Origin: an uncultured Ruminiclostridium sp.
GTDB lineage: Bacteria > Bacillota > Clostridia > Oscillospirales > Ruminococcaceae
Direction of reading: 5' to 3'
Assembly (NCBI GenBank): GCA_947630175.1
Contig: CANRGJ010000003.1
Span: 1-64,000 of the forward strand
DNA: 64,000 nt
Below the pieces are notes generated by a model. It saw only the letters and a program-made list of their open reading frames with translations. It did not search any database and was not told where the DNA came from. The position numbers were made by a program, and so were the translations under genes. The stretch's first letter is position 1. Every line of letters starts with the position of its first letter. Shown in pieces: positions 1 to 64,000 of this stretch.

Positions 1-168
1 TTTTAAATCCGCCCGCAAAGCGGACACAACCTTTCGGCAGTTTACAGTTGACAGTGTACAGTGTACAGTTGTGGTATCGCCTGCAAATTTTCACCTGTCA
101 TTTCAAATCCGTTTTCGCCAAAGGCGAAAACACCACAACTGTCAACTGTCAACTGTACACTTTTCACT
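1..168. repeat. Dispersed hairpin repeat, tail of one copy plus one full copy
   Basis: Bases 1-30 are the tail of a copy cut by the window edge, with the hairpin CCGCAAAGCGG. Bases 40-168 are a full copy: left arm ACAGTTGACAGTGTACAG, conserved middle 'cctgtcatttcaaatccg', inner hairpin TTCGCC-AAA-GGCGAA, and right arm CAACTGTCAACTGTCAACTG. The arms are inverted relative to each other, so the copy can fold into one long stem. Related copies lie near 17.0, 23.8 (partial), 28.3, 33.8, 43.9, 48.2, 55.4 and 55.7 kb. I recognise no transposase or named family. Confidence 0.85.
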
Positions 169-193
169 GGCAACCGGCAAAGCCGGTTGCCAA

Positions 194-325
194 CTGAGCC
201 TTTGATTACGGGACGGGTTACCTGCTCACAGTCGGAGATACGCTTAATGCTGCTCGGTTCCCCGCCTGACATGGTTCACGGCTCCGTCTTGAGCAGGGCT
301 TCCCGACCCGTAATCAAAGGCTCAG
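194..325 (-). ncRNA. ffs: Signal recognition particle RNA, small bacterial type
   Basis: On the minus strand the 19-nt ends are perfect complements and form the closing stem. The apical part has the conserved SRP helix-8 signature: GTCAGG, a GGAA tetraloop, then GAGCAGC and the ATTAAG side. It scaffolds Ffh (SRP54) for co-translational targeting to FtsY and the membrane. At about 130 nt with no visible Alu domain it is the short 4.5S-like form rather than the ~270-nt Bacillus form. A further GC-rich hairpin (171-193, GGCAACCGGC/GCCGGTTGCC) follows the 3' end but lacks a T tract, so its role as terminator is uncertain. Confidence 0.85.
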
Positions 326-383
326 AAGACATTCTGAAGTTCAAAGCTCAATAAAATAATTTTATCGTAAGAGTATTTAATAT

Positions 384-412
384 ATTATAACCTATATATG
401 GGAAAAAATCAA
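384..412 (-). promoter_or_regulatory. SigA-type promoter of the SRP RNA
   Basis: Minus strand TTGATT (407-412), 17-bp spacer, TATAAT (384-389). It lies about 60 nt upstream of the mature SRP RNA 5' end and no other minus-strand gene is nearby. Confidence 0.7.
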
Positions 413-436
413 GCGGGTAAATCCGAAAAAATTAAC

Positions 437-466
437 AAAACGGGCGATTTTAACCGCCCGTTTTTT
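437..466. terminator. Bidirectional intrinsic terminator after leuS
   Basis: AAAACGGGCG / CGCCCGTTTT stem with an 8-nt loop. T runs flank it on both strands. It lies just past the leuS stop on the minus strand. Confidence 0.8.
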
Positions 467-482
467 GCCGTATTTTACCTCT

Positions 483-2912
483 TTATTTAACTACAATATT
501 CACTAACTTTGCGGGAACGCCAATGGCTTTTACCACCGTTTTGCCCTCTATCAGCTTTTTCACGCCCTCGTCCTCCAAAGCGGCGGCTACAAGTCCGTCC
601 TTGTCAAGGGCGGCGGGAACGTTCAGCTTCGCCTTTACCTTGCCGTTTATCTGAACAGCTATCTCAACGGTTTCCTCAACGCAGAGGGCTTCGTCGTATT
701 TGCACCATTCCTGCTGGTTCAGCACGCCCTCACAGCCGATGTTGACGTAAATTTCTTCGGAAATGTGTGGAGCGAAGGGGTAAAGCAGGGTGAGGAATAT
801 CTTCATCTCGCCCCGATTAACGCTTCCCGTTGCGGAGATCTTGTTCAGCAGGCTCATCAAAGCGGCTATGGCAGTGTTGAATTTCAGCGTTTCAATGTCC
901 TCGCTCACCTTTTTGATAGTGCGGTGGATTTCCGCTTCCAGCTCCTTGCGGCAGGAATCGTCCTCGTTGCAGATGTCCTGCAGCGCCCATACTCTGTCAA
1001 GGAAACGCTTGCAGCCCTTTATTCCCTCGTCCTGCCAGGGGGCGGCTTTCTCAAAGTCACCGATGAACATTTCGTACAGGCGGACGGTGTCTGCGCCGTA
1101 ATCGCGGATAACCTCGTCGGGATTTATTACGTTGCCTTTGGATTTGGACATTTTGGTGAACTGTCCGGGATTTTCAGGGTCCTTGCCCAGTATCATACCG
1201 TGGCTGGTGCGCTTGTTGTAAGGCTCGGGGCAGCTCACAACTCCCAGATCGTAAAGGAATTTGTGCCAGAAGCGGCTGTAAAGCAGGTGAAGGGTGGTAT
1301 GCTCCATACCGCCGTTGTACCAGTCGACGGGAAGCCAGTAATCCAGCGCCTCCTTGCTTGCTACCGCGTCCTTGCAGTGAGGGTCGCAGTACCTCATAAA
1401 GTACCAGCTTGAGCCAGCCCACTGGGGCATTGTGTCGGTCTCCCTCTTTGCAGGACCGCCGCAGTGAGGGCAGGTGGTGTTTATAAAGCTGTCAAGAGTG
1501 GAAAGCGGGCTTTCCCCCGTGTCGGTGGGGAGATAGCTTTCCACCTCGGGGAGCATAAGGGGCAGTTCCTCCTCGGGGATAGGCACCCAGCCGCATTTTT
1601 CACAATATACCAGCGGTATGGGCTCGCCCCAGTAGCGCTGACGGCTGAACACCCAGTCGCGCAGCTTGTAATTCACCTTTTCGTGACCCTTGCCGTTTTC
1701 TTTCAGCCATTTTTTTATTTCCACCTTGGCGTCCTCAACGGAAAGTCCGTCAAGAAATCCGCTGTTTACCATAATTCCCGTGGCGCAGTCGGTGAACGCC
1801 TCTTTCGTAACGTCGCCGCCCTTTACCACCTCGATAATGGGCAGATCAAACACCTTAGCAAATTCATAGTCGCGGGTATCGTGTGCAGGTACCGCCATAA
1901 TCGCGCCTGTGCCGTAGGTCATCAAAACGTAGTCGGAGATGAATATGGGTATCTCTCTGCCGTTCACGGGGTTTATTGCAGTTACTCCCGCCAGCTTGAC
2001 GCCGCTTTTTTCCTTGTTCATCTCGGTGCGGTCAAAGTCGGATTTTCTTGCGGCTTTTTCCTGATACTCCCGTATCTCCGCCATATTGGTCAGCTTGTCC
2101 GCCCACTTTTCAATATAGGGGTGTTCGGGGGCGATTACCATATAAGTTGCTCCGAAAAGGGTATCGGGACGGGTGGTGTAAACGGTAAGCACATCTCCCG
2201 CCGTGGTGTCAAAGTTCACCTCTGCGCCCGTTGAGCGTCCTATCCAGTTTATCTGCGAGGTCTTTACACGCTCGGGATAATCCACAAAGTCAAGGTCCGC
2301 AAGCAGTCTGTGAGCGTACTGCGTTATTTTCAGCATCCACTGGGATTTAACCTTGTGTACCACTTCTCCGCCGCAGCGCTCGCAGCAGCCGTTCACTACT
2401 TCCTCGTTGGCAAGCACGACCTTGCAGGAGGTACACCAGTTCACGGACATTTCCTTTTTATAGGCAAGCCCTTTCTTGAAAAGCTGTAAGAATATCCACT
2501 GGGTCCACTTGAAATATTCTGGGTCGGTGGTATTCACCTCTCTGTCCCAGTCAAAGGAAAGTCCCAAAGACTTTAACTGCTGTTTAAAGCGGGCGATGTT
2601 GTTCTGTGTTACAACAGCGGGGTGTATCTTATTTTTTATGGCGTAATTCTCCGTGGGCAGGCCGAACGCGTCCCAGCCCATTGGGAACAGCACGTTATAG
2701 CCCTCCATTCTGCGCTTGCGGGCTACGATGTCAAGCGCCGTGTAGGGGCGGGGGTGACCGATATGAAGTCCCTGGCCTGAGGGGTAGGGGAATTCCACCA
2801 GAGCGTAATATTTGGGCTTATCGCTTCCGTTTTCTGCGTGGAAGGTCTTATGCTCGTCCCAGTAATCCTGCCATTTCTTTTCTATTGCCGCATAATCGTA
2901 ATTCTTTTTCAT
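483..2912 (-). CDS. leuS: Leucyl-tRNA synthetase
   Basis: Class I aminoacyl-tRNA synthetase charging tRNA-Leu in the cytoplasm. Signatures: HIGH (residues 50-53, in GQGLHIGH), a Cys-rich zinc-like module (CTSC...CERC), a CP1 editing domain with the [11 protein letters not shown] segment, further CEKC and CPHC pairs, and KMSKS in [10 protein letters not shown]. Length of 809 aa matches bacterial LeuRS. I chose the third in-frame ATG ([14 protein letters not shown]) because AGAGGA lies 8 nt upstream; an ATG at 2942 would add ten residues and lacks a good ribosome binding site. It is a single gene with its own promoter and a terminator just beyond its stop. I see no T-box leader; the 5' leader is only about 40 nt. 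Confidence 0.97.
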
Positions 2913-2952
2913 CTTCATTTCCTCTGAGTAATTTTTTTGCATTTACGGAAAT

Positions 2953-2982
2953 ATTATAATACCGTCATACCCTGTTTGTCAA
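2953..2982 (-). promoter_or_regulatory. leuS promoter
   Basis: Minus strand TTGACA (2977-2982), 18-bp spacer, TATAAT (2953-2958), about 40 bp upstream of the chosen leuS start. Confidence 0.75.
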
Positions 2983-3012
2983 GCAAAAATTGGTTTTGCG
3001 GCATTTTTTCGG

Positions 3013-3041
3013 TTGACAGTGGGAAAAATTTGTGTTATACT
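3013..3041 (+). promoter_or_regulatory. tRNA-Gln promoter
   Basis: TTGACA (3013-3018), 17-bp spacer, TATACT (3036-3041). The tRNA begins 23 bp downstream. Confidence 0.75.
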
Positions 3042-3064
3042 GTTTGTTGCTGAGTTTCAGATAT

Positions 3065-3140
3065 TGGGCTATAGCCAAGTGGTAAGGCAACGGACTTTGA
3101 CTCCGTCATTCCAGTGGTTCGAATCCACTTAGCCCAACCA
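3065..3140 (+). tRNA. tRNA-Gln (anticodon TTG)
   Basis: 76 nt including an encoded CCA. Acceptor arms TGGGCTA / TAGCCCA pair perfectly. The anticodon loop is CTTTGAC (anticodon TTG) and the T arm is GTGGTTCGAATCCAC. Its 3' end is reiterated twice downstream (see the 98-bp repeat). Confidence 0.97.
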
Positions 3141-3336
3141 AAAAGCTGCGTGCGCCGACGTATGGAGGCGTGCGCAGGTTTTTGCATTTGGTCTTGCGGA
3201 TTCGAACCACTAGGTTCAGAATCCACTTAGCCCAACCAAAAAGCTGCGTGCGCCGACGTATGGAGGCGTGCGCAGGTTTTTGCTTTTGGTCTTGCGGAGG
3301 CGAACCATGAGGTTCAAAATCCACTTAGCCCAACCA
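3125..3336 (+). repeat. Tandem 98-bp repeat of tRNA-Gln 3' end plus terminator
   Basis: The last 16 nt of the tRNA (CCACTTAGCCCAACCA) recur at 3223-3238 and 3321-3336, exactly 98 bp apart. Each full unit also carries a GC-rich hairpin (CTGCGTGCGCC / GGCGTGCGCAG, first copy 3146-3177) followed by TTTTT, which looks like the tRNA terminator. Next comes an inverted copy of the T arm (GGATTCGAACCAC), intact in the first unit and decayed in the second. Only the first tRNA is complete. The arrangement suggests repeated insertion or slippage at a tRNA 3' end. Confidence 0.9.
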
Positions 3337-3347
3337 GCCGCTGAGGT

Positions 3348-3508
3348 GAGATTATAGGTGATAGAACGTATGGTCCCGACGGCAGAGCTGATGTAGATAC
3401 AGACTATACAGATCATGGAAACCTAAGCAGCATCCTGAAGCCCCTCATAAACATAAGTGGGATTGGACTAATCCTACTGCTCCAAAAAGATTGCCATGGG
3501 GTTTTTGA
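3348..3508 (+). pseudogene. Remnant of an RHS-linked polymorphic toxin C-terminus (frameshifted)
   Basis: Frame 1 reads EIIGDRTYGPDGRADVDTDY followed by TDHGN. Around 3421-3424 the reading shifts by one base and continues as PKQHPEAPHKHKWDWTNP, then a stop at 3506-3508. The TDHGN...PxxPHxHxWDW layout resembles C-terminal segments attached to RHS/YD-repeat proteins (from memory). There is no start, no core domain in front and an apparent single-base deletion, so it cannot make the original protein. The immunity-like gene follows 22 bp downstream. Confidence 0.6.
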
Positions 3509-3530
3509 TAAACACGAAAGGGATAAATTT

Positions 3531-3770
3531 ATGGTTCTTAATGATTGGTTGAGTATTGCAGAGCAAAACAGAGAAGTAGATTTTTGTTATAAAAATTGTA
3601 AATATTCCATAAGTGTTAATAATTATGGGCGTTGGTTTTTAACAAAATATAGTGAACCCGAAAAAGCACAAGAATACAATTCCTTTAAAGACTTAATTTT
3701 TAATTCATACATTGAAAAAAAACAATTTTTTCAAATCTGTGAATTGCTTGATGTGATTGCAATTTATTAA
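3531..3770 (+). CDS. Small acidic-to-neutral protein, candidate immunity protein
   Basis: 79 aa with no signal peptide or membrane segment, containing NNYGRWFLTKYSEPEKAQEY and ending in ELLDVIAIY. I do not recognise the family. It lies directly behind the toxin-terminus remnant, where RHS and CDI systems place their immunity gene, and ahead of a second RHS fragment. Composition is A+T-rich like imported toxin/immunity cassettes. The only ribosome-binding-like sequence is a weak AAAGGG stretch about 10 bases before the ATG. The function is inferred from position only. Confidence 0.5.
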   Translation: MVLNDWLSIAEQNREVDFCYKNCKYSISVNNYGRWFLTKYSEPEKAQEYNSFKDLIFNSYIEKKQFFQICELLDVIAIY

Positions 3771-3810
3771 TTAATGAGATTATTGTTAATGTCTAGAAGG
3801 TATTGTTACC

Positions 3811-3900
3811 TATAATTATACCTTTGACGCTTTCGGCAATCTGACTGATTCCACAGGTAATACTGAAAACAGCTACCTCTACCGCGGCGAGCCCTCAAGG
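3811..3900 (+). pseudogene. RHS core fragment
   Basis: One frame reads YNYTFDAFGNLTDSTGN followed by TENSYLYRGE. This matches the RHS repeat-associated core consensus (YxYDAFGN...T...YRYRGE). It has no start, breaks down after YRGE and runs into the GNAT leader. It is a remnant of a displaced RHS tip. Confidence 0.7.
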
Positions 3901-3952
3901 AAGGTTGTGGGTATCTATATTTTTGAAAACATTTTTAAAAAGCGAGGACAAA

Positions 3953-4696
3953 ATGGACTTTAACACCTGTTTTGAAAAGCTGCTCTGTCAGCTTGCAATA
4001 GAATTCAACTGCTCTCCCGACGATTTTCGACGTGAGGAAAATGTGCTTACTTTGTCGAAATTTGACGAAAGGGCGAGGGCTTACAGCGACGAAAAATACT
4101 TTTTCCGTATGGTCACTGCGGGGAGCAACGCGGTTATTACCGCCGACCAGCGTTTACACCCTTTTCTGCGGGGATTTATGGGGAAAACGGGGCATTTTTT
4201 GTTTGAGCTGCCCAACCTGCTCCCGCTGGAAAAGGAGCTGAACAAGTACGGGCAGACTCTTTCCCAATCCTCTCATATGTTCCTGCCCTGCCGTGAGGTA
4301 CAGCCGAGGCTGGCTCTGCCTGTGAAGTGGTTTTACGGCGAGGAGATATTCCCGTTTTACGGGGACGAGCGCTTTCCCAACGCTATATGCGAGAAATTTA
4401 TTCCCCGCAGGCCCGACCGCATAGTGGTCTGCGCCTATGACGGGGAGGAAATTATGGGAATGGCGGGCTGCTCCGAAGACGCAAAGGGCTGGCTCCAGAT
4501 AGGGATAGACGTTATGCCGAAGTATCGCTCACAGGGTGTGGGAACGTATCTTGTGACGCTGATGAAAAACGAGATTGAAAAGCGGGGAGATATTCCGTTT
4601 TACGGCACAAGCCTTTCTAATTATCATTCCTGGAATATCGCGCTGAACAGTGGGTTTAAGCCGAGTTGGGTGGAAATAACGAGCAGACCGAAATAA
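3953..4696 (+). CDS. GNAT-family N-acetyltransferase
   Basis: 247 aa from the ATG at 3953 (MDFNTCFEKLL), chosen because GCGAGG lies about 7 nt upstream; an earlier ATG at 3905 would only add RHS-derived residues. The C-terminal half has the acetyl-CoA-binding stretch RSQGVGTYLVTLM (motif A, Q/RxxGxG) after a beta strand (GWLQIGIDVMPKY), and ends with the usual NSGF loop. The N-terminal ~110 residues do not match a domain I know. The acceptor is unknown. It lies downstream of RHS remnants and is followed by a hairpin at 4718-4739. Confidence 0.75.
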   Translation: MDFNTCFEKLLCQLAIEFNCSPDDFRREENVLTLSKFDERARAYSDEKYFFRMVTAGSNAVITADQRLHPFLRGFMGKTGHFLFELPNLLPLEKELNKYGQTLSQSSHMFLPCREVQPRLALPVKWFYGEEIFPFYGDERFPNAICEKFIPRRPDRIVVCAYDGEEIMGMAGCSEDAKGWLQIGIDVMPKYRSQGVGTYLVTLMKNEIEKRGDIPFYGTSLSNYHSWNIALNSGFKPSWVEITSRPK

Positions 4697-4717
4697 AAAT
4701 ATATCATAAAAAGTCGT

Positions 4718-4739
4718 CTGACGGAATTTTTTCCGTCAG
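4718..4739. terminator. Hairpin after the GNAT gene
   Basis: CTGACGGAA / TTCCGTCAG, 9-bp perfect stem with a TTTT loop. No T run follows, so termination is uncertain. Confidence 0.4.
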
Positions 4740-4744
4740 GCAAT

Positions 4745-4773
4745 TTGATATTTTTGTTATTTTACGGTATAAT
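4745..4773 (+). promoter_or_regulatory. Promoter of the isochorismatase-like gene
   Basis: TTGATA (4745-4750), 17-bp spacer, TATAAT (4768-4773), 49 bp before the ATG. Confidence 0.7.
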
Positions 4774-4822
4774 TCTGAGTAAGTGATCTTCTTGATAGAT
4801 TGAAATTGACGGAGGAATTATA

Positions 4823-5347
4823 ATGGTACTTTTAGTTGTAGATACGCAAAAAGGAATTACAAATAATAAACTTTTTAAGTTTGAATTGTTTGAGTCTCAT
4901 GTAAAAGAACTGATTGAAAAAGCCCGTCAAAACAATATTGAGATCATCTTTATCCGACACGATGACGGCGTTGGCTGCGAACTTACAAAGGGCAATGAAG
5001 AATTTGAAATATATGATTTGTTTAAACCTGCCGAAAATGAACTTGTTTTTGATAAAAGCGTAAACAGCGCATTTAAAAATACAGGCTTGTTGGAATATCT
5101 GAAGCAGAAAAATGAAAACACAATTATAATTATCGGACTGCAAACCGATTACTGCATAGACGCAACTGTAAAATCAGGTTTTGAACACGGTTTCAAAATG
5201 ATCGTTCCCGCTTATACAAACAGTACGTTTGATAATATGTATATGACTGCTGAGCAAACCTACAAATATTACAACGAATTTATATGGAACAAAAGATATG
5301 CTGAATGTATCCCTTTTGATAAAACTCTTGAACTGATGAATAAATAA
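4823..5347 (+). CDS. Isochorismatase-family cysteine hydrolase
   Basis: 174 aa cytoplasmic alpha/beta hydrolase of the isochorismatase/nicotinamidase superfamily. The expected catalytic triad is visible: Asp7 (LVVDTQ), Lys78 (FDKSVNSAF) and Cys111 (GLQTDYCIDAT), with the family's TDYCIDAT motif. Ribosome binding site GGAGG lies 9 nt upstream. Substrate cannot be assigned; members cleave amides, carbamoyl groups or isochorismate. It is monocistronic, with its own promoter and a strong terminator touching its stop codon. Confidence 0.88.
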   Translation: MVLLVVDTQKGITNNKLFKFELFESHVKELIEKARQNNIEIIFIRHDDGVGCELTKGNEEFEIYDLFKPAENELVFDKSVNSAFKNTGLLEYLKQKNENTIIIIGLQTDYCIDATVKSGFEHGFKMIVPAYTNSTFDNMYMTAEQTYKYYNEFIWNKRYAECIPFDKTLELMNK

Positions 5348-5378
5348 TACCATCGGCTGACAGCCGATGGTATTTTTT
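5346..5378. terminator. Strong intrinsic terminator
   Basis: Perfect 13-bp stem AATACCATCGGCT / AGCCGATGGTATT, 3-nt loop, followed by TTTTT on the plus strand. It separates the hydrolase from the folC fragment. Confidence 0.9.
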
Positions 5379-5389
5379 CTTATTTTGTT

Positions 5390-5901
5390 TTATTGTTGTT
5401 TCCCCAATTCCTGCCTCATCACTCCGCACAAATACAGCGACCCGCAAACTACTTTAAGCTGATTCCCCGTTTCCTCCGCCAATTTTATCGCTTCGGCAGG
5501 GCTTGCGGCTTTTTGGCAGAATTTCCCCGCTTTTTCGGCGATTTTCGCTATTTTCTCGGCGGGGACGGCGTCGGGGGAGAAAAAGTCCGCCGCCACAACG
5601 CTGTCAAACAGCGGGAGCAGTAATTTCAGCGCTCCCTCCCAGTCCTTTGTTTTCAACATTCCCGTAACAAGGGTCTTGCTGTCGGCGTTTTCTTTCAGCA
5701 GGGCGGAAACGGCGGCGGCGCCTGAAACGTTGTGCGCTCCGTCTATCAGCCAGCCGTTTTTGAAACGCTCCGTTCTTGCGGGTACGGCGGCGTTTTCCAA
5801 AGCAAAGCGTATGCTTTCCTCGGAAACGTTCAAAAGTCTTAACGTTTCTATTGCGGCGACGGCGTTCACCGCCTGATGCTTTCCGCACATTTTCGTGCGG
5901 A
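5390..5901 (-). pseudogene. Duplicated 3' fragment of folC
   Basis: Encodes the C-terminal ~170 residues of FolC (from RTKMCGKHQAVNAVAAIETL to the end), nearly identical to the intact folC at 13294-14529. The nucleotide match runs from about 5404 to 5901, with roughly 15-20 differences in ~500 bp and none in the ~110 bp next to the breakpoint. Upstream of 5901 the reading frame stays open to 5980 but that sequence is unrelated. No N-terminal ATP-binding half is present, so it is non-functional. It forms the left boundary of the TIR island. Confidence 0.93.
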
Positions 5902-5939
5902 AGTGCGTCTGATAACTAATATATGCGCGCTGTGCTAAG

Positions 5940-5974
5940 AAAAAGCGCCCCGAATTTATAAAAAATCCGAGGCG
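5940..5974 (-). terminator. Terminator of the TIR island operon
   Basis: On the minus strand, CGCCTCGGATTT pairs with AAATTCGGGGCG (12 bp with two G-T pairs, 5-nt loop), then CTTTTTC. It lies about 210 nt beyond the last gene of the operon and just inside the folC fragment boundary. Confidence 0.7.
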
Positions 5975-5986
5975 GGTCATTTCATT

Positions 5987-6015
5987 TTGACTATAATAAA
6001 CGAAGCCTGTATACT
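5987..6015 (+). promoter_or_regulatory. Plus-strand promoter facing the island operon
   Basis: TTGACT (5987-5992), 17-bp spacer, TATACT (6010-6015). It fires into the 3' end of the minus-strand operon. The 170 bp behind it hold only a possible 30-codon ORF at 6087-6179 (starts MDFKILRESQH, ends SEVLLIG) with no clear ribosome binding site. It could drive a short RNA or be fortuitous. Confidence 0.45.
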
Positions 6016-6185
6016 TGCTTTAAATCATAAATTTGCAGCGCGCTTCCCAATTTTTAAAATTTGTGCCTGTTATTCGTCGTGCATATATGGATTTTAAAAT
6101 ATTAAGAGAATCGCAGCATCCGCCTGTTGACCCAAAAACAAAGGGCCACTCTTTTTCTGAGGTTTTGTTAATAGGCTGACATATT

Positions 6186-9074
6186 TTAGATACGTATCAT
6201 CTGAATATACGTCAGTTGACCGTTGTTCCCCGAAACCGTGCGGGATAACGGGACAAAGCCCATATTACTGTATAAATGTCTTGCGATGGTGTTTTCACTA
6301 TATACGGACAGGCGGACTGATTTTCCCTGAGCTTCAACCGCTTTTATCAAATACATTATCATCGAACACCCTATGCCGCGTCTTCGCTCACTTTCGCGCA
6401 CGCACACATCGTCAATATAGCAATACATTTTCCCGGGGTAATCATAAAAGGTTTCTTTTATTTCATTTACTGCTTCCTCAAAGGTCGAGGGCGGCTCCAC
6501 CTGTGCATCTGCAAACGCTTTCTTGATAATATCTGAATTCCAGGAAAACTCGTCGTATTCATACAGAGATGCAATTGCGACAATTTTATTGCTCTTTTTT
6601 AATACATAGTAATGTTTTTTACTAAACTTAGATGACTGATTACTGAACAGATAAGGCATTACTTTTTTCGCATTGTTTAGCGAACCAAAAAGCTTTTTAT
6701 AGACGACAACATCACTGCCATATACCAGCTCTGCCGCTTCATCAAAGTCACTTTCATCCGACAGCTGTTCTAAGTGAGAAATAGATTGATGTAAATATAC
6801 GGAACAAGGAATAATAATGGGGCTGACCCAAATTTTATCGAAGCTTGGATTTTCAAATACATTGGCTATTCTATTTACATTTGGAACACAATAATAAGAA
6901 CGGCCAAAATCAAATTCATCCTCTGTGATCATCTTAATCCTGATCGAGCTCAGCGGGTCGTTGTTGGCCGGTGACAATACCTTAAAAACAGAATACTTAT
7001 ATCCGTCAACAGATGTGGTGCCGCTGGAATACTGACCGACTATCGGGAAAATAGCCGACTCGACGTTAAATTCGCTCTCCTTAAGCTCCATTCTTTCTTT
7101 TTCATCCAGACCTGTTTTTAAATACATAAAAAATGATTTTATTTCTTTAAAAAGCGCATTTTCATCTCCAAAGCCGAAATCAGCCATAACTTTACAAATT
7201 TTTTTGCAAAACAGCTTCATCTTTTTTGAATCAAACAGATACCGCTTTCCTGTCGTTTCAAATAAAACTTCATTATTTTCGTCGTGGAAACTGCTGTATT
7301 CATCATTTAAATTTATCAACTCATTAAAGCTTTTACAAATTCTTTCTTTAATGCTGTTGACCGTTTCGGAGCGACTGCAAATAATTTCCTTACTATACTG
7401 CTCTGCGCTTTTAGCAAGCGTAGCTTTTAATTCTTCGATACACTGCTCTTTTGATTCCTGGAATTCTTGATAAGCACCGGTGGAATTAAGATCAATAATT
7501 GCGTCCATTTTACATTGTGAATATCTGAAGACGCCACGATAGAACCGTGTCACAAATGACAAGGTCTGCAATAAGGTATTAGAATAAAAAATAATTTTCT
7601 CTTTTACTAAATTTGATAATCCGTGAACCCTTTCACATTCCGTTATAATACTATCTATTGTTGTTGGATAAACGCTGCTTTCGATATCCCACTCTGTATG
7701 GCTTAACAGCTTTGTCGCTAATACTACCAACGCTTTTGCGTGACAATCAATTTTTGCATTTTCAGAAGCTCCGGGTACAAGCTTATACTCCGGATTCGTC
7801 AAAAATTCATCGCCCTTACATACATTCTCAATCGTTTCTTTTCCGAACCGCCTTATAAAGGCATTCTTTATGCTTTTGTAGCTGCAGCTGTGGCCATGCA
7901 GCAGAAATCTCAGAAATTCATATACGCCTTCCTCTAAAAGGAGGAACAATACGATCTCATCCCAACGATAACCGACAATTTCATTGTTATTATACAAAGA
8001 GGAAACGTACATTTTTTCAAAAATATCCTGATATTTTTTCCCATACTGACGTACGATTTCGGTTCGCATATCTGAGGTGAGCGCATCGGAAAGAGTGTAG
8101 GAAATGTTTTTCAGGTACCTGTTATTTAACAGGATATAATCTCTGAAAAATGTACTTTCATTGTTGTTACGATATAAATTGATAATATCGCAGTCCAAGA
8201 AAAAATTTTCTATTACCGCTTTTTTTACAATGACATACTTGTCGGAAACGTCTTCAAATTCTTCATTCATCAACGTCACTGAAATACGGCCTGTGCCTCC
8301 GAGCTGAACATAGTTGAGTACTACCGATTGATGTTTCTCTTGTTTTTCATCAAAGTGACGTGCATCAAAGGGCTGAAAATCCTCCACATAATATATTTCA
8401 AAAGGGGTTGTGAACATAGTATGGGAATAATCTATTTTCTTGATTCTATCGCTGCTGTTTCCAAACTCGGCAATTATCCCCATCATATTATTTTGAGGCG
8501 AATGGTTCAAGCATATTTCAGAAGGATAAAACCGTATTTTTGTTGTCCTTAAAAAATGAAACACTTCAAGGCACTGACAAAAAGCGTCAAAGCCAAAAGA
8601 TACGCCCACATTACGAGAATGAAGCCGACTTTGCTTTACCATATAAATATATTTGGACAGTTTATTGTTACGGCTGTTAAAGTGAAAAAAATTTGAAATG
8701 CCTATCGTTTCAACAAAGCTTTGCGTTTCTTCCGTATCAAGGAGACAGTCTATTTCCAAATTAAGCAGAAGATCGTCAATATATTCCCCGTTTATTTTTA
8801 CCGGATCACAAGTCTTGTCCAGCATATTATAAATACGCCAGAAGGAATTGTTGCCATTATTATTTTGTTCTTCAACATTTTTCTTCCATGATAAAAAGAT
8901 ATTCCAGACTGTAAGCATAGAGAAAGTCATTGCATTGGAAAAATACTGAAGGCATACTTTTTCATCGCTGAGAAACAGAGGATCTTCATCATCGTAATTA
9001 AAAATAATATGTCTTAAATTATCGTCCGGAATATAATATTTTACTTGTTGTAATCTTTCTTCAAGAATCGGCAT
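6186..9074 (-). CDS. 962-aa island protein: unknown N-terminal region fused to a C-terminal GNAT domain
   Basis: Last gene of the four-gene island operon. Residues ~760-962 form a GNAT acetyltransferase: AAELVYGSDVVVYKKLFGSL opening, a long insertion, CVRESERRRGIGCSMIMYLI (motif A, RRRGIG at 897-902) and a terminal HLYSNMGF segment. The N-terminal ~750 residues match nothing I know. They are mixed alpha/beta without membrane segments or signal peptide, with a helical stretch near 520-600. The ATG overlaps the end of the ATPase gene by 14 bp and has GGAG 9 nt upstream, so the two are translationally coupled. Composition is A+T-rich against the surrounding core genes. A GNAT here could modify a target (a toxin role as in TacT/AtaT is one possibility) or the partner proteins; neither can be decided from sequence. 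Confidence 0.85.
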   Translation of the reverse strand: MPILEERLQQVKYYIPDDNLRHIIFNYDDEDPLFLSDEKVCLQYFSNAMTFSMLTVWNIFLSWKKNVEEQNNNGNNSFWRIYNMLDKTCDPVKINGEYIDDLLLNLEIDCLLDTEETQSFVETIGISNFFHFNSRNNKLSKYIYMVKQSRLHSRNVGVSFGFDAFCQCLEVFHFLRTTKIRFYPSEICLNHSPQNNMMGIIAEFGNSSDRIKKIDYSHTMFTTPFEIYYVEDFQPFDARHFDEKQEKHQSVVLNYVQLGGTGRISVTLMNEEFEDVSDKYVIVKKAVIENFFLDCDIINLYRNNNESTFFRDYILLNNRYLKNISYTLSDALTSDMRTEIVRQYGKKYQDIFEKMYVSSLYNNNEIVGYRWDEIVLFLLLEEGVYEFLRFLLHGHSCSYKSIKNAFIRRFGKETIENVCKGDEFLTNPEYKLVPGASENAKIDCHAKALVVLATKLLSHTEWDIESSVYPTTIDSIITECERVHGLSNLVKEKIIFYSNTLLQTLSFVTRFYRGVFRYSQCKMDAIIDLNSTGAYQEFQESKEQCIEELKATLAKSAEQYSKEIICSRSETVNSIKERICKSFNELINLNDEYSSFHDENNEVLFETTGKRYLFDSKKMKLFCKKICKVMADFGFGDENALFKEIKSFFMYLKTGLDEKERMELKESEFNVESAIFPIVGQYSSGTTSVDGYKYSVFKVLSPANNDPLSSIRIKMITEDEFDFGRSYYCVPNVNRIANVFENPSFDKIWVSPIIIPCSVYLHQSISHLEQLSDESDFDEAAELVYGSDVVVYKKLFGSLNNAKKVMPYLFSNQSSKFSKKHYYVLKKSNKIVAIASLYEYDEFSWNSDIIKKAFADAQVEPPSTFEEAVNEIKETFYDYPGKMYCYIDDVCVRESERRRGIGCSMIMYLIKAVEAQGKSVRLSVYSENTIARHLYSNMGFVPLSRTVSGNNGQLTYIQMIRI

Positions 9075-9969
9075 TTACAATTTCTCCCGCTAATATCTTA
9101 TACATTTTAAGAGCGTTTCTCTCATCATCGGTAAGCTTAAGACCCGCTTGCTGACGCCTCTGAGATTCCTTTAACAAGCTCTCCTCTCTGAATTTAAACA
9201 GGTTCACTTCATTTATGCCCATATTACCATTTTGGATAAGGGCTAAATTCAATTTGTCATTTTCGCTGATAGAAGCTTTTACTGATATTTCTATGTCGTT
9301 CATAATGTTGTCCATTGTAAAAGCAGTTCCCTCTGTATCCGGCACGGCATTCGGAACAATAATATATTCTTTGCCGACAAACTCTCCGCCTAATGACTTC
9401 TTCTTTAAAAATTCCTCCGTACCTTTTCTGAACTGCCGAGTTATACGCATTACAGTCACTATTTTGGATGAAATGGTCAAGGCGCACTCTCCGGCAAGCT
9501 GATTACCGGCGGGAGTGTCCATAATGATCGCTTTACAATGAAAATTTCTGCAAAGTCTGTTCAATGTGGACAGAGACACGTTTCTGGCATCGTAATTATT
9601 AGTTTCGCTTAAATAGTTAGCGCCTTCCAGACTGTGAGCTGTAACACAAAGAATCGACCTGTCTAAATTTACGGGAAGACCAACAATGGCACCAATGGGA
9701 ACAAGCTTGCTGAAAAAAGGGTGCTCTCTTATATCTCCCGCATACTGGTATCCAATCGAGCTGCCTCCCCTTAACACTTGGATCGAATTTATGCCCGACG
9801 ATCTATCAATGAGATACGACAAACCTTTGCTGTCCAGGTCCAAGTCAAGGACAATGATCGGCTCCTGTTCTGTTGCGCCGAGCTTTTCAGCTATGAAAGG
9901 AAGTGTGTTAAAAAGCAGAGATGTTCGTCCTGCACCGCCCTTATATGAGAAAAAAGATACGTTTATCAT
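9061..9969 (-). CDS. KGGxGR-type ParA/MinD-like P-loop ATPase
   Basis: Third gene of the island operon. The N-terminus MINVSFFSYKGGAGRTSLLF holds a variant Walker A (KGGAGRT, residues 10-16) in which the usual KGGxxK(S/T) lysine is replaced by Arg. A Walker A'-like VLDLDLDSKGLS and a Walker B-like AIIMDTPAG follow. The KGGVGR variant class is seen in signalling/conflict loci rather than in plasmid partition. No ParB, parS-like array or replication gene is nearby, so partitioning is unlikely. I chose the ATG at 9969; a TTG at 9981 lies only 3 nt after AAAGGA. It overlaps the 962-aa gene and follows the 686-aa gene by ~24 bp. Likely a nucleotide-dependent switch for the operon's effectors (inference). 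Confidence 0.85.
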   Translation of the reverse strand: MINVSFFSYKGGAGRTSLLFNTLPFIAEKLGATEQEPIIVLDLDLDSKGLSYLIDRSSGINSIQVLRGGSSIGYQYAGDIREHPFFSKLVPIGAIVGLPVNLDRSILCVTAHSLEGANYLSETNNYDARNVSLSTLNRLCRNFHCKAIIMDTPAGNQLAGECALTISSKIVTVMRITRQFRKGTEEFLKKKSLGGEFVGKEYIIVPNAVPDTEGTAFTMDNIMNDIEISVKASISENDKLNLALIQNGNMGINEVNLFKFREESLLKESQRRQQAGLKLTDDERNALKMYKILAGEIVNADS

Positions 9970-9992
9970 AATTGTAAACAAAAATCCTTTCT

Positions 9993-12035
9993 TTAATAAT
10001 TAAATTCAAAGCCTCCGGCAATAGAATGAGCTATTGCTTCCTCCACAAGCTCTTTGCGATACTCTTCAGAATAATCGAGCGGATTACCTGCGCTTAATTC
10101 TTTTAAATTTACAGATCCGTATATCGCAAAAGCCATACGCAGCTCTTTATCCTTTTTCAGCTCATCGGCAATCTGCTGCTCCGACAATCTGTTTCTTTCA
10201 GCCTGCAGATAATAGTTCACTGCCTTATTTAACAAGGAGTTGAAATATTCGTCAAGCCTTTCGGAAAAGATAGAGTCAAAAGAACCAACTGCTATGCGTT
10301 CCACTTCTTTGTCAAGGTCAGACTTTCTTTCTTTTAATTCTTTGATTTCATTTTCAAGAGAGACAACTTTTTCTCTCTCCTCCATTAATTTTGCTTCATT
10401 TTCCTCATTGTTTTTCTTTACAATGCGATTATAAGATGTCTCATTCCCCGACAGCGGCTCCTCGTAGTCATTATAATACTTATAAAACCCTTCAAGTGCA
10501 ACTACATAATAAAGGTGATTGTTGATATTAAAGCCGTTGTCATCGCCCCACAGCCACTCATCTCCGCTGCTGCAGTTACGCATAATCAGGTCAAGGTTCT
10601 GCGTCATTTCAAGCTGAGGATATTGAATCAAAAAGTCAAAGATAATAGAATATGTATTGCAAAGCAAAGGAATCAGATCATATACGACCACATTTTCGCA
10701 GGCTCTTCTGAATTGTCTGACAAATGTTTTATAGCGTGACGGATATCTTTCTGAGAAAAACGCCTTGTCCAAACGGAACGAGTCTATTAAGTCCTGCTTT
10801 CCATCAACTTCAAGGATACTATATATCTTGCGGATATTTGAAATTGAAAATTGCAGTTGATTGTAAAACCAGTCCTTTTTTTCAGGTCCAATAGCTTCAT
10901 AATCTTCATCTATACCGGCATTCAGATAGATAGCCAGAATAAAAAGCGTATTAATAACCGCATTATTATCCTGCATATCCAGAATACGAGCAGAAGATAT
11001 ACCGCTAAAGTCACCGCGTACAAAATCGAATATAAGGTCTGTACCCTTTTCTGATAGTTTTGATTCGATATATCGCCCGGAGGATGCTGTCATGATCCTG
11101 AATTTGTCGATCAGATCTGCATTTTTTATAACAAACTCTGCATTGCGCTTGAGCAGCTCTTTTTCCGTGTTATTCAGATCCTTTGTATCGAAATCAAGCT
11201 TCTTTACATCTGTAACTTTTCTGTCTCCGTAAAAAACCTTTCCGATGATTTCAGGGTAAGCGTTATAAAGTGAAACATATGCATTAGTTGCATGATATGT
11301 AAAATAAATTGACGTATCAAAGGATTCGGACTCATTTTCAGGCGCGCAAAAGGTCCAGCCTCTATAATTTATCTCGACAGGTATATTTGCACGGACAAAA
11401 AAGTCTTTTCCGTCGATTTGCCTTTTTTTAACGTTTTTCGGATCAACGACCAACACTGCATCTGTGAGAAATCTCATGGAATCTACCAACACTTTTTCTG
11501 CCAAAGCAGATAATTCCGCATAGGAAGAAATCTTTTTTCCGGCAATATAAAGCTCATTCTCATGATCAAACGGGGTGTCCTCAATATCATGTTTGTTGGC
11601 AAAATTACGCAAGTCGATCATTATTATCATAATTTTAGACGCAGTCTCAACATATGAATCTATCTGACCAGCATCATTCGTATTGCCTCTTATGTATGGC
11701 GATGCGTCAAACGAGGGCGGCGCATTGATACCCGATTTGTATACGGATTCAATAACTGTTTTTAACAAAAAGTCAAATTCTTTCCTGAAGCATGATATAT
11801 CCGCTCCCATATCTTCAAGCTCAAGAATGGTCGAAACTGCCATTGCATTAGATATGGTGCCGAACGCTTTTTCTCTCCCGTCTTTTTCTTCAGACAACGG
11901 AAAACCTTTTCCGGCTTCAAACTGTTTGATAAAGCTTTTAAATATTTTTTCACCGATCTCACTAGAAGGACGATAGGTATTAAAAAACTCGTTCGGTTCT
12001 TTTTTTCGCTGAATAATATCACTGATTCCGGGCAT
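9993..12035 (-). CDS. Large helical protein with C-terminal coiled coil, unknown function
   Basis: Second gene of the island operon, 680 aa from the ATG at 12035 (GGAGG 11 nt upstream). An ATG at 12044 and a TTG at 12053 are in-frame alternatives closer to the ribosome binding site. It is soluble and predominantly alpha-helical. Repeated helical pairs such as AFGTISNAMAVSTILELEDM and YFTYHATNAYVSLYNAYP recall alpha-alpha toroid/solenoid folds, but I cannot name a family. A heptad-rich segment (around 545-590: KLMEEREKVVSLENEIKELK and on) predicts a coiled coil. Its start overlaps the TIR gene's end by 17 bp, so the genes are coupled. Plausibly a sensor or scaffold between the TIR protein and the ATPase (inference). 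Confidence 0.8.
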   Translation of the reverse strand: MPGISDIIQRKKEPNEFFNTYRPSSEIGEKIFKSFIKQFEAGKGFPLSEEKDGREKAFGTISNAMAVSTILELEDMGADISCFRKEFDFLLKTVIESVYKSGINAPPSFDASPYIRGNTNDAGQIDSYVETASKIMIIMIDLRNFANKHDIEDTPFDHENELYIAGKKISSYAELSALAEKVLVDSMRFLTDAVLVVDPKNVKKRQIDGKDFFVRANIPVEINYRGWTFCAPENESESFDTSIYFTYHATNAYVSLYNAYPEIIGKVFYGDRKVTDVKKLDFDTKDLNNTEKELLKRNAEFVIKNADLIDKFRIMTASSGRYIESKLSEKGTDLIFDFVRGDFSGISSARILDMQDNNAVINTLFILAIYLNAGIDEDYEAIGPEKKDWFYNQLQFSISNIRKIYSILEVDGKQDLIDSFRLDKAFFSERYPSRYKTFVRQFRRACENVVVYDLIPLLCNTYSIIFDFLIQYPQLEMTQNLDLIMRNCSSGDEWLWGDDNGFNINNHLYYVVALEGFYKYYNDYEEPLSGNETSYNRIVKKNNEENEAKLMEEREKVVSLENEIKELKERKSDLDKEVERIAVGSFDSIFSERLDEYFNSLLNKAVNYYLQAERNRLSEQQIADELKKDKELRMAFAIYGSVNLKELSAGNPLDYSEEYRKELVEEAIAHSIAGGFEFNY

Positions 12036-13077
12036 CTTTTTCATCTCCTCCAATTTTATTATTGTTAATTTTCATTAAAAGCCGTATCCCGGCATTTAAC
12101 CGATTGCTTTGAATCCTGCCCTCGATCTTAACATTCTGAGCGTTGTAAAAAACATAATCGGATCCGGTATCATTCCTGACCCAAAAAAGTCTCAGCAGCT
12201 GCTGCCTGTTTCTGTCAGCATAATCTGTAGGCAAAGCATGAGATATTTTAGAGGAATAATTAATTAAAAAGTTCTCATAGACCAGTAATATATCTTCTAT
12301 ATACCTGCCGTGTATAGTTCTTTTTACCTCGTTTATAGTTTTATCAATACCATTCTTGTCTACAAAATCTATGCAGTATCTTGTAATGAAGTAATAAATA
12401 TTTCCTTCGCTCGCTGCTAATTGCCATTCTATGGGCTTTTCCTGTCCATCTTCTTCAAAAGGATATTTACCGAACTGATATATATCTTTCGTTCCATCTG
12501 TATAATGCGGCAATTCATGAATGAAAGAACTGCGTGTATTGATCAATTGTTCTTCCTTAGCGTTATCTTTCTTAGAAACGCCAACGATAAGTTCTGCCGC
12601 CCCATCCATTGTGATATACTTACCATTTAATAATAAATCTCTGAATTTATCATATTTATCTGAATATAGCACATCTCTTGTTTTCTCTGAAGCCAGATAA
12701 AACAATTCTCTGTCATTTTCTGCCTTAGTAATAACAGGAGTGATGCGAAAAAAAGTTCTTTTTTTTCTTAATTCCATAAGCATGTCCAGCTCCTTCTGAA
12801 CCGCATCGCTTATCAAAGAATCACAACTCAGAAAAATAATTGCACCCACAGTATGAGGGTTGTTGATATATTCCACGACCCGCTCATCCCATACATCTCC
12901 GGGATCCAGTTCCTTGTCATACCAATAGTTAACGTCGTTTATGTACAGTTCATTCAAAAGTTCATAAACACAATCTTTATCCTTGTGAGAATAGCTTACA
13001 AAATAATACCTGGAATTCCGGCGGTTTTGCCTGTCTAAATATGTTTTTGGACGCATATCTTCTTGTAAACAACGCAT
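12019..13077 (-). CDS. TIR-domain protein with C-terminal DUF6273-like domain
   Basis: First gene of the island operon, 352 aa; ATG at 13077 with AGGAG 9 nt upstream. Residues ~24-115 show TIR hallmarks: YYFVSYSHKDKD (box 1), YWYDKELDPGDVWDERVVEYI with W63 and candidate catalytic Glu65, then GAIIFLSCDSLISDAVQKEL. Bacterial TIRs with this layout often hydrolyse NAD+ or make cyclic ADP-ribose signals. The C-terminus (~195-345) starts IYQFGKYPFEEDGQEKPIEW and ends LNAGIRLLMKIN, which fits the DUF6273 pattern (FGxYP...PIEW...GVRP). I infer an NAD-acting effector or signal producer joined to a sensing domain. The glutamate assignment is by eye. Confidence 0.85.
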   Translation of the reverse strand: MRCLQEDMRPKTYLDRQNRRNSRYYFVSYSHKDKDCVYELLNELYINDVNYWYDKELDPGDVWDERVVEYINNPHTVGAIIFLSCDSLISDAVQKELDMLMELRKKRTFFRITPVITKAENDRELFYLASEKTRDVLYSDKYDKFRDLLLNGKYITMDGAAELIVGVSKKDNAKEEQLINTRSSFIHELPHYTDGTKDIYQFGKYPFEEDGQEKPIEWQLAASEGNIYYFITRYCIDFVDKNGIDKTINEVKRTIHGRYIEDILLVYENFLINYSSKISHALPTDYADRNRQQLLRLFWVRNDTGSDYVFYNAQNVKIEGRIQSNRLNAGIRLLMKINNNKIGGDEKDARNQ

Positions 13078-13148
13078 TTCGTTTTTCTCCTAAAATCTGA
13101 TCTTTTACAAATTCAAGATCCAAAAAAACAGCTACATATACATAATAT

Positions 13149-13176
13149 ATTATATCACCTTTATTTATTTTTTCAA
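13149..13176 (-). promoter_or_regulatory. Promoter of the TIR island operon
   Basis: Minus strand TTGAAA (13171-13176), 16-bp spacer, TATAAT (13149-13154), 72 bp upstream of the TIR start. It is inside the island, so the four genes move with their own promoter. The rest of 13078-13293 is A+T-rich with a small palindrome (GTCATATTTATGAC, 13251-13264) and no gene. Confidence 0.75.
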
Positions 13177-13293
13177 TAGGTAATATACACTTATTTTCAT
13201 TGTCATTATAGATTTACCCGTTAAAATAAGAGTAAAAACCAAAACAGCCTGTCATATTTATGACAAACGGGAGCCGTTTAAATATCCCCGTTT

Positions 13294-14529
13294 TTATTTT
13301 TCCAATTCCTGCCTCATCACCCCGCACAAATAAAGCGACCCGCAAACTACTTTAAGCTGATTTTTTGTTTCCTCCGCCAATTTTATCGCTTCGGCAGGGC
13401 TTGCGGCTTTTTGGAAGGATTTCCCCGCTTTTTCGGCGATTTTCGCTATTTTCTCAGCGGGGACGGCGTCGGGGGAGAAAAAGTCCGCCGCCACAACGCT
13501 GTCAAACAGCGGGAGCAGCAATTTCAGCGCTCCCTCCCAGTCCTTTGACTTTAACATTCCCGTAACAAGGGTCTTGCTGGCGGCGTTCTCTTTCAGCAGG
13601 GCGGAAATGGCGGCGGCGCCTGAAACGTTGTGCGCTCCGTCTATCAGCCAGCCGTTTTTGAAACGCTCCGTTCTTGCGGGAACGGCGGCGTTTTCCAAAG
13701 CGAAGCGTATGCTTTCCTCGGAAACGTTCAAAAGTCTTAACGTTTCTATTGCGGCGACGGCGTTCACCGCCTGATGCTTTCCGCACATTTTCGTGCGGAA
13801 TTTTTCGTTTTTGTAGGTAAAGCCCGTCCCCTCAAGGGTGGAATAAAGTATTTTTATATCCTCGTTTTTGGGGACGGTAAGCGGTGAGTTCATCTCTTTT
13901 GCCCTGTTTTTCAGCACGGAAATGACCTCGGGGTGCTGAAAGGGGGAGGAAACGGCAGGGCAGTTTTCCTTGATTATCCCCGCCTTGTGGACCGCTATCT
14001 GGGCGGGGGTGCTGCCAAGAATGGCGCAGTGGTCAAGGTCGACGGTGGTTATCACGGAAATTTCGGGGCAGATCACGTTGGTGCAGTCCAATGTCCCCCC
14101 TATTCCCACCTCTATCACCGCATAATCGCAGTTTTTGTCGGCGTAGTAAAGAAAAGCGGCGGCGCAGAGTATCTCAAACTGGGAATAGTCCTTACAGCCT
14201 GTTTTTTCAGCGGCAATTTTCACAAGTCCTATGTAATGAGCAAAATCCTCCTGTGAGATAGGAACGTTGTCAAGCTGTATGCGCTCCTCCACAAAATTTA
14301 TGTAGGGGGAGGTGAACTTTCCCGTATGAAAGCCGCTTTTCATCAGTCCCAGACAAACGTATTCGCAGACACTCCCCTTGCCGTTGGTGCCTGCGACGTG
14401 GATACATTTCAATTTTTTGTACGGCTCGCCCAGCGCCGCCGTAAGTCCCTTAAAGCGGGACAGGTCGGCGACGGGAGCGCCCGCCTTCGTAAAGGAGCCA
14501 AGATACTCCAGAGCCTCTCCGTGCGTCAT
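13294..14529 (-). CDS. folC: Dihydrofolate synthase / folylpolyglutamate synthase
   Basis: 411 aa Mur-ligase-like enzyme that adds glutamate to dihydropteroate and/or tetrahydrofolates using ATP. Visible: P-loop GTNGKGSVCEYV, substrate segment FTSPYINFVEERIQ, central VIEVGIGGTLDCTN and TTVDLDHCAILG, and C-terminal glutamate-ligase part with DGAHNVSGA. Length is normal. Ribosome binding site AGAGGG precedes the ATG. It follows the Nudix gene by 9 bp, so the two are co-transcribed. Its last ~500 bp are duplicated at 5402-5901, and this copy's 3' end may derive from the incoming island. Confidence 0.95.
   Translation of the reverse strand: MTHGEALEYLGSFTKAGAPVADLSRFKGLTAALGEPYKKLKCIHVAGTNGKGSVCEYVCLGLMKSGFHTGKFTSPYINFVEERIQLDNVPISQEDFAHYIGLVKIAAEKTGCKDYSQFEILCAAAFLYYADKNCDYAVIEVGIGGTLDCTNVICPEISVITTVDLDHCAILGSTPAQIAVHKAGIIKENCPAVSSPFQHPEVISVLKNRAKEMNSPLTVPKNEDIKILYSTLEGTGFTYKNEKFRTKMCGKHQAVNAVAAIETLRLLNVSEESIRFALENAAVPARTERFKNGWLIDGAHNVSGAAAISALLKENAASKTLVTGMLKSKDWEGALKLLLPLFDSVVAADFFSPDAVPAEKIAKIAEKAGKSFQKAASPAEAIKLAEETKNQLKVVCGSLYLCGVMRQELEK
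13298..13801 (-). repeat. Right copy of the ~500-bp direct repeat bounding the TIR island
   Basis: Same orientation as 5402-5901 and nearly identical; it is the 3' part of the intact folC. Homology stops abruptly at 5901/13801, immediately after a perfect 8-bp inverted repeat (TTCCGCAC / GTGCGGAA, 6-nt spacer) that is part of the FolC coding sequence. At the other end it stops at the folC stop codon region. Recombination between the copies would excise 7.9 kb and leave one intact folC. Confidence 0.93.
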
Positions 14530-14538
14530 ATTTTCCCT

Positions 14539-14961
14539 CTATTTCATCAGGGCAATAAAGGCTTTCGCCTTGCTTGCCACCATTTTGTCGTTGTCGAAGG
14601 AAAGCGCCTCTACCGCTTGTCCTATCTCCAGCCAGCGGAGCTGAGCTATCTCCTCCTGCTGGGGGATAAGGTCGTGGCTGGTCGCCATTCCCACAAAATA
14701 TACCACCGTCTTTCTCGTCCCTCTCCTGGGGGAAAAGGTGACGGTCTCACGAAAGCCCGTGTCAAGAAGAACATCAAGTCCCGTTTCTTCCTTTATCTCA
14801 CGGCGGGCGGTCTGCTCCTCGGTCTCTCCCTCCTCCATATGTCCTTTGGGAAAGCCCCAGCAGCCCGATTTTATATTTTTCACAAGCATTATTTCCACGT
14901 TGCCGTGGTATCGTCTGTACACGATAGCTCCGCAGGATTTTTCATAAAGCAATTTTTTCAC
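14539..14961 (-). CDS. Nudix hydrolase
   Basis: 140 aa. The Nudix box is complete: G40-HMEEG-E46-TEEQTAR-REIKEETGL (GX5EX7REUXEEXGU). The fold starts with a strand AIVYRR and WGFPKG. It hydrolyses nucleoside diphosphates linked to another moiety; the bis(5'-nucleosyl)-tetraphosphatase-like subgroup is the best guess from KGHMEEGE. Upstream gene of a two-gene operon with folC. Confidence 0.9.
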   Translation of the reverse strand: MKKLLYEKSCGAIVYRRYHGNVEIMLVKNIKSGCWGFPKGHMEEGETEEQTARREIKEETGLDVLLDTGFRETVTFSPRRGTRKTVVYFVGMATSHDLIPQQEEIAQLRWLEIGQAVEALSFDNDKMVASKAKAFIALMK

Positions 14962-15060
14962 CCGTCCTCATTTGCAAGGCTGACAATTCCAACAAATATA
15001 GTATAACACAAAAGCAGTCAAAAGTCACTAACTTTTGAAAATTTTCAGGACAATAAAAAT

Positions 15061-15093
15061 GAAAGGGCTCCGCAGAAGCTGCGGAGTCCTTTC
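15061..15093. other. Long hairpin upstream of the two-component operon
   Basis: GAAAGGGCTCCGCAG / CTGCGGAGTCCTTTC, 15-bp stem with one wobble pair and an AAG loop. T-rich sequence follows only on the minus strand. Apart from the promoter elements listed next, I see nothing else in 14962-15350. Confidence 0.6.
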
Positions 15094-15210
15094 GATGTAT
15101 GTGAAAAAAGGGGAAGTGGAGATGTTGTCGGTAAAAACACAGAAATATTGCTTTTCATTTGCCTTTTACCTGCTGCAATTACAATATAGCACATTTTTCT
15201 TAAAATGTCG

Positions 15211-15312
15211 ATTACAAAAGGGTTACAATTTGGTTACGATTTGGTAACAATTATTACAAATCTGTAACATAAGGGCTTTTTCATTGACAAGGGAAAAAAG
15301 TTTTGCTATCAT
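15211..15312 (+). promoter_or_regulatory. Promoter of the response regulator gene with four 11-bp-spaced direct repeats
   Basis: ATTAC (15211), GTTAC (15222), GTTAC (15233) and GTAAC (15244) are spaced exactly 11 bp apart, with another GTAAC at 15264. One helical turn per repeat is the usual layout for OmpR/PhoB-type regulators. The promoter follows: TTGACA (15284-15289), 17-bp spacer, TATCAT (15307-15312). The same ladder precedes the ABC transporter genes at 17184-17221, implying autoregulation and a shared regulon (inference). Confidence 0.7.
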
Positions 15313-15350
15313 TATTTTGTGAATAATATATCCGAAAGGAAAAGGAATAT

Positions 15351-16025
15351 ATGGATAAAATTTTGCTGGTAGAGGACGACAGGACGATAGTTTCCAACCT
15401 CACGGAATATCTTAAGGGACAGGGCTTTGACGTGAAAAGCGCGTCGGGGCAGACCGAGGCGCTGAACGTGCTGAGAGAGGGCGGCTTTGAGCTGGTGCTG
15501 ATGGACGTTTCGCTGGAGGAGGGAAACGGCTTTTCCGCCTGCTCTGCGGTGAAGAGCGAATTTGGGCTTCCCGTTATCTTCCTCACCGCCTCGGGGGACG
15601 AATACAGCACCGTTACAGGTTTTGATCTGGGTGCGGACGATTATATACCCAAGCCTTTCCGCCCACGGGAGCTTGTTTCCCGCATAAAGAACGTACTGCG
15701 CCTGACGGGAAAGGGCGGCGGCGCAGTGGTCAGGCTGGGGAACGTCACCGTTGATACCGTAAAGGGGGCGGCTTACAGGAACGGGAACGACCTGTTCCTC
15801 TCTGCGCTGGAATACAGGCTTTTGCTGGTGTTCATCAACAACAGGGGACAGCTACTCACAAGAGAGCGTCTGCTTGACGCCATATGGGACGCGGCGGGGG
15901 AATTTGTCAACGACAACACTCTCACCGTGTATATAAAAAGGCTGAGGGACAAGCTGGAGGACGACCCGCAAAAGCCTGAGATAATCAAAACAGTCCGCGG
16001 ACTGGGATATATAATGGAGCGTTAA
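15351..16025 (+). CDS. OmpR/PhoB-family response regulator (Bce-like)
   Basis: 224 aa. Receiver domain MDKILLVEDDRT with acidic pocket and phospho-acceptor Asp52 (LVLMDVSL), then a winged-helix DNA-binding domain (SALEYRLLLVFINNRGQLLT...VNDNTLTVYIKRLRDKLE...TVRGLGYIME). Ribosome binding site AAAGGAAAAGGA. The kinase gene starts on the next base after the stop. With the ABC pair downstream it forms a BceRS-AB-type cell-envelope stress or peptide-antibiotic module; the direct repeats in both promoters are its likely sites. Confidence 0.93.
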   Translation: MDKILLVEDDRTIVSNLTEYLKGQGFDVKSASGQTEALNVLREGGFELVLMDVSLEEGNGFSACSAVKSEFGLPVIFLTASGDEYSTVTGFDLGADDYIPKPFRPRELVSRIKNVLRLTGKGGGAVVRLGNVTVDTVKGAAYRNGNDLFLSALEYRLLLVFINNRGQLLTRERLLDAIWDAAGEFVNDNTLTVYIKRLRDKLEDDPQKPEIIKTVRGLGYIMER

Positions 16026-17012
16026 ATGAAAAACAACAGAGTCTATATTTTGCTGTTACTGCTGACTTTGGCGGCGTGGGCGGCGTTTTCTCTCATATTC
16101 GGGTGGATATGCGGGCTTTGCGTGCTGGGGATCTGCGTTTTGTTTGATATTGTATTCATCGTATACGATATTTCCCGCAAAAATAAAATAAAGTGGCTCT
16201 CCGCCGACCTGAACGCCCTGCTCCACGGAGACAGCAGGATAACTCTGGACAGGTATTCGGAGGGGGAGCTGAGCGTCCTGCAAAGCGAGATATCCAAGAT
16301 GACGGTCACGCTGAACGAGCAAAGCCACCGCCTTGCGGAGGACAAGGTGTTCCTTGCCGACTCCATAGCCGACATCTCACATCAGATAAGAACGCCGCTG
16401 ACTTCCATAAACATAGTCACCTCCCTGCTGTCGGAGGAGGATATCACCGAGGAACGGCGGCGTGAGCTTATGCGGGAGCTTGACAGACTGCTGGCAAGAA
16501 TAGACAAGCTGATAAATATTCTGCTGAAAATATCGAAATTTGACGCGGGAGCGATAAAATTCAAAAAGGAAAAGATCTCCCTTGAAGATATGATAAGGAC
16601 TGCCGCACAGCCCATGAACGCCGCTATGGAGCTGAAGGGTCAGGCTCTTGAGATAGACGCCGAGGGAGACTTTATCGGCGACATACAGTGGACGGGAGAG
16701 GCTTTGGGAAACATTATCAAAAACTGCTGGGAGCATACCCCCGACGGCGGAAAGATAAGCGTTTTTGCCCGTGAGAACGCCCTTTACAGCGAGGTGATAA
16801 TTTCCGACAACGGAAGCGGCATTTCCGAGGAGGACCTGCCCAACGTGTTCAAGCGGTTCTACAAGGGGAAAAATTCGGGGACGGACAGCTTCGGCATAGG
16901 TCTTGCTCTGGCGAAGATGATAGTAACGGGTCAGGGCGGAGCGATAAAAGCGGGAAATTCCCCCGACGGCGGAGCGAGGTTTACGGTGAGGTTTTATAAA
17001 AGCACGGTATGA
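16026..17012 (+). CDS. Bce-like intramembrane-sensing histidine kinase
   Basis: 328 aa. Two closely spaced membrane helices (~7-25 and ~28-48) with almost no extracytoplasmic loop, typical of BceS kinases that sense through their ABC transporter. HisKA site ADISHQIRTPLTSI with phospho-accepting His119, then N box IIKNCWEHTPDGG, G1 ISDNGSGISEEDL and G2 FGIGLALAKMI. No spacing to the regulator gene. The stop codon TGA at 17010-17012 is the first three bases of the TGACAGTTGACAG arm of a dispersed repeat. Confidence 0.93.
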   Translation: MKNNRVYILLLLLTLAAWAAFSLIFGWICGLCVLGICVLFDIVFIVYDISRKNKIKWLSADLNALLHGDSRITLDRYSEGELSVLQSEISKMTVTLNEQSHRLAEDKVFLADSIADISHQIRTPLTSINIVTSLLSEEDITEERRRELMRELDRLLARIDKLINILLKISKFDAGAIKFKKEKISLEDMIRTAAQPMNAAMELKGQALEIDAEGDFIGDIQWTGEALGNIIKNCWEHTPDGGKISVFARENALYSEVIISDNGSGISEEDLPNVFKRFYKGKNSGTDSFGIGLALAKMIVTGQGGAIKAGNSPDGGARFTVRFYKSTV

Positions 17013-17182
17013 CAGTTGACAGTGCAAAGTGCAAAGTGTAAAGTTGTGGAGTTTTCGCCTTTGGCGAAAACGGATTTGAAATGACGGGTAAAAATTTGCA
17101 GGCGTCACTTCAAAATCCGTTTTTCGGCTTCGCCGAAAAACTCCACAACTGTGCACTGTACACTGTACACTGTAAACCGTTA
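17010..17182. repeat. Dispersed hairpin repeat copy between kinase and ABC genes
   Basis: Left arm TGACAGTTGACAGTGC, two inner hairpins (TTTTCGCC-TTT-GGCGAAAA and TTTTTCGGC-TTC-GCCGAAAAA), right arm CAACTGTGCACTGTACACTG. It supplies the kinase stop codon. Confidence 0.85.
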
Positions 17183-17183
17183 T

Positions 17184-17237
17184 ATTACGTTTTTGTAACC
17201 TAAAAGTCACCCCATTGTAACATTCCTACCGTAAAAT
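17184..17237 (+). promoter_or_regulatory. ABC transporter promoter with 11-bp-spaced direct repeats
   Basis: ATTAC (17184), GTAAC (17195), GTCAC (17206) and GTAAC (17217) lie 11 bp apart, as in the promoter at 15211. A -10-like TAAAAT (17232-17237) follows without a good -35, as expected for an activator-dependent promoter. Confidence 0.65.
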
Positions 17238-17267
17238 AAAAGAAAACAAAAAAGGGCGGTATTTGAA

Positions 17268-17951
17268 ATGGAAATTTTGAGAGTAGAACATCTTAGCAAG
17301 GTCTACGGCGAGGGCGAGAACAAGGTGCTTGCCTTGGGGGACGTTTCCTTTTCCGTGGAAAAGGGGGAGTTTCTGGCGATAATCGGACCGTCAGGCTCGG
17401 GAAAATCCACATTGCTCCACATTCTGGGCGGAGTTGACAAGCCAACGGTGGGAAAGGTGTATATGAACGGCGCAGACGTGTTTGACAGGAGCGACGACCA
17501 GCTTGCCGTCTTTCGCCGCAGGCAGGTGGGACTTATTTATCAGTTTTACAACCTTATACCTATGCTGAACGTTGTGGAGAACATAACCCTGCCCTGCCTG
17601 CTGGACGGGCAGAAGGTAAATCAGGAGCATTTGAAGGAGCTTATCTCCACCTTACAGCTTGAGGGGCGGGAAAAGCACCTGCCAAGTCAGCTTTCCGGCG
17701 GTCAGCAGCAGCGCGTTTCCATAGGCAGGGCGCTGATAAATTCACCCGCAGTTATGCTGGCGGACGAGCCTACGGGCAATCTGGACAGCAAAAACAGCCG
17801 TGAGATAGTGGAGCTGTTAAAAGAGTCCAACAAAAAATATCAGCAGACTCTGATAATGATAACCCACGACGAGAACATAGCCGTTCAGGCGGACAGGATA
17901 ATCGCAATTGAGGACGGCAGGATAATCAGGGACGAGGTGAACAGAAAATGA
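17268..17951 (+). CDS. ABC transporter ATP-binding protein (BceA/MacB type)
   Basis: 227 aa. Walker A GPSGSGKST, Q loop YQFYNLIPML, signature LSGGQQQRVSIGRAL, Walker B VMLADEPTGNLDS and switch His in MITHDENIA. This subfamily (LolD/MacB/BceA) works with FtsX-like permeases in extrusion or target protection. The stop overlaps the permease start (ATGA). Confidence 0.95.
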   Translation: MEILRVEHLSKVYGEGENKVLALGDVSFSVEKGEFLAIIGPSGSGKSTLLHILGGVDKPTVGKVYMNGADVFDRSDDQLAVFRRRQVGLIYQFYNLIPMLNVVENITLPCLLDGQKVNQEHLKELISTLQLEGREKHLPSQLSGGQQQRVSIGRALINSPAVMLADEPTGNLDSKNSREIVELLKESNKKYQQTLIMITHDENIAVQADRIIAIEDGRIIRDEVNRK

Positions 17952-20860
17952 GCATACTTGCAAAGCTCGCCTTTCGCTCCGTGATGAAAAACAAGGTGCG
18001 TTCCCTTGTCACGGTGGTGGGTATCACCATTTCCTCCCTGCTTATCAGCACGGTGGCGGTGGCCGCCTCCAGCTTTTATTCCACAAGGGTAGATGACGCA
18101 ATATACAAAAACGGCGACTGGCACAAAAAGATATATTTTCAGGATATGGCGACCTACGACAGGATAGCCAAGGCGCAGTGCATAGACAACGTAAAATACA
18201 CCTACAACGTGGGCGTGACGGGCAGCTTTCACGGCGTGACCATTGATGAGTATGAAAAGGACTATAACGAGATGCTGAACGACACCCGCGTCTGCACCGT
18301 AAAGGCAGTATCTTGGGATATGGAGCAGAACGAATTTTCAATTCATCTGGAAGAGGGAAAATATCCGAAAACGCCTGACGAGATACTTCTGCCCGATTCC
18401 TTCAAGGAATATATGGGCGGAATAAAGGTGGGGGACGTGGTGAGCGTCGACCTGTGGGACGTATATTTCAACGATATGGATATTCCCATAGAGGAATACG
18501 CTATGGAATATCCCGAACACGCCGACCAGATCATATACGCTTACTCTTACGGCAACGGTGACAACGTTCAGATGGACGTCAGGGAAAAGGAGACCCGTTC
18601 CTACACCGTATGCGGATTTTTCCAGTCTTTCGGCAACTATTATCTCAACGGCGAAATGAACGATTCGCCCTACTATAACTGCTATGATACCGCATTCGTG
18701 ATGGCGGACGAGGAGCAGGCAAAAACCGCCCCGCTGTCTGTTTATCTCACGTATAAAAGCGTATATTATCTTCATTACGGTAATGACCCGATGAACCCGG
18801 GCGGCGAGCTTCAATTTATCAACAGCGGCTTCACGTACAGCGTTTTGAACAGTTCGCTTATGAACGCCTTCGGCATCGACCTCAACGGGCAAAGTCTGAC
18901 AAACGAGCTGATACTTTTCGGCATTTTTGCCTTTATTATGCTGCTTGTGGTAGTGGGCGCAGTTTCTATGATATACAACTCCTTTGCCATTTCCGTTTCC
19001 GAGCGAAGCAGGCAGTTCGGTCTGCTGTCCTCAGTGGGAGCAACAAAGGTGCAGATGAGAACGTCCGTTGTGATAGAGGCGCTTATCATAGGCGTTGTGG
19101 GAACGGTGCTGGGAATTGCGCTGAGCTTGGGTCTTGCCGCTATGGTGGTGGAGAAGTTAAGACCGCTGATGACCATGATGTTCACCATTCCCTTTACGCT
19201 CAGGGTGTCCCCCATTGCAATAGTCATCGCCGTGGCAGTATCTATGCTGACGGTGCTCATCTCGGCGCTGATTCCGTCAAAAAAGGCGCTGTCCGTCACT
19301 GCGATAGAGGCGATACGGCAAAATTCCTCCATAAACGACAAGGTGATAAAGACGCCGAAATTCATCTCAAAGCTGTTCGGGCTGTCGGGAATGCTGGCGC
19401 ACAAATATTATAAGCGCAACAAAAAAAGATACAGGACCACCGTTGTGGGACTGACTTTGAGCATAACCCTGTTTATCGGCAGCGCTTTCTTCCTGGATAT
19501 GATGTACGGCTTTATCGAATCGTACTTCGGCACAAACGGATATAATATGATACTGGGCTTTAACGCTTTCTCCAACGGCGAAGAAAGGCCCGTTTTACAG
19601 GTCGAAGAGATAGAAAAGCGTCTGGAGCAGGTGAGAGGCTCTGACGAGGTGGAAAAAGCCGCCTGCAAATATTACAATTACAGCGACTACCGTTTTGAAG
19701 ATTTTGCAAGGACGGACAAAAATCTCCTTACAGACTGGGCGCTGAACTTACGCTCCAACGATTACGTATGGGACAGCAACCATATAGAGACCGATATAAG
19801 GTACGTTCCGTTAGATCTGTGCTTTGTGGACGACGAGGCGTTCAGGACGCTTTTAAAGGAAAATAATTTTGACGAAAACAAATTTATGAACGGAGAAAGC
19901 CCGCTGGCGATATTCCTGGACAAACAATTGTTTTATGAAGCTGACGGGAAATACGCTGAACATTCGATTTTCAAGACCGTTCCCGAAAGCCTGACGTTTT
20001 TCGTCACCACGCAAATATCAGGTGATGGATCAGGCTATTTGCAGATGGAGGCGGACACTGAGGGCGACCTTTATGCCTATTTCGTATCGGACGATTCGGG
20101 CGCATGGGGCGGCTATGGAAACAGCGGGTCAGTCACCACCTGGAACGGTGAGGGAAGCAGCGTTCCCACCGAAAAAATAAAAGGCGACGAGGTGACCATA
20201 AACATAGGCGGAACGATATCCGAAGCTCCCTACTTTTTAAACGAAACCTCCTCTATCCTGCTGCTCCCTCAAAGCGCATGTGAAAAGCTGTACAGCGGCT
20301 GGAGCAGCGATACTGCCGACGACTGCAGCATATACCTTTTCTCAAACGACCATAGCGTCACCGCAAAGACGGCGGAGGGATTTTCCTCAAAGGAGTTTGA
20401 GGTATACGTTCAGGATTTCGCCGATGAGAAGGAAAAGAACATAAACGTGATGAACGCCGTGCAGACGGTGCTTATCGTGGCGATAGCCCTTATCTCCCTT
20501 ATCTCCGTGGCGAACGTGTTCAACACAATAAGCACGAACGTGCTTTTGAGAAGGCGGGAATTTGCAATGCTTCGCTCAGTGGGAATGACTTCCTCGGGCT
20601 TTAACGGAATGATGATGTTCGAGTGTCTGCTGTACGGGGTCAAGGCTATACTGTTCGGTCTGCCCGTTTCCTTCGGGATAATGCTTATCGCCCACCTGAT
20701 AATGAAAAATATGCTGGAGACGCCCTTCAATATCCCCTGGCTTTCAATAGGAGCAGCGGTGCTGGGTGTATTTATGGTGCTGTTCATCTCAATGTTCTAC
20801 GCTATGAGCAGGGTCAAGAGAGCAAATCCTATCGATGAGCTGAAAAATGAAACTACGTGA
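17948..20860 (+). CDS. FtsX-like ABC permease (Bce-like module)
   Basis: 970 aa. About eight membrane helices: one near residue 20-40, three after a ~280-residue extracytoplasmic domain, one near 500, then three at the C-terminus after a second ~300-residue external domain. Both FtsX-type halves carry the SERSRQFGLLSSVGATKVQM / RRREFAMLRSVGMTSSGF signature. BceB proper is shorter with one large loop; this two-loop architecture is nearer to generic FtsX/MacB-like permeases. With the ATPase it probably handles a membrane-active peptide or envelope lipid; substrate unknown. Confidence 0.92.
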   Translation: MSILAKLAFRSVMKNKVRSLVTVVGITISSLLISTVAVAASSFYSTRVDDAIYKNGDWHKKIYFQDMATYDRIAKAQCIDNVKYTYNVGVTGSFHGVTIDEYEKDYNEMLNDTRVCTVKAVSWDMEQNEFSIHLEEGKYPKTPDEILLPDSFKEYMGGIKVGDVVSVDLWDVYFNDMDIPIEEYAMEYPEHADQIIYAYSYGNGDNVQMDVREKETRSYTVCGFFQSFGNYYLNGEMNDSPYYNCYDTAFVMADEEQAKTAPLSVYLTYKSVYYLHYGNDPMNPGGELQFINSGFTYSVLNSSLMNAFGIDLNGQSLTNELILFGIFAFIMLLVVVGAVSMIYNSFAISVSERSRQFGLLSSVGATKVQMRTSVVIEALIIGVVGTVLGIALSLGLAAMVVEKLRPLMTMMFTIPFTLRVSPIAIVIAVAVSMLTVLISALIPSKKALSVTAIEAIRQNSSINDKVIKTPKFISKLFGLSGMLAHKYYKRNKKRYRTTVVGLTLSITLFIGSAFFLDMMYGFIESYFGTNGYNMILGFNAFSNGEERPVLQVEEIEKRLEQVRGSDEVEKAACKYYNYSDYRFEDFARTDKNLLTDWALNLRSNDYVWDSNHIETDIRYVPLDLCFVDDEAFRTLLKENNFDENKFMNGESPLAIFLDKQLFYEADGKYAEHSIFKTVPESLTFFVTTQISGDGSGYLQMEADTEGDLYAYFVSDDSGAWGGYGNSGSVTTWNGEGSSVPTEKIKGDEVTINIGGTISEAPYFLNETSSILLLPQSACEKLYSGWSSDTADDCSIYLFSNDHSVTAKTAEGFSSKEFEVYVQDFADEKEKNINVMNAVQTVLIVAIALISLISVANVFNTISTNVLLRRREFAMLRSVGMTSSGFNGMMMFECLLYGVKAILFGLPVSFGIMLIAHLIMKNMLETPFNIPWLSIGAAVLGVFMVLFISMFYAMSRVKRANPIDELKNETT

Positions 20861-20880
20861 TTAGGGAAAATAATAAAAAT

Positions 20881-20915
20881 AACGCCGGGCGAATTGCTCG
20901 GCGTTGTTTTATTTT
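20881..20915. terminator. Terminator between convergent ABC permease and jag genes
   Basis: AACGCCG / CGGCGTT stem extended by a GC/GC pair, followed by a T-rich run on the plus strand. Confidence 0.75.
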
Positions 20916-20919
20916 ATTC

Positions 20920-21894
20920 TCAAAGCTCTATCTTGCCGTAAAGCCCTGCGTTCTTTTCAAATTCCTTCGTTTCGTCGGAATAGTCAGTCTCGGGAATTTC
21001 GGGAGCGTCCTTGCGCTTGTATTCACGCTCAAATGAGGTGGAGAAACCGCTGCTCTGTCTGTAAGAGCCTGTGTAGGCGGGTCTGTTTCCTCTGCGGCCG
21101 TTTCCTCTGCGGGATTCGTTGGAGCTTACGGTAACTCTGCGGAAAGGCTCTTCACCTGTTGAACGGCTGGATACGCCCTCAAACTCCGCTACCTTGCTGT
21201 GGATTATGCGGCGCTCGTAGGGGTTCATCGGCTCAAGGGTTATCCTTCTGCCTGTTTTCAGCACTTTTTTTGCTGTCTTTGCGGCAAGCGCCTGGAGCGC
21301 TTCCTTGCGCTTTTCACGGTAGCCGCAGCAGTCTATGCTTATCCTGCAATAATTGTCCTCGCCGCGGTTGCCCGCAAGAATAGTGAGGTACTGGAGAGCG
21401 TCAAGCGTTTCCCCTCTTCTTCCTATGATAACGCCAAGGTCGTCACCTGTGATGTTAAGCACTACCATATCGCCTTTCTTGATAGGCTCGATAGAAAAGC
21501 TCTTTACCCCAAGCGCGCTCAGCACGTTGTTGAGATAGGCGGTGGCACGCTTTATCTTTGCGCAGCCGAGTATCGCCTCGTCGTCAAGGTGTGCGGCGTC
21601 CTCCGCCTTGTCCTCGTCTTCTCCGTAGTCGGCGGGAGCTTCTTCAGCTTCGGCGGAAACGGCGGTTTCAGCGGAAACGGCGGTTTCAGCGGGAGCAACG
21701 GCTTCGTCAAGCTGCTCCAGAGGTTCCCACTTTGCGCTTATCTTAAACTCGCCCTTACTGCCGAACAGCTTTTTTACAGGCTGTTCAAGAATGGTTATCT
21801 GCACCTCGTCACGGTCTGCGCCCAGCGCTTCAAACTCGCTGTACGCCTGCTCCTCGGCTTCTTCAAGGAGCTTTCCTGTATATATTTTTTCCAT
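20920..21894 (-). CDS. jag: Jag/KhpB RNA-binding protein
   Basis: 324 aa. N-terminal Jag domain (MEKIYTGKLLEEAEEQAYSE ... KKLFGSKGEFKISAKW), an acidic Ala/Glu-rich linker with a repeated ETAVSAETAVSAEAE stretch, a KH domain with a GRRGETLDALQYL loop (GVIIGRRGE), and an R3H domain (NPYERRIIHSKVAEFEGVSS). The C-terminal Arg/Gly/Ser tail is probably disordered. KhpB proteins bind RNA and influence cell division and envelope assembly. It is 15 bp downstream of yidC in the conserved rpmH-rnpA-yidD-yidC-jag cluster. Confidence 0.95.
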   Translation of the reverse strand: MEKIYTGKLLEEAEEQAYSEFEALGADRDEVQITILEQPVKKLFGSKGEFKISAKWEPLEQLDEAVAPAETAVSAETAVSAEAEEAPADYGEDEDKAEDAAHLDDEAILGCAKIKRATAYLNNVLSALGVKSFSIEPIKKGDMVVLNITGDDLGVIIGRRGETLDALQYLTILAGNRGEDNYCRISIDCCGYREKRKEALQALAAKTAKKVLKTGRRITLEPMNPYERRIIHSKVAEFEGVSSRSTGEEPFRRVTVSSNESRRGNGRRGNRPAYTGSYRQSSGFSTSFEREYKRKDAPEIPETDYSDETKEFEKNAGLYGKIEL

Positions 21895-21909
21895 TTCTTT
21901 TCCTTTCCT

Positions 21910-23400
21910 TTACTCCTTGGTCTTGTCCTCGGAGTCGTCTTGCTTTTCCTCGTCAAGAGGGGGAAGGTCGGGTATATCCTCGTCGCCGTACTTCTCGGCG
22001 TCCGCCTTTCTTGCCTCCTCCAGCTTTTTGCGCTGATATTCCTTTATCTCCTTGGCGGTCATATCCGACATTTTCTTTGATACCTTCACCTCGTTGCCCT
22101 GTTCGTCCACGTCAACTATCGTGGCGGTGGCGGTGAGATTTACGTTCTTTGCGTCAAGCTCCGCCTGAGCCTGAGCCTTCAGCTTCTCGTTAGGCCAGAA
22201 CTTGTAGATGATAACGGTCTGCAAAATGCCGAATATATAGCTGCACGCCCAGTAAAAACCTACTCCCGCAGGCACCTGGAACGCAATGTAAAGGGAGAAC
22301 AGGGGCATAATGAACAGCATAAATCTGGCACAGCCCTGCTGCTGAGCCATTTCGGGATTGGTCTTTTTCTGTATTATCTGGGAGATTATGGTCTGAAGCA
22401 GGGACATCAGCAGGGAAAGTATGGGGATTATAACCAGCGGAAAATCCCAGCCCGGGGTCTCGCCTAAGTTAAGTCCCAAAAACATCATATTTCCGCTGAG
22501 ATTGTCCAGCTTATCCATTGTCGCCTGAGTTACAGGCAGATCGGCAAAAGCGTCCTTGTGCTGAGTGTAGACTCTCAGCGCGGACAGCTCCTGACGCAGG
22601 GAAACGAAGTATGCGTTCTTTGACAGGTTCAGCTCCGTCTTGACATTGGAGGAAAGACGGGACTCGTTGGCGCAAAGCGTGTTCACCGTATCGTCGGAAA
22701 GATTGGTGAGCAGCTTCCACTGCTCCTCAGTCAGTCCGTACTCGGACATAACGCTTTCCTTGGTGAAGTTGATGTTTGCCTTGGCGTCGTTGATGTTGAA
22801 GTTTTCCTCTTCGGGAATTACCACCTGCTCACGGACGGAAGCGGTAGCCTTTGCTTCCTCCGCAAGGGCGTCGATGTTCTCCTGTGTCAGTATTTTAAGG
22901 GAATTGGGGTCCTCGGTGTATTCAAGATACACCTTAAGGTCGTCCTTGTTGGAGAGCAAAGTCAGGGCGTAATCCGTCTGCTTTGCCCTCGTGACTATCT
23001 GAGAAACGGCGCCGCTGTCGCCCCAGTCCAAATGCTCCATATGGGTCATAGGCTTGTACACAACGTCGATAACGCCGAACAGGATAAGAAATGTTATCAG
23101 CATAGTGCCGCAGCCGCCCATAGGGTTGTAGCCCTCTTTCTGGAGCTTTGCCATTTCCTCCTGCTGTTTTTCCTGATTGTTGCGGTATTTTTGCTGAATT
23201 TCCTTTACTCTGGGAACAAAGAGCTGGGATTTTGCCATATTCTTCTGCTGTTTTAAAAACAGAGGAAACATAGCCGCTTTTGTTATCACGGTGAACAGGA
23301 TTATCGCCCAGCCGAAGTCGTTTACCAGCAGATAGCACGCCCACATGATATAGCCTAACGGCGTGCCTAAGATCGAATACAGAATGTCTATTAAAATCAC
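21910..23400 (-). CDS. yidC: Membrane protein insertase YidC/Oxa1
   Basis: 496 aa. The core is present: FGWAIILFTVITKAAMFPLFLKQQKNM with the cytoplasmic coiled-coil loop (LFVPRVKEIQQKYRNNQEKQ), MGGCGTMLITFLILFGVIDV, and C-terminal helices LPLFSLYIAFQVPAGVGFYW. An extracytoplasmic insertion of about 160 residues (~130-290) separates TM2 and TM3, larger than the Bacillus forms. There is no lipobox. The hydrophilic tail (KEIKEYQRKKLEEARKADAE...) is basic-acidic mixed. Inserts Sec-dependent and independent membrane proteins. Confidence 0.95.
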   Translation of the reverse strand: MILIDILYSILGTPLGYIMWACYLLVNDFGWAIILFTVITKAAMFPLFLKQQKNMAKSQLFVPRVKEIQQKYRNNQEKQQEEMAKLQKEGYNPMGGCGTMLITFLILFGVIDVVYKPMTHMEHLDWGDSGAVSQIVTRAKQTDYALTLLSNKDDLKVYLEYTEDPNSLKILTQENIDALAEEAKATASVREQVVIPEEENFNINDAKANINFTKESVMSEYGLTEEQWKLLTNLSDDTVNTLCANESRLSSNVKTELNLSKNAYFVSLRQELSALRVYTQHKDAFADLPVTQATMDKLDNLSGNMMFLGLNLGETPGWDFPLVIIPILSLLMSLLQTIISQIIQKKTNPEMAQQQGCARFMLFIMPLFSLYIAFQVPAGVGFYWACSYIFGILQTVIIYKFWPNEKLKAQAQAELDAKNVNLTATATIVDVDEQGNEVKVSKKMSDMTAKEIKEYQRKKLEEARKADAEKYGDEDIPDLPPLDEEKQDDSEDKTKE

Positions 23401-23422
23401 CTTCCAAATGAAATATTTTCAG

Positions 23423-23710
23423 TCACTTTTTCTCCTTGCCGGTGAGCTTGCGCCCTATCCTGCAAAGACCGTTCCACAATGAACGGAAAAAATGATATTC
23501 CTCCGGGACAGGGTCCCAGCCCCCCGCTGAAAAGGGATTGCACCTGCAAATCCTCCAAAAAGCCAAAAAGCCGCCCTTGACCGCACCGAAACGGCTGACA
23601 GCAGTAAGCGCATACTGTGAGCAGCTCGGCGTAAAGCGGCAGGAACGCGGCAATCTTTCCGATAACGTAATCCTATACAATTTTATAAGACCGATAAGAA
23701 TATATTTCAT
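23423..23710 (-). CDS. yidD: Membrane protein insertion efficiency factor YidD
   Basis: 95 aa from MKYILIGLIKLYRITLSERL, with the family hallmark CRFTPSCSQYALTAV and CRCNPFSAGGWDPVP. A GTG at 23803 would add 31 residues that are atypical and partly repeat-derived, so I use the ATG at 23710. In most Firmicutes yidD abuts or overlaps rnpA; here a 170-bp gap with a partial dispersed repeat separates them and no clear ribosome binding site is visible. Confidence 0.92.
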   Translation of the reverse strand: MKYILIGLIKLYRITLSERLPRSCRFTPSCSQYALTAVSRFGAVKGGFLAFWRICRCNPFSAGGWDPVPEEYHFFRSLWNGLCRIGRKLTGKEKK

Positions 23711-23794
23711 ATTTGTATAATAACGTTTGTACAAAAGATTCGACACAAAAGGCAGAAATAACGGCGATACAAAGCCAAACGGCAAACGAAAAAT

Positions 23795-23829
23795 ACTGTG
23801 CACTCTTCACTCTGCACTTTACACTGTCA
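23795..23829. repeat. Partial dispersed repeat arm in the rnpA-yidD gap
   Basis: ACTGTGCACTCTTCACTCTG then CACTTTACACTGTCA, matching the right arm of the dispersed repeats. The left arm is absent. Confidence 0.6.
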
Positions 23830-23879
23830 TGCGCCGCCCGCAAGTCGGGTATCAATGGCTGTTCTGGTGAACCTGAGGT

Positions 23880-24233
23880 TCAGCTCCCGAGTTTTTCCGA
23901 AATAAGGTTCTTCATCAGCCCGTAAAGACGGGTGGACTTCATAAAAGGCGTTTTCCCTCTGGCAACGATTATGAAATCATAACGCTGCTCATATTTTGCT
24001 CTCAGTTCAGGCTCAAGCTGCCTGAATGCCTCTCTGATAACGCGTCTTGCTCTGCTGCGCCTTACGGCGTTTCCTATCTTTTTCGAGGTGACTATGCCAA
24101 GACGGTTCACATGGCGGCGGGTCGGTCTGATGTAGCATACGAAAGCGCTGTTTACTATACTCTTGCCTTTTTTGAAGGTAAGTTGAAAATCCCGGTTTTT
24201 GTTGACGCTTACGATCTTTCTGGAATTATCCAC
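23880..24233 (-). CDS. rnpA: Ribonuclease P protein component
   Basis: 117 aa basic protein. RNP motif RLGIVTSKKIGNAVRRSRARRVIREAFRQL, followed by YDFIIVARGKTPFM. Partners the RNase P RNA in tRNA 5' maturation. Start is GTG, three bases after the rpmH stop; the Shine-Dalgarno would lie inside rpmH. Confidence 0.95.
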   Translation of the reverse strand: MDNSRKIVSVNKNRDFQLTFKKGKSIVNSAFVCYIRPTRRHVNRLGIVTSKKIGNAVRRSRARRVIREAFRQLEPELRAKYEQRYDFIIVARGKTPFMKSTRLYGLMKNLISEKLGS

Positions 24234-24236
24234 AGC

Positions 24237-24371
24237 TTAGTGGGAAAGTCTTGCTCTTCCCTTGGCACGTCTTCTGGAAAGTACCTTTCTGCCGTTGTGG
24301 GTGGACATTCTCTTTCTGAAGCCGTGCTCCATCTTTCTCTGACGCTTTTTAGGCTGATATGTTCTTTTCAT
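24237..24371 (-). CDS. rpmH: 50S ribosomal protein L34
   Basis: 44 aa: begins [20 protein letters not shown] and ends [10 protein letters not shown], the diagnostic L34 sequence. The ATG at 24371 has GGACGA about 6 nt upstream. First gene of the rpmH-rnpA-yidD-yidC-jag operon. Confidence 0.97.
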
Positions 24372-24447
24372 TTTTCAGTCGTCCTTTCTTATCAAATAAA
24401 GGGTTTTATTTCATGCGGATATACTTCTCCGCAGGGATAGCCTATTT

Positions 24448-24476
24448 ATTATACAGCAATTGTTTGGGGTTGTCAA
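24448..24476 (-). promoter_or_regulatory. Consensus promoter of the rpmH operon
   Basis: Minus strand TTGACA (24471-24476), 17-bp spacer, TATAAT (24448-24453): a full SigA consensus. The expected dnaA gene and DnaA boxes are not seen upstream; the next gene is yefM, divergent. Confidence 0.85.
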
Positions 24477-24543
24477 GGGGTTTTGGTGAATTTTTGCAAA
24501 ATCAGCTTTAAACAATATAAATTATGGAAATATATCGCTCCTG

Positions 24544-24595
24544 TTGACATTATCAAAAATATGTGATACAATAATATTGTACAGAAAATTGTACA
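24544..24595 (+). promoter_or_regulatory. yefM-yoeB promoter and TGTACA operators
   Basis: TTGACA (24544-24549), 17-bp spacer, TACAAT (24567-24572). Two TGTACA hexamers at 24578-24583 and 24590-24595 are placed in the inverted repeat TTGTACA-6 nt-TGTACAA. TGTACA is the known core of the E. coli YefM operator, so YefM autorepression is likely. Confidence 0.75.
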
Positions 24596-24625
24596 ATATA
24601 TTGATTGGCTTAAAGAGGTGATACT

Positions 24626-24883
24626 ATGTTAGCAATCAATTATTCCACTATCAGAAACAATCTTAAAGACTATTGCGACAAGGTGACCAACGAAGCGGAG
24701 ACCGTTATCGTTACAAGAAAAAACGAAAAAAACGTGGTGATAATGAGCCTTGAACAGTACAACAGCCTTATGAAAGCGGTAAGAAACTCCGAATATCTTG
24801 CAAAGATAGACAGAGCGTTCCGTCAGCTTGAGGCAGGAAACGGACAGCAGCACGAGCTTTCAGAGGACGATACTGATGAATAA
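24626..24883 (+). CDS. yefM: YefM-type antitoxin
   Basis: 85 aa. Phd/YefM fold: MLAINYSTIRNNLKDYCDKV (N-terminal DNA-binding part) with VIVTRKNEKNVVIMSLEQYN, followed by an acidic flexible tail (HELSEDDTDE) that would wrap YoeB. The stop overlaps the toxin start by 8 bp. GAGGTG ribosome binding site. Confidence 0.93.
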   Translation: MLAINYSTIRNNLKDYCDKVTNEAETVIVTRKNEKNVVIMSLEQYNSLMKAVRNSEYLAKIDRAFRQLEAGNGQQHELSEDDTDE

Positions 24884-25133
24884 GCTGTGGAGCGATATTG
24901 CTTGGGACGAATATCTGTACTGGCAACAGACGGACAAAAAGCTGGTCAGGAAAATCAATGAGCTGATAAAGGATATTGAGAGAAACGGTCTTTCAAAAGG
25001 CACGGGACACCCCGAGCCGTTAAAATACAGAAAAGCGTGGAGCATGCGCATAGACCACGAAAACAGACTGTTTTACAATATCGTTGACGGTAATTTGTGG
25101 ATCGCTTCCTGCAAAGGACATTATGAAGAATAA
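24876..25133 (+). CDS. yoeB: YoeB-type ribosome-dependent mRNA interferase toxin
   Basis: 85 aa from MNKLWSDIAWDEYLYWQQTD. Contains the family elements LVRKINELIKDIERNG, KGTGHPEPLKY and WSMRIDHENRLFYNI, ending in SCKGHYEE; YoeB active-site positions (Glu, Arg, His, Tyr) are present. Cleaves mRNA in the ribosomal A site. The upstream ATG at 24828 is inside yefM and implausible. Confidence 0.93.
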   Translation: MNKLWSDIAWDEYLYWQQTDKKLVRKINELIKDIERNGLSKGTGHPEPLKYRKAWSMRIDHENRLFYNIVDGNLWIASCKGHYEE

Positions 25134-25267
25134 AAAAGGAGATTTAGATAGCTCCGCATAAAGCAACAAAAGCAGACGAAAACCGTCTGCTTTTTGTGTA
25201 TAGAAGTGAGCACATTAGAACTCATCTGACTGATAAATTGGAATTTAACTTATTACGACATATACTC

Positions 25268-26323
25268 TCATAGCTCTGAATAGTGTAAAATCAACAACGC
25301 TCTGAAAGTAATATCACAAAGTTTGCTTGTTACACTTTTCCAATCCTTTTCAATCTGCAAGCCCGAGTAGGTTGAAATGCCTTGCAGTTCTTCTTCGTCA
25401 GCAGCGATTCGACAAATACCGTTTTCATCTATGGAATTCTTGATTGCCTTTACTTCGTTTTGCACAGCAGGAAGATAGTGATGTACCCCGCAGCGAACAA
25501 GCCATTCAACTGCTTCAAGGTTGACAACGCTTACGCCGTTTTTTTCATAGCGGATCGCATATCCCTCGCAAAACCCGCCAAGCGTGCCGAGAGGATGTCC
25601 TACCCATGAAATAGCCCCCACGCCTTTTATTTCGGGGCGATCAGTTCTCATCAGCTTTTCAAAAGATTTTGCAAGCATTCGACTGTTTTCTTCGCTCTTC
25701 CACGAATCCGTATGTGCAAGGATGTCAAAGTGATAGCGACAAGGCCATTTTTCATAGTTGTTGAATAATCTGTATTTGCAGCTTTTTATCCTGCGTGAAA
25801 TATCTATAACTGAATCCACTTCAAGCACACGCTTGAAAGAGTCCAAGGATAGCTGTATCTGTGGTTTGATGTCTATCACATCATCATATCCGGCACGAGC
25901 TATGCAGGCACACCGTATAAGGTTTTGCCCGTTAGCGGCATATTTGAACTCATCATAAACCTTTCCTTTGGTACGATAGCATAAATCAGAAAACGGCACG
26001 GTTACAAAAGCATCCATTGCTTTTTGGAGAACAGGATTATCCTTGCGTACACCTTTTTCAGCAAAGTATTTTGTACCGCACTCTTGATTCTCATACGGTC
26101 CGGCATTTTTATTAGGTCCATGAAATCCATTGCCGAGCCAGCCGTTTTCTTTTTGACAGTTTGTAATCAATACAGAGATCGGCTCCGCCATGATTTCTTC
26201 TTGTAAGGCGGCTTCTTCCTTCGGAGTAATACAGTTCAGTATCTCTTTTTTCACTCTGTACCGAATAGAAGGTCCTGCATTTTCGAGAAGAAAAACAATT
26301 GTATTTTTACAGCTGGGTTCCAT
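25268..26323 (-). CDS. Uncharacterised soluble protein, helical-repeat fold suspected
   Basis: 351 aa, no signal peptide or membrane segment; GGAGG 5 nt before the ATG. I do not recognise a named family. Features: VFLLENAGPSIRYRVKKEIL, GWLGNGFHGPNKN, ENQECGTKYFAEKGV, several Cys residues and CRYHFDILAHTDSW; the layout of helical pairs with conserved Gly/Trp recalls prenyltransferase/terpenoid-cyclase-like toroids found in small Firmicutes proteins. Composition is A+T-richer than the adjacent pgsA. Monocistronic between yoeB and pgsA. Confidence 0.75.
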   Translation of the reverse strand: MEPSCKNTIVFLLENAGPSIRYRVKKEILNCITPKEEAALQEEIMAEPISVLITNCQKENGWLGNGFHGPNKNAGPYENQECGTKYFAEKGVRKDNPVLQKAMDAFVTVPFSDLCYRTKGKVYDEFKYAANGQNLIRCACIARAGYDDVIDIKPQIQLSLDSFKRVLEVDSVIDISRRIKSCKYRLFNNYEKWPCRYHFDILAHTDSWKSEENSRMLAKSFEKLMRTDRPEIKGVGAISWVGHPLGTLGGFCEGYAIRYEKNGVSVVNLEAVEWLVRCGVHHYLPAVQNEVKAIKNSIDENGICRIAADEEELQGISTYSGLQIEKDWKSVTSKLCDITFRALLILHYSEL

Positions 26324-26383
26324 ATATCCTCCGATTTATCGCATTGAAAGTCATATCAGTATGCCCCTTTAAAATCTCCTTTT

Positions 26384-26947
26384 TTATTTCAGCACATGCC
26401 TGTAATTCACCACATACTGGATACCGCTGATAAGGGTGAGCAGGGCGCTTATATACATCAGTATATCGGAGATTATCCCTATGGGGAGCTGTTGTAACGT
26501 TCCGAAATTGTCAATAAATATATGACCCACGGTTATTATCACAATGGAAACCATTGTGACGGCAGTTTTCAGCTTGCCCCATATACCTGCGGCTATAACG
26601 ACGTGCTTTTCGCTCCCCGCCGCCGCAAGGCGCAGGGCGGAAACGATAAATTCACGGGAAATTATGATTATCACAAGGAAAGAGTAGGTCCACCTAAGCT
26701 CCACCATACAGATAAGGGCGGCGGAAACAAGCACCTTGTCCGCCAGCGGGTCGAGAAATTTTCCCAGGTCGGTGACAAGTCCACGCTTGCGGGCGATCTT
26801 TCCGTCCACCATATCGGTTATGGAAGCGGCGGCAAATATCACCAGCGCCCAGAGATAGTTGAACGGTATGGCGGGGATAAGCATAAATACCACGTAAAGC
26901 GGCACTGCAAGCACTCTCGCCAGTGTAAGTCTGTTGGGTAAATTCAT
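26384..26947 (-). CDS. pgsA: CDP-diacylglycerol-glycerol-3-phosphate 3-phosphatidyltransferase
   Basis: 187 aa integral membrane enzyme of phosphatidylglycerol synthesis. The CDP-alcohol phosphatidyltransferase motif is complete: D45xxDG49xxAR53x8G62xxxD66xxxD70. N-terminus MNLPNRLTLARVLAVPLYVV is typical. Lies 14 bp behind rimO, probably one operon. A second family member lies at 43244-43840. Confidence 0.9.
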   Translation of the reverse strand: MNLPNRLTLARVLAVPLYVVFMLIPAIPFNYLWALVIFAAASITDMVDGKIARKRGLVTDLGKFLDPLADKVLVSAALICMVELRWTYSFLVIIIISREFIVSALRLAAAGSEKHVVIAAGIWGKLKTAVTMVSIVIITVGHIFIDNFGTLQQLPIGIISDILMYISALLTLISGIQYVVNYRHVLK

Positions 26948-26961
26948 TTTTTCTCCTTGCT

Positions 26962-28290
26962 TCAGGACTTCAGCTGTCCCAAAAGATTGTTGTCAACGCT
27001 GTCGGTTATCTCAACCTGCACGAATTGTCCTATTTTCAGGTTTTTTCCCGTAAAATATATCATTCCGTCTATTTCGGGGGCGTACATAAAGTTCCTGCCG
27101 AAATACATCTCGGAATAGCGGTCGTAGCCCTCTACCACCGTTTCAAAGGTCTTGCCTGTCTGCTGTGAGCAGAATTCCTCAAGGCGTATCTCCTGCTGAC
27201 CCATGATTATCTCGGCTCTGTGTTCCTTTTCACGGTCGGGGATCTGATTGTCCATTTCGGCGGCGGGAGTTCCCTCCTCGGCGGAATAGGCAAAACAGCC
27301 TAAATGCTGGAATCTCATCTCCTGAGCAAATTCCGCAAGCTCCTCAAACTGAGCGTTGCTTTCACCGGGAAAGCCTGTTATAAAGGTAGTTCGCAGGATT
27401 ATGTCAGGTATCTCCGCCCTTATTTTATTTATCAGGGCGGTAAGGCTTTTCCTGTCGCCGCTTCTGTTCATCGCTTTCAGAATATCGCCGTTGCAGTGCT
27501 GGAGGGGAATGTCCATATAGTGAAGTATTTTGGGGTTGCGCTTTATGCAGGCGATAAGCTCGTCGGTTATCCTGTCGGGATAGCAGTAAAGCAGGCGTAT
27601 CCATTTAACTCCCTCCACCTCACAGATTTTATCCAGCAGTTCGGGGAGCATAAGTTTTCCGTAAAGGTCAAGCCCGTAGCGGGTGGTGTCCTGCGCCACT
27701 AACACAAGCTCCCTTACCCCTTGGGAAACAAGGTATTTCACTTCCTCGATGATGTTTTCCATAGGTCTGCTTTTAAAGCCGCCCCTTATATAAGGTATAG
27801 CGCAGTAGGAACAGCGGTTGTCACAGCCGTCGGCTATCCTGAGATAAGCGTAATGCGCCATTGTGGAAAGCAGGCGCTTTCCCTCCATATCCAGCGGCTT
27901 TTCTCCGCTTTCACGCACTATCCTTTCTCCCTTTAAAACCGCCTCGATAGCGTCAACGATGTCGTCGTTGCAGCCTATGCCCAGTATTCCGTCAACTTCG
28001 GGGAATTCCTCGTCCATCAGCTTTGTGTACCGCTGAGCAAGACAGCCTGTAACGATTATCTTTTTGTTTATGCCGTCGTTTTTGCGGTTCACCGCTTCCA
28101 TTATCTCTTCAATGGCTTCTTCCTTGGCGGACTGGATAAAGCCGCAGGTGTTTATCACCACCACGTCGGCAAGTCCGGCTTCTTCCACCAGCTTGTAGCC
28201 CGCTTTGTTTATCTTTTCCATCATAAGCTCGGCGTCACACTGATTTTTGGGACAGCCGAGGGAAACCATAGCAACTTTTACAGGTTCCAT
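26962..28290 (-). CDS. rimO: Ribosomal protein S12 methylthiotransferase RimO
   Basis: 442 aa from MEPVKVAMVSLGCPKNQCDA (AGGTG upstream); a longer ORF start only adds dispersed-repeat sequence. UPF0004 cluster cysteines (GCPKNQCD, INTCGFI, TGCLAQRY), radical-SAM CDNRCSYCAIP, and a C-terminal TRAM domain. GFKSRPMENIIEEV distinguishes RimO-like from MiaB by context only. Methylthiolates an Asp of S12. Confidence 0.93.
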   Translation of the reverse strand: MEPVKVAMVSLGCPKNQCDAELMMEKINKAGYKLVEEAGLADVVVINTCGFIQSAKEEAIEEIMEAVNRKNDGINKKIIVTGCLAQRYTKLMDEEFPEVDGILGIGCNDDIVDAIEAVLKGERIVRESGEKPLDMEGKRLLSTMAHYAYLRIADGCDNRCSYCAIPYIRGGFKSRPMENIIEEVKYLVSQGVRELVLVAQDTTRYGLDLYGKLMLPELLDKICEVEGVKWIRLLYCYPDRITDELIACIKRNPKILHYMDIPLQHCNGDILKAMNRSGDRKSLTALINKIRAEIPDIILRTTFITGFPGESNAQFEELAEFAQEMRFQHLGCFAYSAEEGTPAAEMDNQIPDREKEHRAEIIMGQQEIRLEEFCSQQTGKTFETVVEGYDRYSEMYFGRNFMYAPEIDGMIYFTGKNLKIGQFVQVEITDSVDNNLLGQLKS

Positions 28291-28304
28291 AAAACACCTC
28301 GAAT

Positions 28305-28562
28305 TTTCAGTTGACAGTGTACAGTTGACAGTTGACAATTGTGGTTATCGCCTGCGGCGATTTATTTAGGATTGCCGCCTGCAAATTTTTGCCTGTCATT
28401 TCAAATCCGTTTTTCGGCGAAGCCGATGTCCAATATTGCGGTATTGCGAAGCAATATGGATTGCCTTTAGGGCAATCCAAGCAATGTTGGATCATACTTC
28501 CGCCCTCGGCGGAAGTATTGAGCTCCACAACTGTACACTGTACACTGTACACTTTCAACTTT
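28305..28562. repeat. Dispersed hairpin repeat, expanded copy
   Basis: The longest copy: arms CAGTTGACAGTGTACAGTTG and CAACTGTACACTGTACACTG with at least four inner hairpins, e.g. TATTGC-GAA-GCAATA, GGATTGCC-TTTA-GGGCAATCC and ACTTCCGCC-CTC-GGCGGAAGT. It fills the recX-rimO gap and supplies the recX stop codon (TGA in GAAAGTTGAAAG on the minus strand). Confidence 0.85.
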
Positions 28563-29043
28563 CATTTATTTCTTCAAGCACGGAGGTTATCGCCTCTTTT
28601 ATCTCACCAAAGCCGTAACCTCGCCTTGCAAGGGCGGCTATCACCTTTTGCCGCTGTTCGCGGTCGGTTATTTTGTCGGAATATTTTTTACGAACAAGGT
28701 CAGTAAGCGCGTCCGTCATTTCCTCACAGTCAAATTCCGACAAGGTCTGCTCCGTCAGCTCTTCGGGAACGCCCTTGCGGCGCATTTCCGCCTTTGCTCT
28801 GCGCAGACCGTATTTCTTCCCGTTTATCAATGCGCTTGCAAGGCGCTTGGCGTAATCCTCGTCGTCGATAAAGCCGTAGCGCAGCATATCCTCCATAACC
28901 TTTTCGGTGGTTTCCACTGAATAATTTTTCAGCAGTTTTTCCCTTAATGCGGCGGAGGAATAGGCGTGGGAGCCTAAAAGGTATGTGGCTCTCTTTTTTG
29001 CCCGCTGATATTCGGCGTCGTTTTCCTCATCAAGAAAGCTCAT
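28555..29043 (-). CDS. recX: Regulatory protein RecX
   Basis: 162 aa all-helical protein with three-helix repeats ([58 protein letters not shown]). Modulates RecA filaments. ATG overlaps the recA stop (ATGA). The stop lies inside a dispersed repeat arm. Confidence 0.92.
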
Positions 29044-30233
29044 GAGTTTTCGTCGTCCTCAATGGCAAATTCCTCAAAATCCTCCTCCGCCTCGACTACA
29101 ACGCTTTTCTTGGCAGATTTTTTGGCGGCGGGCTTGTCTTCGGCTTCGGCAGAGGTTTCTTCCTCGCCATCATCTTCGGTCTGGGCGGAGAAAAGCTGAT
29201 CCGCTTTTTCCCTTATCTTCGATTCTATCTCGCTCAGCACGTCGGGATTTTCGGGGAGCCATTTCATAACGCTCTCACGTCCCTGACCTATCCTGAGATC
29301 GCCGTAGCTGAACCACGAGCCTGACTTTTTGATTATGTCAAGCTCCACGCCCATATCCACGATCTCGCCCATTTTGCTTATGCCCTTGCCGTATATCATA
29401 TCAAATTCGCAGGATTTGAAGGGAGGAGCTACCTTGTTCTTCACTACCTTGCACTTGGTGCGGTTGCCGATTATCTCGCCGCCCTCCTTGATAGGCTCGC
29501 CTCTGCGAACCTCTATTCTTACTGACGCATAGAATTTCAGCGCGCGTCCGCCGGGGGTAGTTTCGGGATTGCCGTACAAAACGCCTATCTTTTCACGCAC
29601 CTGATTTATGAATATGGCAACGGCGTCGGATTTGGAAATTACGGAAGTCAGCTTTCTCATAGCGGCGGACATAAGTCTTGCCTGAACGCCCACAAAGCTG
29701 TCCCCCATTTCTCCCTCTATCTCCGCCTTTGTCACCATAGCGGCTACCGAGTCAAGGACAACTATATCTATCGCTCCCGAACGGACAAGGGATTCGATTA
29801 TATCCAGCGCCTGCTCGCCTGTGTCGGGCTGGGAAACGATAAGCTGGTCCACGTCAACGCCCAGCTGTCTTGCGTAAACAGGGTCAAGAGCGTGCTCTAC
29901 GTCGATGAACGCCGCAATTCCGCCCTTTTTCTGAACCTCCGCCACCGCCTGAAGCGAAACGGTGGTCTTGCCGCCTGATTCGGGACCGTATATCTCCACT
30001 ATTCTCCCCTTGGGAAGTCCGCCTATGCCCAGCGCAAGGTCAAGTCCCAGAGAGCCTGTGGAAACTGCCTCCACATTAAGGTTGGTCTTTTGCTTGCCCA
30101 TTATCATAACGGAGCCTTGTCCGTACTGCTTTTCTATCATTGCGATAGCGGCGTCAAGAGCCTTTTTCTTCTCCTCGGGAGTGGTGAGCTTTACCACAGG
30201 AGCTGCTTTCTTGGTGTTGCTGTTCTTTGCCAT
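29040..30233 (-). CDS. recA: Recombinase RecA
   Basis: 397 aa. Walker A GPESGGKT (83-90), MAW-like core, L1/L2 DNA loops around [20 protein letters not shown] and [22 protein letters not shown], ending in an acidic tail. Homologous recombination and SOS coprotease. I see no convincing LexA box in the 210-bp upstream gap. Confidence 0.97.
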
Positions 30234-30445
30234 TTTCGTTCGCCTTTCTGTATATTTAAGTTTAATTTTAACGTAATGTAATATATTTTATATCAGCCTA
30301 AAAGCTGTAAAGTCGCTTTTTGCAGTATTTTGCGGGATTTGTTCAGTTTTTGTCGTATCTTGGAACATTTTGCAAATTCGGCTTTTCAGCTTTGTTATTT
30401 TCGTTTTACTTTCAGTATAATCAAAACAAAATTTTACTTACCGTA

Positions 30446-31288
30446 TCACAATATCTTCCCCGCCGCAACTCTTTTTGCTCCGTTCAGGTCCTTGAAAATT
30501 TCACAGGAAAAGCCTTCCCTTTCCATAAAGGCTTGTACGTCGTGGGACTGCTCCTCACCCATTTCCACTAAAAACGAACCGCCGCTTTTCAGCAGTTTTT
30601 TCCATTTTCCGAAGATAACACGGTAAAAGTCCAGCCCGTCACGCCCGCCGAAAAGGGCGGTGTCAGGCTCGTGCCTTACCTCACGCTGAAGGTTTTCCAT
30701 CTCCTCCGCAGTTAAGTAGGGGGGATTTGCGGTGATTATGTCGCATTTTTCGGGAAGAGCAGAGAAAAGCTCCTCCGTGGGTTCAAGCACGTCGCCTTGC
30801 AGGGGAAAAACGGTATCCTGAACGCCGTTTAACGAAATATTTTCCTTAAAGTAAGCCGTTGCCGCTTCGGAAATTTCCACGCCATAGCAGAGGGCGTCTG
30901 AATTTTTTGCGGCGGCTATGGGGATACAGCCACTCCCCGAACACAAATCAACTAAAATTCCCTTTTCAGGCAAACGCTCCAGCGCAAGCTCCACAAGGGT
31001 TTCCGTTTCGGGGCGGGGGATAAGCACGCCCTCCCCCACCTTAAAGGGCAGGCGGAAAAATTCCCACTCTCCGACGATGTATTGAAGCGGCTCGCCCTTT
31101 ATGCGGCGGCGGGCGGCGTTCACCGCTTTTTCGGCGGCGGTGTCGTCTATCTCCGTTTCCAGCATAAGGGCGGAACGGTCCAGCCCCGTCGCCCACTGCA
31201 AAAGCTGATTTGCTTCAAACACGGCGGTATCTGGGTCGTTTTGCTCCAGAATGTTTCGTAACTGCTTTTTCAGCAGGTGTATCACCAT
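30446..31288 (-). CDS. prmC: Peptide chain release factor N5-glutamine methyltransferase
   Basis: 280 aa from MVIHLLKKQLRNILEQNDPD; the longer ORF start overlaps the upstream gene. SAM motif I VDLCSGSGCIPIA, catalytic NPPYLT, and PRPETETLVE before it. Methylates the GGQ glutamine of RF1/RF2. Start overlaps the end of the DUF1385 gene by 7 bp. Confidence 0.94.
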   Translation of the reverse strand: MVIHLLKKQLRNILEQNDPDTAVFEANQLLQWATGLDRSALMLETEIDDTAAEKAVNAARRRIKGEPLQYIVGEWEFFRLPFKVGEGVLIPRPETETLVELALERLPEKGILVDLCSGSGCIPIAAAKNSDALCYGVEISEAATAYFKENISLNGVQDTVFPLQGDVLEPTEELFSALPEKCDIITANPPYLTAEEMENLQREVRHEPDTALFGGRDGLDFYRVIFGKWKKLLKSGGSFLVEMGEEQSHDVQAFMEREGFSCEIFKDLNGAKRVAAGKIL

Positions 31289-32277
31289 TTGTCGTCCTCT
31301 CCCTCTTTCGGCAGGCAAGGGGTTATCGCCGCTATTGCGCACTCTATCTGGGAATCGTCAGGCTCGCGGGTGGTGAGTCTTTGCATTGCAAGCCCGGGAG
31401 CAGAAATTATCCTGGTGGCAATATTGTCGTATCTTCCCGCTATCTTTATCAGCTCGTAGCCTATTCCCACAACTATGGGGAGAAGTATCAGCTTGCAGGC
31501 TATCCTTATCAGGTCGGCGACGAATTTGCCCACGCCGAACCAGGCGATGAACATTTCGCTGTTTATGGGAACTATGGAATATACCAGAATACTTACGGCA
31601 AGAACAAGGAAGATAAAGCTGGTGCCGCAGCGGGGGTGAAAGCGGGTGTGCTTTCTCACGTTCTCCACGGTAAGCTCCTCTCCCGCCTCATAGGTTGCTA
31701 TGGTCTTATGCTCCGCCCCGTGATACTCATAGGTGCGGCGTATGTCGGACATAAGAGATGTGAGCCAGAGGTACAGGATATAAATCCCTATCTTCAAAAT
31801 TCCCTCAAAAAGCGAACGGAACGGGGAAATATCCACATTACCGCAAAGCGCCTGTATCCCCGTGAATATCCAGGTGGGAACGAACAGGAACAAAAGCAAT
31901 GCCAAAGCTACTCCCAGAACTGCTCCAATAACGGAGATAACGGCAACTATGCTTTTGCCAAAGGTCTTTTCCAGCCACTTCTCGAATTTTGAGGGCTCTT
32001 CGTTCTCCTCGTCCTCAAGGTAGCCTGACTTTTCCATAGACTTGTTCATATAAGTCATTCCGTCCTTGAGCTGGAGGACGAAGTTGAATATGCCTCTTAC
32101 AAAGGGGCATTTCTGATACCATTTTCTTTCGGGGAGGTCCCATTCCTCAAGGTCGATGGTGCCGTCCTTTTTGCGGACAGCCATTGCGCCCTTGCTGACG
32201 CCCCTCATCATTATCCCCTCAATAAGCGCCTGTCCGCCTACTGTGGTGCGGCGCAGGGGAGTTTCTCTCTTTGACAT
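31282..32277 (-). CDS. DUF1385 membrane protein (YqhQ-like)
   Basis: 331 aa. Opens with the family signature TTVGGQALIEGIMMRG and MAVRKKDG; about four membrane helices (~113-140, ~150-170, ~215-245, ~250-280); conserved YEYHGAEHKTIATYEAGEEL and HTRFHPRCGTSFIF. Function unknown; commonly beside prmC/prfA, as here. Coupled to prmC. Confidence 0.92.
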   Translation of the reverse strand: MSKRETPLRRTTVGGQALIEGIMMRGVSKGAMAVRKKDGTIDLEEWDLPERKWYQKCPFVRGIFNFVLQLKDGMTYMNKSMEKSGYLEDEENEEPSKFEKWLEKTFGKSIVAVISVIGAVLGVALALLLFLFVPTWIFTGIQALCGNVDISPFRSLFEGILKIGIYILYLWLTSLMSDIRRTYEYHGAEHKTIATYEAGEELTVENVRKHTRFHPRCGTSFIFLVLAVSILVYSIVPINSEMFIAWFGVGKFVADLIRIACKLILLPIVVGIGYELIKIAGRYDNIATRIISAPGLAMQRLTTREPDDSQIECAIAAITPCLPKEGEDDKW

Positions 32278-32299
32278 TTTTCTGCCTTTCTTTTGCTTT

Positions 32300-33760
32300 T
32301 TACTGCTGTAATGCGGAGGAATTTTCCGCCGCCTTCATACTCTCTATCGTTATGGTGGGGAGGGTTATGGTTACAGTTGTTCCCTGCCCCTTTTCGCTTT
32401 CTATCTCTAACTTTCCGCTGTGGCGGGTCACTATCTCGTCCGCCACCGCAAGACCTATACCCGAACCGCGAACGGTGTTGTTCGCCTTGTAAAAGCGGTT
32501 CTTCACCTTGGGGAGATCCTCAGGGCTTATGCCGCAGCCGTTGTCCGCTATCTTTATCTCCACCTCGCTGTCGGTGAAATGCACGTCTATTCCGATAACG
32601 CCGTCTCTTCCTATATATTTTACGGAATTGTCGATTATATTTATAAACACCTGCCGCATACGGTTCTTGTCGCCGTATATCATAGCGATGCCCTCGGGCT
32701 CGTGGAAGTTGATGATGATGTCGTTTTGCGCCGCCCTTTCGGTGTATATCAAAACTGCGTCCGCAAGCTCCGCCAGAACGTCCATATTCGCTTTCTGCAA
32801 GGTCAGGCGGTTGTTCTGTATGCGGGAGAAGTCCAGCAGCTCCTCCACCATATCCGAAAGGCGCTGTGTCTCGTCGGTAATAACTCTCATTCCCTTTTTG
32901 AGCGTTTCCCTGTCGTGGACCTCCATTATAGTTTCGCTCCAGCCCTTTATGGCGGTCAAAGGCGTTCTCAGCTCGTGGGAAACGGAGCTGATGAAGTCGT
33001 TTTTCATCGCCTCGCTGTCCTGAAGCTCGTTCGCCATATAGTTGAATGCGGTGCAAAGCTCGCCTATCTCGTCGTCACGGTCGGCGTTTATCCTCTCGGA
33101 AAAATCCCCTTTTGCCAGCTTTTTTGAGGAATCCGCCATTATCCTTATTGGGCGGAGAATAGACTGCACGAAATAAAGGTCGAGGAACAGCACCAACAGC
33201 AGTACGAAAAATCCCGCCACCGCAGTCATCAGCACAAGCTGAGCGATATGGGCGTCCACCCGTTCAAGCCCCGTCATAACACGTATAGCGCTGTAATCGG
33301 AATTTCCCGCTTCCACCGCCACGGTGACCGCCATATATTTTTCAGAGGCGTCGCCTCTGTCCAGCTTGCCTATATACTGCCCCGTGCCGTCGCCGTCCTC
33401 GGACATTGCCGCCTCGTAGTCGGGCATTTCCGTTTCCGCGTCGGGAGAAAAGCCGCTGCTTGAAAGGCTTATCCGACCATGGCGGTCGATAGCCATAAGC
33501 TCCATTTTGTCCTTTTCGTCAAAAAGCTCCACCGCGTCCCTGACCTCGTCGGCGTAGTTGCTGGACGAGCCCTCGTAAAATCCCGTCAGCACGCCTGAAA
33601 CGATGTTCGCCTCGGAGCGCAGATACATACTCACCGCGTTGTAATAATATGTACGGGCGGTCAAGAACACCGAAACGGTGATGACCAGCATTATCACCGC
33701 CACCACGCCGAAGCTGTTGATAAACCAGCGGGTGGCGATACTCTTTCTCTTTTTTGCCAT
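32300..33760 (-). CDS. Membrane sensor histidine kinase
   Basis: 486 aa from MAKKRKSIATRWFINSFGVV (GGAG 7 nt upstream); a longer ORF would include 45 residues translated from a dispersed repeat. TM1, extracytoplasmic sensor of ~140 residues, TM2 (VLMTAVAGFFVLLLVLFLDL), HAMP (RPIRIMADSSKKLAKGDFSE), HisKA VSHELRTPLTAIKGW with His262, and HATPase (NIIDNSVKYIG, IADNGCGISPEDL, GSGIGLAVADEIV). WalK/PhoR-like architecture. Pairs with the regulator at 33930-34625; 22 bp ahead of DUF1385. Confidence 0.93.
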   Translation of the reverse strand: MAKKRKSIATRWFINSFGVVAVIMLVITVSVFLTARTYYYNAVSMYLRSEANIVSGVLTGFYEGSSSNYADEVRDAVELFDEKDKMELMAIDRHGRISLSSSGFSPDAETEMPDYEAAMSEDGDGTGQYIGKLDRGDASEKYMAVTVAVEAGNSDYSAIRVMTGLERVDAHIAQLVLMTAVAGFFVLLLVLFLDLYFVQSILRPIRIMADSSKKLAKGDFSERINADRDDEIGELCTAFNYMANELQDSEAMKNDFISSVSHELRTPLTAIKGWSETIMEVHDRETLKKGMRVITDETQRLSDMVEELLDFSRIQNNRLTLQKANMDVLAELADAVLIYTERAAQNDIIINFHEPEGIAMIYGDKNRMRQVFINIIDNSVKYIGRDGVIGIDVHFTDSEVEIKIADNGCGISPEDLPKVKNRFYKANNTVRGSGIGLAVADEIVTRHSGKLEIESEKGQGTTVTITLPTITIESMKAAENSSALQQ

Positions 33761-33779
33761 AAGATTTCTCCGGGAAAGC

Positions 33780-33945
33780 ACATTGACAGTTGACAGTGTA
33801 CAGTGTACAGTTGACAGTTGTGGTATCGCCTTCGGCGATGGATTTTGATTGCCGCCTGCGAATTTGAACCTTTTTTCAAATCCGTTTTTCGGCAACGCCG
33901 AAAAACACCTTCACTTTGCACTTTACACTTTACACTGTCCACTTA
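33780..33945. repeat. Dispersed hairpin repeat copy inside a two-component operon
   Basis: Arms ATTGACAGTTGACAGTGTAC and CACTTTACACTTTACACTGT; inner hairpins ATCGCC-TTC-GGCGAT and GTTTTTCGGC-AAC-GCCGAAAAAC. It lies between regulator and kinase and supplies the regulator's stop codon. Confidence 0.85.
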
Positions 33946-34625
33946 TATCCGTATCCCCACACCGTCTGAATGTAATAGGGTACCGACGGGTCTTCTTCTA
34001 TTTTCATTCTCAGTCTGCGGACGTTTACGTCCACTATCTTCACGTCGCCGAAATATTCGTCGCCCCACACCTTGCTGAGTATGGTGTTGCGGTCAAGGGC
34101 TATGCCTGAGTTCCTGATGAAATATTCCATCATGTTGTACTCCATCTGGGTAAGCTCGATGAAAACGCCGTTCTTTGTGATAGTGCGGCTCTGGGTGTCA
34201 AGCATAAAGGGTCCTGAGCGCATCATTCTGTGTCCGCTGTCGGAGCCTGCGCTGACGCGGCGGAACACTGCGTCCACTCTTGCCACCAGCTCGGAAACGG
34301 AAAAGGGCTTTGTTATGTAATCGTCGGCGCCGCAGGTTAGTCCCTCCACCTTGTCGCTTTCCTGACTTTTTGCGGTGAGCATTATCACGCCGATGGAACG
34401 GTCTGTTTCCCTTATCGTCCTGCAAACCTGAAGCCCGTCTATTCCCGGCATCATAATGTCCAGTATGGCGACGGAAAAGTCCCCTCTCCCCTCGTCAAAC
34501 TCCTTTAAGGCGTTTTCGCCGCAGTTAACGTCCACCACGTCGTAGCCCGCCCTTTTCAGGTTCAGGACGATAAATTCCCGTATCGCGTCCTCGTCCTCGC
34601 AAACCAGAACTCTTTTTGTAGGCAT
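33930..34625 (-). CDS. OmpR/PhoB-family response regulator
   Basis: 231 aa. Receiver with Asp56 (VAILDIMMP) and Lys in YITKPFSVSEL; winged helix (LTQMEYNMMEYFIRNSGIAL...VNVRRLRMKIEEDP...TVWGYGYKW). The last residues TV and the stop come from a dispersed repeat arm (GGACAGTGTAA). It follows the lipoprotein gene by 22 bp. Confidence 0.94.
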   Translation of the reverse strand: MPTKRVLVCEDEDAIREFIVLNLKRAGYDVVDVNCGENALKEFDEGRGDFSVAILDIMMPGIDGLQVCRTIRETDRSIGVIMLTAKSQESDKVEGLTCGADDYITKPFSVSELVARVDAVFRRVSAGSDSGHRMMRSGPFMLDTQSRTITKNGVFIELTQMEYNMMEYFIRNSGIALDRNTILSKVWGDEYFGDVKIVDVNVRRLRMKIEEDPSVPYYIQTVWGYGYKWTV

Positions 34626-34647
34626 TTTTTCTTCTCCCTTCGGTGTA

Positions 34648-36003
34648 TTAGCTTTCGGGTATCACAAGACAGCTTTTAAGCTCGTCCTCCGTCAAAACCA
34701 TAGGGTCCTCGCTTTCGGAATTGTTGACGAATATCGTGCTGTTGCCGCTTTTGCCCCATTCCTCCCAGCTGCCGTCGGGAGAGGAGCCGTCGGCGGATAC
34801 GTATATTGACAGGAGCGTCTCTGGCTCCTGCTGGTCGTATTTCACAAAGTTCACCGTACTGCCTGAGCGTGAGGCGGTGACAAGACCCTGCCACCTTACG
34901 GGAATGTAGAACATATATTCCCGCCCTGACGAAACGTAGGAGGAAGCCTTCTTCACAAGAGTGATGTTGGCTTCGCCCTCGGCGTAGTACCACTCCACGG
35001 AATAAAGACGGTCGGGGTAGTTCATATTTTCATATCCCGGCAGGGGTACGGTGGTGGGGACCTCAAGTCTTCCGTCCCCGTCTATGTCGGTGCAGGTGAG
35101 GTTAGGCGTGTAGCTGTTCACTCTCCTGTTCATTCCGTCGGAGGAAATGGAGGTGAGATTGTTGTTTGCACAGCGCACAAGCTGAGACCCATAGGTAGAT
35201 GCGTCTTTATAGAAATCAAGGAAAATTATGTTGTCGGCGTCGCCAAGACGCTGTCTTGACATAGTGAAATTCCCCGCAATATCGGGAGAAAGGATAATAC
35301 TGCTCACGTCGCCCATATCGCCGCCCAGCTCCTCCATCGGCTGAACCAAATGAGCCACATAGCACCTTATCGCCGCGTCATAGCCTATCAGGAAAAGCTC
35401 GTACTCGCCGTTGTTGTCGAAATCGGTAGTCTCAAGAAAGCTGTAATTGCTCCTGTAAAGCTCTTTTGCGCCCTTGTCGGCATATCTCAGCACGCTTACC
35501 GCCTGCTCGGTCTGCCCCTTTACGGAGGTCCTGACGACTATCCCCGTGCCCGTGCCGAAATCGCTGAACGCCACCGATTCCACCTCGGTGCCCGCCATAG
35601 GCTTGTCGAGCACAGACTGCCATTCACCGTTGATACGGTCAAGGAAGTTCATTCTCAGTCCGCTTTCGTTCTGGGAGGTCTCCTTTGTGCGGTAGAAAAC
35701 TATCGCTTCGTCTGTGCTTTCCTCGTCCAGATCATGGAGGACAAAGGCGCTGCGGTAATCTCCGCTTCTTGGATAGACAAGCTGGGGAGAGCCGCCCGTC
35801 ACCTGGCTCAATGCGCTGTATATCTGCGTCTGCACGGCGGTGAGCTTAGGCGGGCTCAGCAGGGATTCGGGAGAGGCGTCAAACACCGTACAGCCGCACA
35901 AAAGTAAGGCTGAGGTGATAATAGCCGCTGTTTTAAACGCCTTCGTTCCTGTTTTCGGCAGACTGTATGTTTTTCTCGTTTTCATCTTCATTTTCATTTT
36001 CAT
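34648..36003 (-). CDS. Lipoprotein with beta-propeller-like repeats
   Basis: 451 aa. Lys-rich start, helix AAIITSALLLCGC with lipobox LLCGC (Cys38), then Ser/Pro linker. The rest holds repeats of the FG-GAP/VCBS type (HDLDEESTDEAIVFYR, TDFDNNGEYELFLIGYD, TCTDIDGDGRLEVPT) suggesting an extracytoplasmic propeller. Starts at 36003 or at one of the next ATGs (MKMKMKMKTRK is an ATG-rich repeat); it overlaps the upstream gene by up to 71 bp. Being in the operon with a two-component system, it may be a sensor accessory (inference). Confidence 0.8.
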   Translation of the reverse strand: MKMKMKMKTRKTYSLPKTGTKAFKTAAIITSALLLCGCTVFDASPESLLSPPKLTAVQTQIYSALSQVTGGSPQLVYPRSGDYRSAFVLHDLDEESTDEAIVFYRTKETSQNESGLRMNFLDRINGEWQSVLDKPMAGTEVESVAFSDFGTGTGIVVRTSVKGQTEQAVSVLRYADKGAKELYRSNYSFLETTDFDNNGEYELFLIGYDAAIRCYVAHLVQPMEELGGDMGDVSSIILSPDIAGNFTMSRQRLGDADNIIFLDFYKDASTYGSQLVRCANNNLTSISSDGMNRRVNSYTPNLTCTDIDGDGRLEVPTTVPLPGYENMNYPDRLYSVEWYYAEGEANITLVKKASSYVSSGREYMFYIPVRWQGLVTASRSGSTVNFVKYDQQEPETLLSIYVSADGSSPDGSWEEWGKSGNSTIFVNNSESEDPMVLTEDELKSCLVIPES

Positions 36004-36826
36004 CAGTAGGTTTTTCGGGGAGAGCGTCCTTGCTGTAAAGAATAAATACGACGCACGCCGCTATCAGCGCAATGCCTGTTTCGGAAAGTGGGTGCATATC
36101 CATATGTCCGCCCATATAAACGGGGTCTATCGCAAGGGCAATATATCCCGCAAGGGACGCCGTTACGCCCAGCACTGCGGCACAGCAGCCGCATACCATC
36201 AGCTTGTATCTGGTGAGCTTCGTTTCTATCCCTGAGATAAATCTGCCCAGTGCAAGGAAGAACAGCACCGCAAACACGTATGCAAGGAGCAGGAGAAGCT
36301 CGTCGCTGACTCTCACTATTACCGTGTCCTGCATAAACAGCGCCGCCGCTTTCAGCGTGTAGCTTATGCATATCACTATCTGGAGATAGCCCACGGTAGG
36401 CTTCAGCTCCTTGCGCGACAGGATAAGAAATCCGATAAAGGCAAATACCGCAAATATCAGCGCCTCGCCGAAAAAGTCCAGCCCTATGCCCTTGAAGCCA
36501 AACACAAGATCGTAAAACTTCAGGCAGGCTCCCGCAAGGAAAGCTGCTCCTAAAATCGCCGTCTGCTTTGAGGTGAGGGAGGCGGCGGTGCGGGTGTAGG
36601 CGATATTTCCCTTTTTCCCGTCATATATTGCGCCTGCGATAAGCGCGGCGGCGAAAATTATCAGCACGATATAAAATCCGTCCCCCGCAAAAAATCCTGC
36701 TTCACTGCTGTAAAAGCCTATCATATCGTGCTCCACCACCACAAGAAGCTGGAACACACGGAATATCAGCGCCACCGCCATTGCAATAACGGCGATAACG
36801 GGCACCGCCTTAAAATCCTTTTTCAT
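35933..36826 (-). CDS. Multi-pass membrane protein, unknown function
   Basis: 297 aa from the ATG at 36826 (a TTG at 36841 is possible). About seven to eight hydrophobic helices (MKKDFKAVPVIAVIAMAVAL, FYIVLIIFAAALIAGAIYDG, ILGAAFLAGACLKFYDLVFG and others), then a charged tail rich in Asn/Glu. No family recognised. First gene of a probable operon with the lipoprotein, regulator and kinase. Confidence 0.8.
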   Translation of the reverse strand: MKKDFKAVPVIAVIAMAVALIFRVFQLLVVVEHDMIGFYSSEAGFFAGDGFYIVLIIFAAALIAGAIYDGKKGNIAYTRTAASLTSKQTAILGAAFLAGACLKFYDLVFGFKGIGLDFFGEALIFAVFAFIGFLILSRKELKPTVGYLQIVICISYTLKAAALFMQDTVIVRVSDELLLLLAYVFAVLFFLALGRFISGIETKLTRYKLMVCGCCAAVLGVTASLAGYIALAIDPVYMGGHMDMHPLSETGIALIAACVVFILYSKDALPEKPTDENENEDENEKNIQSAENRNEGV

Positions 36827-37030
36827 AATCACGAACAGCAAGGCGGAAAATCCGCCGCTGTTTCTCCTTTCTTTTTCGTATTTCTCTTTTGCTGTGGGAA
36901 TAAATTCCCGTACAAGCCAGTATATTTATTTCGGAAATATCTATTGGCAAATGCACATACCTGTACATAATACATATATTAGTAATTATATCAAATTATT
37001 GCCTGTTAGTCAAGGCAAAAGGAGTGGATT

Positions 37031-37954
37031 ATGAAAAAATATGCGGCGATGGGAGTTATTCTTATAGTGGCGGCAGTGCTTGTACCTATGCTGTTCGGGG
37101 CGGTATTTTCAAATATTTTTCCCGCCAGAGGAGAAAAGGAGATAGAGCTTACCCTGACAGAAAACGGAAGCAGGATAACCCTTTCTGCGGAGGATTATCT
37201 TATCGGCTGTCTTTTTGCGCAGATAGACGTTTCCTACGAGGAGGAGGCGTTAAAGGCGCAGGCGTGCGCCGCCTATACTTATGCTTTGCGGCTGCTTGAC
37301 GGAGGGAACGCGCTTTCCGACAGCACAGCGCTTTGTCAGCCCTATTTCACTCCAGCCAAGGCGAGGGAATACTACGGGGACAGCTATGACGAGTATCTCC
37401 CCAAAATAAAAGAAGCCGCCGCTTACGGCGCTTCTCACGTCATTTACTACGAAAACAAGCCTATTTACAGCGTGTATCACTCCGTTTCGGCAGGAGAGAC
37501 CACCCTGCCTGTGAATATCTGGGGCATACAGCCGCCCTATCTCACAAGAAAGTCCTGCCCCGCTGACAAGAGCTTCCCCAATCTCTCCGCAGTAAACGAA
37601 TTTACCGCCGACAATATCCGTCAGGCTTTGCTGGATTATGACAAAAATCTGCAAATGCCGCTGGACTATTCCCAGTGGTTCACCGACATAGTAAAGGACG
37701 AGGGCGGCTACGTGGTCAGCGTCAAGGTGGGAGGAAAGACCGTCAGCGGCGGCGACGTGTGGAGAATGTTAAAGCTGCGCTCCGCCGCCTTTGACATACA
37801 CTGGAACGGAATGGCGTTTTCCGTCAGCACCGTCGGCTGCGGTCACGGGGCGGGAATGAGCCAGTACACCGCCAACGCAATGGCTAAGGAGGGGAAAACC
37901 GCTGAAGATATACTGCTGTACTTTTACGAGGGGTGTACTGTTAAGGATTTGTGA
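37031..37954 (+). CDS. spoIID: SpoIID/LytB-domain protein (stage II sporulation protein D)
   Basis: 307 aa. N-terminal membrane anchor (residues ~5-27), SpoIID domain with LSAEDYLIGCLFAQIDVSYE, EALKAQACAAYTYALR, SVYHSVSAGETT and C-terminal VGCGHGAGMSQYTANAMAKE. A lytic transglycosylase acting in forespore engulfment, evidence for a sporulating lineage. AGGAG ribosome binding site. Transcribed away from the membrane-protein operon; the 200-bp gap holds no other gene. Confidence 0.9.
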   Translation: MKKYAAMGVILIVAAVLVPMLFGAVFSNIFPARGEKEIELTLTENGSRITLSAEDYLIGCLFAQIDVSYEEEALKAQACAAYTYALRLLDGGNALSDSTALCQPYFTPAKAREYYGDSYDEYLPKIKEAAAYGASHVIYYENKPIYSVYHSVSAGETTLPVNIWGIQPPYLTRKSCPADKSFPNLSAVNEFTADNIRQALLDYDKNLQMPLDYSQWFTDIVKDEGGYVVSVKVGGKTVSGGDVWRMLKLRSAAFDIHWNGMAFSVSTVGCGHGAGMSQYTANAMAKEGKTAEDILLYFYEGCTVKDL

Positions 37955-38111
37955 AATCTTACAAATTATATAGGAATTATAATCTTTTTATTGACAAACC
38001 GAGCTTAATGGAGTATAATGAAATTGCAAGCTATATGCAAAATCATATGCTCCTTATTTTCGTGAGCGTATGACCACATTTTCACCTACATCACGAAACG
38101 GAGGTCAATAA

Positions 38112-39461
38112 ATGAAAAGAATGAAAATATTTGCCGCCGTAACAGCGGCTTGTACGGCTTTGACGCTTTTTTCCGCCTGTAACGAGGGCGTTGACGTTCC
38201 CCTTGAGGGAGGTCTGCCCAGCGGACTTATAGGAACAGAGGCGGCGGCGCAGAGAGCGCTCACTCATGCGGGGCTTTCCGCAGAGGAGGTAAGCGGGCTG
38301 GTCACCGACCTGGACGAGGACGACGGAAAAATTTACTATAATGTGGAATTCTGGCACGAAAACACTGATTACGACTACGATATAGACGCCGCCAGCGGCG
38401 ACGTGCTGTCGGTGGACAGAGATACCATATATTATCCCACAACGGAAAATCCCCCTGAAAATAATTATATAGGAGAGACTGCCGCCAAGGAAAAAGCCTT
38501 TGCTCACGCAGGGATACAGGAGAGCGACGCCGTGGGGATAAGAGTTTATCTCGACCGTGACGACGGGGTGGTATACTATGACGTGGAATTCTGGTGCGGC
38601 TATACCGAGTATGATTATGAGATAGACGCGGTAAGCGGCGAGGTGCTGTCGGTGGACACCGAAACGAAACAGCCTGCTGCTCCCGCTGAAAGCTCTTCTT
38701 CGTCAGAACCTGCTCCTGCGGAAAGCTCGTCGTCTGCTCCCGCAGTAACTACTTCCGCGACACAGGCTCCTCCTCCCCAGACTCAAGCTCCTCAGTATAT
38801 AGGGGAAAAAGCCGCCAAGGAAAAGGCTCTCGCCCATGCGGGACTTAAAGAGAGCGATATAGTGGGGCTGAAGATAAAGTTCGACTTTGACGATGGGCGC
38901 TACTGCTACAACGTGGAATTCTGGGCGGGAAATACCGAGTACGACTACGATATAGACGCCTTGACAGGCGAAATAATCTCCTTTGACAAGGACACGAGGA
39001 ACGACGCTCCCTTAACTCCTCCCGCCGAATATATAGGCGAAGCGGCAGCTAAAGCCGCCGCCTTGCAGCACGCAGGGGTAAAGGAAAGCGATACTGCGGG
39101 AATGAGAGTTACCCTTGAACGGGACGACGGCGTTGTTTACTACGACGTGGAATTCTGGGCGGGCAACACCGAATACGACTATGAGATCGACGCAAAAAGC
39201 GGAAAGGTGCTGTCCTTTGACAAGGAAACAAAGTACGCTCCCTCCACGGGTGAATATATAGGCGAGGCCGCCGCAAAAGCAAAGGCGTTGGCTCACGCGG
39301 GTCTGTCCGAAGCTCAGGTGACAAGAATGAAGGTCGAGCTTGACGAGGAGGACGGAAGATTTTGCTATAAGGTGGAGTTCCACGTTGACAGAACGGAATA
39401 TGAGTACGAGATAGACGCTGTAAGCGGAGAGATACTCAAGGCGGAAAAGGACGTTGACTAA
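38112..39461 (+). CDS. Lipoprotein with five PepSY repeats
   Basis: 449 aa. Signal sequence with lipobox FSAC (Cys near residue 23). Five PepSY-like units of ~65 residues, each built as (Y)IGExAAKxxALxHAG...DLDxDDGxxYYxVEFW...TEYDYEIDAxSGxVLSxD; units 2 and 3 are separated by a Ser/Pro/Ala/Gln linker (PAESSSSSEPAPAESSSS). PepSY domains often inhibit or sense extracellular proteases. Ribosome binding site GGAGG. Followed by a strong terminator. Confidence 0.9.
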   Translation: MKRMKIFAAVTAACTALTLFSACNEGVDVPLEGGLPSGLIGTEAAAQRALTHAGLSAEEVSGLVTDLDEDDGKIYYNVEFWHENTDYDYDIDAASGDVLSVDRDTIYYPTTENPPENNYIGETAAKEKAFAHAGIQESDAVGIRVYLDRDDGVVYYDVEFWCGYTEYDYEIDAVSGEVLSVDTETKQPAAPAESSSSSEPAPAESSSSAPAVTTSATQAPPPQTQAPQYIGEKAAKEKALAHAGLKESDIVGLKIKFDFDDGRYCYNVEFWAGNTEYDYDIDALTGEIISFDKDTRNDAPLTPPAEYIGEAAAKAAALQHAGVKESDTAGMRVTLERDDGVVYYDVEFWAGNTEYDYEIDAKSGKVLSFDKETKYAPSTGEYIGEAAAKAKALAHAGLSEAQVTRMKVELDEEDGRFCYKVEFHVDRTEYEYEIDAVSGEILKAEKDVD

Positions 39462-39470
39462 AAAGAAAAT

Positions 39471-39502
39471 AAAAAGAACGGATTGATATCCGTTCTTTTT
39501 TG
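39471..39502. terminator. Intrinsic terminator after the PepSY lipoprotein gene
   Basis: AAAAAGAACGGAT / ATCCGTTCTTTTT with a 4-nt loop and long T run. Confidence 0.9.
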
Positions 39503-39540
39503 TTTTATTATTTTTCCTGCGCTGTCCGCAGAAAAAATAT

Positions 39541-40098
39541 TTACTCGTCCTCACTGCGTTCTGTGATCTCCTCCATCATTCCCTTTTTAAGCTCCGCAAG
39601 GCGGGCAAGGGTGCTGCGTATATCGTCCTGCATATCGGTTTTCAGCCAGTAGGAAACAGTGCCGAACGCCAAGGCGGAAAGAAACTTTCTTGCCGCTTCC
39701 ATATCGCCGTCGCTTATCTTTCGCCCACTAAGCACGGTGTTTAAATAGGTGTTCACCGTGTGGTCGCAGGCTTTCCACAGGTAACGCTCGTAAATATCGC
39801 GGTTTGAGGAGTGATAGATGTGAAGGACGGCTTTCTTTTTGGACAGAGCAAGGTCGATGACCGCCTCAAGGCAGTCCTCAAGCTTTTCCGCCGTGGGGTA
39901 AGCCTGTATTATCTTTTCGGCGTCCTCCTCCACGATGTCCTCGACCAGTCCGGGTATATCCTCGAAGTAGTAGTAAAAGGTGTTTCGGTTTATACCACAG
40001 TCCGCAACGATGTCCTTTACGGTTATTTTTGAAAGCGGACGCTCGTTGAGCAGCTTTATGAACGACGCTTGTATCGCCTTTTTGGTGAAGTTTGCCAT
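39541..40098 (-). CDS. TetR/AcrR-family transcriptional regulator
   Basis: 185 aa from MANFTKKAIQASFIKLLNER (GGAGGA 6 nt upstream). N-terminal helix-turn-helix: PLSKITVKDIVADCGINRNTFYYYFEDI. C-terminal ligand/dimer domain all-helical, DhaS-like. The longer ORF runs into the 75-bp direct repeat and is rejected. Target unknown; no divergent gene is adjacent. Confidence 0.9.
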   Translation of the reverse strand: MANFTKKAIQASFIKLLNERPLSKITVKDIVADCGINRNTFYYYFEDIPGLVEDIVEEDAEKIIQAYPTAEKLEDCLEAVIDLALSKKKAVLHIYHSSNRDIYERYLWKACDHTVNTYLNTVLSGRKISDGDMEAARKFLSALAFGTVSYWLKTDMQDDIRSTLARLAELKKGMMEEITERSEDE

Positions 40099-40200
40099 AC
40101 CGTTCCTCCATTTTTGGAATACAGTGTATAGTATAGCATATTTTTTTGGGGTTGGCAATATGTGGAGATAAGGGAAATTTATGATTGGGGTGGGTTGTGT

Positions 40201-40275
40201 GGCGACGGACAAAGGCTTTTCCCATTTGCAAAAAATGTCCTCGTAAAACGAGGACTTTTTTCCTAATGATGTGTG
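40201..40275. repeat. Direct repeat A flanking the MutS-like segment
   Basis: Shares ~70 of 75 positions with 42904-42979, same orientation. Contains the perfect hairpin GTCCTCGT-AAA-ACGAGGAC flanked by A and T runs, so it can also act as a terminator in both directions. The following stretch 40276-40576 is A+T-rich; I see no convincing gene in it. Confidence 0.88.
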
Positions 40276-40576
40276 ATGCAGATACAATTTGTATGTCTTT
40301 TTATTGACATTCAATGATCAGCACTAAGTTAATTAGTGTACTCAACATATCACCGGATTTGATCTTTTACCTTGAGAAACCTGCTAAAGAATCCCGTGGC
40401 AAAAAATCTTATCCGTATTCTATATAAGTGCAATGAACAGTTTTTGGGTGCCATCAAATTAACTGTGGAAAGTTGATTGAAGTGGAAAAAAAGATTCAAC
40501 ATCAAATATACTGCCAAATTGCTCAAGCAAACATATAACTGCATGCTTTTAAAATCTTTAAACCGGTGTTTGCTAG

Positions 40577-42112
40577 TCAACTATCAAACCCACTCATAAG
40601 GCTCTCGTAATCCAAACCATATCGTTTTGCAATATCCACTGCTCTGCTTGTTTTGTCCGGGGATTCACGTACTATTTTGTACAGCCGTTTCCCACTTTCT
40701 TCATCTACCATTACTGTTAAATTATCCAAGCATGAAACACAACCTTCAAATGTGTTTATTTCCTGTGGCAGCGAGGACAACTCATGCATGTGAGTTATAA
40801 AGATACCTTGACAGCCCTTTGCGCTCATAGCTTTTATTACTTCTGACGCTATTGCCACAGCTTCATTAGCGTTGGTGCCGGAAAACGCCTCATCACACAG
40901 CACCATACTGTATTTATCGGCAGCTTTCATCACATTGCTCATATGTTCACATTCGTCCATAAAACGGCTTTTGATAATGTTTCCGTCGTGTTGTTGAAAA
41001 TGCAGCAATATCTCGCTTCGTGGACTCATCTCCGCATATTCTGCGGGAACATAAAGTCCAAGTTGAAACAGTGCCTGACACACTGCTACCGACTTTGCGA
41101 AGAGCGTCTTACCACCACCGTTTGCACCGGTAAAAATGTATATCCCGCCTCTTTCATCAAACTCGATATCATTGAGTGTCATGTGACCGTATTGTAAAAC
41201 ATATTCCGGATTGTAAGTCTGCTTTATCAAACAGCGCTTTTTTTCAATTGGATAGACTTTAGGACAGCAGACGGGGTAGTTCATCGACTTTAATTTGTAG
41301 AAAAATTCCGCTGCTGCAATAAGAAAACGAAGATCACTATAATAGCTTATCAGAAAATTTATTTTTGACTGAGAATAAGCCTTTACCGCAGGTTTCCATG
41401 AGCGCAGGGAATTTCGCAGTATTTTATGCAATCCCGAATTTATGGAAAATTCAATTCTTTCCTTTTCTTCCCGAGACATCATTGAAGTAGGTATAACAAG
41501 GGGGGCACTGCACTGGAACGAACTTGGCTTCATATCTGCTCTAAGCAACTTATCTATCAAGCTCCCCGAAGCATATTTCTGGTTATTGATGGACACTAAT
41601 CCCGCTTCAACAGGATGCAGAGCCAGATCAAGGTTAACACCAACAGTCACACTTTGAATTGATTGTATTAATTTCACATTTTCAGGCAGGCACTTCTTTA
41701 TCGTCTCATATTCCTCACTCTTGCAGATTGCATTTATCTCTTTTTTTATGGTCAAAAACATCTCTGATTTCAGCTCGAATTTATTCAGATTTTCAAACAA
41801 GTAATCAACTAAATCAAGATATACCTGCAAATCCCTCACTGAATAAAGATCGTCCACTTCGTCGCTGGCGGTAGAGCTTAACGAGCGCAGTTCACGAAAA
41901 CTATCTATTTGAGGAACTATCTCGAGCATTGATTCATAAAGCTTGCGATTTTCCATAAGGTCAGTCAACGCATCAAGACGATAATTTATCACATTAATGT
42001 CATCTGTCAGATAGCTTTCCAGATTTATGTAATCCTTGCCATTCCATGAATTTTCTTTAATCTTGATCATCGACCCTATATTCAATTCCTTAAGAAAGTC
42101 AATATTTTTCAT
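40577..42112 (-). CDS. MutS-like ATPase without mismatch-recognition domain
   Basis: 511 aa. N-terminal ~280 residues resemble the MutS lever/core region (INYRLDALTDLMENRKLYES, helical throughout). The C-terminal ATPase has GANGGGKT (329-336; MutS has GPNMGGKS/T), Walker B VLCDEAFSGTNANE (Asp407, Glu408) and FITHMHEL. No domain I, connector, Smr nuclease or clear dimer tail. This is the short 'MutS family' type seen in Firmicutes accessory regions; its role is unknown and probably not canonical mismatch repair. A+T-rich; located between direct repeats, followed upstream by a small membrane protein gene. Confidence 0.88.
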   Translation of the reverse strand: MKNIDFLKELNIGSMIKIKENSWNGKDYINLESYLTDDINVINYRLDALTDLMENRKLYESMLEIVPQIDSFRELRSLSSTASDEVDDLYSVRDLQVYLDLVDYLFENLNKFELKSEMFLTIKKEINAICKSEEYETIKKCLPENVKLIQSIQSVTVGVNLDLALHPVEAGLVSINNQKYASGSLIDKLLRADMKPSSFQCSAPLVIPTSMMSREEKERIEFSINSGLHKILRNSLRSWKPAVKAYSQSKINFLISYYSDLRFLIAAAEFFYKLKSMNYPVCCPKVYPIEKKRCLIKQTYNPEYVLQYGHMTLNDIEFDERGGIYIFTGANGGGKTLFAKSVAVCQALFQLGLYVPAEYAEMSPRSEILLHFQQHDGNIIKSRFMDECEHMSNVMKAADKYSMVLCDEAFSGTNANEAVAIASEVIKAMSAKGCQGIFITHMHELSSLPQEINTFEGCVSCLDNLTVMVDEESGKRLYKIVRESPDKTSRAVDIAKRYGLDYESLMSGFDS

Positions 42113-42194
42113 TTTACTCTTATCTGCTGATTAAGCAGCCTCCGTTTAGTCAGTAAGATAAATATTTATGTTCCTGCACTTTTATAGTGTTGAG

Positions 42195-42545
42195 TCAGTA
42201 GCCGCCCATTTCACTGATGATCGCCTTAAGCAACTGTCCTATAAGCCATCGTTCTGCAAATGAAAGAAAAAAATCTATTACTATATTTACTGCCAGAATG
42301 ATCACAAACAATACTTGAGAGTAACCGGATCTTCTCCACAGTACGCGAACAAAAGTCATAATGTAGTAAATCTCCCAGACTATTATCGGTACTGCGCCAA
42401 TAGCAAAATAGTTATAAAACATCACCATTCCAATATTCAGAAAGAAATAGTGCAGTAACAACGTTGCTAAAATACGACTGCGTGGAATATCTATGTAGTG
42501 GTAATTTTCAAGATATTTTTGACTGTTCTTTGCAGTGAATATCAT
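42195..42545 (-). CDS. Small membrane protein beside the MutS-like gene
   Basis: 116 aa with about three membrane helices (ILATLLLHYFFLNIGMVMFY, AVPIIVWEIYYIMTFVRVLW, VLFVIILAVNIVIDFFLSFA). No family recognised. Same strand and 82 bp before the MutS-like gene, within the same direct-repeat-bounded segment. A partnership is inferred from position only. Confidence 0.65.
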   Translation of the reverse strand: MIFTAKNSQKYLENYHYIDIPRSRILATLLLHYFFLNIGMVMFYNYFAIGAVPIIVWEIYYIMTFVRVLWRRSGYSQVLFVIILAVNIVIDFFLSFAERWLIGQLLKAIISEMGGY

Positions 42546-42903
42546 CTCAAGGTTTTACTCCTTTTGGTTTGGAAAAAATATTTCCGTCTGCTATACGATT
42601 TATCATTACAATATGCTCCTTCAAAGATAATATATATCCAAATCAAAAAATTGTCAATAACTTTGTGAACATTAGACCGATTTTACATAAAAAAATACCG
42701 GTCCCGAAACAGGAACAGATTAGGTGCAGCGTCACGCTGCTGTGGTATTGTTACTAAAAAGATATTTAGGCGATGAACATAAAAACACGCTCCCTTTCCT
42801 GAGAGCGTACAGCGATTTTTCGGTTTTGCGCAAGCAAAATGAATTTCCTGAAGGGAAATTCAAGAAAAATTGCGCATGGAAAAGAGCTGAGGACGAGCCG
42901 TCA

Positions 42904-42979
42904 GGCGACGGACGAAGCCTTTTCCCATTTGCAAAAAATGTCCTCGTAAAACGAGGACATTTTTCCTAATGATGTGTGT
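42904..42979. repeat. Direct repeat B flanking the MutS-like segment
   Basis: Second copy of the 75-bp repeat (hairpin GTCCTCGT-AAA-ACGAGGAC). Between 42546 and 43064 I see only this repeat, a decayed hairpin ACGCTC...GAGAGCGT (42787-42808) that resembles the tRNA-Pro terminator, and the terminator itself. Confidence 0.88.
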
Positions 42980-43015
42980 ATTACCAAAAAGATATTAAAA
43001 CAGCATAACATAAAA

Positions 43016-43045
43016 AATACGCTCTCAGTTTTCTGAGAGCGTATT
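43016..43045 (-). terminator. Terminator of tRNA-Pro
   Basis: AATACGCTCTCAG / CTGAGAGCGTATT, 13-bp perfect stem, 4-nt loop, then a T6 run on the minus strand. Confidence 0.9.
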
Positions 43046-43064
43046 GGGTCCAGCGTCACGCTGG

Positions 43065-43141
43065 TGGTCGGAGTGACCGGACTTGAACCGACGACCTCTA
43101 CCACCCCAAGGTAGCGCGCTACCAATCTGCGCCACACCCCG
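43065..43141 (-). tRNA. tRNA-Pro (anticodon GGG)
   Basis: 77 nt with encoded CCA. Acceptor CGGGGTG / CACTCCG, anticodon stem CTACC/GGTAG around TTGGGGT (anticodon GGG), T arm GTCGGTTCAAGTCCG. Adjacent to the direct-repeat-bounded MutS-like segment. Confidence 0.96.
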
Positions 43142-43177
43142 ACCTTTTTATGCCGACGTTAATTTGTCGGCTATCAT

Positions 43178-43206
43178 ATTATACAGTATCCTTTAAAAAA
43201 AGTCAA
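43178..43206 (-). promoter_or_regulatory. tRNA-Pro promoter
   Basis: Minus strand TTGACT (43201-43206), 17-bp spacer, TATAAT (43178-43183). Confidence 0.75.
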
Positions 43207-43243
43207 TACCTTTTTTCACCTTTTTGAAATTTTTTATCCGGCG

Positions 43244-43840
43244 TCAATATCTCCTGTTGGGTCTGTCCGCACGGATATCCTCCCACATTACCACATACTG
43301 CCTTACGTACATAACGAACGCCAACAGCATACACGCTCCGCTGAGTCCTATCAGGACGGCGCTGAGGGCAAAGGGCATTTTCGTGTAGGGCACCGCCAGA
43401 AGTATAAACATAACGCCGTAAAATACCGCCGTGGACAGCTTTCCGTACCAATGAGCGCCCTTCAGCTTTCTCCCCTTGCGGGCAAAGACCACCGCCAGCA
43501 CCGCCATAGTTATCTCCTTGATGACCAGCAGGACGATGACAGGGATAAGCAGGCGGTATTTCAGCACGAGGCACACCGCCACCGCAAACTGGGTCAGCTT
43601 GTCTGCCAGTGGGTCGATTATCTTCCCCAGCTCGGTTATCTGATTGAATTTGCGGGCGATCTTGCCGTCAAGCATATCGGTAAGTCCCGACACCACCAGT
43701 ACCACTATCGCTCCGATATGAAAGCCCACGCCGTTTTTTGCGTTGAGGAACAGCACGATGAACACGGGAATAAGAGCTATCCGAAAATAGCTCAGGATAT
43801 TGGGTATTGTGAATATATCCTTCTTAAAATTCCCGTTCAT
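43244..43840 (-). CDS. CDP-alcohol phosphatidyltransferase (second PgsA-like enzyme)
   Basis: 198 aa from MNGNFKKDIFTIPNILSYFR (GGAG 8 nt upstream). Complete motif D55xxDG59xxAR63x8G72xxxD76xxxD80, membrane helices around it. Like pgsA at 26384 but diverged; could make phosphatidylglycerol phosphate or another polar head-group lipid (cardiolipin synthase of the CAP type is one option). Confidence 0.87.
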   Translation of the reverse strand: MNGNFKKDIFTIPNILSYFRIALIPVFIVLFLNAKNGVGFHIGAIVVLVVSGLTDMLDGKIARKFNQITELGKIIDPLADKLTQFAVAVCLVLKYRLLIPVIVLLVIKEITMAVLAVVFARKGRKLKGAHWYGKLSTAVFYGVMFILLAVPYTKMPFALSAVLIGLSGACMLLAFVMYVRQYVVMWEDIRADRPNRRY

Positions 43841-43929
43841 TTCCCGTTCTCCGCAAAGAAACAACAAATTCCGCCGCTTGAAACAGCACAGAACAGTATA
43901 GCACAATTCAGCTGAAAAGTCAAATCAAT

Positions 43930-44055
43930 TGAAAGTGGATAGTTGACAGTTGACAATTGCGGTATTTTCAGCAAATTTGTGCCTGCTGTTTAAAATCCGT
44001 CCGCAAAGCGGACACCACCATTTTCAACTGTCCATTGTCCACTGTCAACTGTCAC
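43930..44055. repeat. Dispersed hairpin repeat copy
   Basis: Arms TTGACAGTTGACAATTG and CAACTGTCCATTGTCCACTG; inner hairpin GTCCGC-AAA-GCGGAC. It supplies the stop codon of the small gene at 44052-44195 (TGA of TGACAGTTGACAG on the minus strand). Confidence 0.82.
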
Positions 44056-44195
44056 GACCAGCCGTAATCGTCGTACTCGCTCCAGCTTGCCGCGCCTGCG
44101 GACTGCTGTCCCAGCTTGAATATCAGCACCGCTACTGCGACCATTATTGCCGCAAGTGAAAGAATTATGGGGAGAGTGATGTTTCTTTTTTCCAT
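44052..44195 (-). CDS. 47-aa single-pass membrane microprotein
   Basis: Starts MEKRNITLPIILSLAAIMVA, continues with a hydrophobic helix to ~residue 28, and ends in a polar Ser/Trp/Asp/Tyr tail (ASWSEYDDYGWS). Good ribosome binding site (GAGG, 6-7 nt spacing). N-terminal positive charges suggest a tail facing outside. Function unknown. It is 22 bp downstream of rsmI on the same strand. Its stop overlaps the dispersed repeat, which may have truncated it. Confidence 0.65.
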   Translation of the reverse strand: MEKRNITLPIILSLAAIMVAVAVLIFKLGQQSAGAASWSEYDDYGWS

Positions 44196-44217
44196 ATGTT
44201 ACCTCTTTTCCTGAAAA

Positions 44218-45054
44218 TTATTCCTGTTCGTTTGTAAGCTCAAGCAATCGCTTGTATATCTCGGATTTGGAAAAGCCGCTGAGCTTTGCCGCTTCTTTTC
44301 CCGCCTGAGAGGGGGTCATTCCCCGCTTTGTCATTTCAAGGGCGGAAAGCGCCGCCTGCTCAAGGGTCATTTCCTCCTCCGCCTTTTCGGGCGCTCCCTC
44401 TACCACAAGGACGTATTCACCTCTCGGCTCCTGCTCCTTGTAAAGCTCGATCATCTCGCTTATCGTTCCCCGTATGACTTCCTCGTGGACTTTCGTCATT
44501 TCCCTGCAAAGGCTTATGCGCCTGTCGCCAAGTTCCTCTAAAAGGTCGTTCAGCGTGTTTTTCAGCTTGTGGGGAGCTTCGTAGAATATCAAAGTCTGGG
44601 GGAGTTCTTTAAGCTGCCGCAGATGCTCCAAGCGGATACGCTTTGTGACGCTGAGAAAGCCCTCGAAGCAAAATCTTTTGGTGGGAAGTCCGCTTATGGC
44701 AAGGGCGGACATTGCCGCCGTAGGTCCCGGAACGGCGATAACCTCTATCCCATGTTCAGCGCACAGCTTTACTATTTCCTCGCCGGGGTCGCTTATGCAG
44801 GGCATTCCCGCATCGGTCACCACCGCCGCGCTTTCCCCTGCAAGGAGCCGAGGGAGCAGTTCCTCTCCCCGCTGGCGGGCGTTATGCTCGTGATAGCTTA
44901 TCATAGGCTTTTTTATGCTGAATTTTGAAAGCAAAACTCCCGTCACTCTCGTGTCCTCGGCGCAGATAAAATCCACGCCGTTAAGCACTTCCACTGCCCT
45001 TGGGGAAAAATCCCCAAGATTTCCGATTGGAGAGCCGACTATATAAAGCGGCAA
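44218..45054 (-). CDS. rsmI: 16S rRNA (cytidine-1402-2'-O)-methyltransferase
   Basis: 278 aa tetrapyrrole-methylase-fold enzyme: MPLYIVGSPIGNLGDFSPRA, FICAEDTRVTGVLLSKF, VVTDAGMPCISDPGEEIV, VPGPTAAMSALAISGLPT. Modifies the decoding centre. Follows the tRNA methyltransferase gene by 85 bp. Confidence 0.95.
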   Translation of the reverse strand: MPLYIVGSPIGNLGDFSPRAVEVLNGVDFICAEDTRVTGVLLSKFSIKKPMISYHEHNARQRGEELLPRLLAGESAAVVTDAGMPCISDPGEEIVKLCAEHGIEVIAVPGPTAAMSALAISGLPTKRFCFEGFLSVTKRIRLEHLRQLKELPQTLIFYEAPHKLKNTLNDLLEELGDRRISLCREMTKVHEEVIRGTISEMIELYKEQEPRGEYVLVVEGAPEKAEEEMTLEQAALSALEMTKRGMTPSQAGKEAAKLSGFSKSEIYKRLLELTNEQE

Positions 45055-45139
45055 GCTATCACCTCCTTTTTCAGGTTATCTGCCGCAGGAAACTGCCCAG
45101 TTGGATCGCAGCTGAGGCTGTTCCGCAGACGAATATCCC

Positions 45140-45853
45140 CTATTTATATATTTCAAGCAATTCGTCGGTATAACCGCCGTCCTCATTTCTCATCACAAGG
45201 GGCTTTTCCACGGAAAGCCCGACCTTGCCGCCCTTTTTCCCTTCGATAAGGGCGAGCCACGGCTTTTCGCCCACCTTGTTGCAAACAAGAGTTAATCTTT
45301 TGGGCTCGATGCGCTTTTCCCGCATAAGGCAGAACACGTCGGCGATACGCTCCGTCAGGTGGCATATCTTCAGCGTTCCGCCGTATTTCAACAGGACTTC
45401 CGCCGTGTTTATCACGTCGGGCAGGGAGCAGGCTATCTCGTGCCGAGCTATGCGCTGAGCCTCGCTGAGCCGTTCCTTCCCCGAATTTTCCTTGTAGTAG
45501 GGGGGATTTGCCGTTACCACGTCCACGCTGCCCGCAGGTATCTTTTCCGTCAGAAGCGGGATATCCCGCAGGTCGGCGTTTATGGGGAACACACGCTCCT
45601 GCAAGCCGTTTTCCTCTACGGACTTTTTGAAAAGCTCCGCCGCCTCCTGCTGTATCTCCACGCCGTAGACCTTTTTCGGCGGCTTTTCCTTGCAGAAGTA
45701 CAGGGGTATCACCCCGCAGCCCGTGCAAAGGTCGCACACCACGTCCCCCGCTTTCGGCGAGGCAAAGCCCGCCAGCAGTATGGCGTCGGTGCCGAAACGG
45801 TGGTCGGCGCTGACGTATACGCTTATGTTTCCAAGCAAAAATTTTTCTTCCAT
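45140..45853 (-). CDS. tRNA1(Val) (adenine-37-N6)-methyltransferase-like (YfiC/TrmN6 family)
   Basis: 237 aa. SAM motif VCDLCTGCGVIPLYF, catalytic NPPYYKENSG. Together with rsmI a usual Firmicutes pair (yabB-yabC order). Target inferred from family. Confidence 0.88.
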   Translation of the reverse strand: MEEKFLLGNISVYVSADHRFGTDAILLAGFASPKAGDVVCDLCTGCGVIPLYFCKEKPPKKVYGVEIQQEAAELFKKSVEENGLQERVFPINADLRDIPLLTEKIPAGSVDVVTANPPYYKENSGKERLSEAQRIARHEIACSLPDVINTAEVLLKYGGTLKICHLTERIADVFCLMREKRIEPKRLTLVCNKVGEKPWLALIEGKKGGKVGLSVEKPLVMRNEDGGYTDELLEIYK

Positions 45854-45925
45854 ACGTTTTGTTGAAATGTGTCGGTTTTGTATGTGTTGTTTAAACTATA
45901 AAAAGTATTATTCAATAGTACAGTT

Positions 45926-46789
45926 TTACGCCAAAGTCCACCTTTTCACTCCTGACGATACTGTCATACCGATGTGAAAGTAAAACTCCTGTTCCGATAA
46001 AACGATCGCTCTCTTTGCGCCGCGCTCTGCTGCGATATTTGCCGCCGCATATACGACCGCCCTGCCAAGTCCCTTTTTTCGGTGTTCGGGGATCGTTGCC
46101 AGCGGCTCTATATAGGCGGTATCGCCGCCGTCATACCACACGCCGCAGTGCGCCGCATATATGCCGTCTTTTTCCGCAAAAACTTTTATATACGCATTGT
46201 CATACAGCCGTCTTTGCGCCTTTTCAGTCTCTTTGTCAGGCGCTTCGGGTTCACCGTCGTTGTCAAAGCCGCGCCAGATCACCTGCCGCCATTTATATTC
46301 GTCAGGCTCATAAACCATTTTGAAGCCGTTCGGCAGGGTATCGTTCAGCCTCTGACCTATAAGCGGAAGTTCTAAAACGCTTTCGGAATGATGTCCCGCA
46401 AAGCCGTTGCTTTCAAGAAAATCGCAAAGCGGCTTATCCCATTCATTTGTATGGATAATTGTTTCATTTCCGTCAACGTCAATAACATATCCGACCATTT
46501 TTCTGAAAAGCTCCTGATCTGAAACGGCGTGCAGGAGGTACCACCTGTCATCATAAGAAGTATCAAACAGCGCAAGCCCTGCGATCTTGCCGTTTTCGTC
46601 TTTAAAAAGCGCCATTCGTGATATCTTTTCCCTGTCAAGATAAGGGGAAGTCAACATCCAGTCAAACCGTCCCCAGTGAAAATGCTCGTTTATCCCGCTG
46701 TCGGCAAAGGTCGTCAAAAAGCGGTGAACGTCGGCGTATTGACTTGAAAAACGTTCAGGCAGAAGCTTATAGTTTTCTATCGTATACAT
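45926..46789 (-). CDS. GNAT-family N-acetyltransferase
   Basis: 287 aa from MYTIENYKLLPERFSSQYAD (GGAG 7 nt upstream). Two GNAT-like halves: the C-terminal one has the motif A PEHRKKGLGRAVVYAA after IEPLATI; the N-terminal one is degenerate (FKDENGKIAGLALFDTSYDD). Substrate unknown. Confidence 0.82.
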   Translation of the reverse strand: MYTIENYKLLPERFSSQYADVHRFLTTFADSGINEHFHWGRFDWMLTSPYLDREKISRMALFKDENGKIAGLALFDTSYDDRWYLLHAVSDQELFRKMVGYVIDVDGNETIIHTNEWDKPLCDFLESNGFAGHHSESVLELPLIGQRLNDTLPNGFKMVYEPDEYKWRQVIWRGFDNDGEPEAPDKETEKAQRRLYDNAYIKVFAEKDGIYAAHCGVWYDGGDTAYIEPLATIPEHRKKGLGRAVVYAAANIAAERGAKRAIVLSEQEFYFHIGMTVSSGVKRWTLA

Positions 46790-46822
46790 AGTTGATCTCC
46801 GCATTGTATCAAGATGAACATA

Positions 46823-48169
46823 TCAGCCTATCAGCAGCTCGCAGTCGGGGAGGACTTTGTCCTTGCCTGAGCTGCCTTTTCCCGTCATAAGAGACAGGAG
46901 CAGGGATACGGGTCCTACTCTTCCCACGAACATCGTAAGACTGAGTATCAGCTTCACCGCAATTCCTCCCGCCGCAGAAACGCCTGTGCTGAAGCCCGTG
47001 GTGGTAAAGGCGGAGATCACCTCGTACAAAATATCCACTTCCGGCATTTCGGAGTCAAGAAGATAGATAGAGGCGAAGGCGATGATTATGAACGCTACTG
47101 ACAATACAAGCACCGTTACCGATTTGTACACTAACTTTTTCGGTATTCTATGACCGAAGAGGGAGGCGTCCTCCCGCCCTTTAAGCTCCGCCGCAACGGT
47201 GGCTAACAGTATTGAAAAAGTGGTGACCTTAAGTCCGCCCGCAGTTGAACCCGGCGAGCCGCCGATAAACATAAGCCCTATGGTAGCCAGCTTGGAAAAG
47301 TCGTTGGCGTAGGGCATATCCGCTATTGAAAAGCCCGCCGTTCTTGCGGAGAAGCTGGAGAACGCCGAGGACAGTATCAGCTCTCCCGTGTTCATATCGC
47401 TGAAATGACTTCTTGCCATAAGTCCCACAGTTAGATAAACGGCAAAGCCTATCAGCAGAAGTATTCCGTTTACGATAAGCACCAGCTTTGTGTGCATTTG
47501 CAGGTGCTTCGTCTTGCGGTAGTTAGCTAAGTTGTCCCATACGACGAAGCCTATTCCTCCCAAAAAGATGAGAAGCATCATCACGATAAGCACCTGGGGG
47601 CAGTCGGTGTAGGCAGTGGGTCCCTCCGTTCCCATTATGTCAAAGCCTGCGTTGCAGAAAGAGGACACCGCCATAAACAGCGCCACGAATATCCCGTAAG
47701 CGCCATAGCGGGGGACGAAGGTGAACGCCATTATCGCTGCGCCCGTAAGCTCCATTACTAAGGTGTAGGCGACTATTCGGATAAAAAGCCGCTTGCTCCC
47801 CGCAAAGCCGCCCGTGCTGACCTCTCCCGCCGCCGCGCTCGCCTGGATAAAGCCCATGCGCCGACCTATGGCGAAGTTGAAGAAAGTAACTATGGTTACA
47901 AAGCCCAGCCCGCCTATCTGCATCATCAGCACGATTATGACCTGTCCGAATACCGTCCAGTGCTGAAAGGTGTTGTAAAGGGAAATCCCCGTTACGCTGG
48001 TGGCAGAGGTGGCGGTGAAAAGGCAGTCCACAAAGTCCGTCCACTGTCCGTCCTTTGAGGAAAAGGGCAGGCAGAGCAGGAACGTTCCCGCCGCAACGAC
48101 GCACAGCAGGCTCAGCACCAGCACTCTCACAGGCTGGAGAGGCTTTTGTTTCTTTTTTATGATTGGCAA
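46823..48169 (-). CDS. TrkH/KtrB-family potassium uptake protein
   Basis: 448 aa with TTG start preceded by GGGGGTG. Repeated membrane-pore-membrane units with filter-like segments (FTATSATSVTGIS, SSFCNAGFDIMG, FSARTAGFSI, FTTTGFSTGVS) and PGSTAGGLKVTTF. Moves K+ with a cytoplasmic TrkA/KtrA gating partner, which is not in this window. Confidence 0.93.
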   Translation of the reverse strand: MPIIKKKQKPLQPVRVLVLSLLCVVAAGTFLLCLPFSSKDGQWTDFVDCLFTATSATSVTGISLYNTFQHWTVFGQVIIVLMMQIGGLGFVTIVTFFNFAIGRRMGFIQASAAAGEVSTGGFAGSKRLFIRIVAYTLVMELTGAAIMAFTFVPRYGAYGIFVALFMAVSSFCNAGFDIMGTEGPTAYTDCPQVLIVMMLLIFLGGIGFVVWDNLANYRKTKHLQMHTKLVLIVNGILLLIGFAVYLTVGLMARSHFSDMNTGELILSSAFSSFSARTAGFSIADMPYANDFSKLATIGLMFIGGSPGSTAGGLKVTTFSILLATVAAELKGREDASLFGHRIPKKLVYKSVTVLVLSVAFIIIAFASIYLLDSEMPEVDILYEVISAFTTTGFSTGVSAAGGIAVKLILSLTMFVGRVGPVSLLLSLMTGKGSSGKDKVLPDCELLIG

Positions 48170-48184
48170 GTAAACACCCCCGAT

Positions 48185-48392
48185 GGCAGTTGATAGTGTA
48201 CAGTGTACAGTGTACAGTTATGGAGGTTTTTCGGCGGAGCCGAAAAACGGATTTTAAAAGCATTTTAACAGTTGTTTGTTGACAGCAGGCGGCAATCAAG
48301 ATCCGTTTTTCGGCAACGCCGAAAAACACCTTAACTGTACACTGTCAACTGTCAACTGTCAACTTTTCATCTGTCAGCTTCGCTGACAGATG
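48185..48392. repeat. Dispersed hairpin repeat copy
   Basis: Arms CAGTTGATAGTGTACAGTGT and CAACTGTCAACTGTCAAC; inner hairpins TTTTTCGGC-GGA-GCCGAAAAA and GTTTTTCGGC-AAC-GCCGAAAAAC; a further perfect hairpin ATCTGTCAGC-TTC-GCTGACAGAT at the end. Confidence 0.83.
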
Positions 48393-48396
48393 AAAC

Positions 48397-50211
48397 TCAC
48401 CCCGTCTGCGCCTGTTTGTATGCCTGCGCTCTTTCGCCGTAGGCGTATATGCGGTAATCGCCCGTCTGCCTTACAAGAAGCAGCTTGGTGGGCGGTATGC
48501 CGAAATCGGTGCCTATGGTGACGATTATATAAGTATTTTCCTGTATCTGCGACGGGTCGTCGGCGTAGGAAACAGTTATGTTCTGATTGAGATACTGGAG
48601 ATAGGGCACGCCCTCCTCAAGACAGCGGTAAACCGTTACGTCGGGGGCGTCCGTGTTGTTGAAAAGGCTTTCGGAGATACGCTCGTAGCCGCCGGTGCTT
48701 TCTGCGCTCTGCTGTGCGGTGTAGGGCAGACAGCGCATTACGCCGAATACCGCCGAGTAAAGGGTCAAAGCCGCTACCGCCGCCGCAGTTACCGCCTTTT
48801 TCAGCCTTTTTGCGCAGGAAACAATAACAAGCAATACCGCCATAAGGCACATGGAACAGCTTATTGCGGAAAGCAGTCCCGTGGAGGTCATTCCTCCCTC
48901 CAGCCCCTCTCCGAACATAGCGGGGATTATCCCGTAAATGTCGGTAGGAGTGCCCTGCGGCGCTTCAAGCACGGCATAACGCCCTGTGAAAAAGAACAGC
49001 ATATACGCTGCCGCCGCCGCGATTATTCCCCCTGAAATTTCCGTCAGGGCAAGCTCCCCGCCGAACACGAACAAAAGCACGAACAGCAGGGTAAAGGGCA
49101 GCACCCCGTCCATATATCTGCTGAAAAGCAGCTGGCTCTGGGTAGACAGTTCCCCCTCCAGGGCGGAAAAAACGCTGACCGCAAGCATACATATGCCGAA
49201 CACCGAGATAAATGTTACAAATATGCCTCGGCTTGGAGAAAATTTCTTTTTTTCCTCTTTATTGGCGGAAAAATAACGGCAGGCAAGTATCACCACAAGC
49301 GCAGTTCCCAGCGCGCCCATTCCCCATGAGCCGCACACGAAGCTGTAAAGCTGAGAGGAAAAGCAGGCGAAAAACGCTTCCGTTCCCTTTGAAAGAGCGT
49401 TGGGTATCTCCGCTATAAAGTATTCCACGGTGCCGTTCATCGCAAGCGGATCGCTTACTCCCCACACGTCGTACTGAACCGCATAATTGCAAAATTCCGC
49501 CAGAAAGGTAAGTCCCGCCAGCGAAACGAAGAACACGGGTATCTCCACCGTCTGACGTCTGAATATCACTATCGAGAGTATCACCGTTATTATCAGCGCA
49601 ATTACCAGCGCCGCAAGGCGGTAATCGACGCAAATCGACGCCGCCGCAGTGAGCGCCAGCAGGAAGGAGAACAGCATTTTTCTGCCCTTTCCCTCCGCCT
49701 TGTCCGATTTTATAAGAAGAAACAGCGCCAGCCACGGCATAAGCAGGGCGAGGCTTTCGTTCCAGACGAACTTGCTGTAAAGCAGGCAGGCGGTAAATCC
49801 ACCTGCGCAAAACGAGCACAACGCCGCCTGCCAGCGCTTTTCCACGCCAAGGGAAATGCAGCAGGAATAAGCGAGCACGGGTATCAAACTTACCGCCGCA
49901 CCGTTAAGGGCGAGGGCGATATGATACTGGGTATATGCGTCGGAGGAAAGGAGAATGGCGGGGATATAAAGCAGGGACTGAAGTATACCGCCGTAGGGGG
50001 CAGGGTCAACGCCGCCAAGCGCTCCCCTCCAGTCTGCGCCCAAAAAATACTTTGCAAGCAATGCGCAGGAAAATTCCTCAGGCTGTACCGAGGGAAGTGA
50101 CACGCAAGCGCCCGCCGCGATATGCACGGCGAAAAAGACGAGATACAAAAGGAGCATTACTCCCTTGTGTCCCGCCCTGCCGCTTATGCGTCTGAGCAGT
50201 GCGTCCTTCAT
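48397..50211 (-). CDS. Large polytopic membrane protein, GT-C glycosyltransferase-like
   Basis: 604 aa from MKDALLRRISGRAGHKGVML (GGAGGA 6 nt upstream); the longer ORF is rejected because of the G-rich upstream stretch. About ten to twelve membrane helices; first external loop SLPSVQPEEFSCALLAKYFL with paired acidic residues, as in GT-C enzymes, and a C-terminal soluble segment (GGYERISESLFNNTDAP). No specific family recognised. Divergent from the GT2/YfhO operon, which suggests an envelope polysaccharide role. Confidence 0.8.
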   Translation of the reverse strand: MKDALLRRISGRAGHKGVMLLLYLVFFAVHIAAGACVSLPSVQPEEFSCALLAKYFLGADWRGALGGVDPAPYGGILQSLLYIPAILLSSDAYTQYHIALALNGAAVSLIPVLAYSCCISLGVEKRWQAALCSFCAGGFTACLLYSKFVWNESLALLMPWLALFLLIKSDKAEGKGRKMLFSFLLALTAAASICVDYRLAALVIALIITVILSIVIFRRQTVEIPVFFVSLAGLTFLAEFCNYAVQYDVWGVSDPLAMNGTVEYFIAEIPNALSKGTEAFFACFSSQLYSFVCGSWGMGALGTALVVILACRYFSANKEEKKKFSPSRGIFVTFISVFGICMLAVSVFSALEGELSTQSQLLFSRYMDGVLPFTLLFVLLFVFGGELALTEISGGIIAAAAAYMLFFFTGRYAVLEAPQGTPTDIYGIIPAMFGEGLEGGMTSTGLLSAISCSMCLMAVLLVIVSCAKRLKKAVTAAAVAALTLYSAVFGVMRCLPYTAQQSAESTGGYERISESLFNNTDAPDVTVYRCLEEGVPYLQYLNQNITVSYADDPSQIQENTYIIVTIGTDFGIPPTKLLLVRQTGDYRIYAYGERAQAYKQAQTG

Positions 50212-50318
50212 TTTTTCCTCCGAAATAAACTGATGGCGGCAATACATAATTGCACATATTACAGTATAGCAGATTTTGCGGGAAAAAGCAAGATGAAAAC
50301 AGTGGGTGGAGGAAAAAA

Positions 50319-50339
50319 GGGGTGGGTGGGAGGGTGGGG
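50319..50339 (+). other. Five-run guanine tract, potential G-quadruplex
   Basis: G4-T-G3-T-G3-A-G3-T-G4 with single-base loops on the plus strand, in the gap between the divergent GT-C-like gene and the GT2 promoter. The rest of 50212-50473 holds no gene that I can support. Confidence 0.8.
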
Positions 50340-50473
50340 CGCTGGCGTGAGGCTGAAGGGCAGGCACAAAAGTGAAAAGGGGTGAAAAAGCTCCGCCGAC
50401 GGTACGGCAGTGAAAACCGCGACCGTGAAAGGAAAAGAACGTCATTCTTTGTGGGTTTGCCGCCCCCAAAGTC

Positions 50474-50502
50474 TTGACATACAGGCTTTGTTGTGATATA
50501 TT
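50474..50502 (+). promoter_or_regulatory. Promoter of the GT2-YfhO-coaX operon
   Basis: TTGACA (50474-50479), 17-bp spacer, TATATT (50497-50502); about 90 nt leader before the ATG. Confidence 0.75.
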
Positions 50503-50598
50503 AAATAAGTATGCAAAAAAATTTTTTGATAATTGATACTTTTTCCCTTTGAAATACGTTTTATATATGGAAGTATTTTTGCAAGGAAGGAAAAATTT

Positions 50599-51543
50599 AT
50601 GCTGTCAATAATAATCCCCGCTTACAACGAGGAGGAAAATATTGAAAAGACCGCCTCGGTCATCGGCGGGATAATGGAGGAAAACGGTATCGACTGCGAG
50701 ATAATTTTCGTGGACGACGGCTCAAAGGACAAAAGCTGGGAGATGATCGACCGTCTTTCCCGTGAAAAGGATAATATAAGAGGACTGAAGTTTTCCCGCA
50801 ATTTCGGCAAGGAGGGGGCTATCTTCGCAGGATTGAAAAACTGTCTCGGAGACTGCGCCGCCGTTATCGACTGCGACTTGCAGCACCCGCCTCAGCTCCT
50901 CCCCGAAATGTACAACCTGTGGAAGCAGGGCTACAAGGTGGTGGAAGCGGTAAAGGCCTCACGAGGAAAAGAGGGCTTTATCTACAAGACCTTCGCAAAA
51001 TGCTTTTACGGGCTGATGAAAGGCTCCTCTGGGATAGATATGAACGGCGCCAGCGACTATAAGCTGATGGACAGGCAGGTGGTGGACGCCCTCAACGAGC
51101 TGCCCGAAAGGATAACCTTTTTCCGCGCACTGTCAAGCTGGGTGGGATTTGAAACTGCCAAGATAGAATTCAACGTGGCGGAGAGAAATGCGGGCAAAAG
51201 CAAGTGGAGCTTCAAAAAGCTGTTCAAATTCGCTATGTCCAACCTTACCAGCTTTACCAACGTGCCTATGCAGATAGTCACCGTAACGGGCATAATCTTC
51301 TTTATCGCCGCCATTGTCATCGGGGTACAGACCTTGGTGAAGTTTTTCACGGGGACTGCGCAGGAGGGCTTTTCCACCGTAATTCTGCTTATCCTGCTGA
51401 CAGGCTCGTTCATTATGATAGCTCTCGGAATTATCGGATATTATATCAGCAAGATATATGAGGAAATAAAGTGCAGACCGCGTTATATCCTCTCCTGTGA
51501 CACAAATCAGCGAAAGAACAGAAAGGAAAAAGGCGATGAGTGA
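50599..51543 (+). CDS. GT2 glycosyltransferase, polyprenyl-phosphate sugar transferase type
   Basis: 314 aa from MLSIIIPAYNEEENIEKTAS (AAGGAAGG upstream). GT-A nucleotide-binding: IIFVDDGSKDKS, AVIDCDLQHPPQLLPEM. Two C-terminal helices (IIFFIAAIVIGVQTLV; LILLTGSFIMIALGIIGYYI) as in DPM1/GtrB/CsbB. Loads a sugar onto undecaprenyl phosphate. Overlaps the YfhO gene by 8 bp; in B. subtilis CsbB works with YfhO. Confidence 0.93.
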   Translation: MLSIIIPAYNEEENIEKTASVIGGIMEENGIDCEIIFVDDGSKDKSWEMIDRLSREKDNIRGLKFSRNFGKEGAIFAGLKNCLGDCAAVIDCDLQHPPQLLPEMYNLWKQGYKVVEAVKASRGKEGFIYKTFAKCFYGLMKGSSGIDMNGASDYKLMDRQVVDALNELPERITFFRALSSWVGFETAKIEFNVAERNAGKSKWSFKKLFKFAMSNLTSFTNVPMQIVTVTGIIFFIAAIVIGVQTLVKFFTGTAQEGFSTVILLILLTGSFIMIALGIIGYYISKIYEEIKCRPRYILSCDTNQRKNRKEKGDE

Positions 51544-54500
51544 AACTAACGCAGCTCCCGCAAAAACCGAAGCAAAGCCTGAAAAAAAGCAAACAAAGCC
51601 GAAAAAGCAAAACGCTTTCGTTTCCTGGGTGAAGGAGCATTGGGCCTACGCCAGAAACGGCGTAAGATACTTTTTGATGAATGAAAATCAGATGTGGCTG
51701 TCCTTTCTCCTGCCTGCTCTGATACTGCTTGTAAGCTATTTCATCTTCGGCGTTTGGCCCTTTGGGGCGGAAAGCGTGCTTTCCCTTGACCTGAACGGGC
51801 AGTATGTTTACTACTACGACCATATGTACGACGTAATCTACGGCGGAGAGAGCCTGTTCTACTCCTGGAGCAGGAACCTTTCGGGCGAGTGGATGGGCAT
51901 TATCGGCTATTATCTGGGAAGTCCGTTCAACTGGATAGTATGGCTGTTCCCAAGAAACTGCATACTTGAGGGACTGCTCACTATGATGTGCGTCAAGGTG
52001 GGCGCTATCGGTCTTTGTATGTCCATTTACCTTTCAAGGGCGAAGAAGATGAAAAAGCTGACCGTTATTGTGTTCAGCATATGCTACGCCCTTTGCGCAT
52101 ACACGATAGTCCAGACTATGAACCCTATGTGGCTGGACGGCGTTATGGCTCTGCCTATAATCTGCCTTGGGCTTGAACGGTTCATCGACCAGGGGCGCTT
52201 CCGCCTGTTGGTGGTAGCATGGGTGTACGCTTTCGTCACCTGCTTCTACATCGGATTTATGCTGGCTATCTTCTCCATAATCTACTTCCTGTTCTATATG
52301 ATAATCACAAGACAGGAAGAAGCGAGAGACCATTTCTTCAAAAAGATGTTCGGTGCGCTGGGGCTGGGCGTAACTGCGGTGATGATATCCTGCTTCATGC
52401 TTATCCCGGTCTACGTTTCCCTTTCCTACGGGAAATTCGAGTTCTCCACCCCCAATTACGAGCTGGTGGAAAACTTCCCGCTTATCGAGCTTTTCGACAA
52501 AATTCTCCCCAACAGCTACGACACGGTGAGAATGACGGGGCTTCCCTTCCTTTACTGCGGAGTTATTACTATCCTGCTTCTCCCCGCTTATTTCCTGCAT
52601 AAAAATATCAGGCGAGGGGAAAAGATAGGCTATGCGGCGGTAATGCTTCTCCTTGTGCTTTGTATGTATATCCGCCCCGTTGATATGATGTGGCACGGCG
52701 GTCAGATGCCTAACTGGCTCCCCTACCGCTATTCTTTCATTCTGTCGTTCCTGATGGTAGTCTGCGCCGCCTCCGCCTTCGACAAGCTGAAAAAGGCGTC
52801 CACAGGCGTTATCGGCGGCACCTGCGCCGCCTGGATAGCGGTGATGATATATCAGGAGAATGTGGACAACTTTGTTGCCGACCTGAACAACGGCAGAGAT
52901 ACGCTGGACAACTTCTCGGTCATTCTTCCCGCTATGCTCATAGCGTTTACCATCACGGCGATACTTTTGCAGCTTCGCAAGGGCTTTAATTACAATTTAC
53001 GGCGCAATCACACAAGAGTGCTTTCAATAGTCCTTTTGGTAGTTATTTGCGGAGAAGCTATGTACAACACCGTGGGACAGATACACACCCAGGACAGGGA
53101 CATAGTTTATTCCAACCACGACAGCTACGTTGACGTTATAATCCCGCTGAGGGACAAGGTGAACGAGATAAAGGCGCAGGACGACGGCTTTTACAGGATA
53201 GAAAAGCTGATGTTCCGCACGGTGAACGACCCGCTTGCTATCGGAGCTTACGGTCTTTCCCACTCCTCCTCCACCCTGAACGCAAAGCCTATCGAGCTTT
53301 TGAAACGCCTTGGCTTTACCGCAAGGAGCCACTACACCAGATACAGCGGCGCAACGCTGATAACAAAGAGCATTTTCGGCGTGAAGTACGAGCTTACCAC
53401 GGTGAACAACACCACAGGCGACGTAAAGAACGGACTGGATATAAACGTAACCGAAAATCAGTACGCTCTTCCCATAAACTATATGGTAAGCAACGATATA
53501 CAAGATCTGGAGCTGGAGCAGTACGACCCGTTTGCCGCACAGACCCAGCTGCTCAACGCCCTTATCGGCGAGGAGCATCAATACTACACTATGGTAAACG
53601 ACCCTGATCTGGATATGCACAATCTGACGCAGGGTCACACCAGCGACGACCATTACAGCTTTAAGGTGGCGACGGCGGGTCAGACCGCAAGTCTTACCTA
53701 CACCTTTAAAATGCCTAAGGCGGGACATCTTTATATGTACCTGCCCTCCACATATGAGCGCACCATAAAGCTGACGGTGAACGGTCAGGACGAGGGGCAG
53801 TATTTTGAGGGCGACAACAACTATATGAGAGATTTCGGCGAATTTGCCGAGAACGAGGATATCACCGTCATTATGACATTGACAAAGGACAATCTCTACT
53901 TCCGCAGGGCGGAATTTGCCGTTGGCGACGAGGAAGAGATGAAAGCGGCGCTCACAAAGCTGAATGAGATGAACGCCGAGACCAACTGCTACAAAAAGTC
54001 CACCACCGACATAGTGACTGAGGTAAACTGCGGCGCAGACCAGACCTTCTTCACCACCATTCCTGAGGAAGAGGGCTGGGAGGTTTACGTCGACGGGGTA
54101 AAGACGGACCATTTTGAAGTTCTGGATTCCCTTATCGCAGTTCCCCTTTCAACAGGCAAGCATACAGTTGAGATGAAGTTCACCACTGCGGGCTATCCCG
54201 AAGCGCTAATGCTTTCGGCGGCGGGTGTTCTGATATTCATAGGACTTATCGTTATCTGGCTCAAGCGCAATCCCGTTGACAGGGCAAAGCGCAGGGCTCA
54301 TCTGCGCAGGATTTACAGCGGCGAAGCTATACAGCTGCTCCGTCAGCAGATAAATGCCGACAAGGAGGAGCGCAGGCAAAGGCGCATTGCAGACGGCGAC
54401 GACGATGACGAGGACGACGGCGAGATAATCACCATACAGACCCTCGGCGTGGGAAATGACGAGGAGCTTCTCCCCGACGACGAGGACGAGGATACTGACG

Positions 54501-54613
54501 ATATCGACGAGGAGGACGAGGACACTGATGACATCGACGACGAGGTCTTTGAGGACGAAGAAAGTGAAGATGACAAGGACAAAGCCGAAGACGACGGCGG
54601 AGAGGACGAATAA
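51536..54613 (+). CDS. YfhO-family membrane glycosyltransferase with acidic tail
   Basis: 1025 aa from MSETNAAPAKTEAKPEKKQT. After a Lys/Ala-rich cytoplasmic leader come about twelve to thirteen membrane helices and an extracytoplasmic domain (~residues 510-890, with KMPKAGHLYMYLPSTYERTI), then a final helix (AAGVLIFIGLIVIWL). YfhO uses lipid-linked sugar to decorate teichoic acid. Unusual C-terminus: ~75 residues almost all Asp/Glu (for example DDDDEDDGEIITI, DEDEDTDDIDEEDED). It follows the GT2 partner and precedes coaX by 6 bp. Confidence 0.92.
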   Translation: MSETNAAPAKTEAKPEKKQTKPKKQNAFVSWVKEHWAYARNGVRYFLMNENQMWLSFLLPALILLVSYFIFGVWPFGAESVLSLDLNGQYVYYYDHMYDVIYGGESLFYSWSRNLSGEWMGIIGYYLGSPFNWIVWLFPRNCILEGLLTMMCVKVGAIGLCMSIYLSRAKKMKKLTVIVFSICYALCAYTIVQTMNPMWLDGVMALPIICLGLERFIDQGRFRLLVVAWVYAFVTCFYIGFMLAIFSIIYFLFYMIITRQEEARDHFFKKMFGALGLGVTAVMISCFMLIPVYVSLSYGKFEFSTPNYELVENFPLIELFDKILPNSYDTVRMTGLPFLYCGVITILLLPAYFLHKNIRRGEKIGYAAVMLLLVLCMYIRPVDMMWHGGQMPNWLPYRYSFILSFLMVVCAASAFDKLKKASTGVIGGTCAAWIAVMIYQENVDNFVADLNNGRDTLDNFSVILPAMLIAFTITAILLQLRKGFNYNLRRNHTRVLSIVLLVVICGEAMYNTVGQIHTQDRDIVYSNHDSYVDVIIPLRDKVNEIKAQDDGFYRIEKLMFRTVNDPLAIGAYGLSHSSSTLNAKPIELLKRLGFTARSHYTRYSGATLITKSIFGVKYELTTVNNTTGDVKNGLDINVTENQYALPINYMVSNDIQDLELEQYDPFAAQTQLLNALIGEEHQYYTMVNDPDLDMHNLTQGHTSDDHYSFKVATAGQTASLTYTFKMPKAGHLYMYLPSTYERTIKLTVNGQDEGQYFEGDNNYMRDFGEFAENEDITVIMTLTKDNLYFRRAEFAVGDEEEMKAALTKLNEMNAETNCYKKSTTDIVTEVNCGADQTFFTTIPEEEGWEVYVDGVKTDHFEVLDSLIAVPLSTGKHTVEMKFTTAGYPEALMLSAAGVLIFIGLIVIWLKRNPVDRAKRRAHLRRIYSGEAIQLLRQQINADKEERRQRRIADGDDDDEDDGEIITIQTLGVGNDEELLPDDEDEDTDDIDEEDEDTDDIDDEVFEDEESEDDKDKAEDDGGEDE

Positions 54614-54619
54614 GCTACA

Positions 54620-55393
54620 ATGATACTTGCAGTTGATATAGGCAACACTAATATAGTTTTCGGCGTGTTCGACGGGGAAAAGCTGCTGTTTGAATCGAGA
54701 GCCGACACAAACCGTCATCGTATGGCGGACCAGTATTCGGTGATGCTGGAGCAGATATTCTACCTGTACGAACTCGATAAGAAAAAAATAGACGGAGCAG
54801 TGATATCTTCAGTCGTTGCGCCTGTTTCCGACCAGCTTAAAATCGCTGTGCAAAGGCTTCTGGGGATAACTCCCCTTATGGTGGGCGCAGGGATAAAGAC
54901 GGGGCTGAACATTCTCATAGACGACCCGTCCTCTCTCGGCGCGGACCTTGCCTGCGGAGCAGCGGCGGCGAAGGAATTATATCCTCTGCCCTGCATAGTA
55001 ATAGATTTAGGTACTGCAACAAAGGTGTACGCCGTGGACAAAAACGGCGCTATGATAGGCGGCATTATCGCTCCCGGCGTGAAGATATCCCTTGAGGCGC
55101 TGGCAGGCGGTACTGCAAGCCTGCCCATGATAAGCCTTGAGGGTAAGACCGAGGTGATAGGCAAGAATACCGTTGACTGTATGCGCTCAGGCGTGCTTTA
55201 CGGTCATGCGGGTATGCTGGACAGCTTTATTGACAGGTTCAAGGAAAAGTTAGGCGAAGACGCCTCAGTAGTGGGCACGGGAGGGTTCATCTCCGTGCTC
55301 AAGGACTACTGCCGTCACGATTTTGCGGTGGATCCGCAGCTTGTTATGGAGGGAATGAGGATAATCTATAACAAGAACAGGAAAAACAGTTAA
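54620..55393 (+). CDS. coaX: Type III pantothenate kinase
   Basis: 257 aa. Phosphate-binding MILAVDIGNTNIVFGVF, DLGTATKVYAVD, GGIIAPGVKISLEAL and GTGGFISVL, all CoaX hallmarks. First step of CoA synthesis; uses a monovalent cation. The stop TAA lies in the repeat start ACAGTTAA. Confidence 0.95.
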   Translation: MILAVDIGNTNIVFGVFDGEKLLFESRADTNRHRMADQYSVMLEQIFYLYELDKKKIDGAVISSVVAPVSDQLKIAVQRLLGITPLMVGAGIKTGLNILIDDPSSLGADLACGAAAAKELYPLPCIVIDLGTATKVYAVDKNGAMIGGIIAPGVKISLEALAGGTASLPMISLEGKTEVIGKNTVDCMRSGVLYGHAGMLDSFIDRFKEKLGEDASVVGTGGFISVLKDYCRHDFAVDPQLVMEGMRIIYNKNRKNS

Positions 55394-55652
55394 AAGTTAT
55401 GAGTGCAAAGTGAAAAGTTGTGGTGTCGCCTGCGGCGACAGATTTAGGATTGGCAGGTGCAAATCAATACCTGTTACTTTAAATCCGTCTGCGAAGCGGA
55501 TTTCACAACTGTGTACTTTACACTGTACATTGTCAACTTTTCCCAACCAGATGCTAACAACTATCCTTCCGCCTGCCATTACAAATCCGTTTTTCGGCTT
55601 CGCCGAAAAACACCATAACTGTGCACTATGCACTATGCACTGTGCACTGTCA
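55387..55652. repeat. Dispersed hairpin repeat copy behind coaX
   Basis: Starts ACAGTTAAAAGTTATGAG; contains TGTCGCC-TGC-GGCGACA, ATCCG-tctgcg-aagCGGAT and TTTTTCGGC-TTC-GCCGAAAAA. Right arm repeats CACTATGCACTATGCACTGT. Provides the coaX stop codon. Confidence 0.85.
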
Positions 55653-55708
55653 TTCGGGGTTCACGGCGTAAGCCGTTAATATAAAACCCGCGAGGCACGG
55701 AAATACAG

Positions 55709-55863
55709 TTAACGGTTATGAGTGCAAAGTGAAAAGTTAAGGTGATTTTGCTTCGCAAAAGGAATTTTAAAGTTAAACGGTAAAAATCAGTACCCCCTTG
55801 CTTTAAATCCGTCCGCGAAGCGGACACCATAACTATGCACTGTGCACTTTACACTGTCAACTG
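55709..55863. repeat. Second, tandemly placed dispersed repeat copy
   Basis: Starts ACAGTTAACGGTTATGAG, nearly the same as the copy above (and 50 bp behind it), with a different inner hairpin (TTTTGC-TTC-GCAAAA and GTCCGC-GAA-GCGGAC). These two copies fill the gap 55394-55893. Confidence 0.85.
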
Positions 55864-55893
55864 CCAACTCCGGCTTCAGCAAAGGAGTTCCAA

Positions 55894-56508
55894 ATGGAAG
55901 AAACAAAAACAAAAAAAGGTTCGAGCTGGAGCTCGGACAAGACCTTTACCGTTGTAGGTATGGGCTTGCTGACGGCGATAATCGTTGTTCTGCAATGGCT
56001 TGCGGTCAGCATAAGATTCGGTCCTTTCAGCATTACTCTCGTTCTTGCGCCGATAATAGTCGGTGCGGCATTATACGGCTGGAAAGCGGGAGCGTGGCTG
56101 GGCTTCGTGTTCAGCTTTGTGGTTTTGCTGACAGGGGACGCGGCGGCGTTTCTGGCGGTGAATATTCCCGGCACTATCGTCACCGTTATACTTAAAGGCA
56201 CTGTGGCGGGTATTGCCGCAGGGCTTGTTTACAGGGCGATAAGCAGGAAAAATCAGCTTGTAGCGGTAATTGCCTCGGGCGTTACTGCTCCTGTTGTGAA
56301 CACGGGAATATTTATTCTCGGCTGCCTTGTATTTTTCCTCCCCACTATTGAACAGTGGGGCATTGACGCAGGGTATCAAAACGTGTTCGCATACATTTTT
56401 ATAGGTATGGTGGGACTTAACTTCCTTGTAGAGCTTGCCATAAATATGGTGCTCTCTTCCGTGATAGTTGCTATCATAAATCTGGTGAAGAAGAAAATAG
56501 CGGCGTAA
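55894..56508 (+). CDS. ECF transporter S component, possibly pantothenate
   Basis: 204 aa, six predicted helices; TAIIVVLQWLAVSIRFGPFS, VLAPIIVGAALYGWKAGAWL and FLAVNIPGTIVTVILKGTVA are typical S-component features. It binds a vitamin and joins shared EcfAAT, not in this window. Nearness to coaX hints at pantothenate (inference). Ends before a terminator. Confidence 0.85.
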   Translation: MEETKTKKGSSWSSDKTFTVVGMGLLTAIIVVLQWLAVSIRFGPFSITLVLAPIIVGAALYGWKAGAWLGFVFSFVVLLTGDAAAFLAVNIPGTIVTVILKGTVAGIAAGLVYRAISRKNQLVAVIASGVTAPVVNTGIFILGCLVFFLPTIEQWGIDAGYQNVFAYIFIGMVGLNFLVELAINMVLSSVIVAIINLVKKKIAA

Positions 56509-56538
56509 AACACCGCATTATCCCGCAAAAAACCAAAT

Positions 56539-56582
56539 AACGACAGGGCGTAAAGCGATTTTACGCCCCTGTTGTCGTTTCC
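56539..56582. terminator. Terminator before mfd
   Basis: AACGACA-GGGCGTAAA / TTTACGCCC-TGTCGTT, long stem with a small internal loop, then TTT. Confidence 0.75.
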
Positions 56583-56609
56583 GAAATAATTTCCGAAAGG
56601 ACAGAGAAA

Positions 56610-59600
56610 ATGGACTTCTTTTCCGCAGCGGCGCAGAATATCCCCGAATTTGTGAGAGCCGAAAAGGCGCTGAAAAATCCCGCCCGTCCCTCGATGGTGA
56701 CGGGGCTTGCGGGGATACACAAGGCGCATTTGCTGTCAAGGCTGGCGTACAGCGGGCAGGCGCCTGTGCTGGTGATAACGAAAAGCGAGGCGGACGCCGC
56801 CCGCCTTACCGCCGACATAAACACCTTCAGCGGCAGGGAAACGGCTATGCTTTTCCCTGCAAAGGACCTGACCCTGACGCAGGTGGAGGCGACCACAGGG
56901 GACTACACGGGGCGCAGGATAGAGGTGCTTTACCGCCTGCTCAGCGGGAGCTTGCCTATGGCGGTATGCTCGCCTGACGCGGCGGCGCAGCTCACCGTTC
57001 CCGCCGAAATGCTGAAATCCCACTGTGTGACCTTGAAGCAGGGGGAGGAAATCTCTCTTGACGGGCTGACCCAGACCCTTGCCGCTTCGGGCTTTTCCCG
57101 CTTTGACGCAGTTGAGGGGAGAGGACAGTTTTCCCGCCGAGGGGCTATCCTTGATGTTTTTCCCGTGAACAGCGAAAAGCCTGTGCGGGTGGAGTTCTGG
57201 GGGGACGAGATAGACACGCTCTCCTATTTTGATATAGAAACTCAGCGGCGCACCGACAGCATAGACGAGCTTCACATCACTCCATGCACGGAAATGCTCT
57301 GCACCTCGGAGGAGCTTGCGGAAAGGCTTGAAGCGCTTATCGCAAAGCAAAAGGGGAAAAACGCCGACAGGGTGAAAAAGAATCTGAACAGGGACCTTTC
57401 CCGCATAAAGGGCGGGATAACGCCTACGGGGGACAAGTTTTTCCCGCTGTACGTTCCCAGTCCCGCAAGCGTTTTTGATTACGTCAACTGCGTTGTGGTG
57501 TGTGAAAATTCGGGCTGCAACGAAACGCTGAAAGGGGCATTGTCACAGCATAACGAGGATTTGAAGCTGCTGCTTGAGGAAGGAGCTATCTGCAAGGGGC
57601 TGGACAAATACTATCTCACCCGCCCCGAATACAGCGAAAAGCTCACCGCAAAGCTGCGCCTTTATCTTGACAATTTCCTGCGGGGCGGAGGGATAGAGCT
57701 GGAAAATATCATTCCCGTAAGAGCGAACTCCGTTTCCCTCTGGAGTGGGGAATATGCCGTTCTGAACGAACAGCTCACCGATTATCTTGAACAGGGCTAC
57801 GCCGCCGCTGTTTTTGCGGGGACGGAAAAGGCGGCAAAGACCCTTTCCGACGACCTGAAAAAGGACGGCTTTGACGCCGTTTTCTCCGCAAATCCGCAAA
57901 AGCCTGTGAGGAACAAGGTCTACGTTATCCCCGGAATGTTGTCGGCGGGATTTGACTATCCCGACGCAAAGTACCTGTGCATTTCCCACACGGCGGTGAC
58001 CAGCATAAAAAAAGCTGCTCCAAGGCGGAAGAAAGCGGAGATAATCAATTCCCTTGACGAAATAGCGGTGGGGGATCTGGTGGTACACAACACCTACGGT
58101 ATCGGCGTTTTTGAGGGAGTGCAGAATATCCGCGACGGCGGCGTTGCAAAGGATTATATCAGGATAAAGTATGCGGGAACGGACGTGCTTTACGTTCCCG
58201 TAACGCAGCTCGATATGATATCCCGCTATATCGGAAGTGCGGACGCAGCCACGGTGAAGCTGTCAAAGCTCCACACCGACCAGTGGCAAAAGACCAAAAC
58301 CAGAGCCAAAGCCGCCGCAAAGGAAATGGCGGCAGAGCTGGCGGAGCTTTACGCCAAGCGAATGAGGAGCAAGGGCTTTGCCTTTTCCCCCGACAGCATT
58401 GAGCAGGACGAGTTTGAAAACCGTTTCGACTACGTTGAAACGGACGACCAGCTGCGCTGTTCCGCCGAGATAAAATCGGATATGGAGCGAGAAGCGCCTA
58501 TGGACAGACTGCTTTGCGGGGACGTGGGCTTCGGCAAGACGGAGGTCGCTTTGCGCGGAGCGTTCAAGTGCGTTATGGACGGAAAACAATGTGCGCTTCT
58601 GTGTCCCACGACGGTGCTTGCCTGGCAGCATTATCAAACCGTTCTCAGAAGAATGGAGGGGTATCCGTTCAGGATAGCCCTGCTCTCCCGCTTCGTTACT
58701 CCCAAGGAGCAGAAAAAAGTCCTTGAGGACTTGAAAAAAGGCATTATAGATATAGTTATCGGAACTCACCGCCTTGTCCAGAAGGACGTGGTGTTCAAGG
58801 ACTTAGGGCTGGTGATAATCGATGAGGAACAGCGTTTCGGCGTTGCGCACAAGGAACGGTTCAAGGAGATGTTCGCAGGGGTGGACATTCTGACACTTTC
58901 CGCAACGCCTATCCCACGAACGCTGAATATGGCGATGACGGGGATAAGGGATATGAGCGTTATCGAAACGCCGCCCCAGGACAGACAGCCTATAACCACC
59001 TACGTTATGGAGCATGACTGGGGGATAGTTGCCTCTGCGATAAACAAAGAACTGCGCCGCAACGGACAGGTATACTACATTCACAACAGGGTGGAAAGCA
59101 TAGTTTCCTGTGCCGCAAAGCTGCACGAACTTGTTCCCGAGGCGTCTATCGGTATTGCTCACGGGAAGATGGACGAGGAGGAATTATTACAGGTGTGGGG
59201 CAGACTGCTCAGTGGGGAAATAAATCTGCTGGTCTGCACGACGATAATAGAAACAGGCGTTGACGTTCCCAATGTGAACACGCTGATAATCGAAAATGCG
59301 GAAAATATGGGACTGGCGCAGCTCCACCAGCTGAGAGGGCGTGTAGGGCGCACCAACCGCCGCGCTTACGCTTACTTTACCTTCAAAAGAGGAAAGGAGC
59401 TGTCGGAAATTGCTTCCAAGCGCCTTGAGGCGATACGGGAATTTACAAAATTCGGCAGCGGCTTCAGGATAGCTATGCGGGACCTGGAAATAAGGGGCGC
59501 AGGCTCGATTTTAGGGGCGAGCCAGTCGGGACACCTTACCGCAGTGGGGTACGATATGTACCTGAAGCTCCTTGACGAGGCGGTAAAGGAGCGTGACGGC

Positions 59601-60041
59601 GCAGAGGAAGCTGCTCCCAAGGAATGTCTTGTAGATATAAAGATAAACGCCTACATTCCCGAGAGCTACGTTCCAAGCTCCGCCCAAAGGATAACCTGCT
59701 ACCGCAGAATAGCTATGATAAAGACCCAGCAGGACGCTATGGACGTGACAGACGAGCTTATCGACCGTTACGGAGACGTTCCCAAGTCGGTATATGGGCT
59801 GATTCAAGTTGCATTGCTCCGCAAATCGGCGGAAAAAGCGGGGATAGACGAGATAGTGCAAAGCGGGGAAAATCTGCTGTTTTACACGGAAAAGCCTGAT
59901 TTAGAGAAGATGAGCCAAGCCGCCGAAAAGCTCCCCGGCAGAGTGAGCCTGAATATGACGGGACGGGTGAATATAAAAGTTGCCGTCGGTGCGGAAGGGG
60001 CGTTGGAGAGTATGGAGGAGTTCTTGAAAGTTTATAGTTGA
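56610..60041 (+). CDS. mfd: Transcription-repair coupling factor
   Basis: 1143 aa. UvrB-homology N-terminus, CarD-like RNA polymerase interaction domain (VGDLVVHNTYGIGVFEGVQN), SF2 translocase with LLCGDVGFGKTEVALRGAFK, DEEQ box IIDEEQRFGV, SATPIPRTLNMA, QLRGRVGR and the C-terminal TRCF domain. Dislodges stalled RNA polymerase and recruits UvrA. The stop lies in the repeat-like AGTTGATAGTGGATAGTTGG. Confidence 0.97.
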   Translation: MDFFSAAAQNIPEFVRAEKALKNPARPSMVTGLAGIHKAHLLSRLAYSGQAPVLVITKSEADAARLTADINTFSGRETAMLFPAKDLTLTQVEATTGDYTGRRIEVLYRLLSGSLPMAVCSPDAAAQLTVPAEMLKSHCVTLKQGEEISLDGLTQTLAASGFSRFDAVEGRGQFSRRGAILDVFPVNSEKPVRVEFWGDEIDTLSYFDIETQRRTDSIDELHITPCTEMLCTSEELAERLEALIAKQKGKNADRVKKNLNRDLSRIKGGITPTGDKFFPLYVPSPASVFDYVNCVVVCENSGCNETLKGALSQHNEDLKLLLEEGAICKGLDKYYLTRPEYSEKLTAKLRLYLDNFLRGGGIELENIIPVRANSVSLWSGEYAVLNEQLTDYLEQGYAAAVFAGTEKAAKTLSDDLKKDGFDAVFSANPQKPVRNKVYVIPGMLSAGFDYPDAKYLCISHTAVTSIKKAAPRRKKAEIINSLDEIAVGDLVVHNTYGIGVFEGVQNIRDGGVAKDYIRIKYAGTDVLYVPVTQLDMISRYIGSADAATVKLSKLHTDQWQKTKTRAKAAAKEMAAELAELYAKRMRSKGFAFSPDSIEQDEFENRFDYVETDDQLRCSAEIKSDMEREAPMDRLLCGDVGFGKTEVALRGAFKCVMDGKQCALLCPTTVLAWQHYQTVLRRMEGYPFRIALLSRFVTPKEQKKVLEDLKKGIIDIVIGTHRLVQKDVVFKDLGLVIIDEEQRFGVAHKERFKEMFAGVDILTLSATPIPRTLNMAMTGIRDMSVIETPPQDRQPITTYVMEHDWGIVASAINKELRRNGQVYYIHNRVESIVSCAAKLHELVPEASIGIAHGKMDEEELLQVWGRLLSGEINLLVCTTIIETGVDVPNVNTLIIENAENMGLAQLHQLRGRVGRTNRRAYAYFTFKRGKELSEIASKRLEAIREFTKFGSGFRIAMRDLEIRGAGSILGASQSGHLTAVGYDMYLKLLDEAVKERDGAEEAAPKECLVDIKINAYIPESYVPSSAQRITCYRRIAMIKTQQDAMDVTDELIDRYGDVPKSVYGLIQVALLRKSAEKAGIDEIVQSGENLLFYTEKPDLEKMSQAAEKLPGRVSLNMTGRVNIKVAVGAEGALESMEEFLKVYS

Positions 60042-60071
60042 TAGTGGATAGTTGGAATTTTTGAAAATAGG

Positions 60072-60100
60072 TTGAATTTCTCCTATTTTTGTGTTATAAT
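60072..60100 (+). promoter_or_regulatory. phd-doc promoter
   Basis: TTGAAT (60072-60077), 17-bp spacer, TATAAT (60095-60100), 27 bp before the antitoxin ATG. Confidence 0.8.
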
Positions 60101-60127
60101 ATTATTACAAAAAAGGAGGTTCCTCTT

Positions 60128-60370
60128 ATGAACGTTAATACGAAAAATCTTGTATCGATAACCGAGGCAAATCAGAATTTTTCCCGTGTTGCCAGAATGG
60201 TGGACGAGAACGGCTCGGTAATTATCCTTAAAAACAACGTTCCTCGTTATCTTCTTGTGGAATTTGAAAAAGCCGAGGAAGAACAGCTTGCGGACAATGA
60301 AAAGCTGTCTGATATCTCAAAGCGGCTTATTGAAAAGAACCGTGAGGCTTATGAGGAGCTGTCCAAATGA
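60128..60370 (+). CDS. phd: Phd/YefM-type antitoxin
   Basis: 80 aa from MNVNTKNLVSITEANQNFSR (GGAGG upstream). DNA-binding VSITEANQNFSRVARMVDEN, then IILKNNVPRYLLVEF, with a charged helical tail that would inhibit Doc. ATGA overlap with the toxin gene. Confidence 0.9.
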   Translation: MNVNTKNLVSITEANQNFSRVARMVDENGSVIILKNNVPRYLLVEFEKAEEEQLADNEKLSDISKRLIEKNREAYEELSK

Positions 60371-60744
60371 TAATTCTCTCCAAAGAACAGGTTATTGCGC
60401 TCCATTCTCAGCTTATTGAACAAACGGGCGGCACGCAGGGATTAAGGGACGACGCACTTCTGGAATCAGCGCTGAACGCACCATTCCAGACCTTTGACGG
60501 CGTGGAGAGCTTTCCGTCGATACAGCAAAAAGCCGCACGGCTGGGATACGGGCTCGTTTCCAACCACGCATTTGTTGACGGAAACAAAAGAACAGGTGCG
60601 CACGTTATGCTCGTATTTCTTGCGCTGAACGGGATAGAGCTTGAATATACGCAAAAAGAACTGTCGGACGTCTTTTGGAAAATCGCCGCAGGAAAATTGT
60701 CGTTCAGCGATTTGTTTCAATGGATCTTAGAACACCAGCTTTAA
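60367..60744 (+). CDS. doc: Doc-type Fic toxin
   Basis: 125 aa. Fic motif HAFVDGNKR (67-75) as in Doc (HxFx(D/N)(G)NKR). Doc proteins phosphorylate EF-Tu; the AMP-transferring Fic has HPFxxGNGR. Lys at the eighth position fits Doc. Coupled to phd by 4 bp. Followed by a strong terminator. Confidence 0.92.
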   Translation: MIILSKEQVIALHSQLIEQTGGTQGLRDDALLESALNAPFQTFDGVESFPSIQQKAARLGYGLVSNHAFVDGNKRTGAHVMLVFLALNGIELEYTQKELSDVFWKIAAGKLSFSDLFQWILEHQL

Positions 60745-60774
60745 AGTTATCAAAACTGTTTTAATATTCCTTAA

Positions 60775-60809
60775 AGAAAGAGAAAGCCCACCAAAGGCTT
60801 TCTCTTTCT
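60775..60809. terminator. Terminator after phd-doc
   Basis: AGAAAGAGAAAGCC / GGCTTTCTCTTTCT, 14-bp perfect stem, 7-nt loop, weak T run. Confidence 0.85.
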
Positions 60810-60839
60810 ATATATAAAAACGTGAGAGGAGGGAAACCG

Positions 60840-61808
60840 TCAGCTTTTCTTTTTCCTGCAGGAAACGAGGAGCGCAGGGAGCCTCTGATACGCCAAGTGT
60901 ATCAACGCGCCTGCGGCAAATGACGCAAGGACGGAAAAAATAAATCTTACAAGGCTGTTCTGTGAAATAAATCCTATGGGGATACGGCGGGCAAGACCTA
61001 TCACCGCAGGGTGGATTATGTAAACGACAGCAGTTATCTTACGCAGGTACGGTCTTTGCTTTACCGTGTAGGCGTTCAGCAGTCCGTACAAAAACCACAT
61101 TGTTATGGGCAGGAAGAGATACATACTGTGTCTGTCCGCCTCCACGTCGGAGATAAAGCCTTTCAGCAATACTGCCTCGGCGGTCATCAGGGCAAAGCCT
61201 GTGAGAAATCCCGTAAGGCAGATATTGGGGCGGAAACGCTCCTTTCTTCCCGCCGCCATTCCCATAGCCATAAAAAGGGGAGCCATAAGAATCCTGCTGT
61301 TTATCTCGTTGTAAATATCCGACAGGACGGGAATGTTTTCCACCAGTCCGAACCAGCTGTTCCCCAGAAGTCCCAGAGCGTACACCACTGTGCAGACTAT
61401 AAATATTTTATCCGAGGACAGCCGCTTTTGCAGGAGGTAAAGCAGGATAACGCCGAAAATGCTTGCGGGAAAATACCATAGATGATAATATATCCCGTCG
61501 ATAAAAAGGGCTTTCGGTATATCCCAGGGGTCGCTCAGCGCTCCTCCACCTACTGCCAAAGGGATATACAGCGCAGTCGCCGCAAGGTACATAACGCAGG
61601 TCTTTTTCAAGTGTTTCCAAGGGGAGGAAAAGTCTGTGAACTGCCCCGTGACCATAAAGAAGAACGGCACAGCTATCCTGCCAAGAACGTGAACGGTGAA
61701 AAAGTTCAGTCCCATATTTATCTGTTCAAAGGGCAGGGCGTGTATCATTATCACCAGAACAGCCGCAGCGCACCGAAAAATATCGGGCGCACCGCAGTTT
61801 TTGTTCAT
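60840..61808 (-). CDS. Acyltransferase-3 family membrane protein
   Basis: 322 aa, ten or so helices. N-terminal signature FRCAAAVLVIMIHALPF (with the conserved His), FTVHVLGRIAVPFFFMVTGQ. OatA/VanT-like membrane domain that transfers acyl groups to cell-surface glycans; no extracellular SGNH domain. Two bases after the end of the large exported-protein gene. Confidence 0.88.
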   Translation of the reverse strand: MNKNCGAPDIFRCAAAVLVIMIHALPFEQINMGLNFFTVHVLGRIAVPFFFMVTGQFTDFSSPWKHLKKTCVMYLAATALYIPLAVGGGALSDPWDIPKALFIDGIYYHLWYFPASIFGVILLYLLQKRLSSDKIFIVCTVVYALGLLGNSWFGLVENIPVLSDIYNEINSRILMAPLFMAMGMAAGRKERFRPNICLTGFLTGFALMTAEAVLLKGFISDVEADRHSMYLFLPITMWFLYGLLNAYTVKQRPYLRKITAVVYIIHPAVIGLARRIPIGFISQNSLVRFIFSVLASFAAGALIHLAYQRLPALLVSCRKKKS

Positions 61809-61810
61809 AT

Positions 61811-64000
61811 TCAGCCTTCCTCCGTTTCCACGTTAAGGGGAAGGTCCGAGGTTTTGACTATGTAATGATGTTCTCCGCACCATACGTCAACGACAAGCCC
61901 CTGTCTCACCGCGTCGGCGTCGTCCGCATATATTCCGCCGTCGGTATCGTCAAAGACGGATATTTCTGCGGTGGGGATAACGTCTGTCAGGGCGGTTTTC
62001 AGCGCTGCTACTGTGTTTTCATTGATAAAGAAGTTGTTCACGACGGAAATTATATAATCGCTCGCGTCGGGGACGGCAAGCTCTATCCTGTCATCGTCCT
62101 CAGTAATGCGTACCATCATTCCCGTTTCAACGGTTCTACCGCCTGTTATCTCAATACCTGCGGCAAAGCTGTCGCTGTCGGCGTATACCGCTATGCGGTC
62201 GCTGCGGAAATAAATTTCATAGAGCATTTGCACCATCGTATCCGTCGAAACGCTCTCGGCGGCGCAGCGCACCATTATGTCATGCGCCTTTTGCAGCTGA
62301 ACGGCGGGGTCGGTATCCCCGCCCTCATAGTCCTCAGGCAGGAGCAGGTCGGGAGTTCGCTCCGAGATAAAGTCGCGGACGGTAACAAAGTCGTTTTGCA
62401 GCAGGTCGATATATGCGCTGTCGTCTTTGTTGTAATCAAGCACGATATAATCAGGCTTTTCTCTTTTATCGCCGCCGCCTATAAATAGCGTATATTCTCC
62501 CTCCACGTCATATTGCAGTACATAAAGCCCTGAGCCTGTACTCTCGCTTTGATACGGTCCGAAGTCGCTCCAGGTAAGGTCCTCGCCCTTGGCTGCCTTT
62601 AAGCTGAGTATCCTGTAAACGGTAAGCGGCTGCATCAGCTCAGGGGTGTGCGCCGAGATAAAGTCACAGACGGCAACAAAGTCGCTTTTCAGCAGGTCGA
62701 TAGCTGCGTCTTCTTTGTAAGAAAGGGTGAGTTGACCAGGCTTTTCGTTTATATATGTTGCGCCTGTCATCAAAAGCGTATATTCTCCCTCCACGTCATA
62801 GAACAGAATGGAAGTTCCTGAGCCTATGTCAACGCTTTTATATCCTTTAAAGTCGTCGAGGGTGAGATTTTCGCCCTTTTGCTCCTTTATCTGCAAAAGG
62901 TCTCTTACAGTAAGGGACTCTCCGTTGCTGGCAAAGGTAACGTAGTTGCCCACCCTCAGCAGTGAGCGCACCGCGTCCAGCAGCTCGCTTTCGGTAAAGC
63001 CTGAGGTCATCAGGTCAAAATACACGTCGCCGTTGTAAAACTGCGCCGCGCTGATGTTTTCATCGTCTATGTCCTTATAGAGCATAACGGTATGACCGCA
63101 TATGGTGGCGGCGTGACCTGACAGAAATTCCATATCGTCGCCGTAAGCGTCGGTGTCCTTGCTTACCCAAAGCTCCACATGCTTATCCTGCGTTTCGCTG
63201 TAAGCCTCATACTTATTTGCGCTGTTGTATATCTTGCCGTCGCTGTTTTCGAAAACGCCCACGTCAGAGATAAAGCCCCCCTTCATTCCGTCGGGGAGGG
63301 AGGGTATCACGTTGACTACATAATACTCTTTAAGCTGCTCCTCGGTCATAGGGACAAAATCACGGATATCCGCAGATTCACGCCTGTTCACGTCAAAAAA
63401 TTCGGCAATAGGCATTTGCATGTATCGGATATGGTCAACCTGAGTATGAACGTCCCTGACAAGGGATTCTGCCGTTTTCACCATTTCATAAAGGTAAACT
63501 CCACCGTAGCTGTCTATGCAAATGCCCACGTTCTCCAGCATAAACTGTATCTCATAATAATCGTTGTCCTGCTCCGTAGTGTGGAGTATCACGGCGGGCG
63601 TACCGCTGATGTAGGACAGCTCCGAGGGTGCGTCCCACATATTCTTTATGCCGTCCTGTATGCAGTCCTTGGAAAAGCTGACGGTGATAGTGCGCTCGCC
63701 AGAGAGGGTCTGGTAGCAGTACGCGCAGTTTTCCCCCACAACGTACCCGTCTGCGTCCTTATAAAGACCTCTGGATTCCCCTGACTTAACGTTTTCCACA
63801 AGGTCGGAGGGAAATTCCGCAAAAATATTTATGCCGTAATAATTCATCAGCTCCCTCTCGGTCATAGGGTAAAATTCCGCATTTTCGACTGCGTCCGACC
63901 TCAGGGCGCTCCAATCCTCATAGGCTATCTCAACGACGTTTATTCTGCTTTCGGGCAAGGGATCGTCGTTTCCCGGCGGGGAGGAGGTGTCGCTTACCTC
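61811..64000 (-). CDS. Large exported protein with internal domain duplications (start beyond window)
   Basis: At least 729 aa; the frame stays open to the window edge (upstream residues EVSDTSSPPGNDDP, a linker as found behind lipoprotein signals). Two pairs of related domains: FYPMTERELMNYYGINIFAE vs FVPMTEEQLKEYYVVNVIPS (followed by ...VSFSKD / ...LWVSKD), and YDVEGEYTLLMTGATYINEK vs YDVEGEYTLFIGGGDKREKP (each with DFVxVxDFIS...TPxLLxP). No family recognised; co-oriented with the acyltransferase. Confidence 0.75.
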   Translation of the reverse strand, partial: EVSDTSSPPGNDDPLPESRINVVEIAYEDWSALRSDAVENAEFYPMTERELMNYYGINIFAEFPSDLVENVKSGESRGLYKDADGYVVGENCAYCYQTLSGERTITVSFSKDCIQDGIKNMWDAPSELSYISGTPAVILHTTEQDNDYYEIQFMLENVGICIDSYGGVYLYEMVKTAESLVRDVHTQVDHIRYMQMPIAEFFDVNRRESADIRDFVPMTEEQLKEYYVVNVIPSLPDGMKGGFISDVGVFENSDGKIYNSANKYEAYSETQDKHVELWVSKDTDAYGDDMEFLSGHAATICGHTVMLYKDIDDENISAAQFYNGDVYFDLMTSGFTESELLDAVRSLLRVGNYVTFASNGESLTVRDLLQIKEQKGENLTLDDFKGYKSVDIGSGTSILFYDVEGEYTLLMTGATYINEKPGQLTLSYKEDAAIDLLKSDFVAVCDFISAHTPELMQPLTVYRILSLKAAKGEDLTWSDFGPYQSESTGSGLYVLQYDVEGEYTLFIGGGDKREKPDYIVLDYNKDDSAYIDLLQNDFVTVRDFISERTPDLLLPEDYEGGDTDPAVQLQKAHDIMVRCAAESVSTDTMVQMLYEIYFRSDRIAVYADSDSFAAGIEITGGRTVETGMMVRITEDDDRIELAVPDASDYIISVVNNFFINENTVAALKTALTDVIPTAEISVFDDTDGGIYADDADAVRQGLVVDVWCGEHHYIVKTSDLPLNVETEEG

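Follow-up and report, generated by a model that had tools for sequence, protein, structure and literature searches.

In an uncultured Ruminiclostridium sp. (GCA_947630175.1, CANRGJ010000003.1), four long, tightly packed ORFs on the minus strand form an operon whose sequence suggests, with a probability of about 0.6, a horizontally transferred, self-contained conflict system, most likely anti-phage. It would pair a single TIR effector with three controlling proteins, break down NAD+ on infection, and carry a replaceable second enzyme. The four-gene order occurs in three genomes from three families of one order: in the 64,000-nucleotide stretch of DNA analyzed here (the window) and at two further loci, L032 and L114. 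If this hypothesis is true, the operon adds a so far unlisted immune architecture to those based on TIR, spread over three families of a single Clostridia-type order and joined by two large protein families that no scanned library names.

Organization of the operon

All four genes lie on the minus strand. The first encodes the TIR protein P0004 (352 aa; 12019–13077; Pfam TIR_2), followed by the helical protein P0003 (about 680 aa; 9993–12035; no known family), the ParA/MinD-like ATPase P0002 (9061–9969; variant Walker A KGGAGRT), and the large protein P0001 (962 aa; 6186–9074), in which about 775 N-terminal residues without known family precede a GNAT domain (residues 818–940; 6255–6623). ORFs together with Pfam and motif matches confirm the single-strand operon of the initial annotation, with its TIR, helical, KGGAGR ATPase and GNAT-tailed proteins. 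Two ORFs extend further upstream, to TTG codons. The helical gene, open to TTG 12053 (686 aa), probably starts at ATG 12035, which has ggaggag upstream; the ATPase gene, open to TTG 9981 (9061–9981, 306 aa), probably starts at ATG 9969. Both ATG starts are those seen in L032.

The promoter placed by the initial annotation at 13149–13176 (minus strand; TTGAAA-16-TATAAT with an extended -10, TG) is the top site of our promoter scan and the sole one with 11/12 matches among the 29 found, where shuffled sequences predict 21.7 sites. Both hexamers are kept upstream of the L032 operon, though the DNA further upstream is unrelated. At the other end, a terminator had been proposed at 5940–5974. An intrinsic-terminator-like stem-loop is present downstream of the operon (5946–5974, minus strand); the scan returned 13 such sites against 8.0 expected. 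The operon is indeed A+T-rich, as had been claimed (37.6% GC versus 47.7% for the window). Besides the four genes, the interval 5981–13077 holds only short ORFs (≤105 aa) overlapping them; it therefore contains no integrase, replication or partition gene, in agreement with the initial annotation on the first two.

Conservation, selection, and transfer

The initial annotation had proposed recurrence of the gene order as a check, and two further genomes, from two further families, show it. In L032 (genome G956; another family of the same order), the operon proteins are 62–79% identical to those of the window. The homologous segment begins shortly before the promoter and stops at the last stop codon; the flanks are unrelated. 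The two copies are under purifying selection: dN/dS is 0.172 for the TIR protein, 0.080 for the helical protein, 0.056 for the ATPase and 0.065 for the large protein, at dS values of 1.5–2.5 that are near saturation. Since the operon proteins are this similar while the FolC proteins of the two hosts are only 39% identical, the operon was evidently transferred between families. Selection and between-family transfer favor a functional cargo unit. In L114 (third family; genome G815), all four genes are kept at 24–36% identity, scoring 60.1 (helical), 49.4 (large), 101.3 (ATPase) and 57.7 bits (TIR), against maxima of 8.0, 5.4, 4.4 and 7.6 bits in 500 shuffles each. Foreign composition is absent there (42.7% GC in a 45.1% stretch).

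The TIR protein

P0004 consists of a TIR domain (about residues 26–147) and a C-terminal domain (about 185–344), and its relatives are P0007 (62% identity) and P0011 of L114 (24%). Pfam TIR_2 matches P0004 at E 3.8e-12 and the other two copies at 5.1e-11 and 2.4e-14. The motifs SYSHKD, WYD and S-x-x-S-x-x-S...V-x-x-E are common to all three. In TIR NADase effectors, the S-x-x-S...E motif carries the catalytic glutamate. A candidate for this residue, Glu96, is kept in 3/3 copies of the alignment; it aligns with the motif Glu of the CRISPR-associated TIR protein Cat1, which is also the best solved-structure match of P0004 (PDB sequence search, E 0.0011). The catalytic-residue check suggested by the initial annotation thus yielded a conserved candidate. 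Its DUF6273-like C terminus can be kept tentatively: the match is indirect, through the C terminus of P0011, and sub-threshold (E 0.08).

A KGGVGR-related ATPase

The variant Walker A KGGAGRT lies at residue 14 of P0002, and the P-loop form KGGxGR[ST] is found in all three copies (KGGAGRT, KGGAGRT and KGGAGRS). P0002 shares the KGGxGR signature and a DxDLxxxG-like motif with the KGGVGR family NF047398 (NCBIfam), and its profile matches that of eight KGGVGR ATPases with 98.1% probability (E 1.3e-13, 186 columns). Judged by these alignments, P0002 is a diverged relative of the KGGVGR ATPases. The three copies score 51.2 (P0002), 50.0 and 57.0 bits with NF047398, however, all under its curated cut-off of 90; the family members examined are longer, and their partners are other. 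Nine KGGVGR ATPases in eight genomes measured 400–1014 aa, seven of them with a protein of 124–157 aa directly upstream. In none of these nine regions are TIR, helical or large proteins related to those of the operon found (E up to 0.01), and on this basis the operon was rejected as an ordinary KGGVGR system.

Helical and large proteins and the terminal enzyme

Neither P0002 nor P0003 has a Pfam match above cut-off (searched to E 1), and Pfam, NCBIfam and PADLOC give no family name for P0003 or the N-terminal part of P0001. P0003 (relatives P0008, 76%, and P0012, 29%) has by eye a charged, coiled-coil-like stretch at about residues 545–600; its PHROG and Pfam matches, in this part and elsewhere (E 0.048–0.75), were set aside as weak. 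So was a DUF4809 match to P0001 residues 588–632 (Pfam, E 0.009, 16.4 bits versus a cut-off of 27). The helical and large proteins are not paralogs of each other (hhalign probability 0.3%). The initial annotation had named homology to a non-defense pathway as a possible objection, and the scans of the core proteins found none past the superfamily level.

The large protein has relatives P0010 (72%) and P0014 (25%), the latter without GNAT. The GNAT match of P0001 (PF00583) has E 1.9e-10. In GNAT acetyltransferases, acetyl-CoA is bound by the loop R/Q-x-x-G-x-G, which is intact in both GNAT-bearing copies (RRRGIG, at residue 897 of P0001, and RRHGIG). Because the large protein of L114 lacks GNAT and an S-adenosylmethionine-decarboxylase (AdoMetDC)-like gene follows in that place, with a 4-bp overlap, the GNAT domain lies outside the operon core. 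This difference suggests a swappable second enzyme in a TIR system, in which two chemistries would be combined in bacterial immunity.

Comparison with known systems

The initial annotation could match the operon to no named anti-phage system, and our comparison agrees: PADLOC models for TIR and ParA-like proteins matched only in part, and the defining partners of Thoeris, CBASS and vWA-MoxR-VMAP systems are absent from the four proteins. Like Thoeris (ThsB TIR plus ThsA), the operon is a small conserved unit with a TIR enzyme. Unlike Thoeris, it has no ThsA among its four proteins, in which SIR2, SLOG and macro matches are absent (Pfam, NCBIfam, PADLOC), and ThsB models score poorly (Pfam E 0.19, PADLOC E 0.0028); membership was rejected. 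The nearest TIR domains by sequence are those of TIR-SAVED CBASS and Cat1 (PADLOC, PDB), but the four proteins gave no SAVED, CARF or CD-NTase match other than to the SAVED_TIR model, which matched through its TIR portion. With no CD-NTase in the four proteins (Pfam, NCBIfam, PADLOC), CBASS membership was likewise rejected.

MinD/ParA-like domains, predicted to be inactive, are listed among the effector domains of NTP-dependent conflict systems (Kaur et al. 2020, PMC7159879), and a later paper names TIR as one of the shared executor domains (PMC8195603). In the main text of PMC7159879 the word GNAT is absent and "acetyltransferase" occurs twice. The operon differs from the systems of Kaur et al. 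(2020) in that scans of its four proteins found no vWA, MoxR or VMAP match, and membership in the ternary vWA-MoxR-VMAP systems was rejected. Among the papers listed in literature searches, none deals with such an operon, to judge by titles and abstract openings; with preprints outside the scope and PADLOC-DB of 2023, it may be described elsewhere.

Proposed mechanism

We infer a NADase activity, sensing, roles for the ATPase, the platform and the tail enzyme, and defense itself, as follows. Infection would be sensed by a platform built from the helical and large proteins. When bound to ATP, the KGGAGR ATPase, a ParA/MinD-like switch in which Arg replaces the P-loop Lys, would change its state or assemble on this platform. 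The resulting assembly would bring the TIR proteins together, possibly by way of their C-terminal domain, whereupon the clustered TIR domains would consume NAD+, leading to growth arrest or cell death before phage release. The tail enzyme (GNAT here, AdoMetDC-like in L114) may be a replaceable module that alters a partner, or produces or removes a small molecule, its output setting a threshold or adding a second effect.

More speculatively, the operon could exemplify a new multi-protein TIR immune class. A ParA-like switch with a P-loop Lys-to-Arg change would assemble a large helical platform, and this platform would link the destruction of NAD+ to an interchangeable acetyltransferase or SAM decarboxylase, so that one chassis could be equipped with one or another second weapon or signal enzyme. 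The roles might also be reversed, with the tail enzyme as the real effector and the TIR protein as a sensor arm whose NAD-derived signal, as in Thoeris, would be read by the large protein to free the GNAT or AdoMetDC-like partner. As often with effectors, the tail differs between copies while the platform stays, and the acetyl-CoA loop is intact wherever GNAT is present. We nonetheless consider this reversal improbable, given that TIR is found in 3/3 copies while the tail varies in kind, and that P0001 has no SLOG- or macro-like reader domain (Pfam, NCBIfam).

The conflict-system reading, with the TIR protein as effector, was already that of the initial annotation. Conserved gene order, the kept candidate TIR glutamate, selection, transfer and the operon-free site of the sister species argue for it; against it, no recognized defense gene occurs among six neighboring window genes scanned with Pfam (leuS, a GNAT gene, and isochorismatase, ABC, FtsX and, 27 kb off, MutS_V protein genes), all of which are ordinary. 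Its rarity, the partial PADLOC matches, the negative plasmid, phage and viral-contig searches, and the GC content of L114 also count against it.

Distribution and insertion site

P0003-type proteins were found in 1/60, 1/398 and 1/291 genomes, each time the own genome only. A P0001-type search passed 23 of 394 genomes, with a whole-length match only in the own genome and G956; the other 21, matching the GNAT domain alone, were set aside. These counts are lower bounds, since the 394-genome search evidently included G815 and missed the diverged L114 copy. TIR matches occur in 12/187 genomes including the own. In eight regions from 6 of the 11 others (some cut by contig ends; G014, G056, G780, G836 and G874 excluded), the other three genes are present in L114 alone, and the remaining seven regions hold no relatives of those three proteins (E up to 0.01). 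Plasmid records yielded no relatives apart from a GNAT match. Relatives of P0003 and P0004 were not found in phage records, nor was the operon in scans of viral contigs with a few short peptide patterns, whose counts are lower bounds. One viral contig, L122, was rejected as a member: its sole match is an ATPase fragment where the contig stops (genes further on are unseen), and no relatives of the other three are visible.

On both sides the operon is flanked by the folC 3' end, present as a 510-bp direct repeat: a remnant at 5399–5908 (minus strand; 488/510 bases identical to the full folC 3' end) and, at 13291–13800 (minus strand), the corresponding part of the intact folC (13294–14529). The remnant starts exactly at the inverted repeat TTCCGCAC-GAAAAT-GTGCGGAA. 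The island limits proposed initially, 5902 and 13801, are the equivalent point in both repeat copies; the interval therefore also takes in the intact folC 3' end. The operon of L032 neighbors a resolvase-domain gene and a RyR-domain gene (Pfam); by eye, a transposase-like gene is also nearby.

Flanking folC repeats, a ParA-like ATPase, and the resolvase-domain and (by eye) transposase-like genes near L032 would suit an addiction or stabilization module, or a system by which mobile elements compete. The ATPase would then follow or position something, while cells from which the element is lost would be killed by the TIR protein. Without integrase, replication or partition genes in 5981–13077, and with no operon copy in 72,556 plasmid records, we regard this as rather unlikely. 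A physiological stress or polyamine/acetyl-metabolite regulator is very unlikely: GNAT and AdoMetDC both come from superfamilies that include polyamine enzymes, and the scanned window genes include no defense gene, but patchy distribution, differing sites and between-family transfer are unlike a housekeeping pathway.

In the search for an empty site of L114, the match in its sister falls at a contig end. In the sister species of the window's host (G005), there is one folC, and both the operon and the isochorismatase gene are absent from the site. This partly supports the accessory hotspot of the initial annotation, although the six scanned neighbors are all ordinary. Compared site by site with the sister folC, 8 sites favor the full copy as native and 9 favor the remnant; 55 sites set both copies apart from the sister, and 4 differ in all.

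Organization of the operon

Four genes on the minus strand of the window (13077 to 6186) encode, in order, a TIR protein of 352 aa, a helical protein of ~680 aa, a ParA-like ATPase of ~302 aa with the motif KGGAGRT, and a large protein of 962 aa with a GNAT domain at its C-terminal end. The open reading frames, together with Pfam matches to TIR_2 in the first protein and GNAT in the last, bear out the operon proposed in the initial annotation. The genes are tightly spaced. If ATG 12035 is its start, the helical gene overlaps the TIR gene by 17 nt; 23 nt separate it from the ATPase gene (ATG 9969), which overlaps the large-protein gene by 14 nt. A strong promoter-like site lies 5' of the operon and a terminator-like stem 3' of it. 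Neither the helical protein nor residues 1-775 of the large protein has a family above cut-off in Pfam or NCBIfam, and PHROGs and PADLOC gave nothing convincing for either.

Two further copies in other genomes

Among 68 candidate stretches from 84,980 species genomes, one, L032, encodes a relative of the helical protein. It belongs to an uncultured Clostridia MAG of the same order as the window host and another family, and carries all four genes (identities to the window: TIR 62.4%, helical 76.3%, ATPase 79.5%, large 72.5%), spaced by 3 nt, 24 nt, and then a 14-nt overlap. DNA similarity spans window 13179 to 6184 and then stops, and the -35/-10 region is conserved between the two operons. Using the Nei-Gojobori method on this one pair, with dS at 1.5-2.5 and so near saturation, we obtained dN/dS of 0.172 for the TIR protein, 0.080 for the helical protein, 0.056 for the ATPase, and 0.065 for the large protein. 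Divergence between the pair is fastest in two places, both candidate specificity regions: residues 121-200 of the TIR protein, where two windows of 40 residues show 30 and 50% identity, and the C-terminal 80 residues of the helical protein, with 50 and 27%.

A profile of the two ATPases, run against 187 genomes from the order, matched two: the window's own and G815 (E 3.6e-29). The TIR profile matched the same G815 contig ~3 kb from the ATPase match. This region, L114, encodes in order a TIR protein of 351 aa, a helical protein of 761 aa, a KGGAGRS ATPase of 312 aa, and a large-protein relative of 787 aa, spaced by 9, 34, and 24 nt and with 24%, 29%, 36%, and 25% identity to the window, respectively. 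Two-row profiles scored 57.7, 60.1, 101.3, and 49.4 bits on them, with maxima over 500 shuffles each of 7.6, 8.0, 4.4, and 5.4 bits. The four-gene order, expected to recur in other genomes, is thus kept in both L032 and L114.

The 787-aa protein stops at the point at which the window large protein enters its GNAT part. Overlapping the end of its gene by 4 bp is an AdoMetDC-like gene (L114 13777-14589; 270 aa), whose product matches Pfam AdoMet_dc in two stretches (E 1.9e-23), scores 67.3 bits against NCBIfam TIGR03330 (cut-off 75.65), and has an SHI motif in each half. The overlap argues that this gene belongs to the operon; as a single case, it could be a chance neighbor.

In the TIR protein, F-x-SYSHKD, WYD, GD-x-W, S84, S87, S90, V93, and E96 are kept in all three copies, as are SYKGGAGR, D46, D48, D50-S, and D155 (Walker-B region) in the ATPase. 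In the PDB, the TIR pair profile matches the CRISPR-associated TIR protein Cat1 (E 0.0011), whose Glu aligns with E96, the candidate catalytic residue. As to the DUF6273-like C-terminus initially assigned to the TIR protein, DUF6273 is the sole Pfam match of the C-terminus of the third copy and is below cut-off (E 0.08), so that this domain is possibly DUF6273. In phages, DUF6273 is the part of DGR target proteins that holds their variable regions (PMC11792537), a lead that would fit a ligand-binding domain.

Insertion sites, composition, and distribution

On either side of the operon lies a copy of the 3'-terminal 510 bp of folC (488/510 bases identical), the repeat beginning precisely at an inverted repeat, TTCCGCAC-GAAAAT-GTGCGGAA. 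The sister species of the window host, G005 (FolC 92%), has a single folC and lacks the operon. Against G005, the two 3' copies reach 88.3-88.5% identity and the 5' part of folC 94.4%, so both 3' copies share a diverged history; this comparison does not distinguish the native one. Besides the four genes, the interval contains only short ORFs (≤105 aa) overlapping them, and hence no integrase, in line with the initial description of the island. We infer that the operon was captured through recombination in folC. Nearby, an isochorismatase-family gene (window 4823-5347) is absent at the same place in G005, and is therefore a second small insertion beside folC.

Host FolC proteins of the window and L032 are 39% identical. 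In L032, synteny with its host's sister, G1019, ends at ~5817. The stretch beyond (5820-21061, to the contig end) contains the operon along with RyR-domain and resolvase-domain genes; HTH and transposase-like genes were also recognized there by eye. GC content is 37.6% in the window operon versus 47.7% in its surroundings, confirming the A+T-rich island, 31.4% versus 44.8% in L032, and 42.7% versus 45.1% in L114.

Searches with the helical protein or its pair profile found one of 60, one of 398, and one of 291 genomes, each time the window's own; the large-protein profile matched over its whole length in two of 394 genomes of the order, the window's own and G956, the genome of L032, and the ATPase profile one of 14 near G815, namely G815 itself. 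These counts are lower bounds, because G815 evidently escaped when the order was searched with the large protein. Plasmid records gave no operon relative and one GNAT-only match, phage records no relative of the helical or TIR protein, and the viral contigs scanned nothing of the operon.

Relationship to KGGVGR ATPases

The window ATPase scores 51.2 bits against the KGGVGR family NF047398 (cut-off 90), and the profile of the three ATPase copies matches that built from eight KGGVGR ATPases at a probability of 98.1%; on this profile evidence, it is a diverged relative of that family. NF047398 matches above cut-off occur in eight of 398 genomes of the phylum (393 at E 1e-6, because ParA-like proteins in general match). 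In the nine regions examined (eight genomes), a 124-157-aa protein lies directly upstream of the ATPase in seven (L062, L064, L066-L070), and none in L063 and L065 on the gene calls made. The downstream proteins were aligned for L062, L063, and L064 and make up a single family that has a GxGxGK motif; four scanned proteins of these sets had no Pfam match above cut-off. The KGGVGR ATPases and these neighbors form a recurring set of their own. Our ATPase profile weakly matches eight of the nine ATPases (11.7-25.0 bits), but no ORF in any region matches the TIR, helical, or large-protein profile (E up to 0.01).

Proposed function

A compact operon, purifying selection between its two nearer copies, low GC in two of three, patchy presence, interfamily transfer into different sites, and a kept candidate catalytic TIR residue are, judged from sequence, what a conflict system shows. 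Most likely, infection would be sensed, an ATP-dependent switch would assemble on a large platform and control the TIR protein, and the latter, a putative NADase, would consume NAD+ upon infection in defense of the host, with the second enzyme as a replaceable part.

Other features of the window

Interspersed repeats (ACAGTTGACAGTGTACAGT and relatives; ~40-280-bp matches) lie at window 24-177, 16998-17181, 28304-28576, 33770-33929, 48173-48364, and 55572-55634, with several further occurrences in G005, and are possibly a MITE or REP-like family. At 3121-3316, a 98-bp unit occurs in two tandem copies (95%), starting within the 3' end of tRNA-Gln (3065-3140). A 511-aa MutS_V-domain protein is encoded at 40577-42112, in an A+T-rich stretch near tRNA-Pro.
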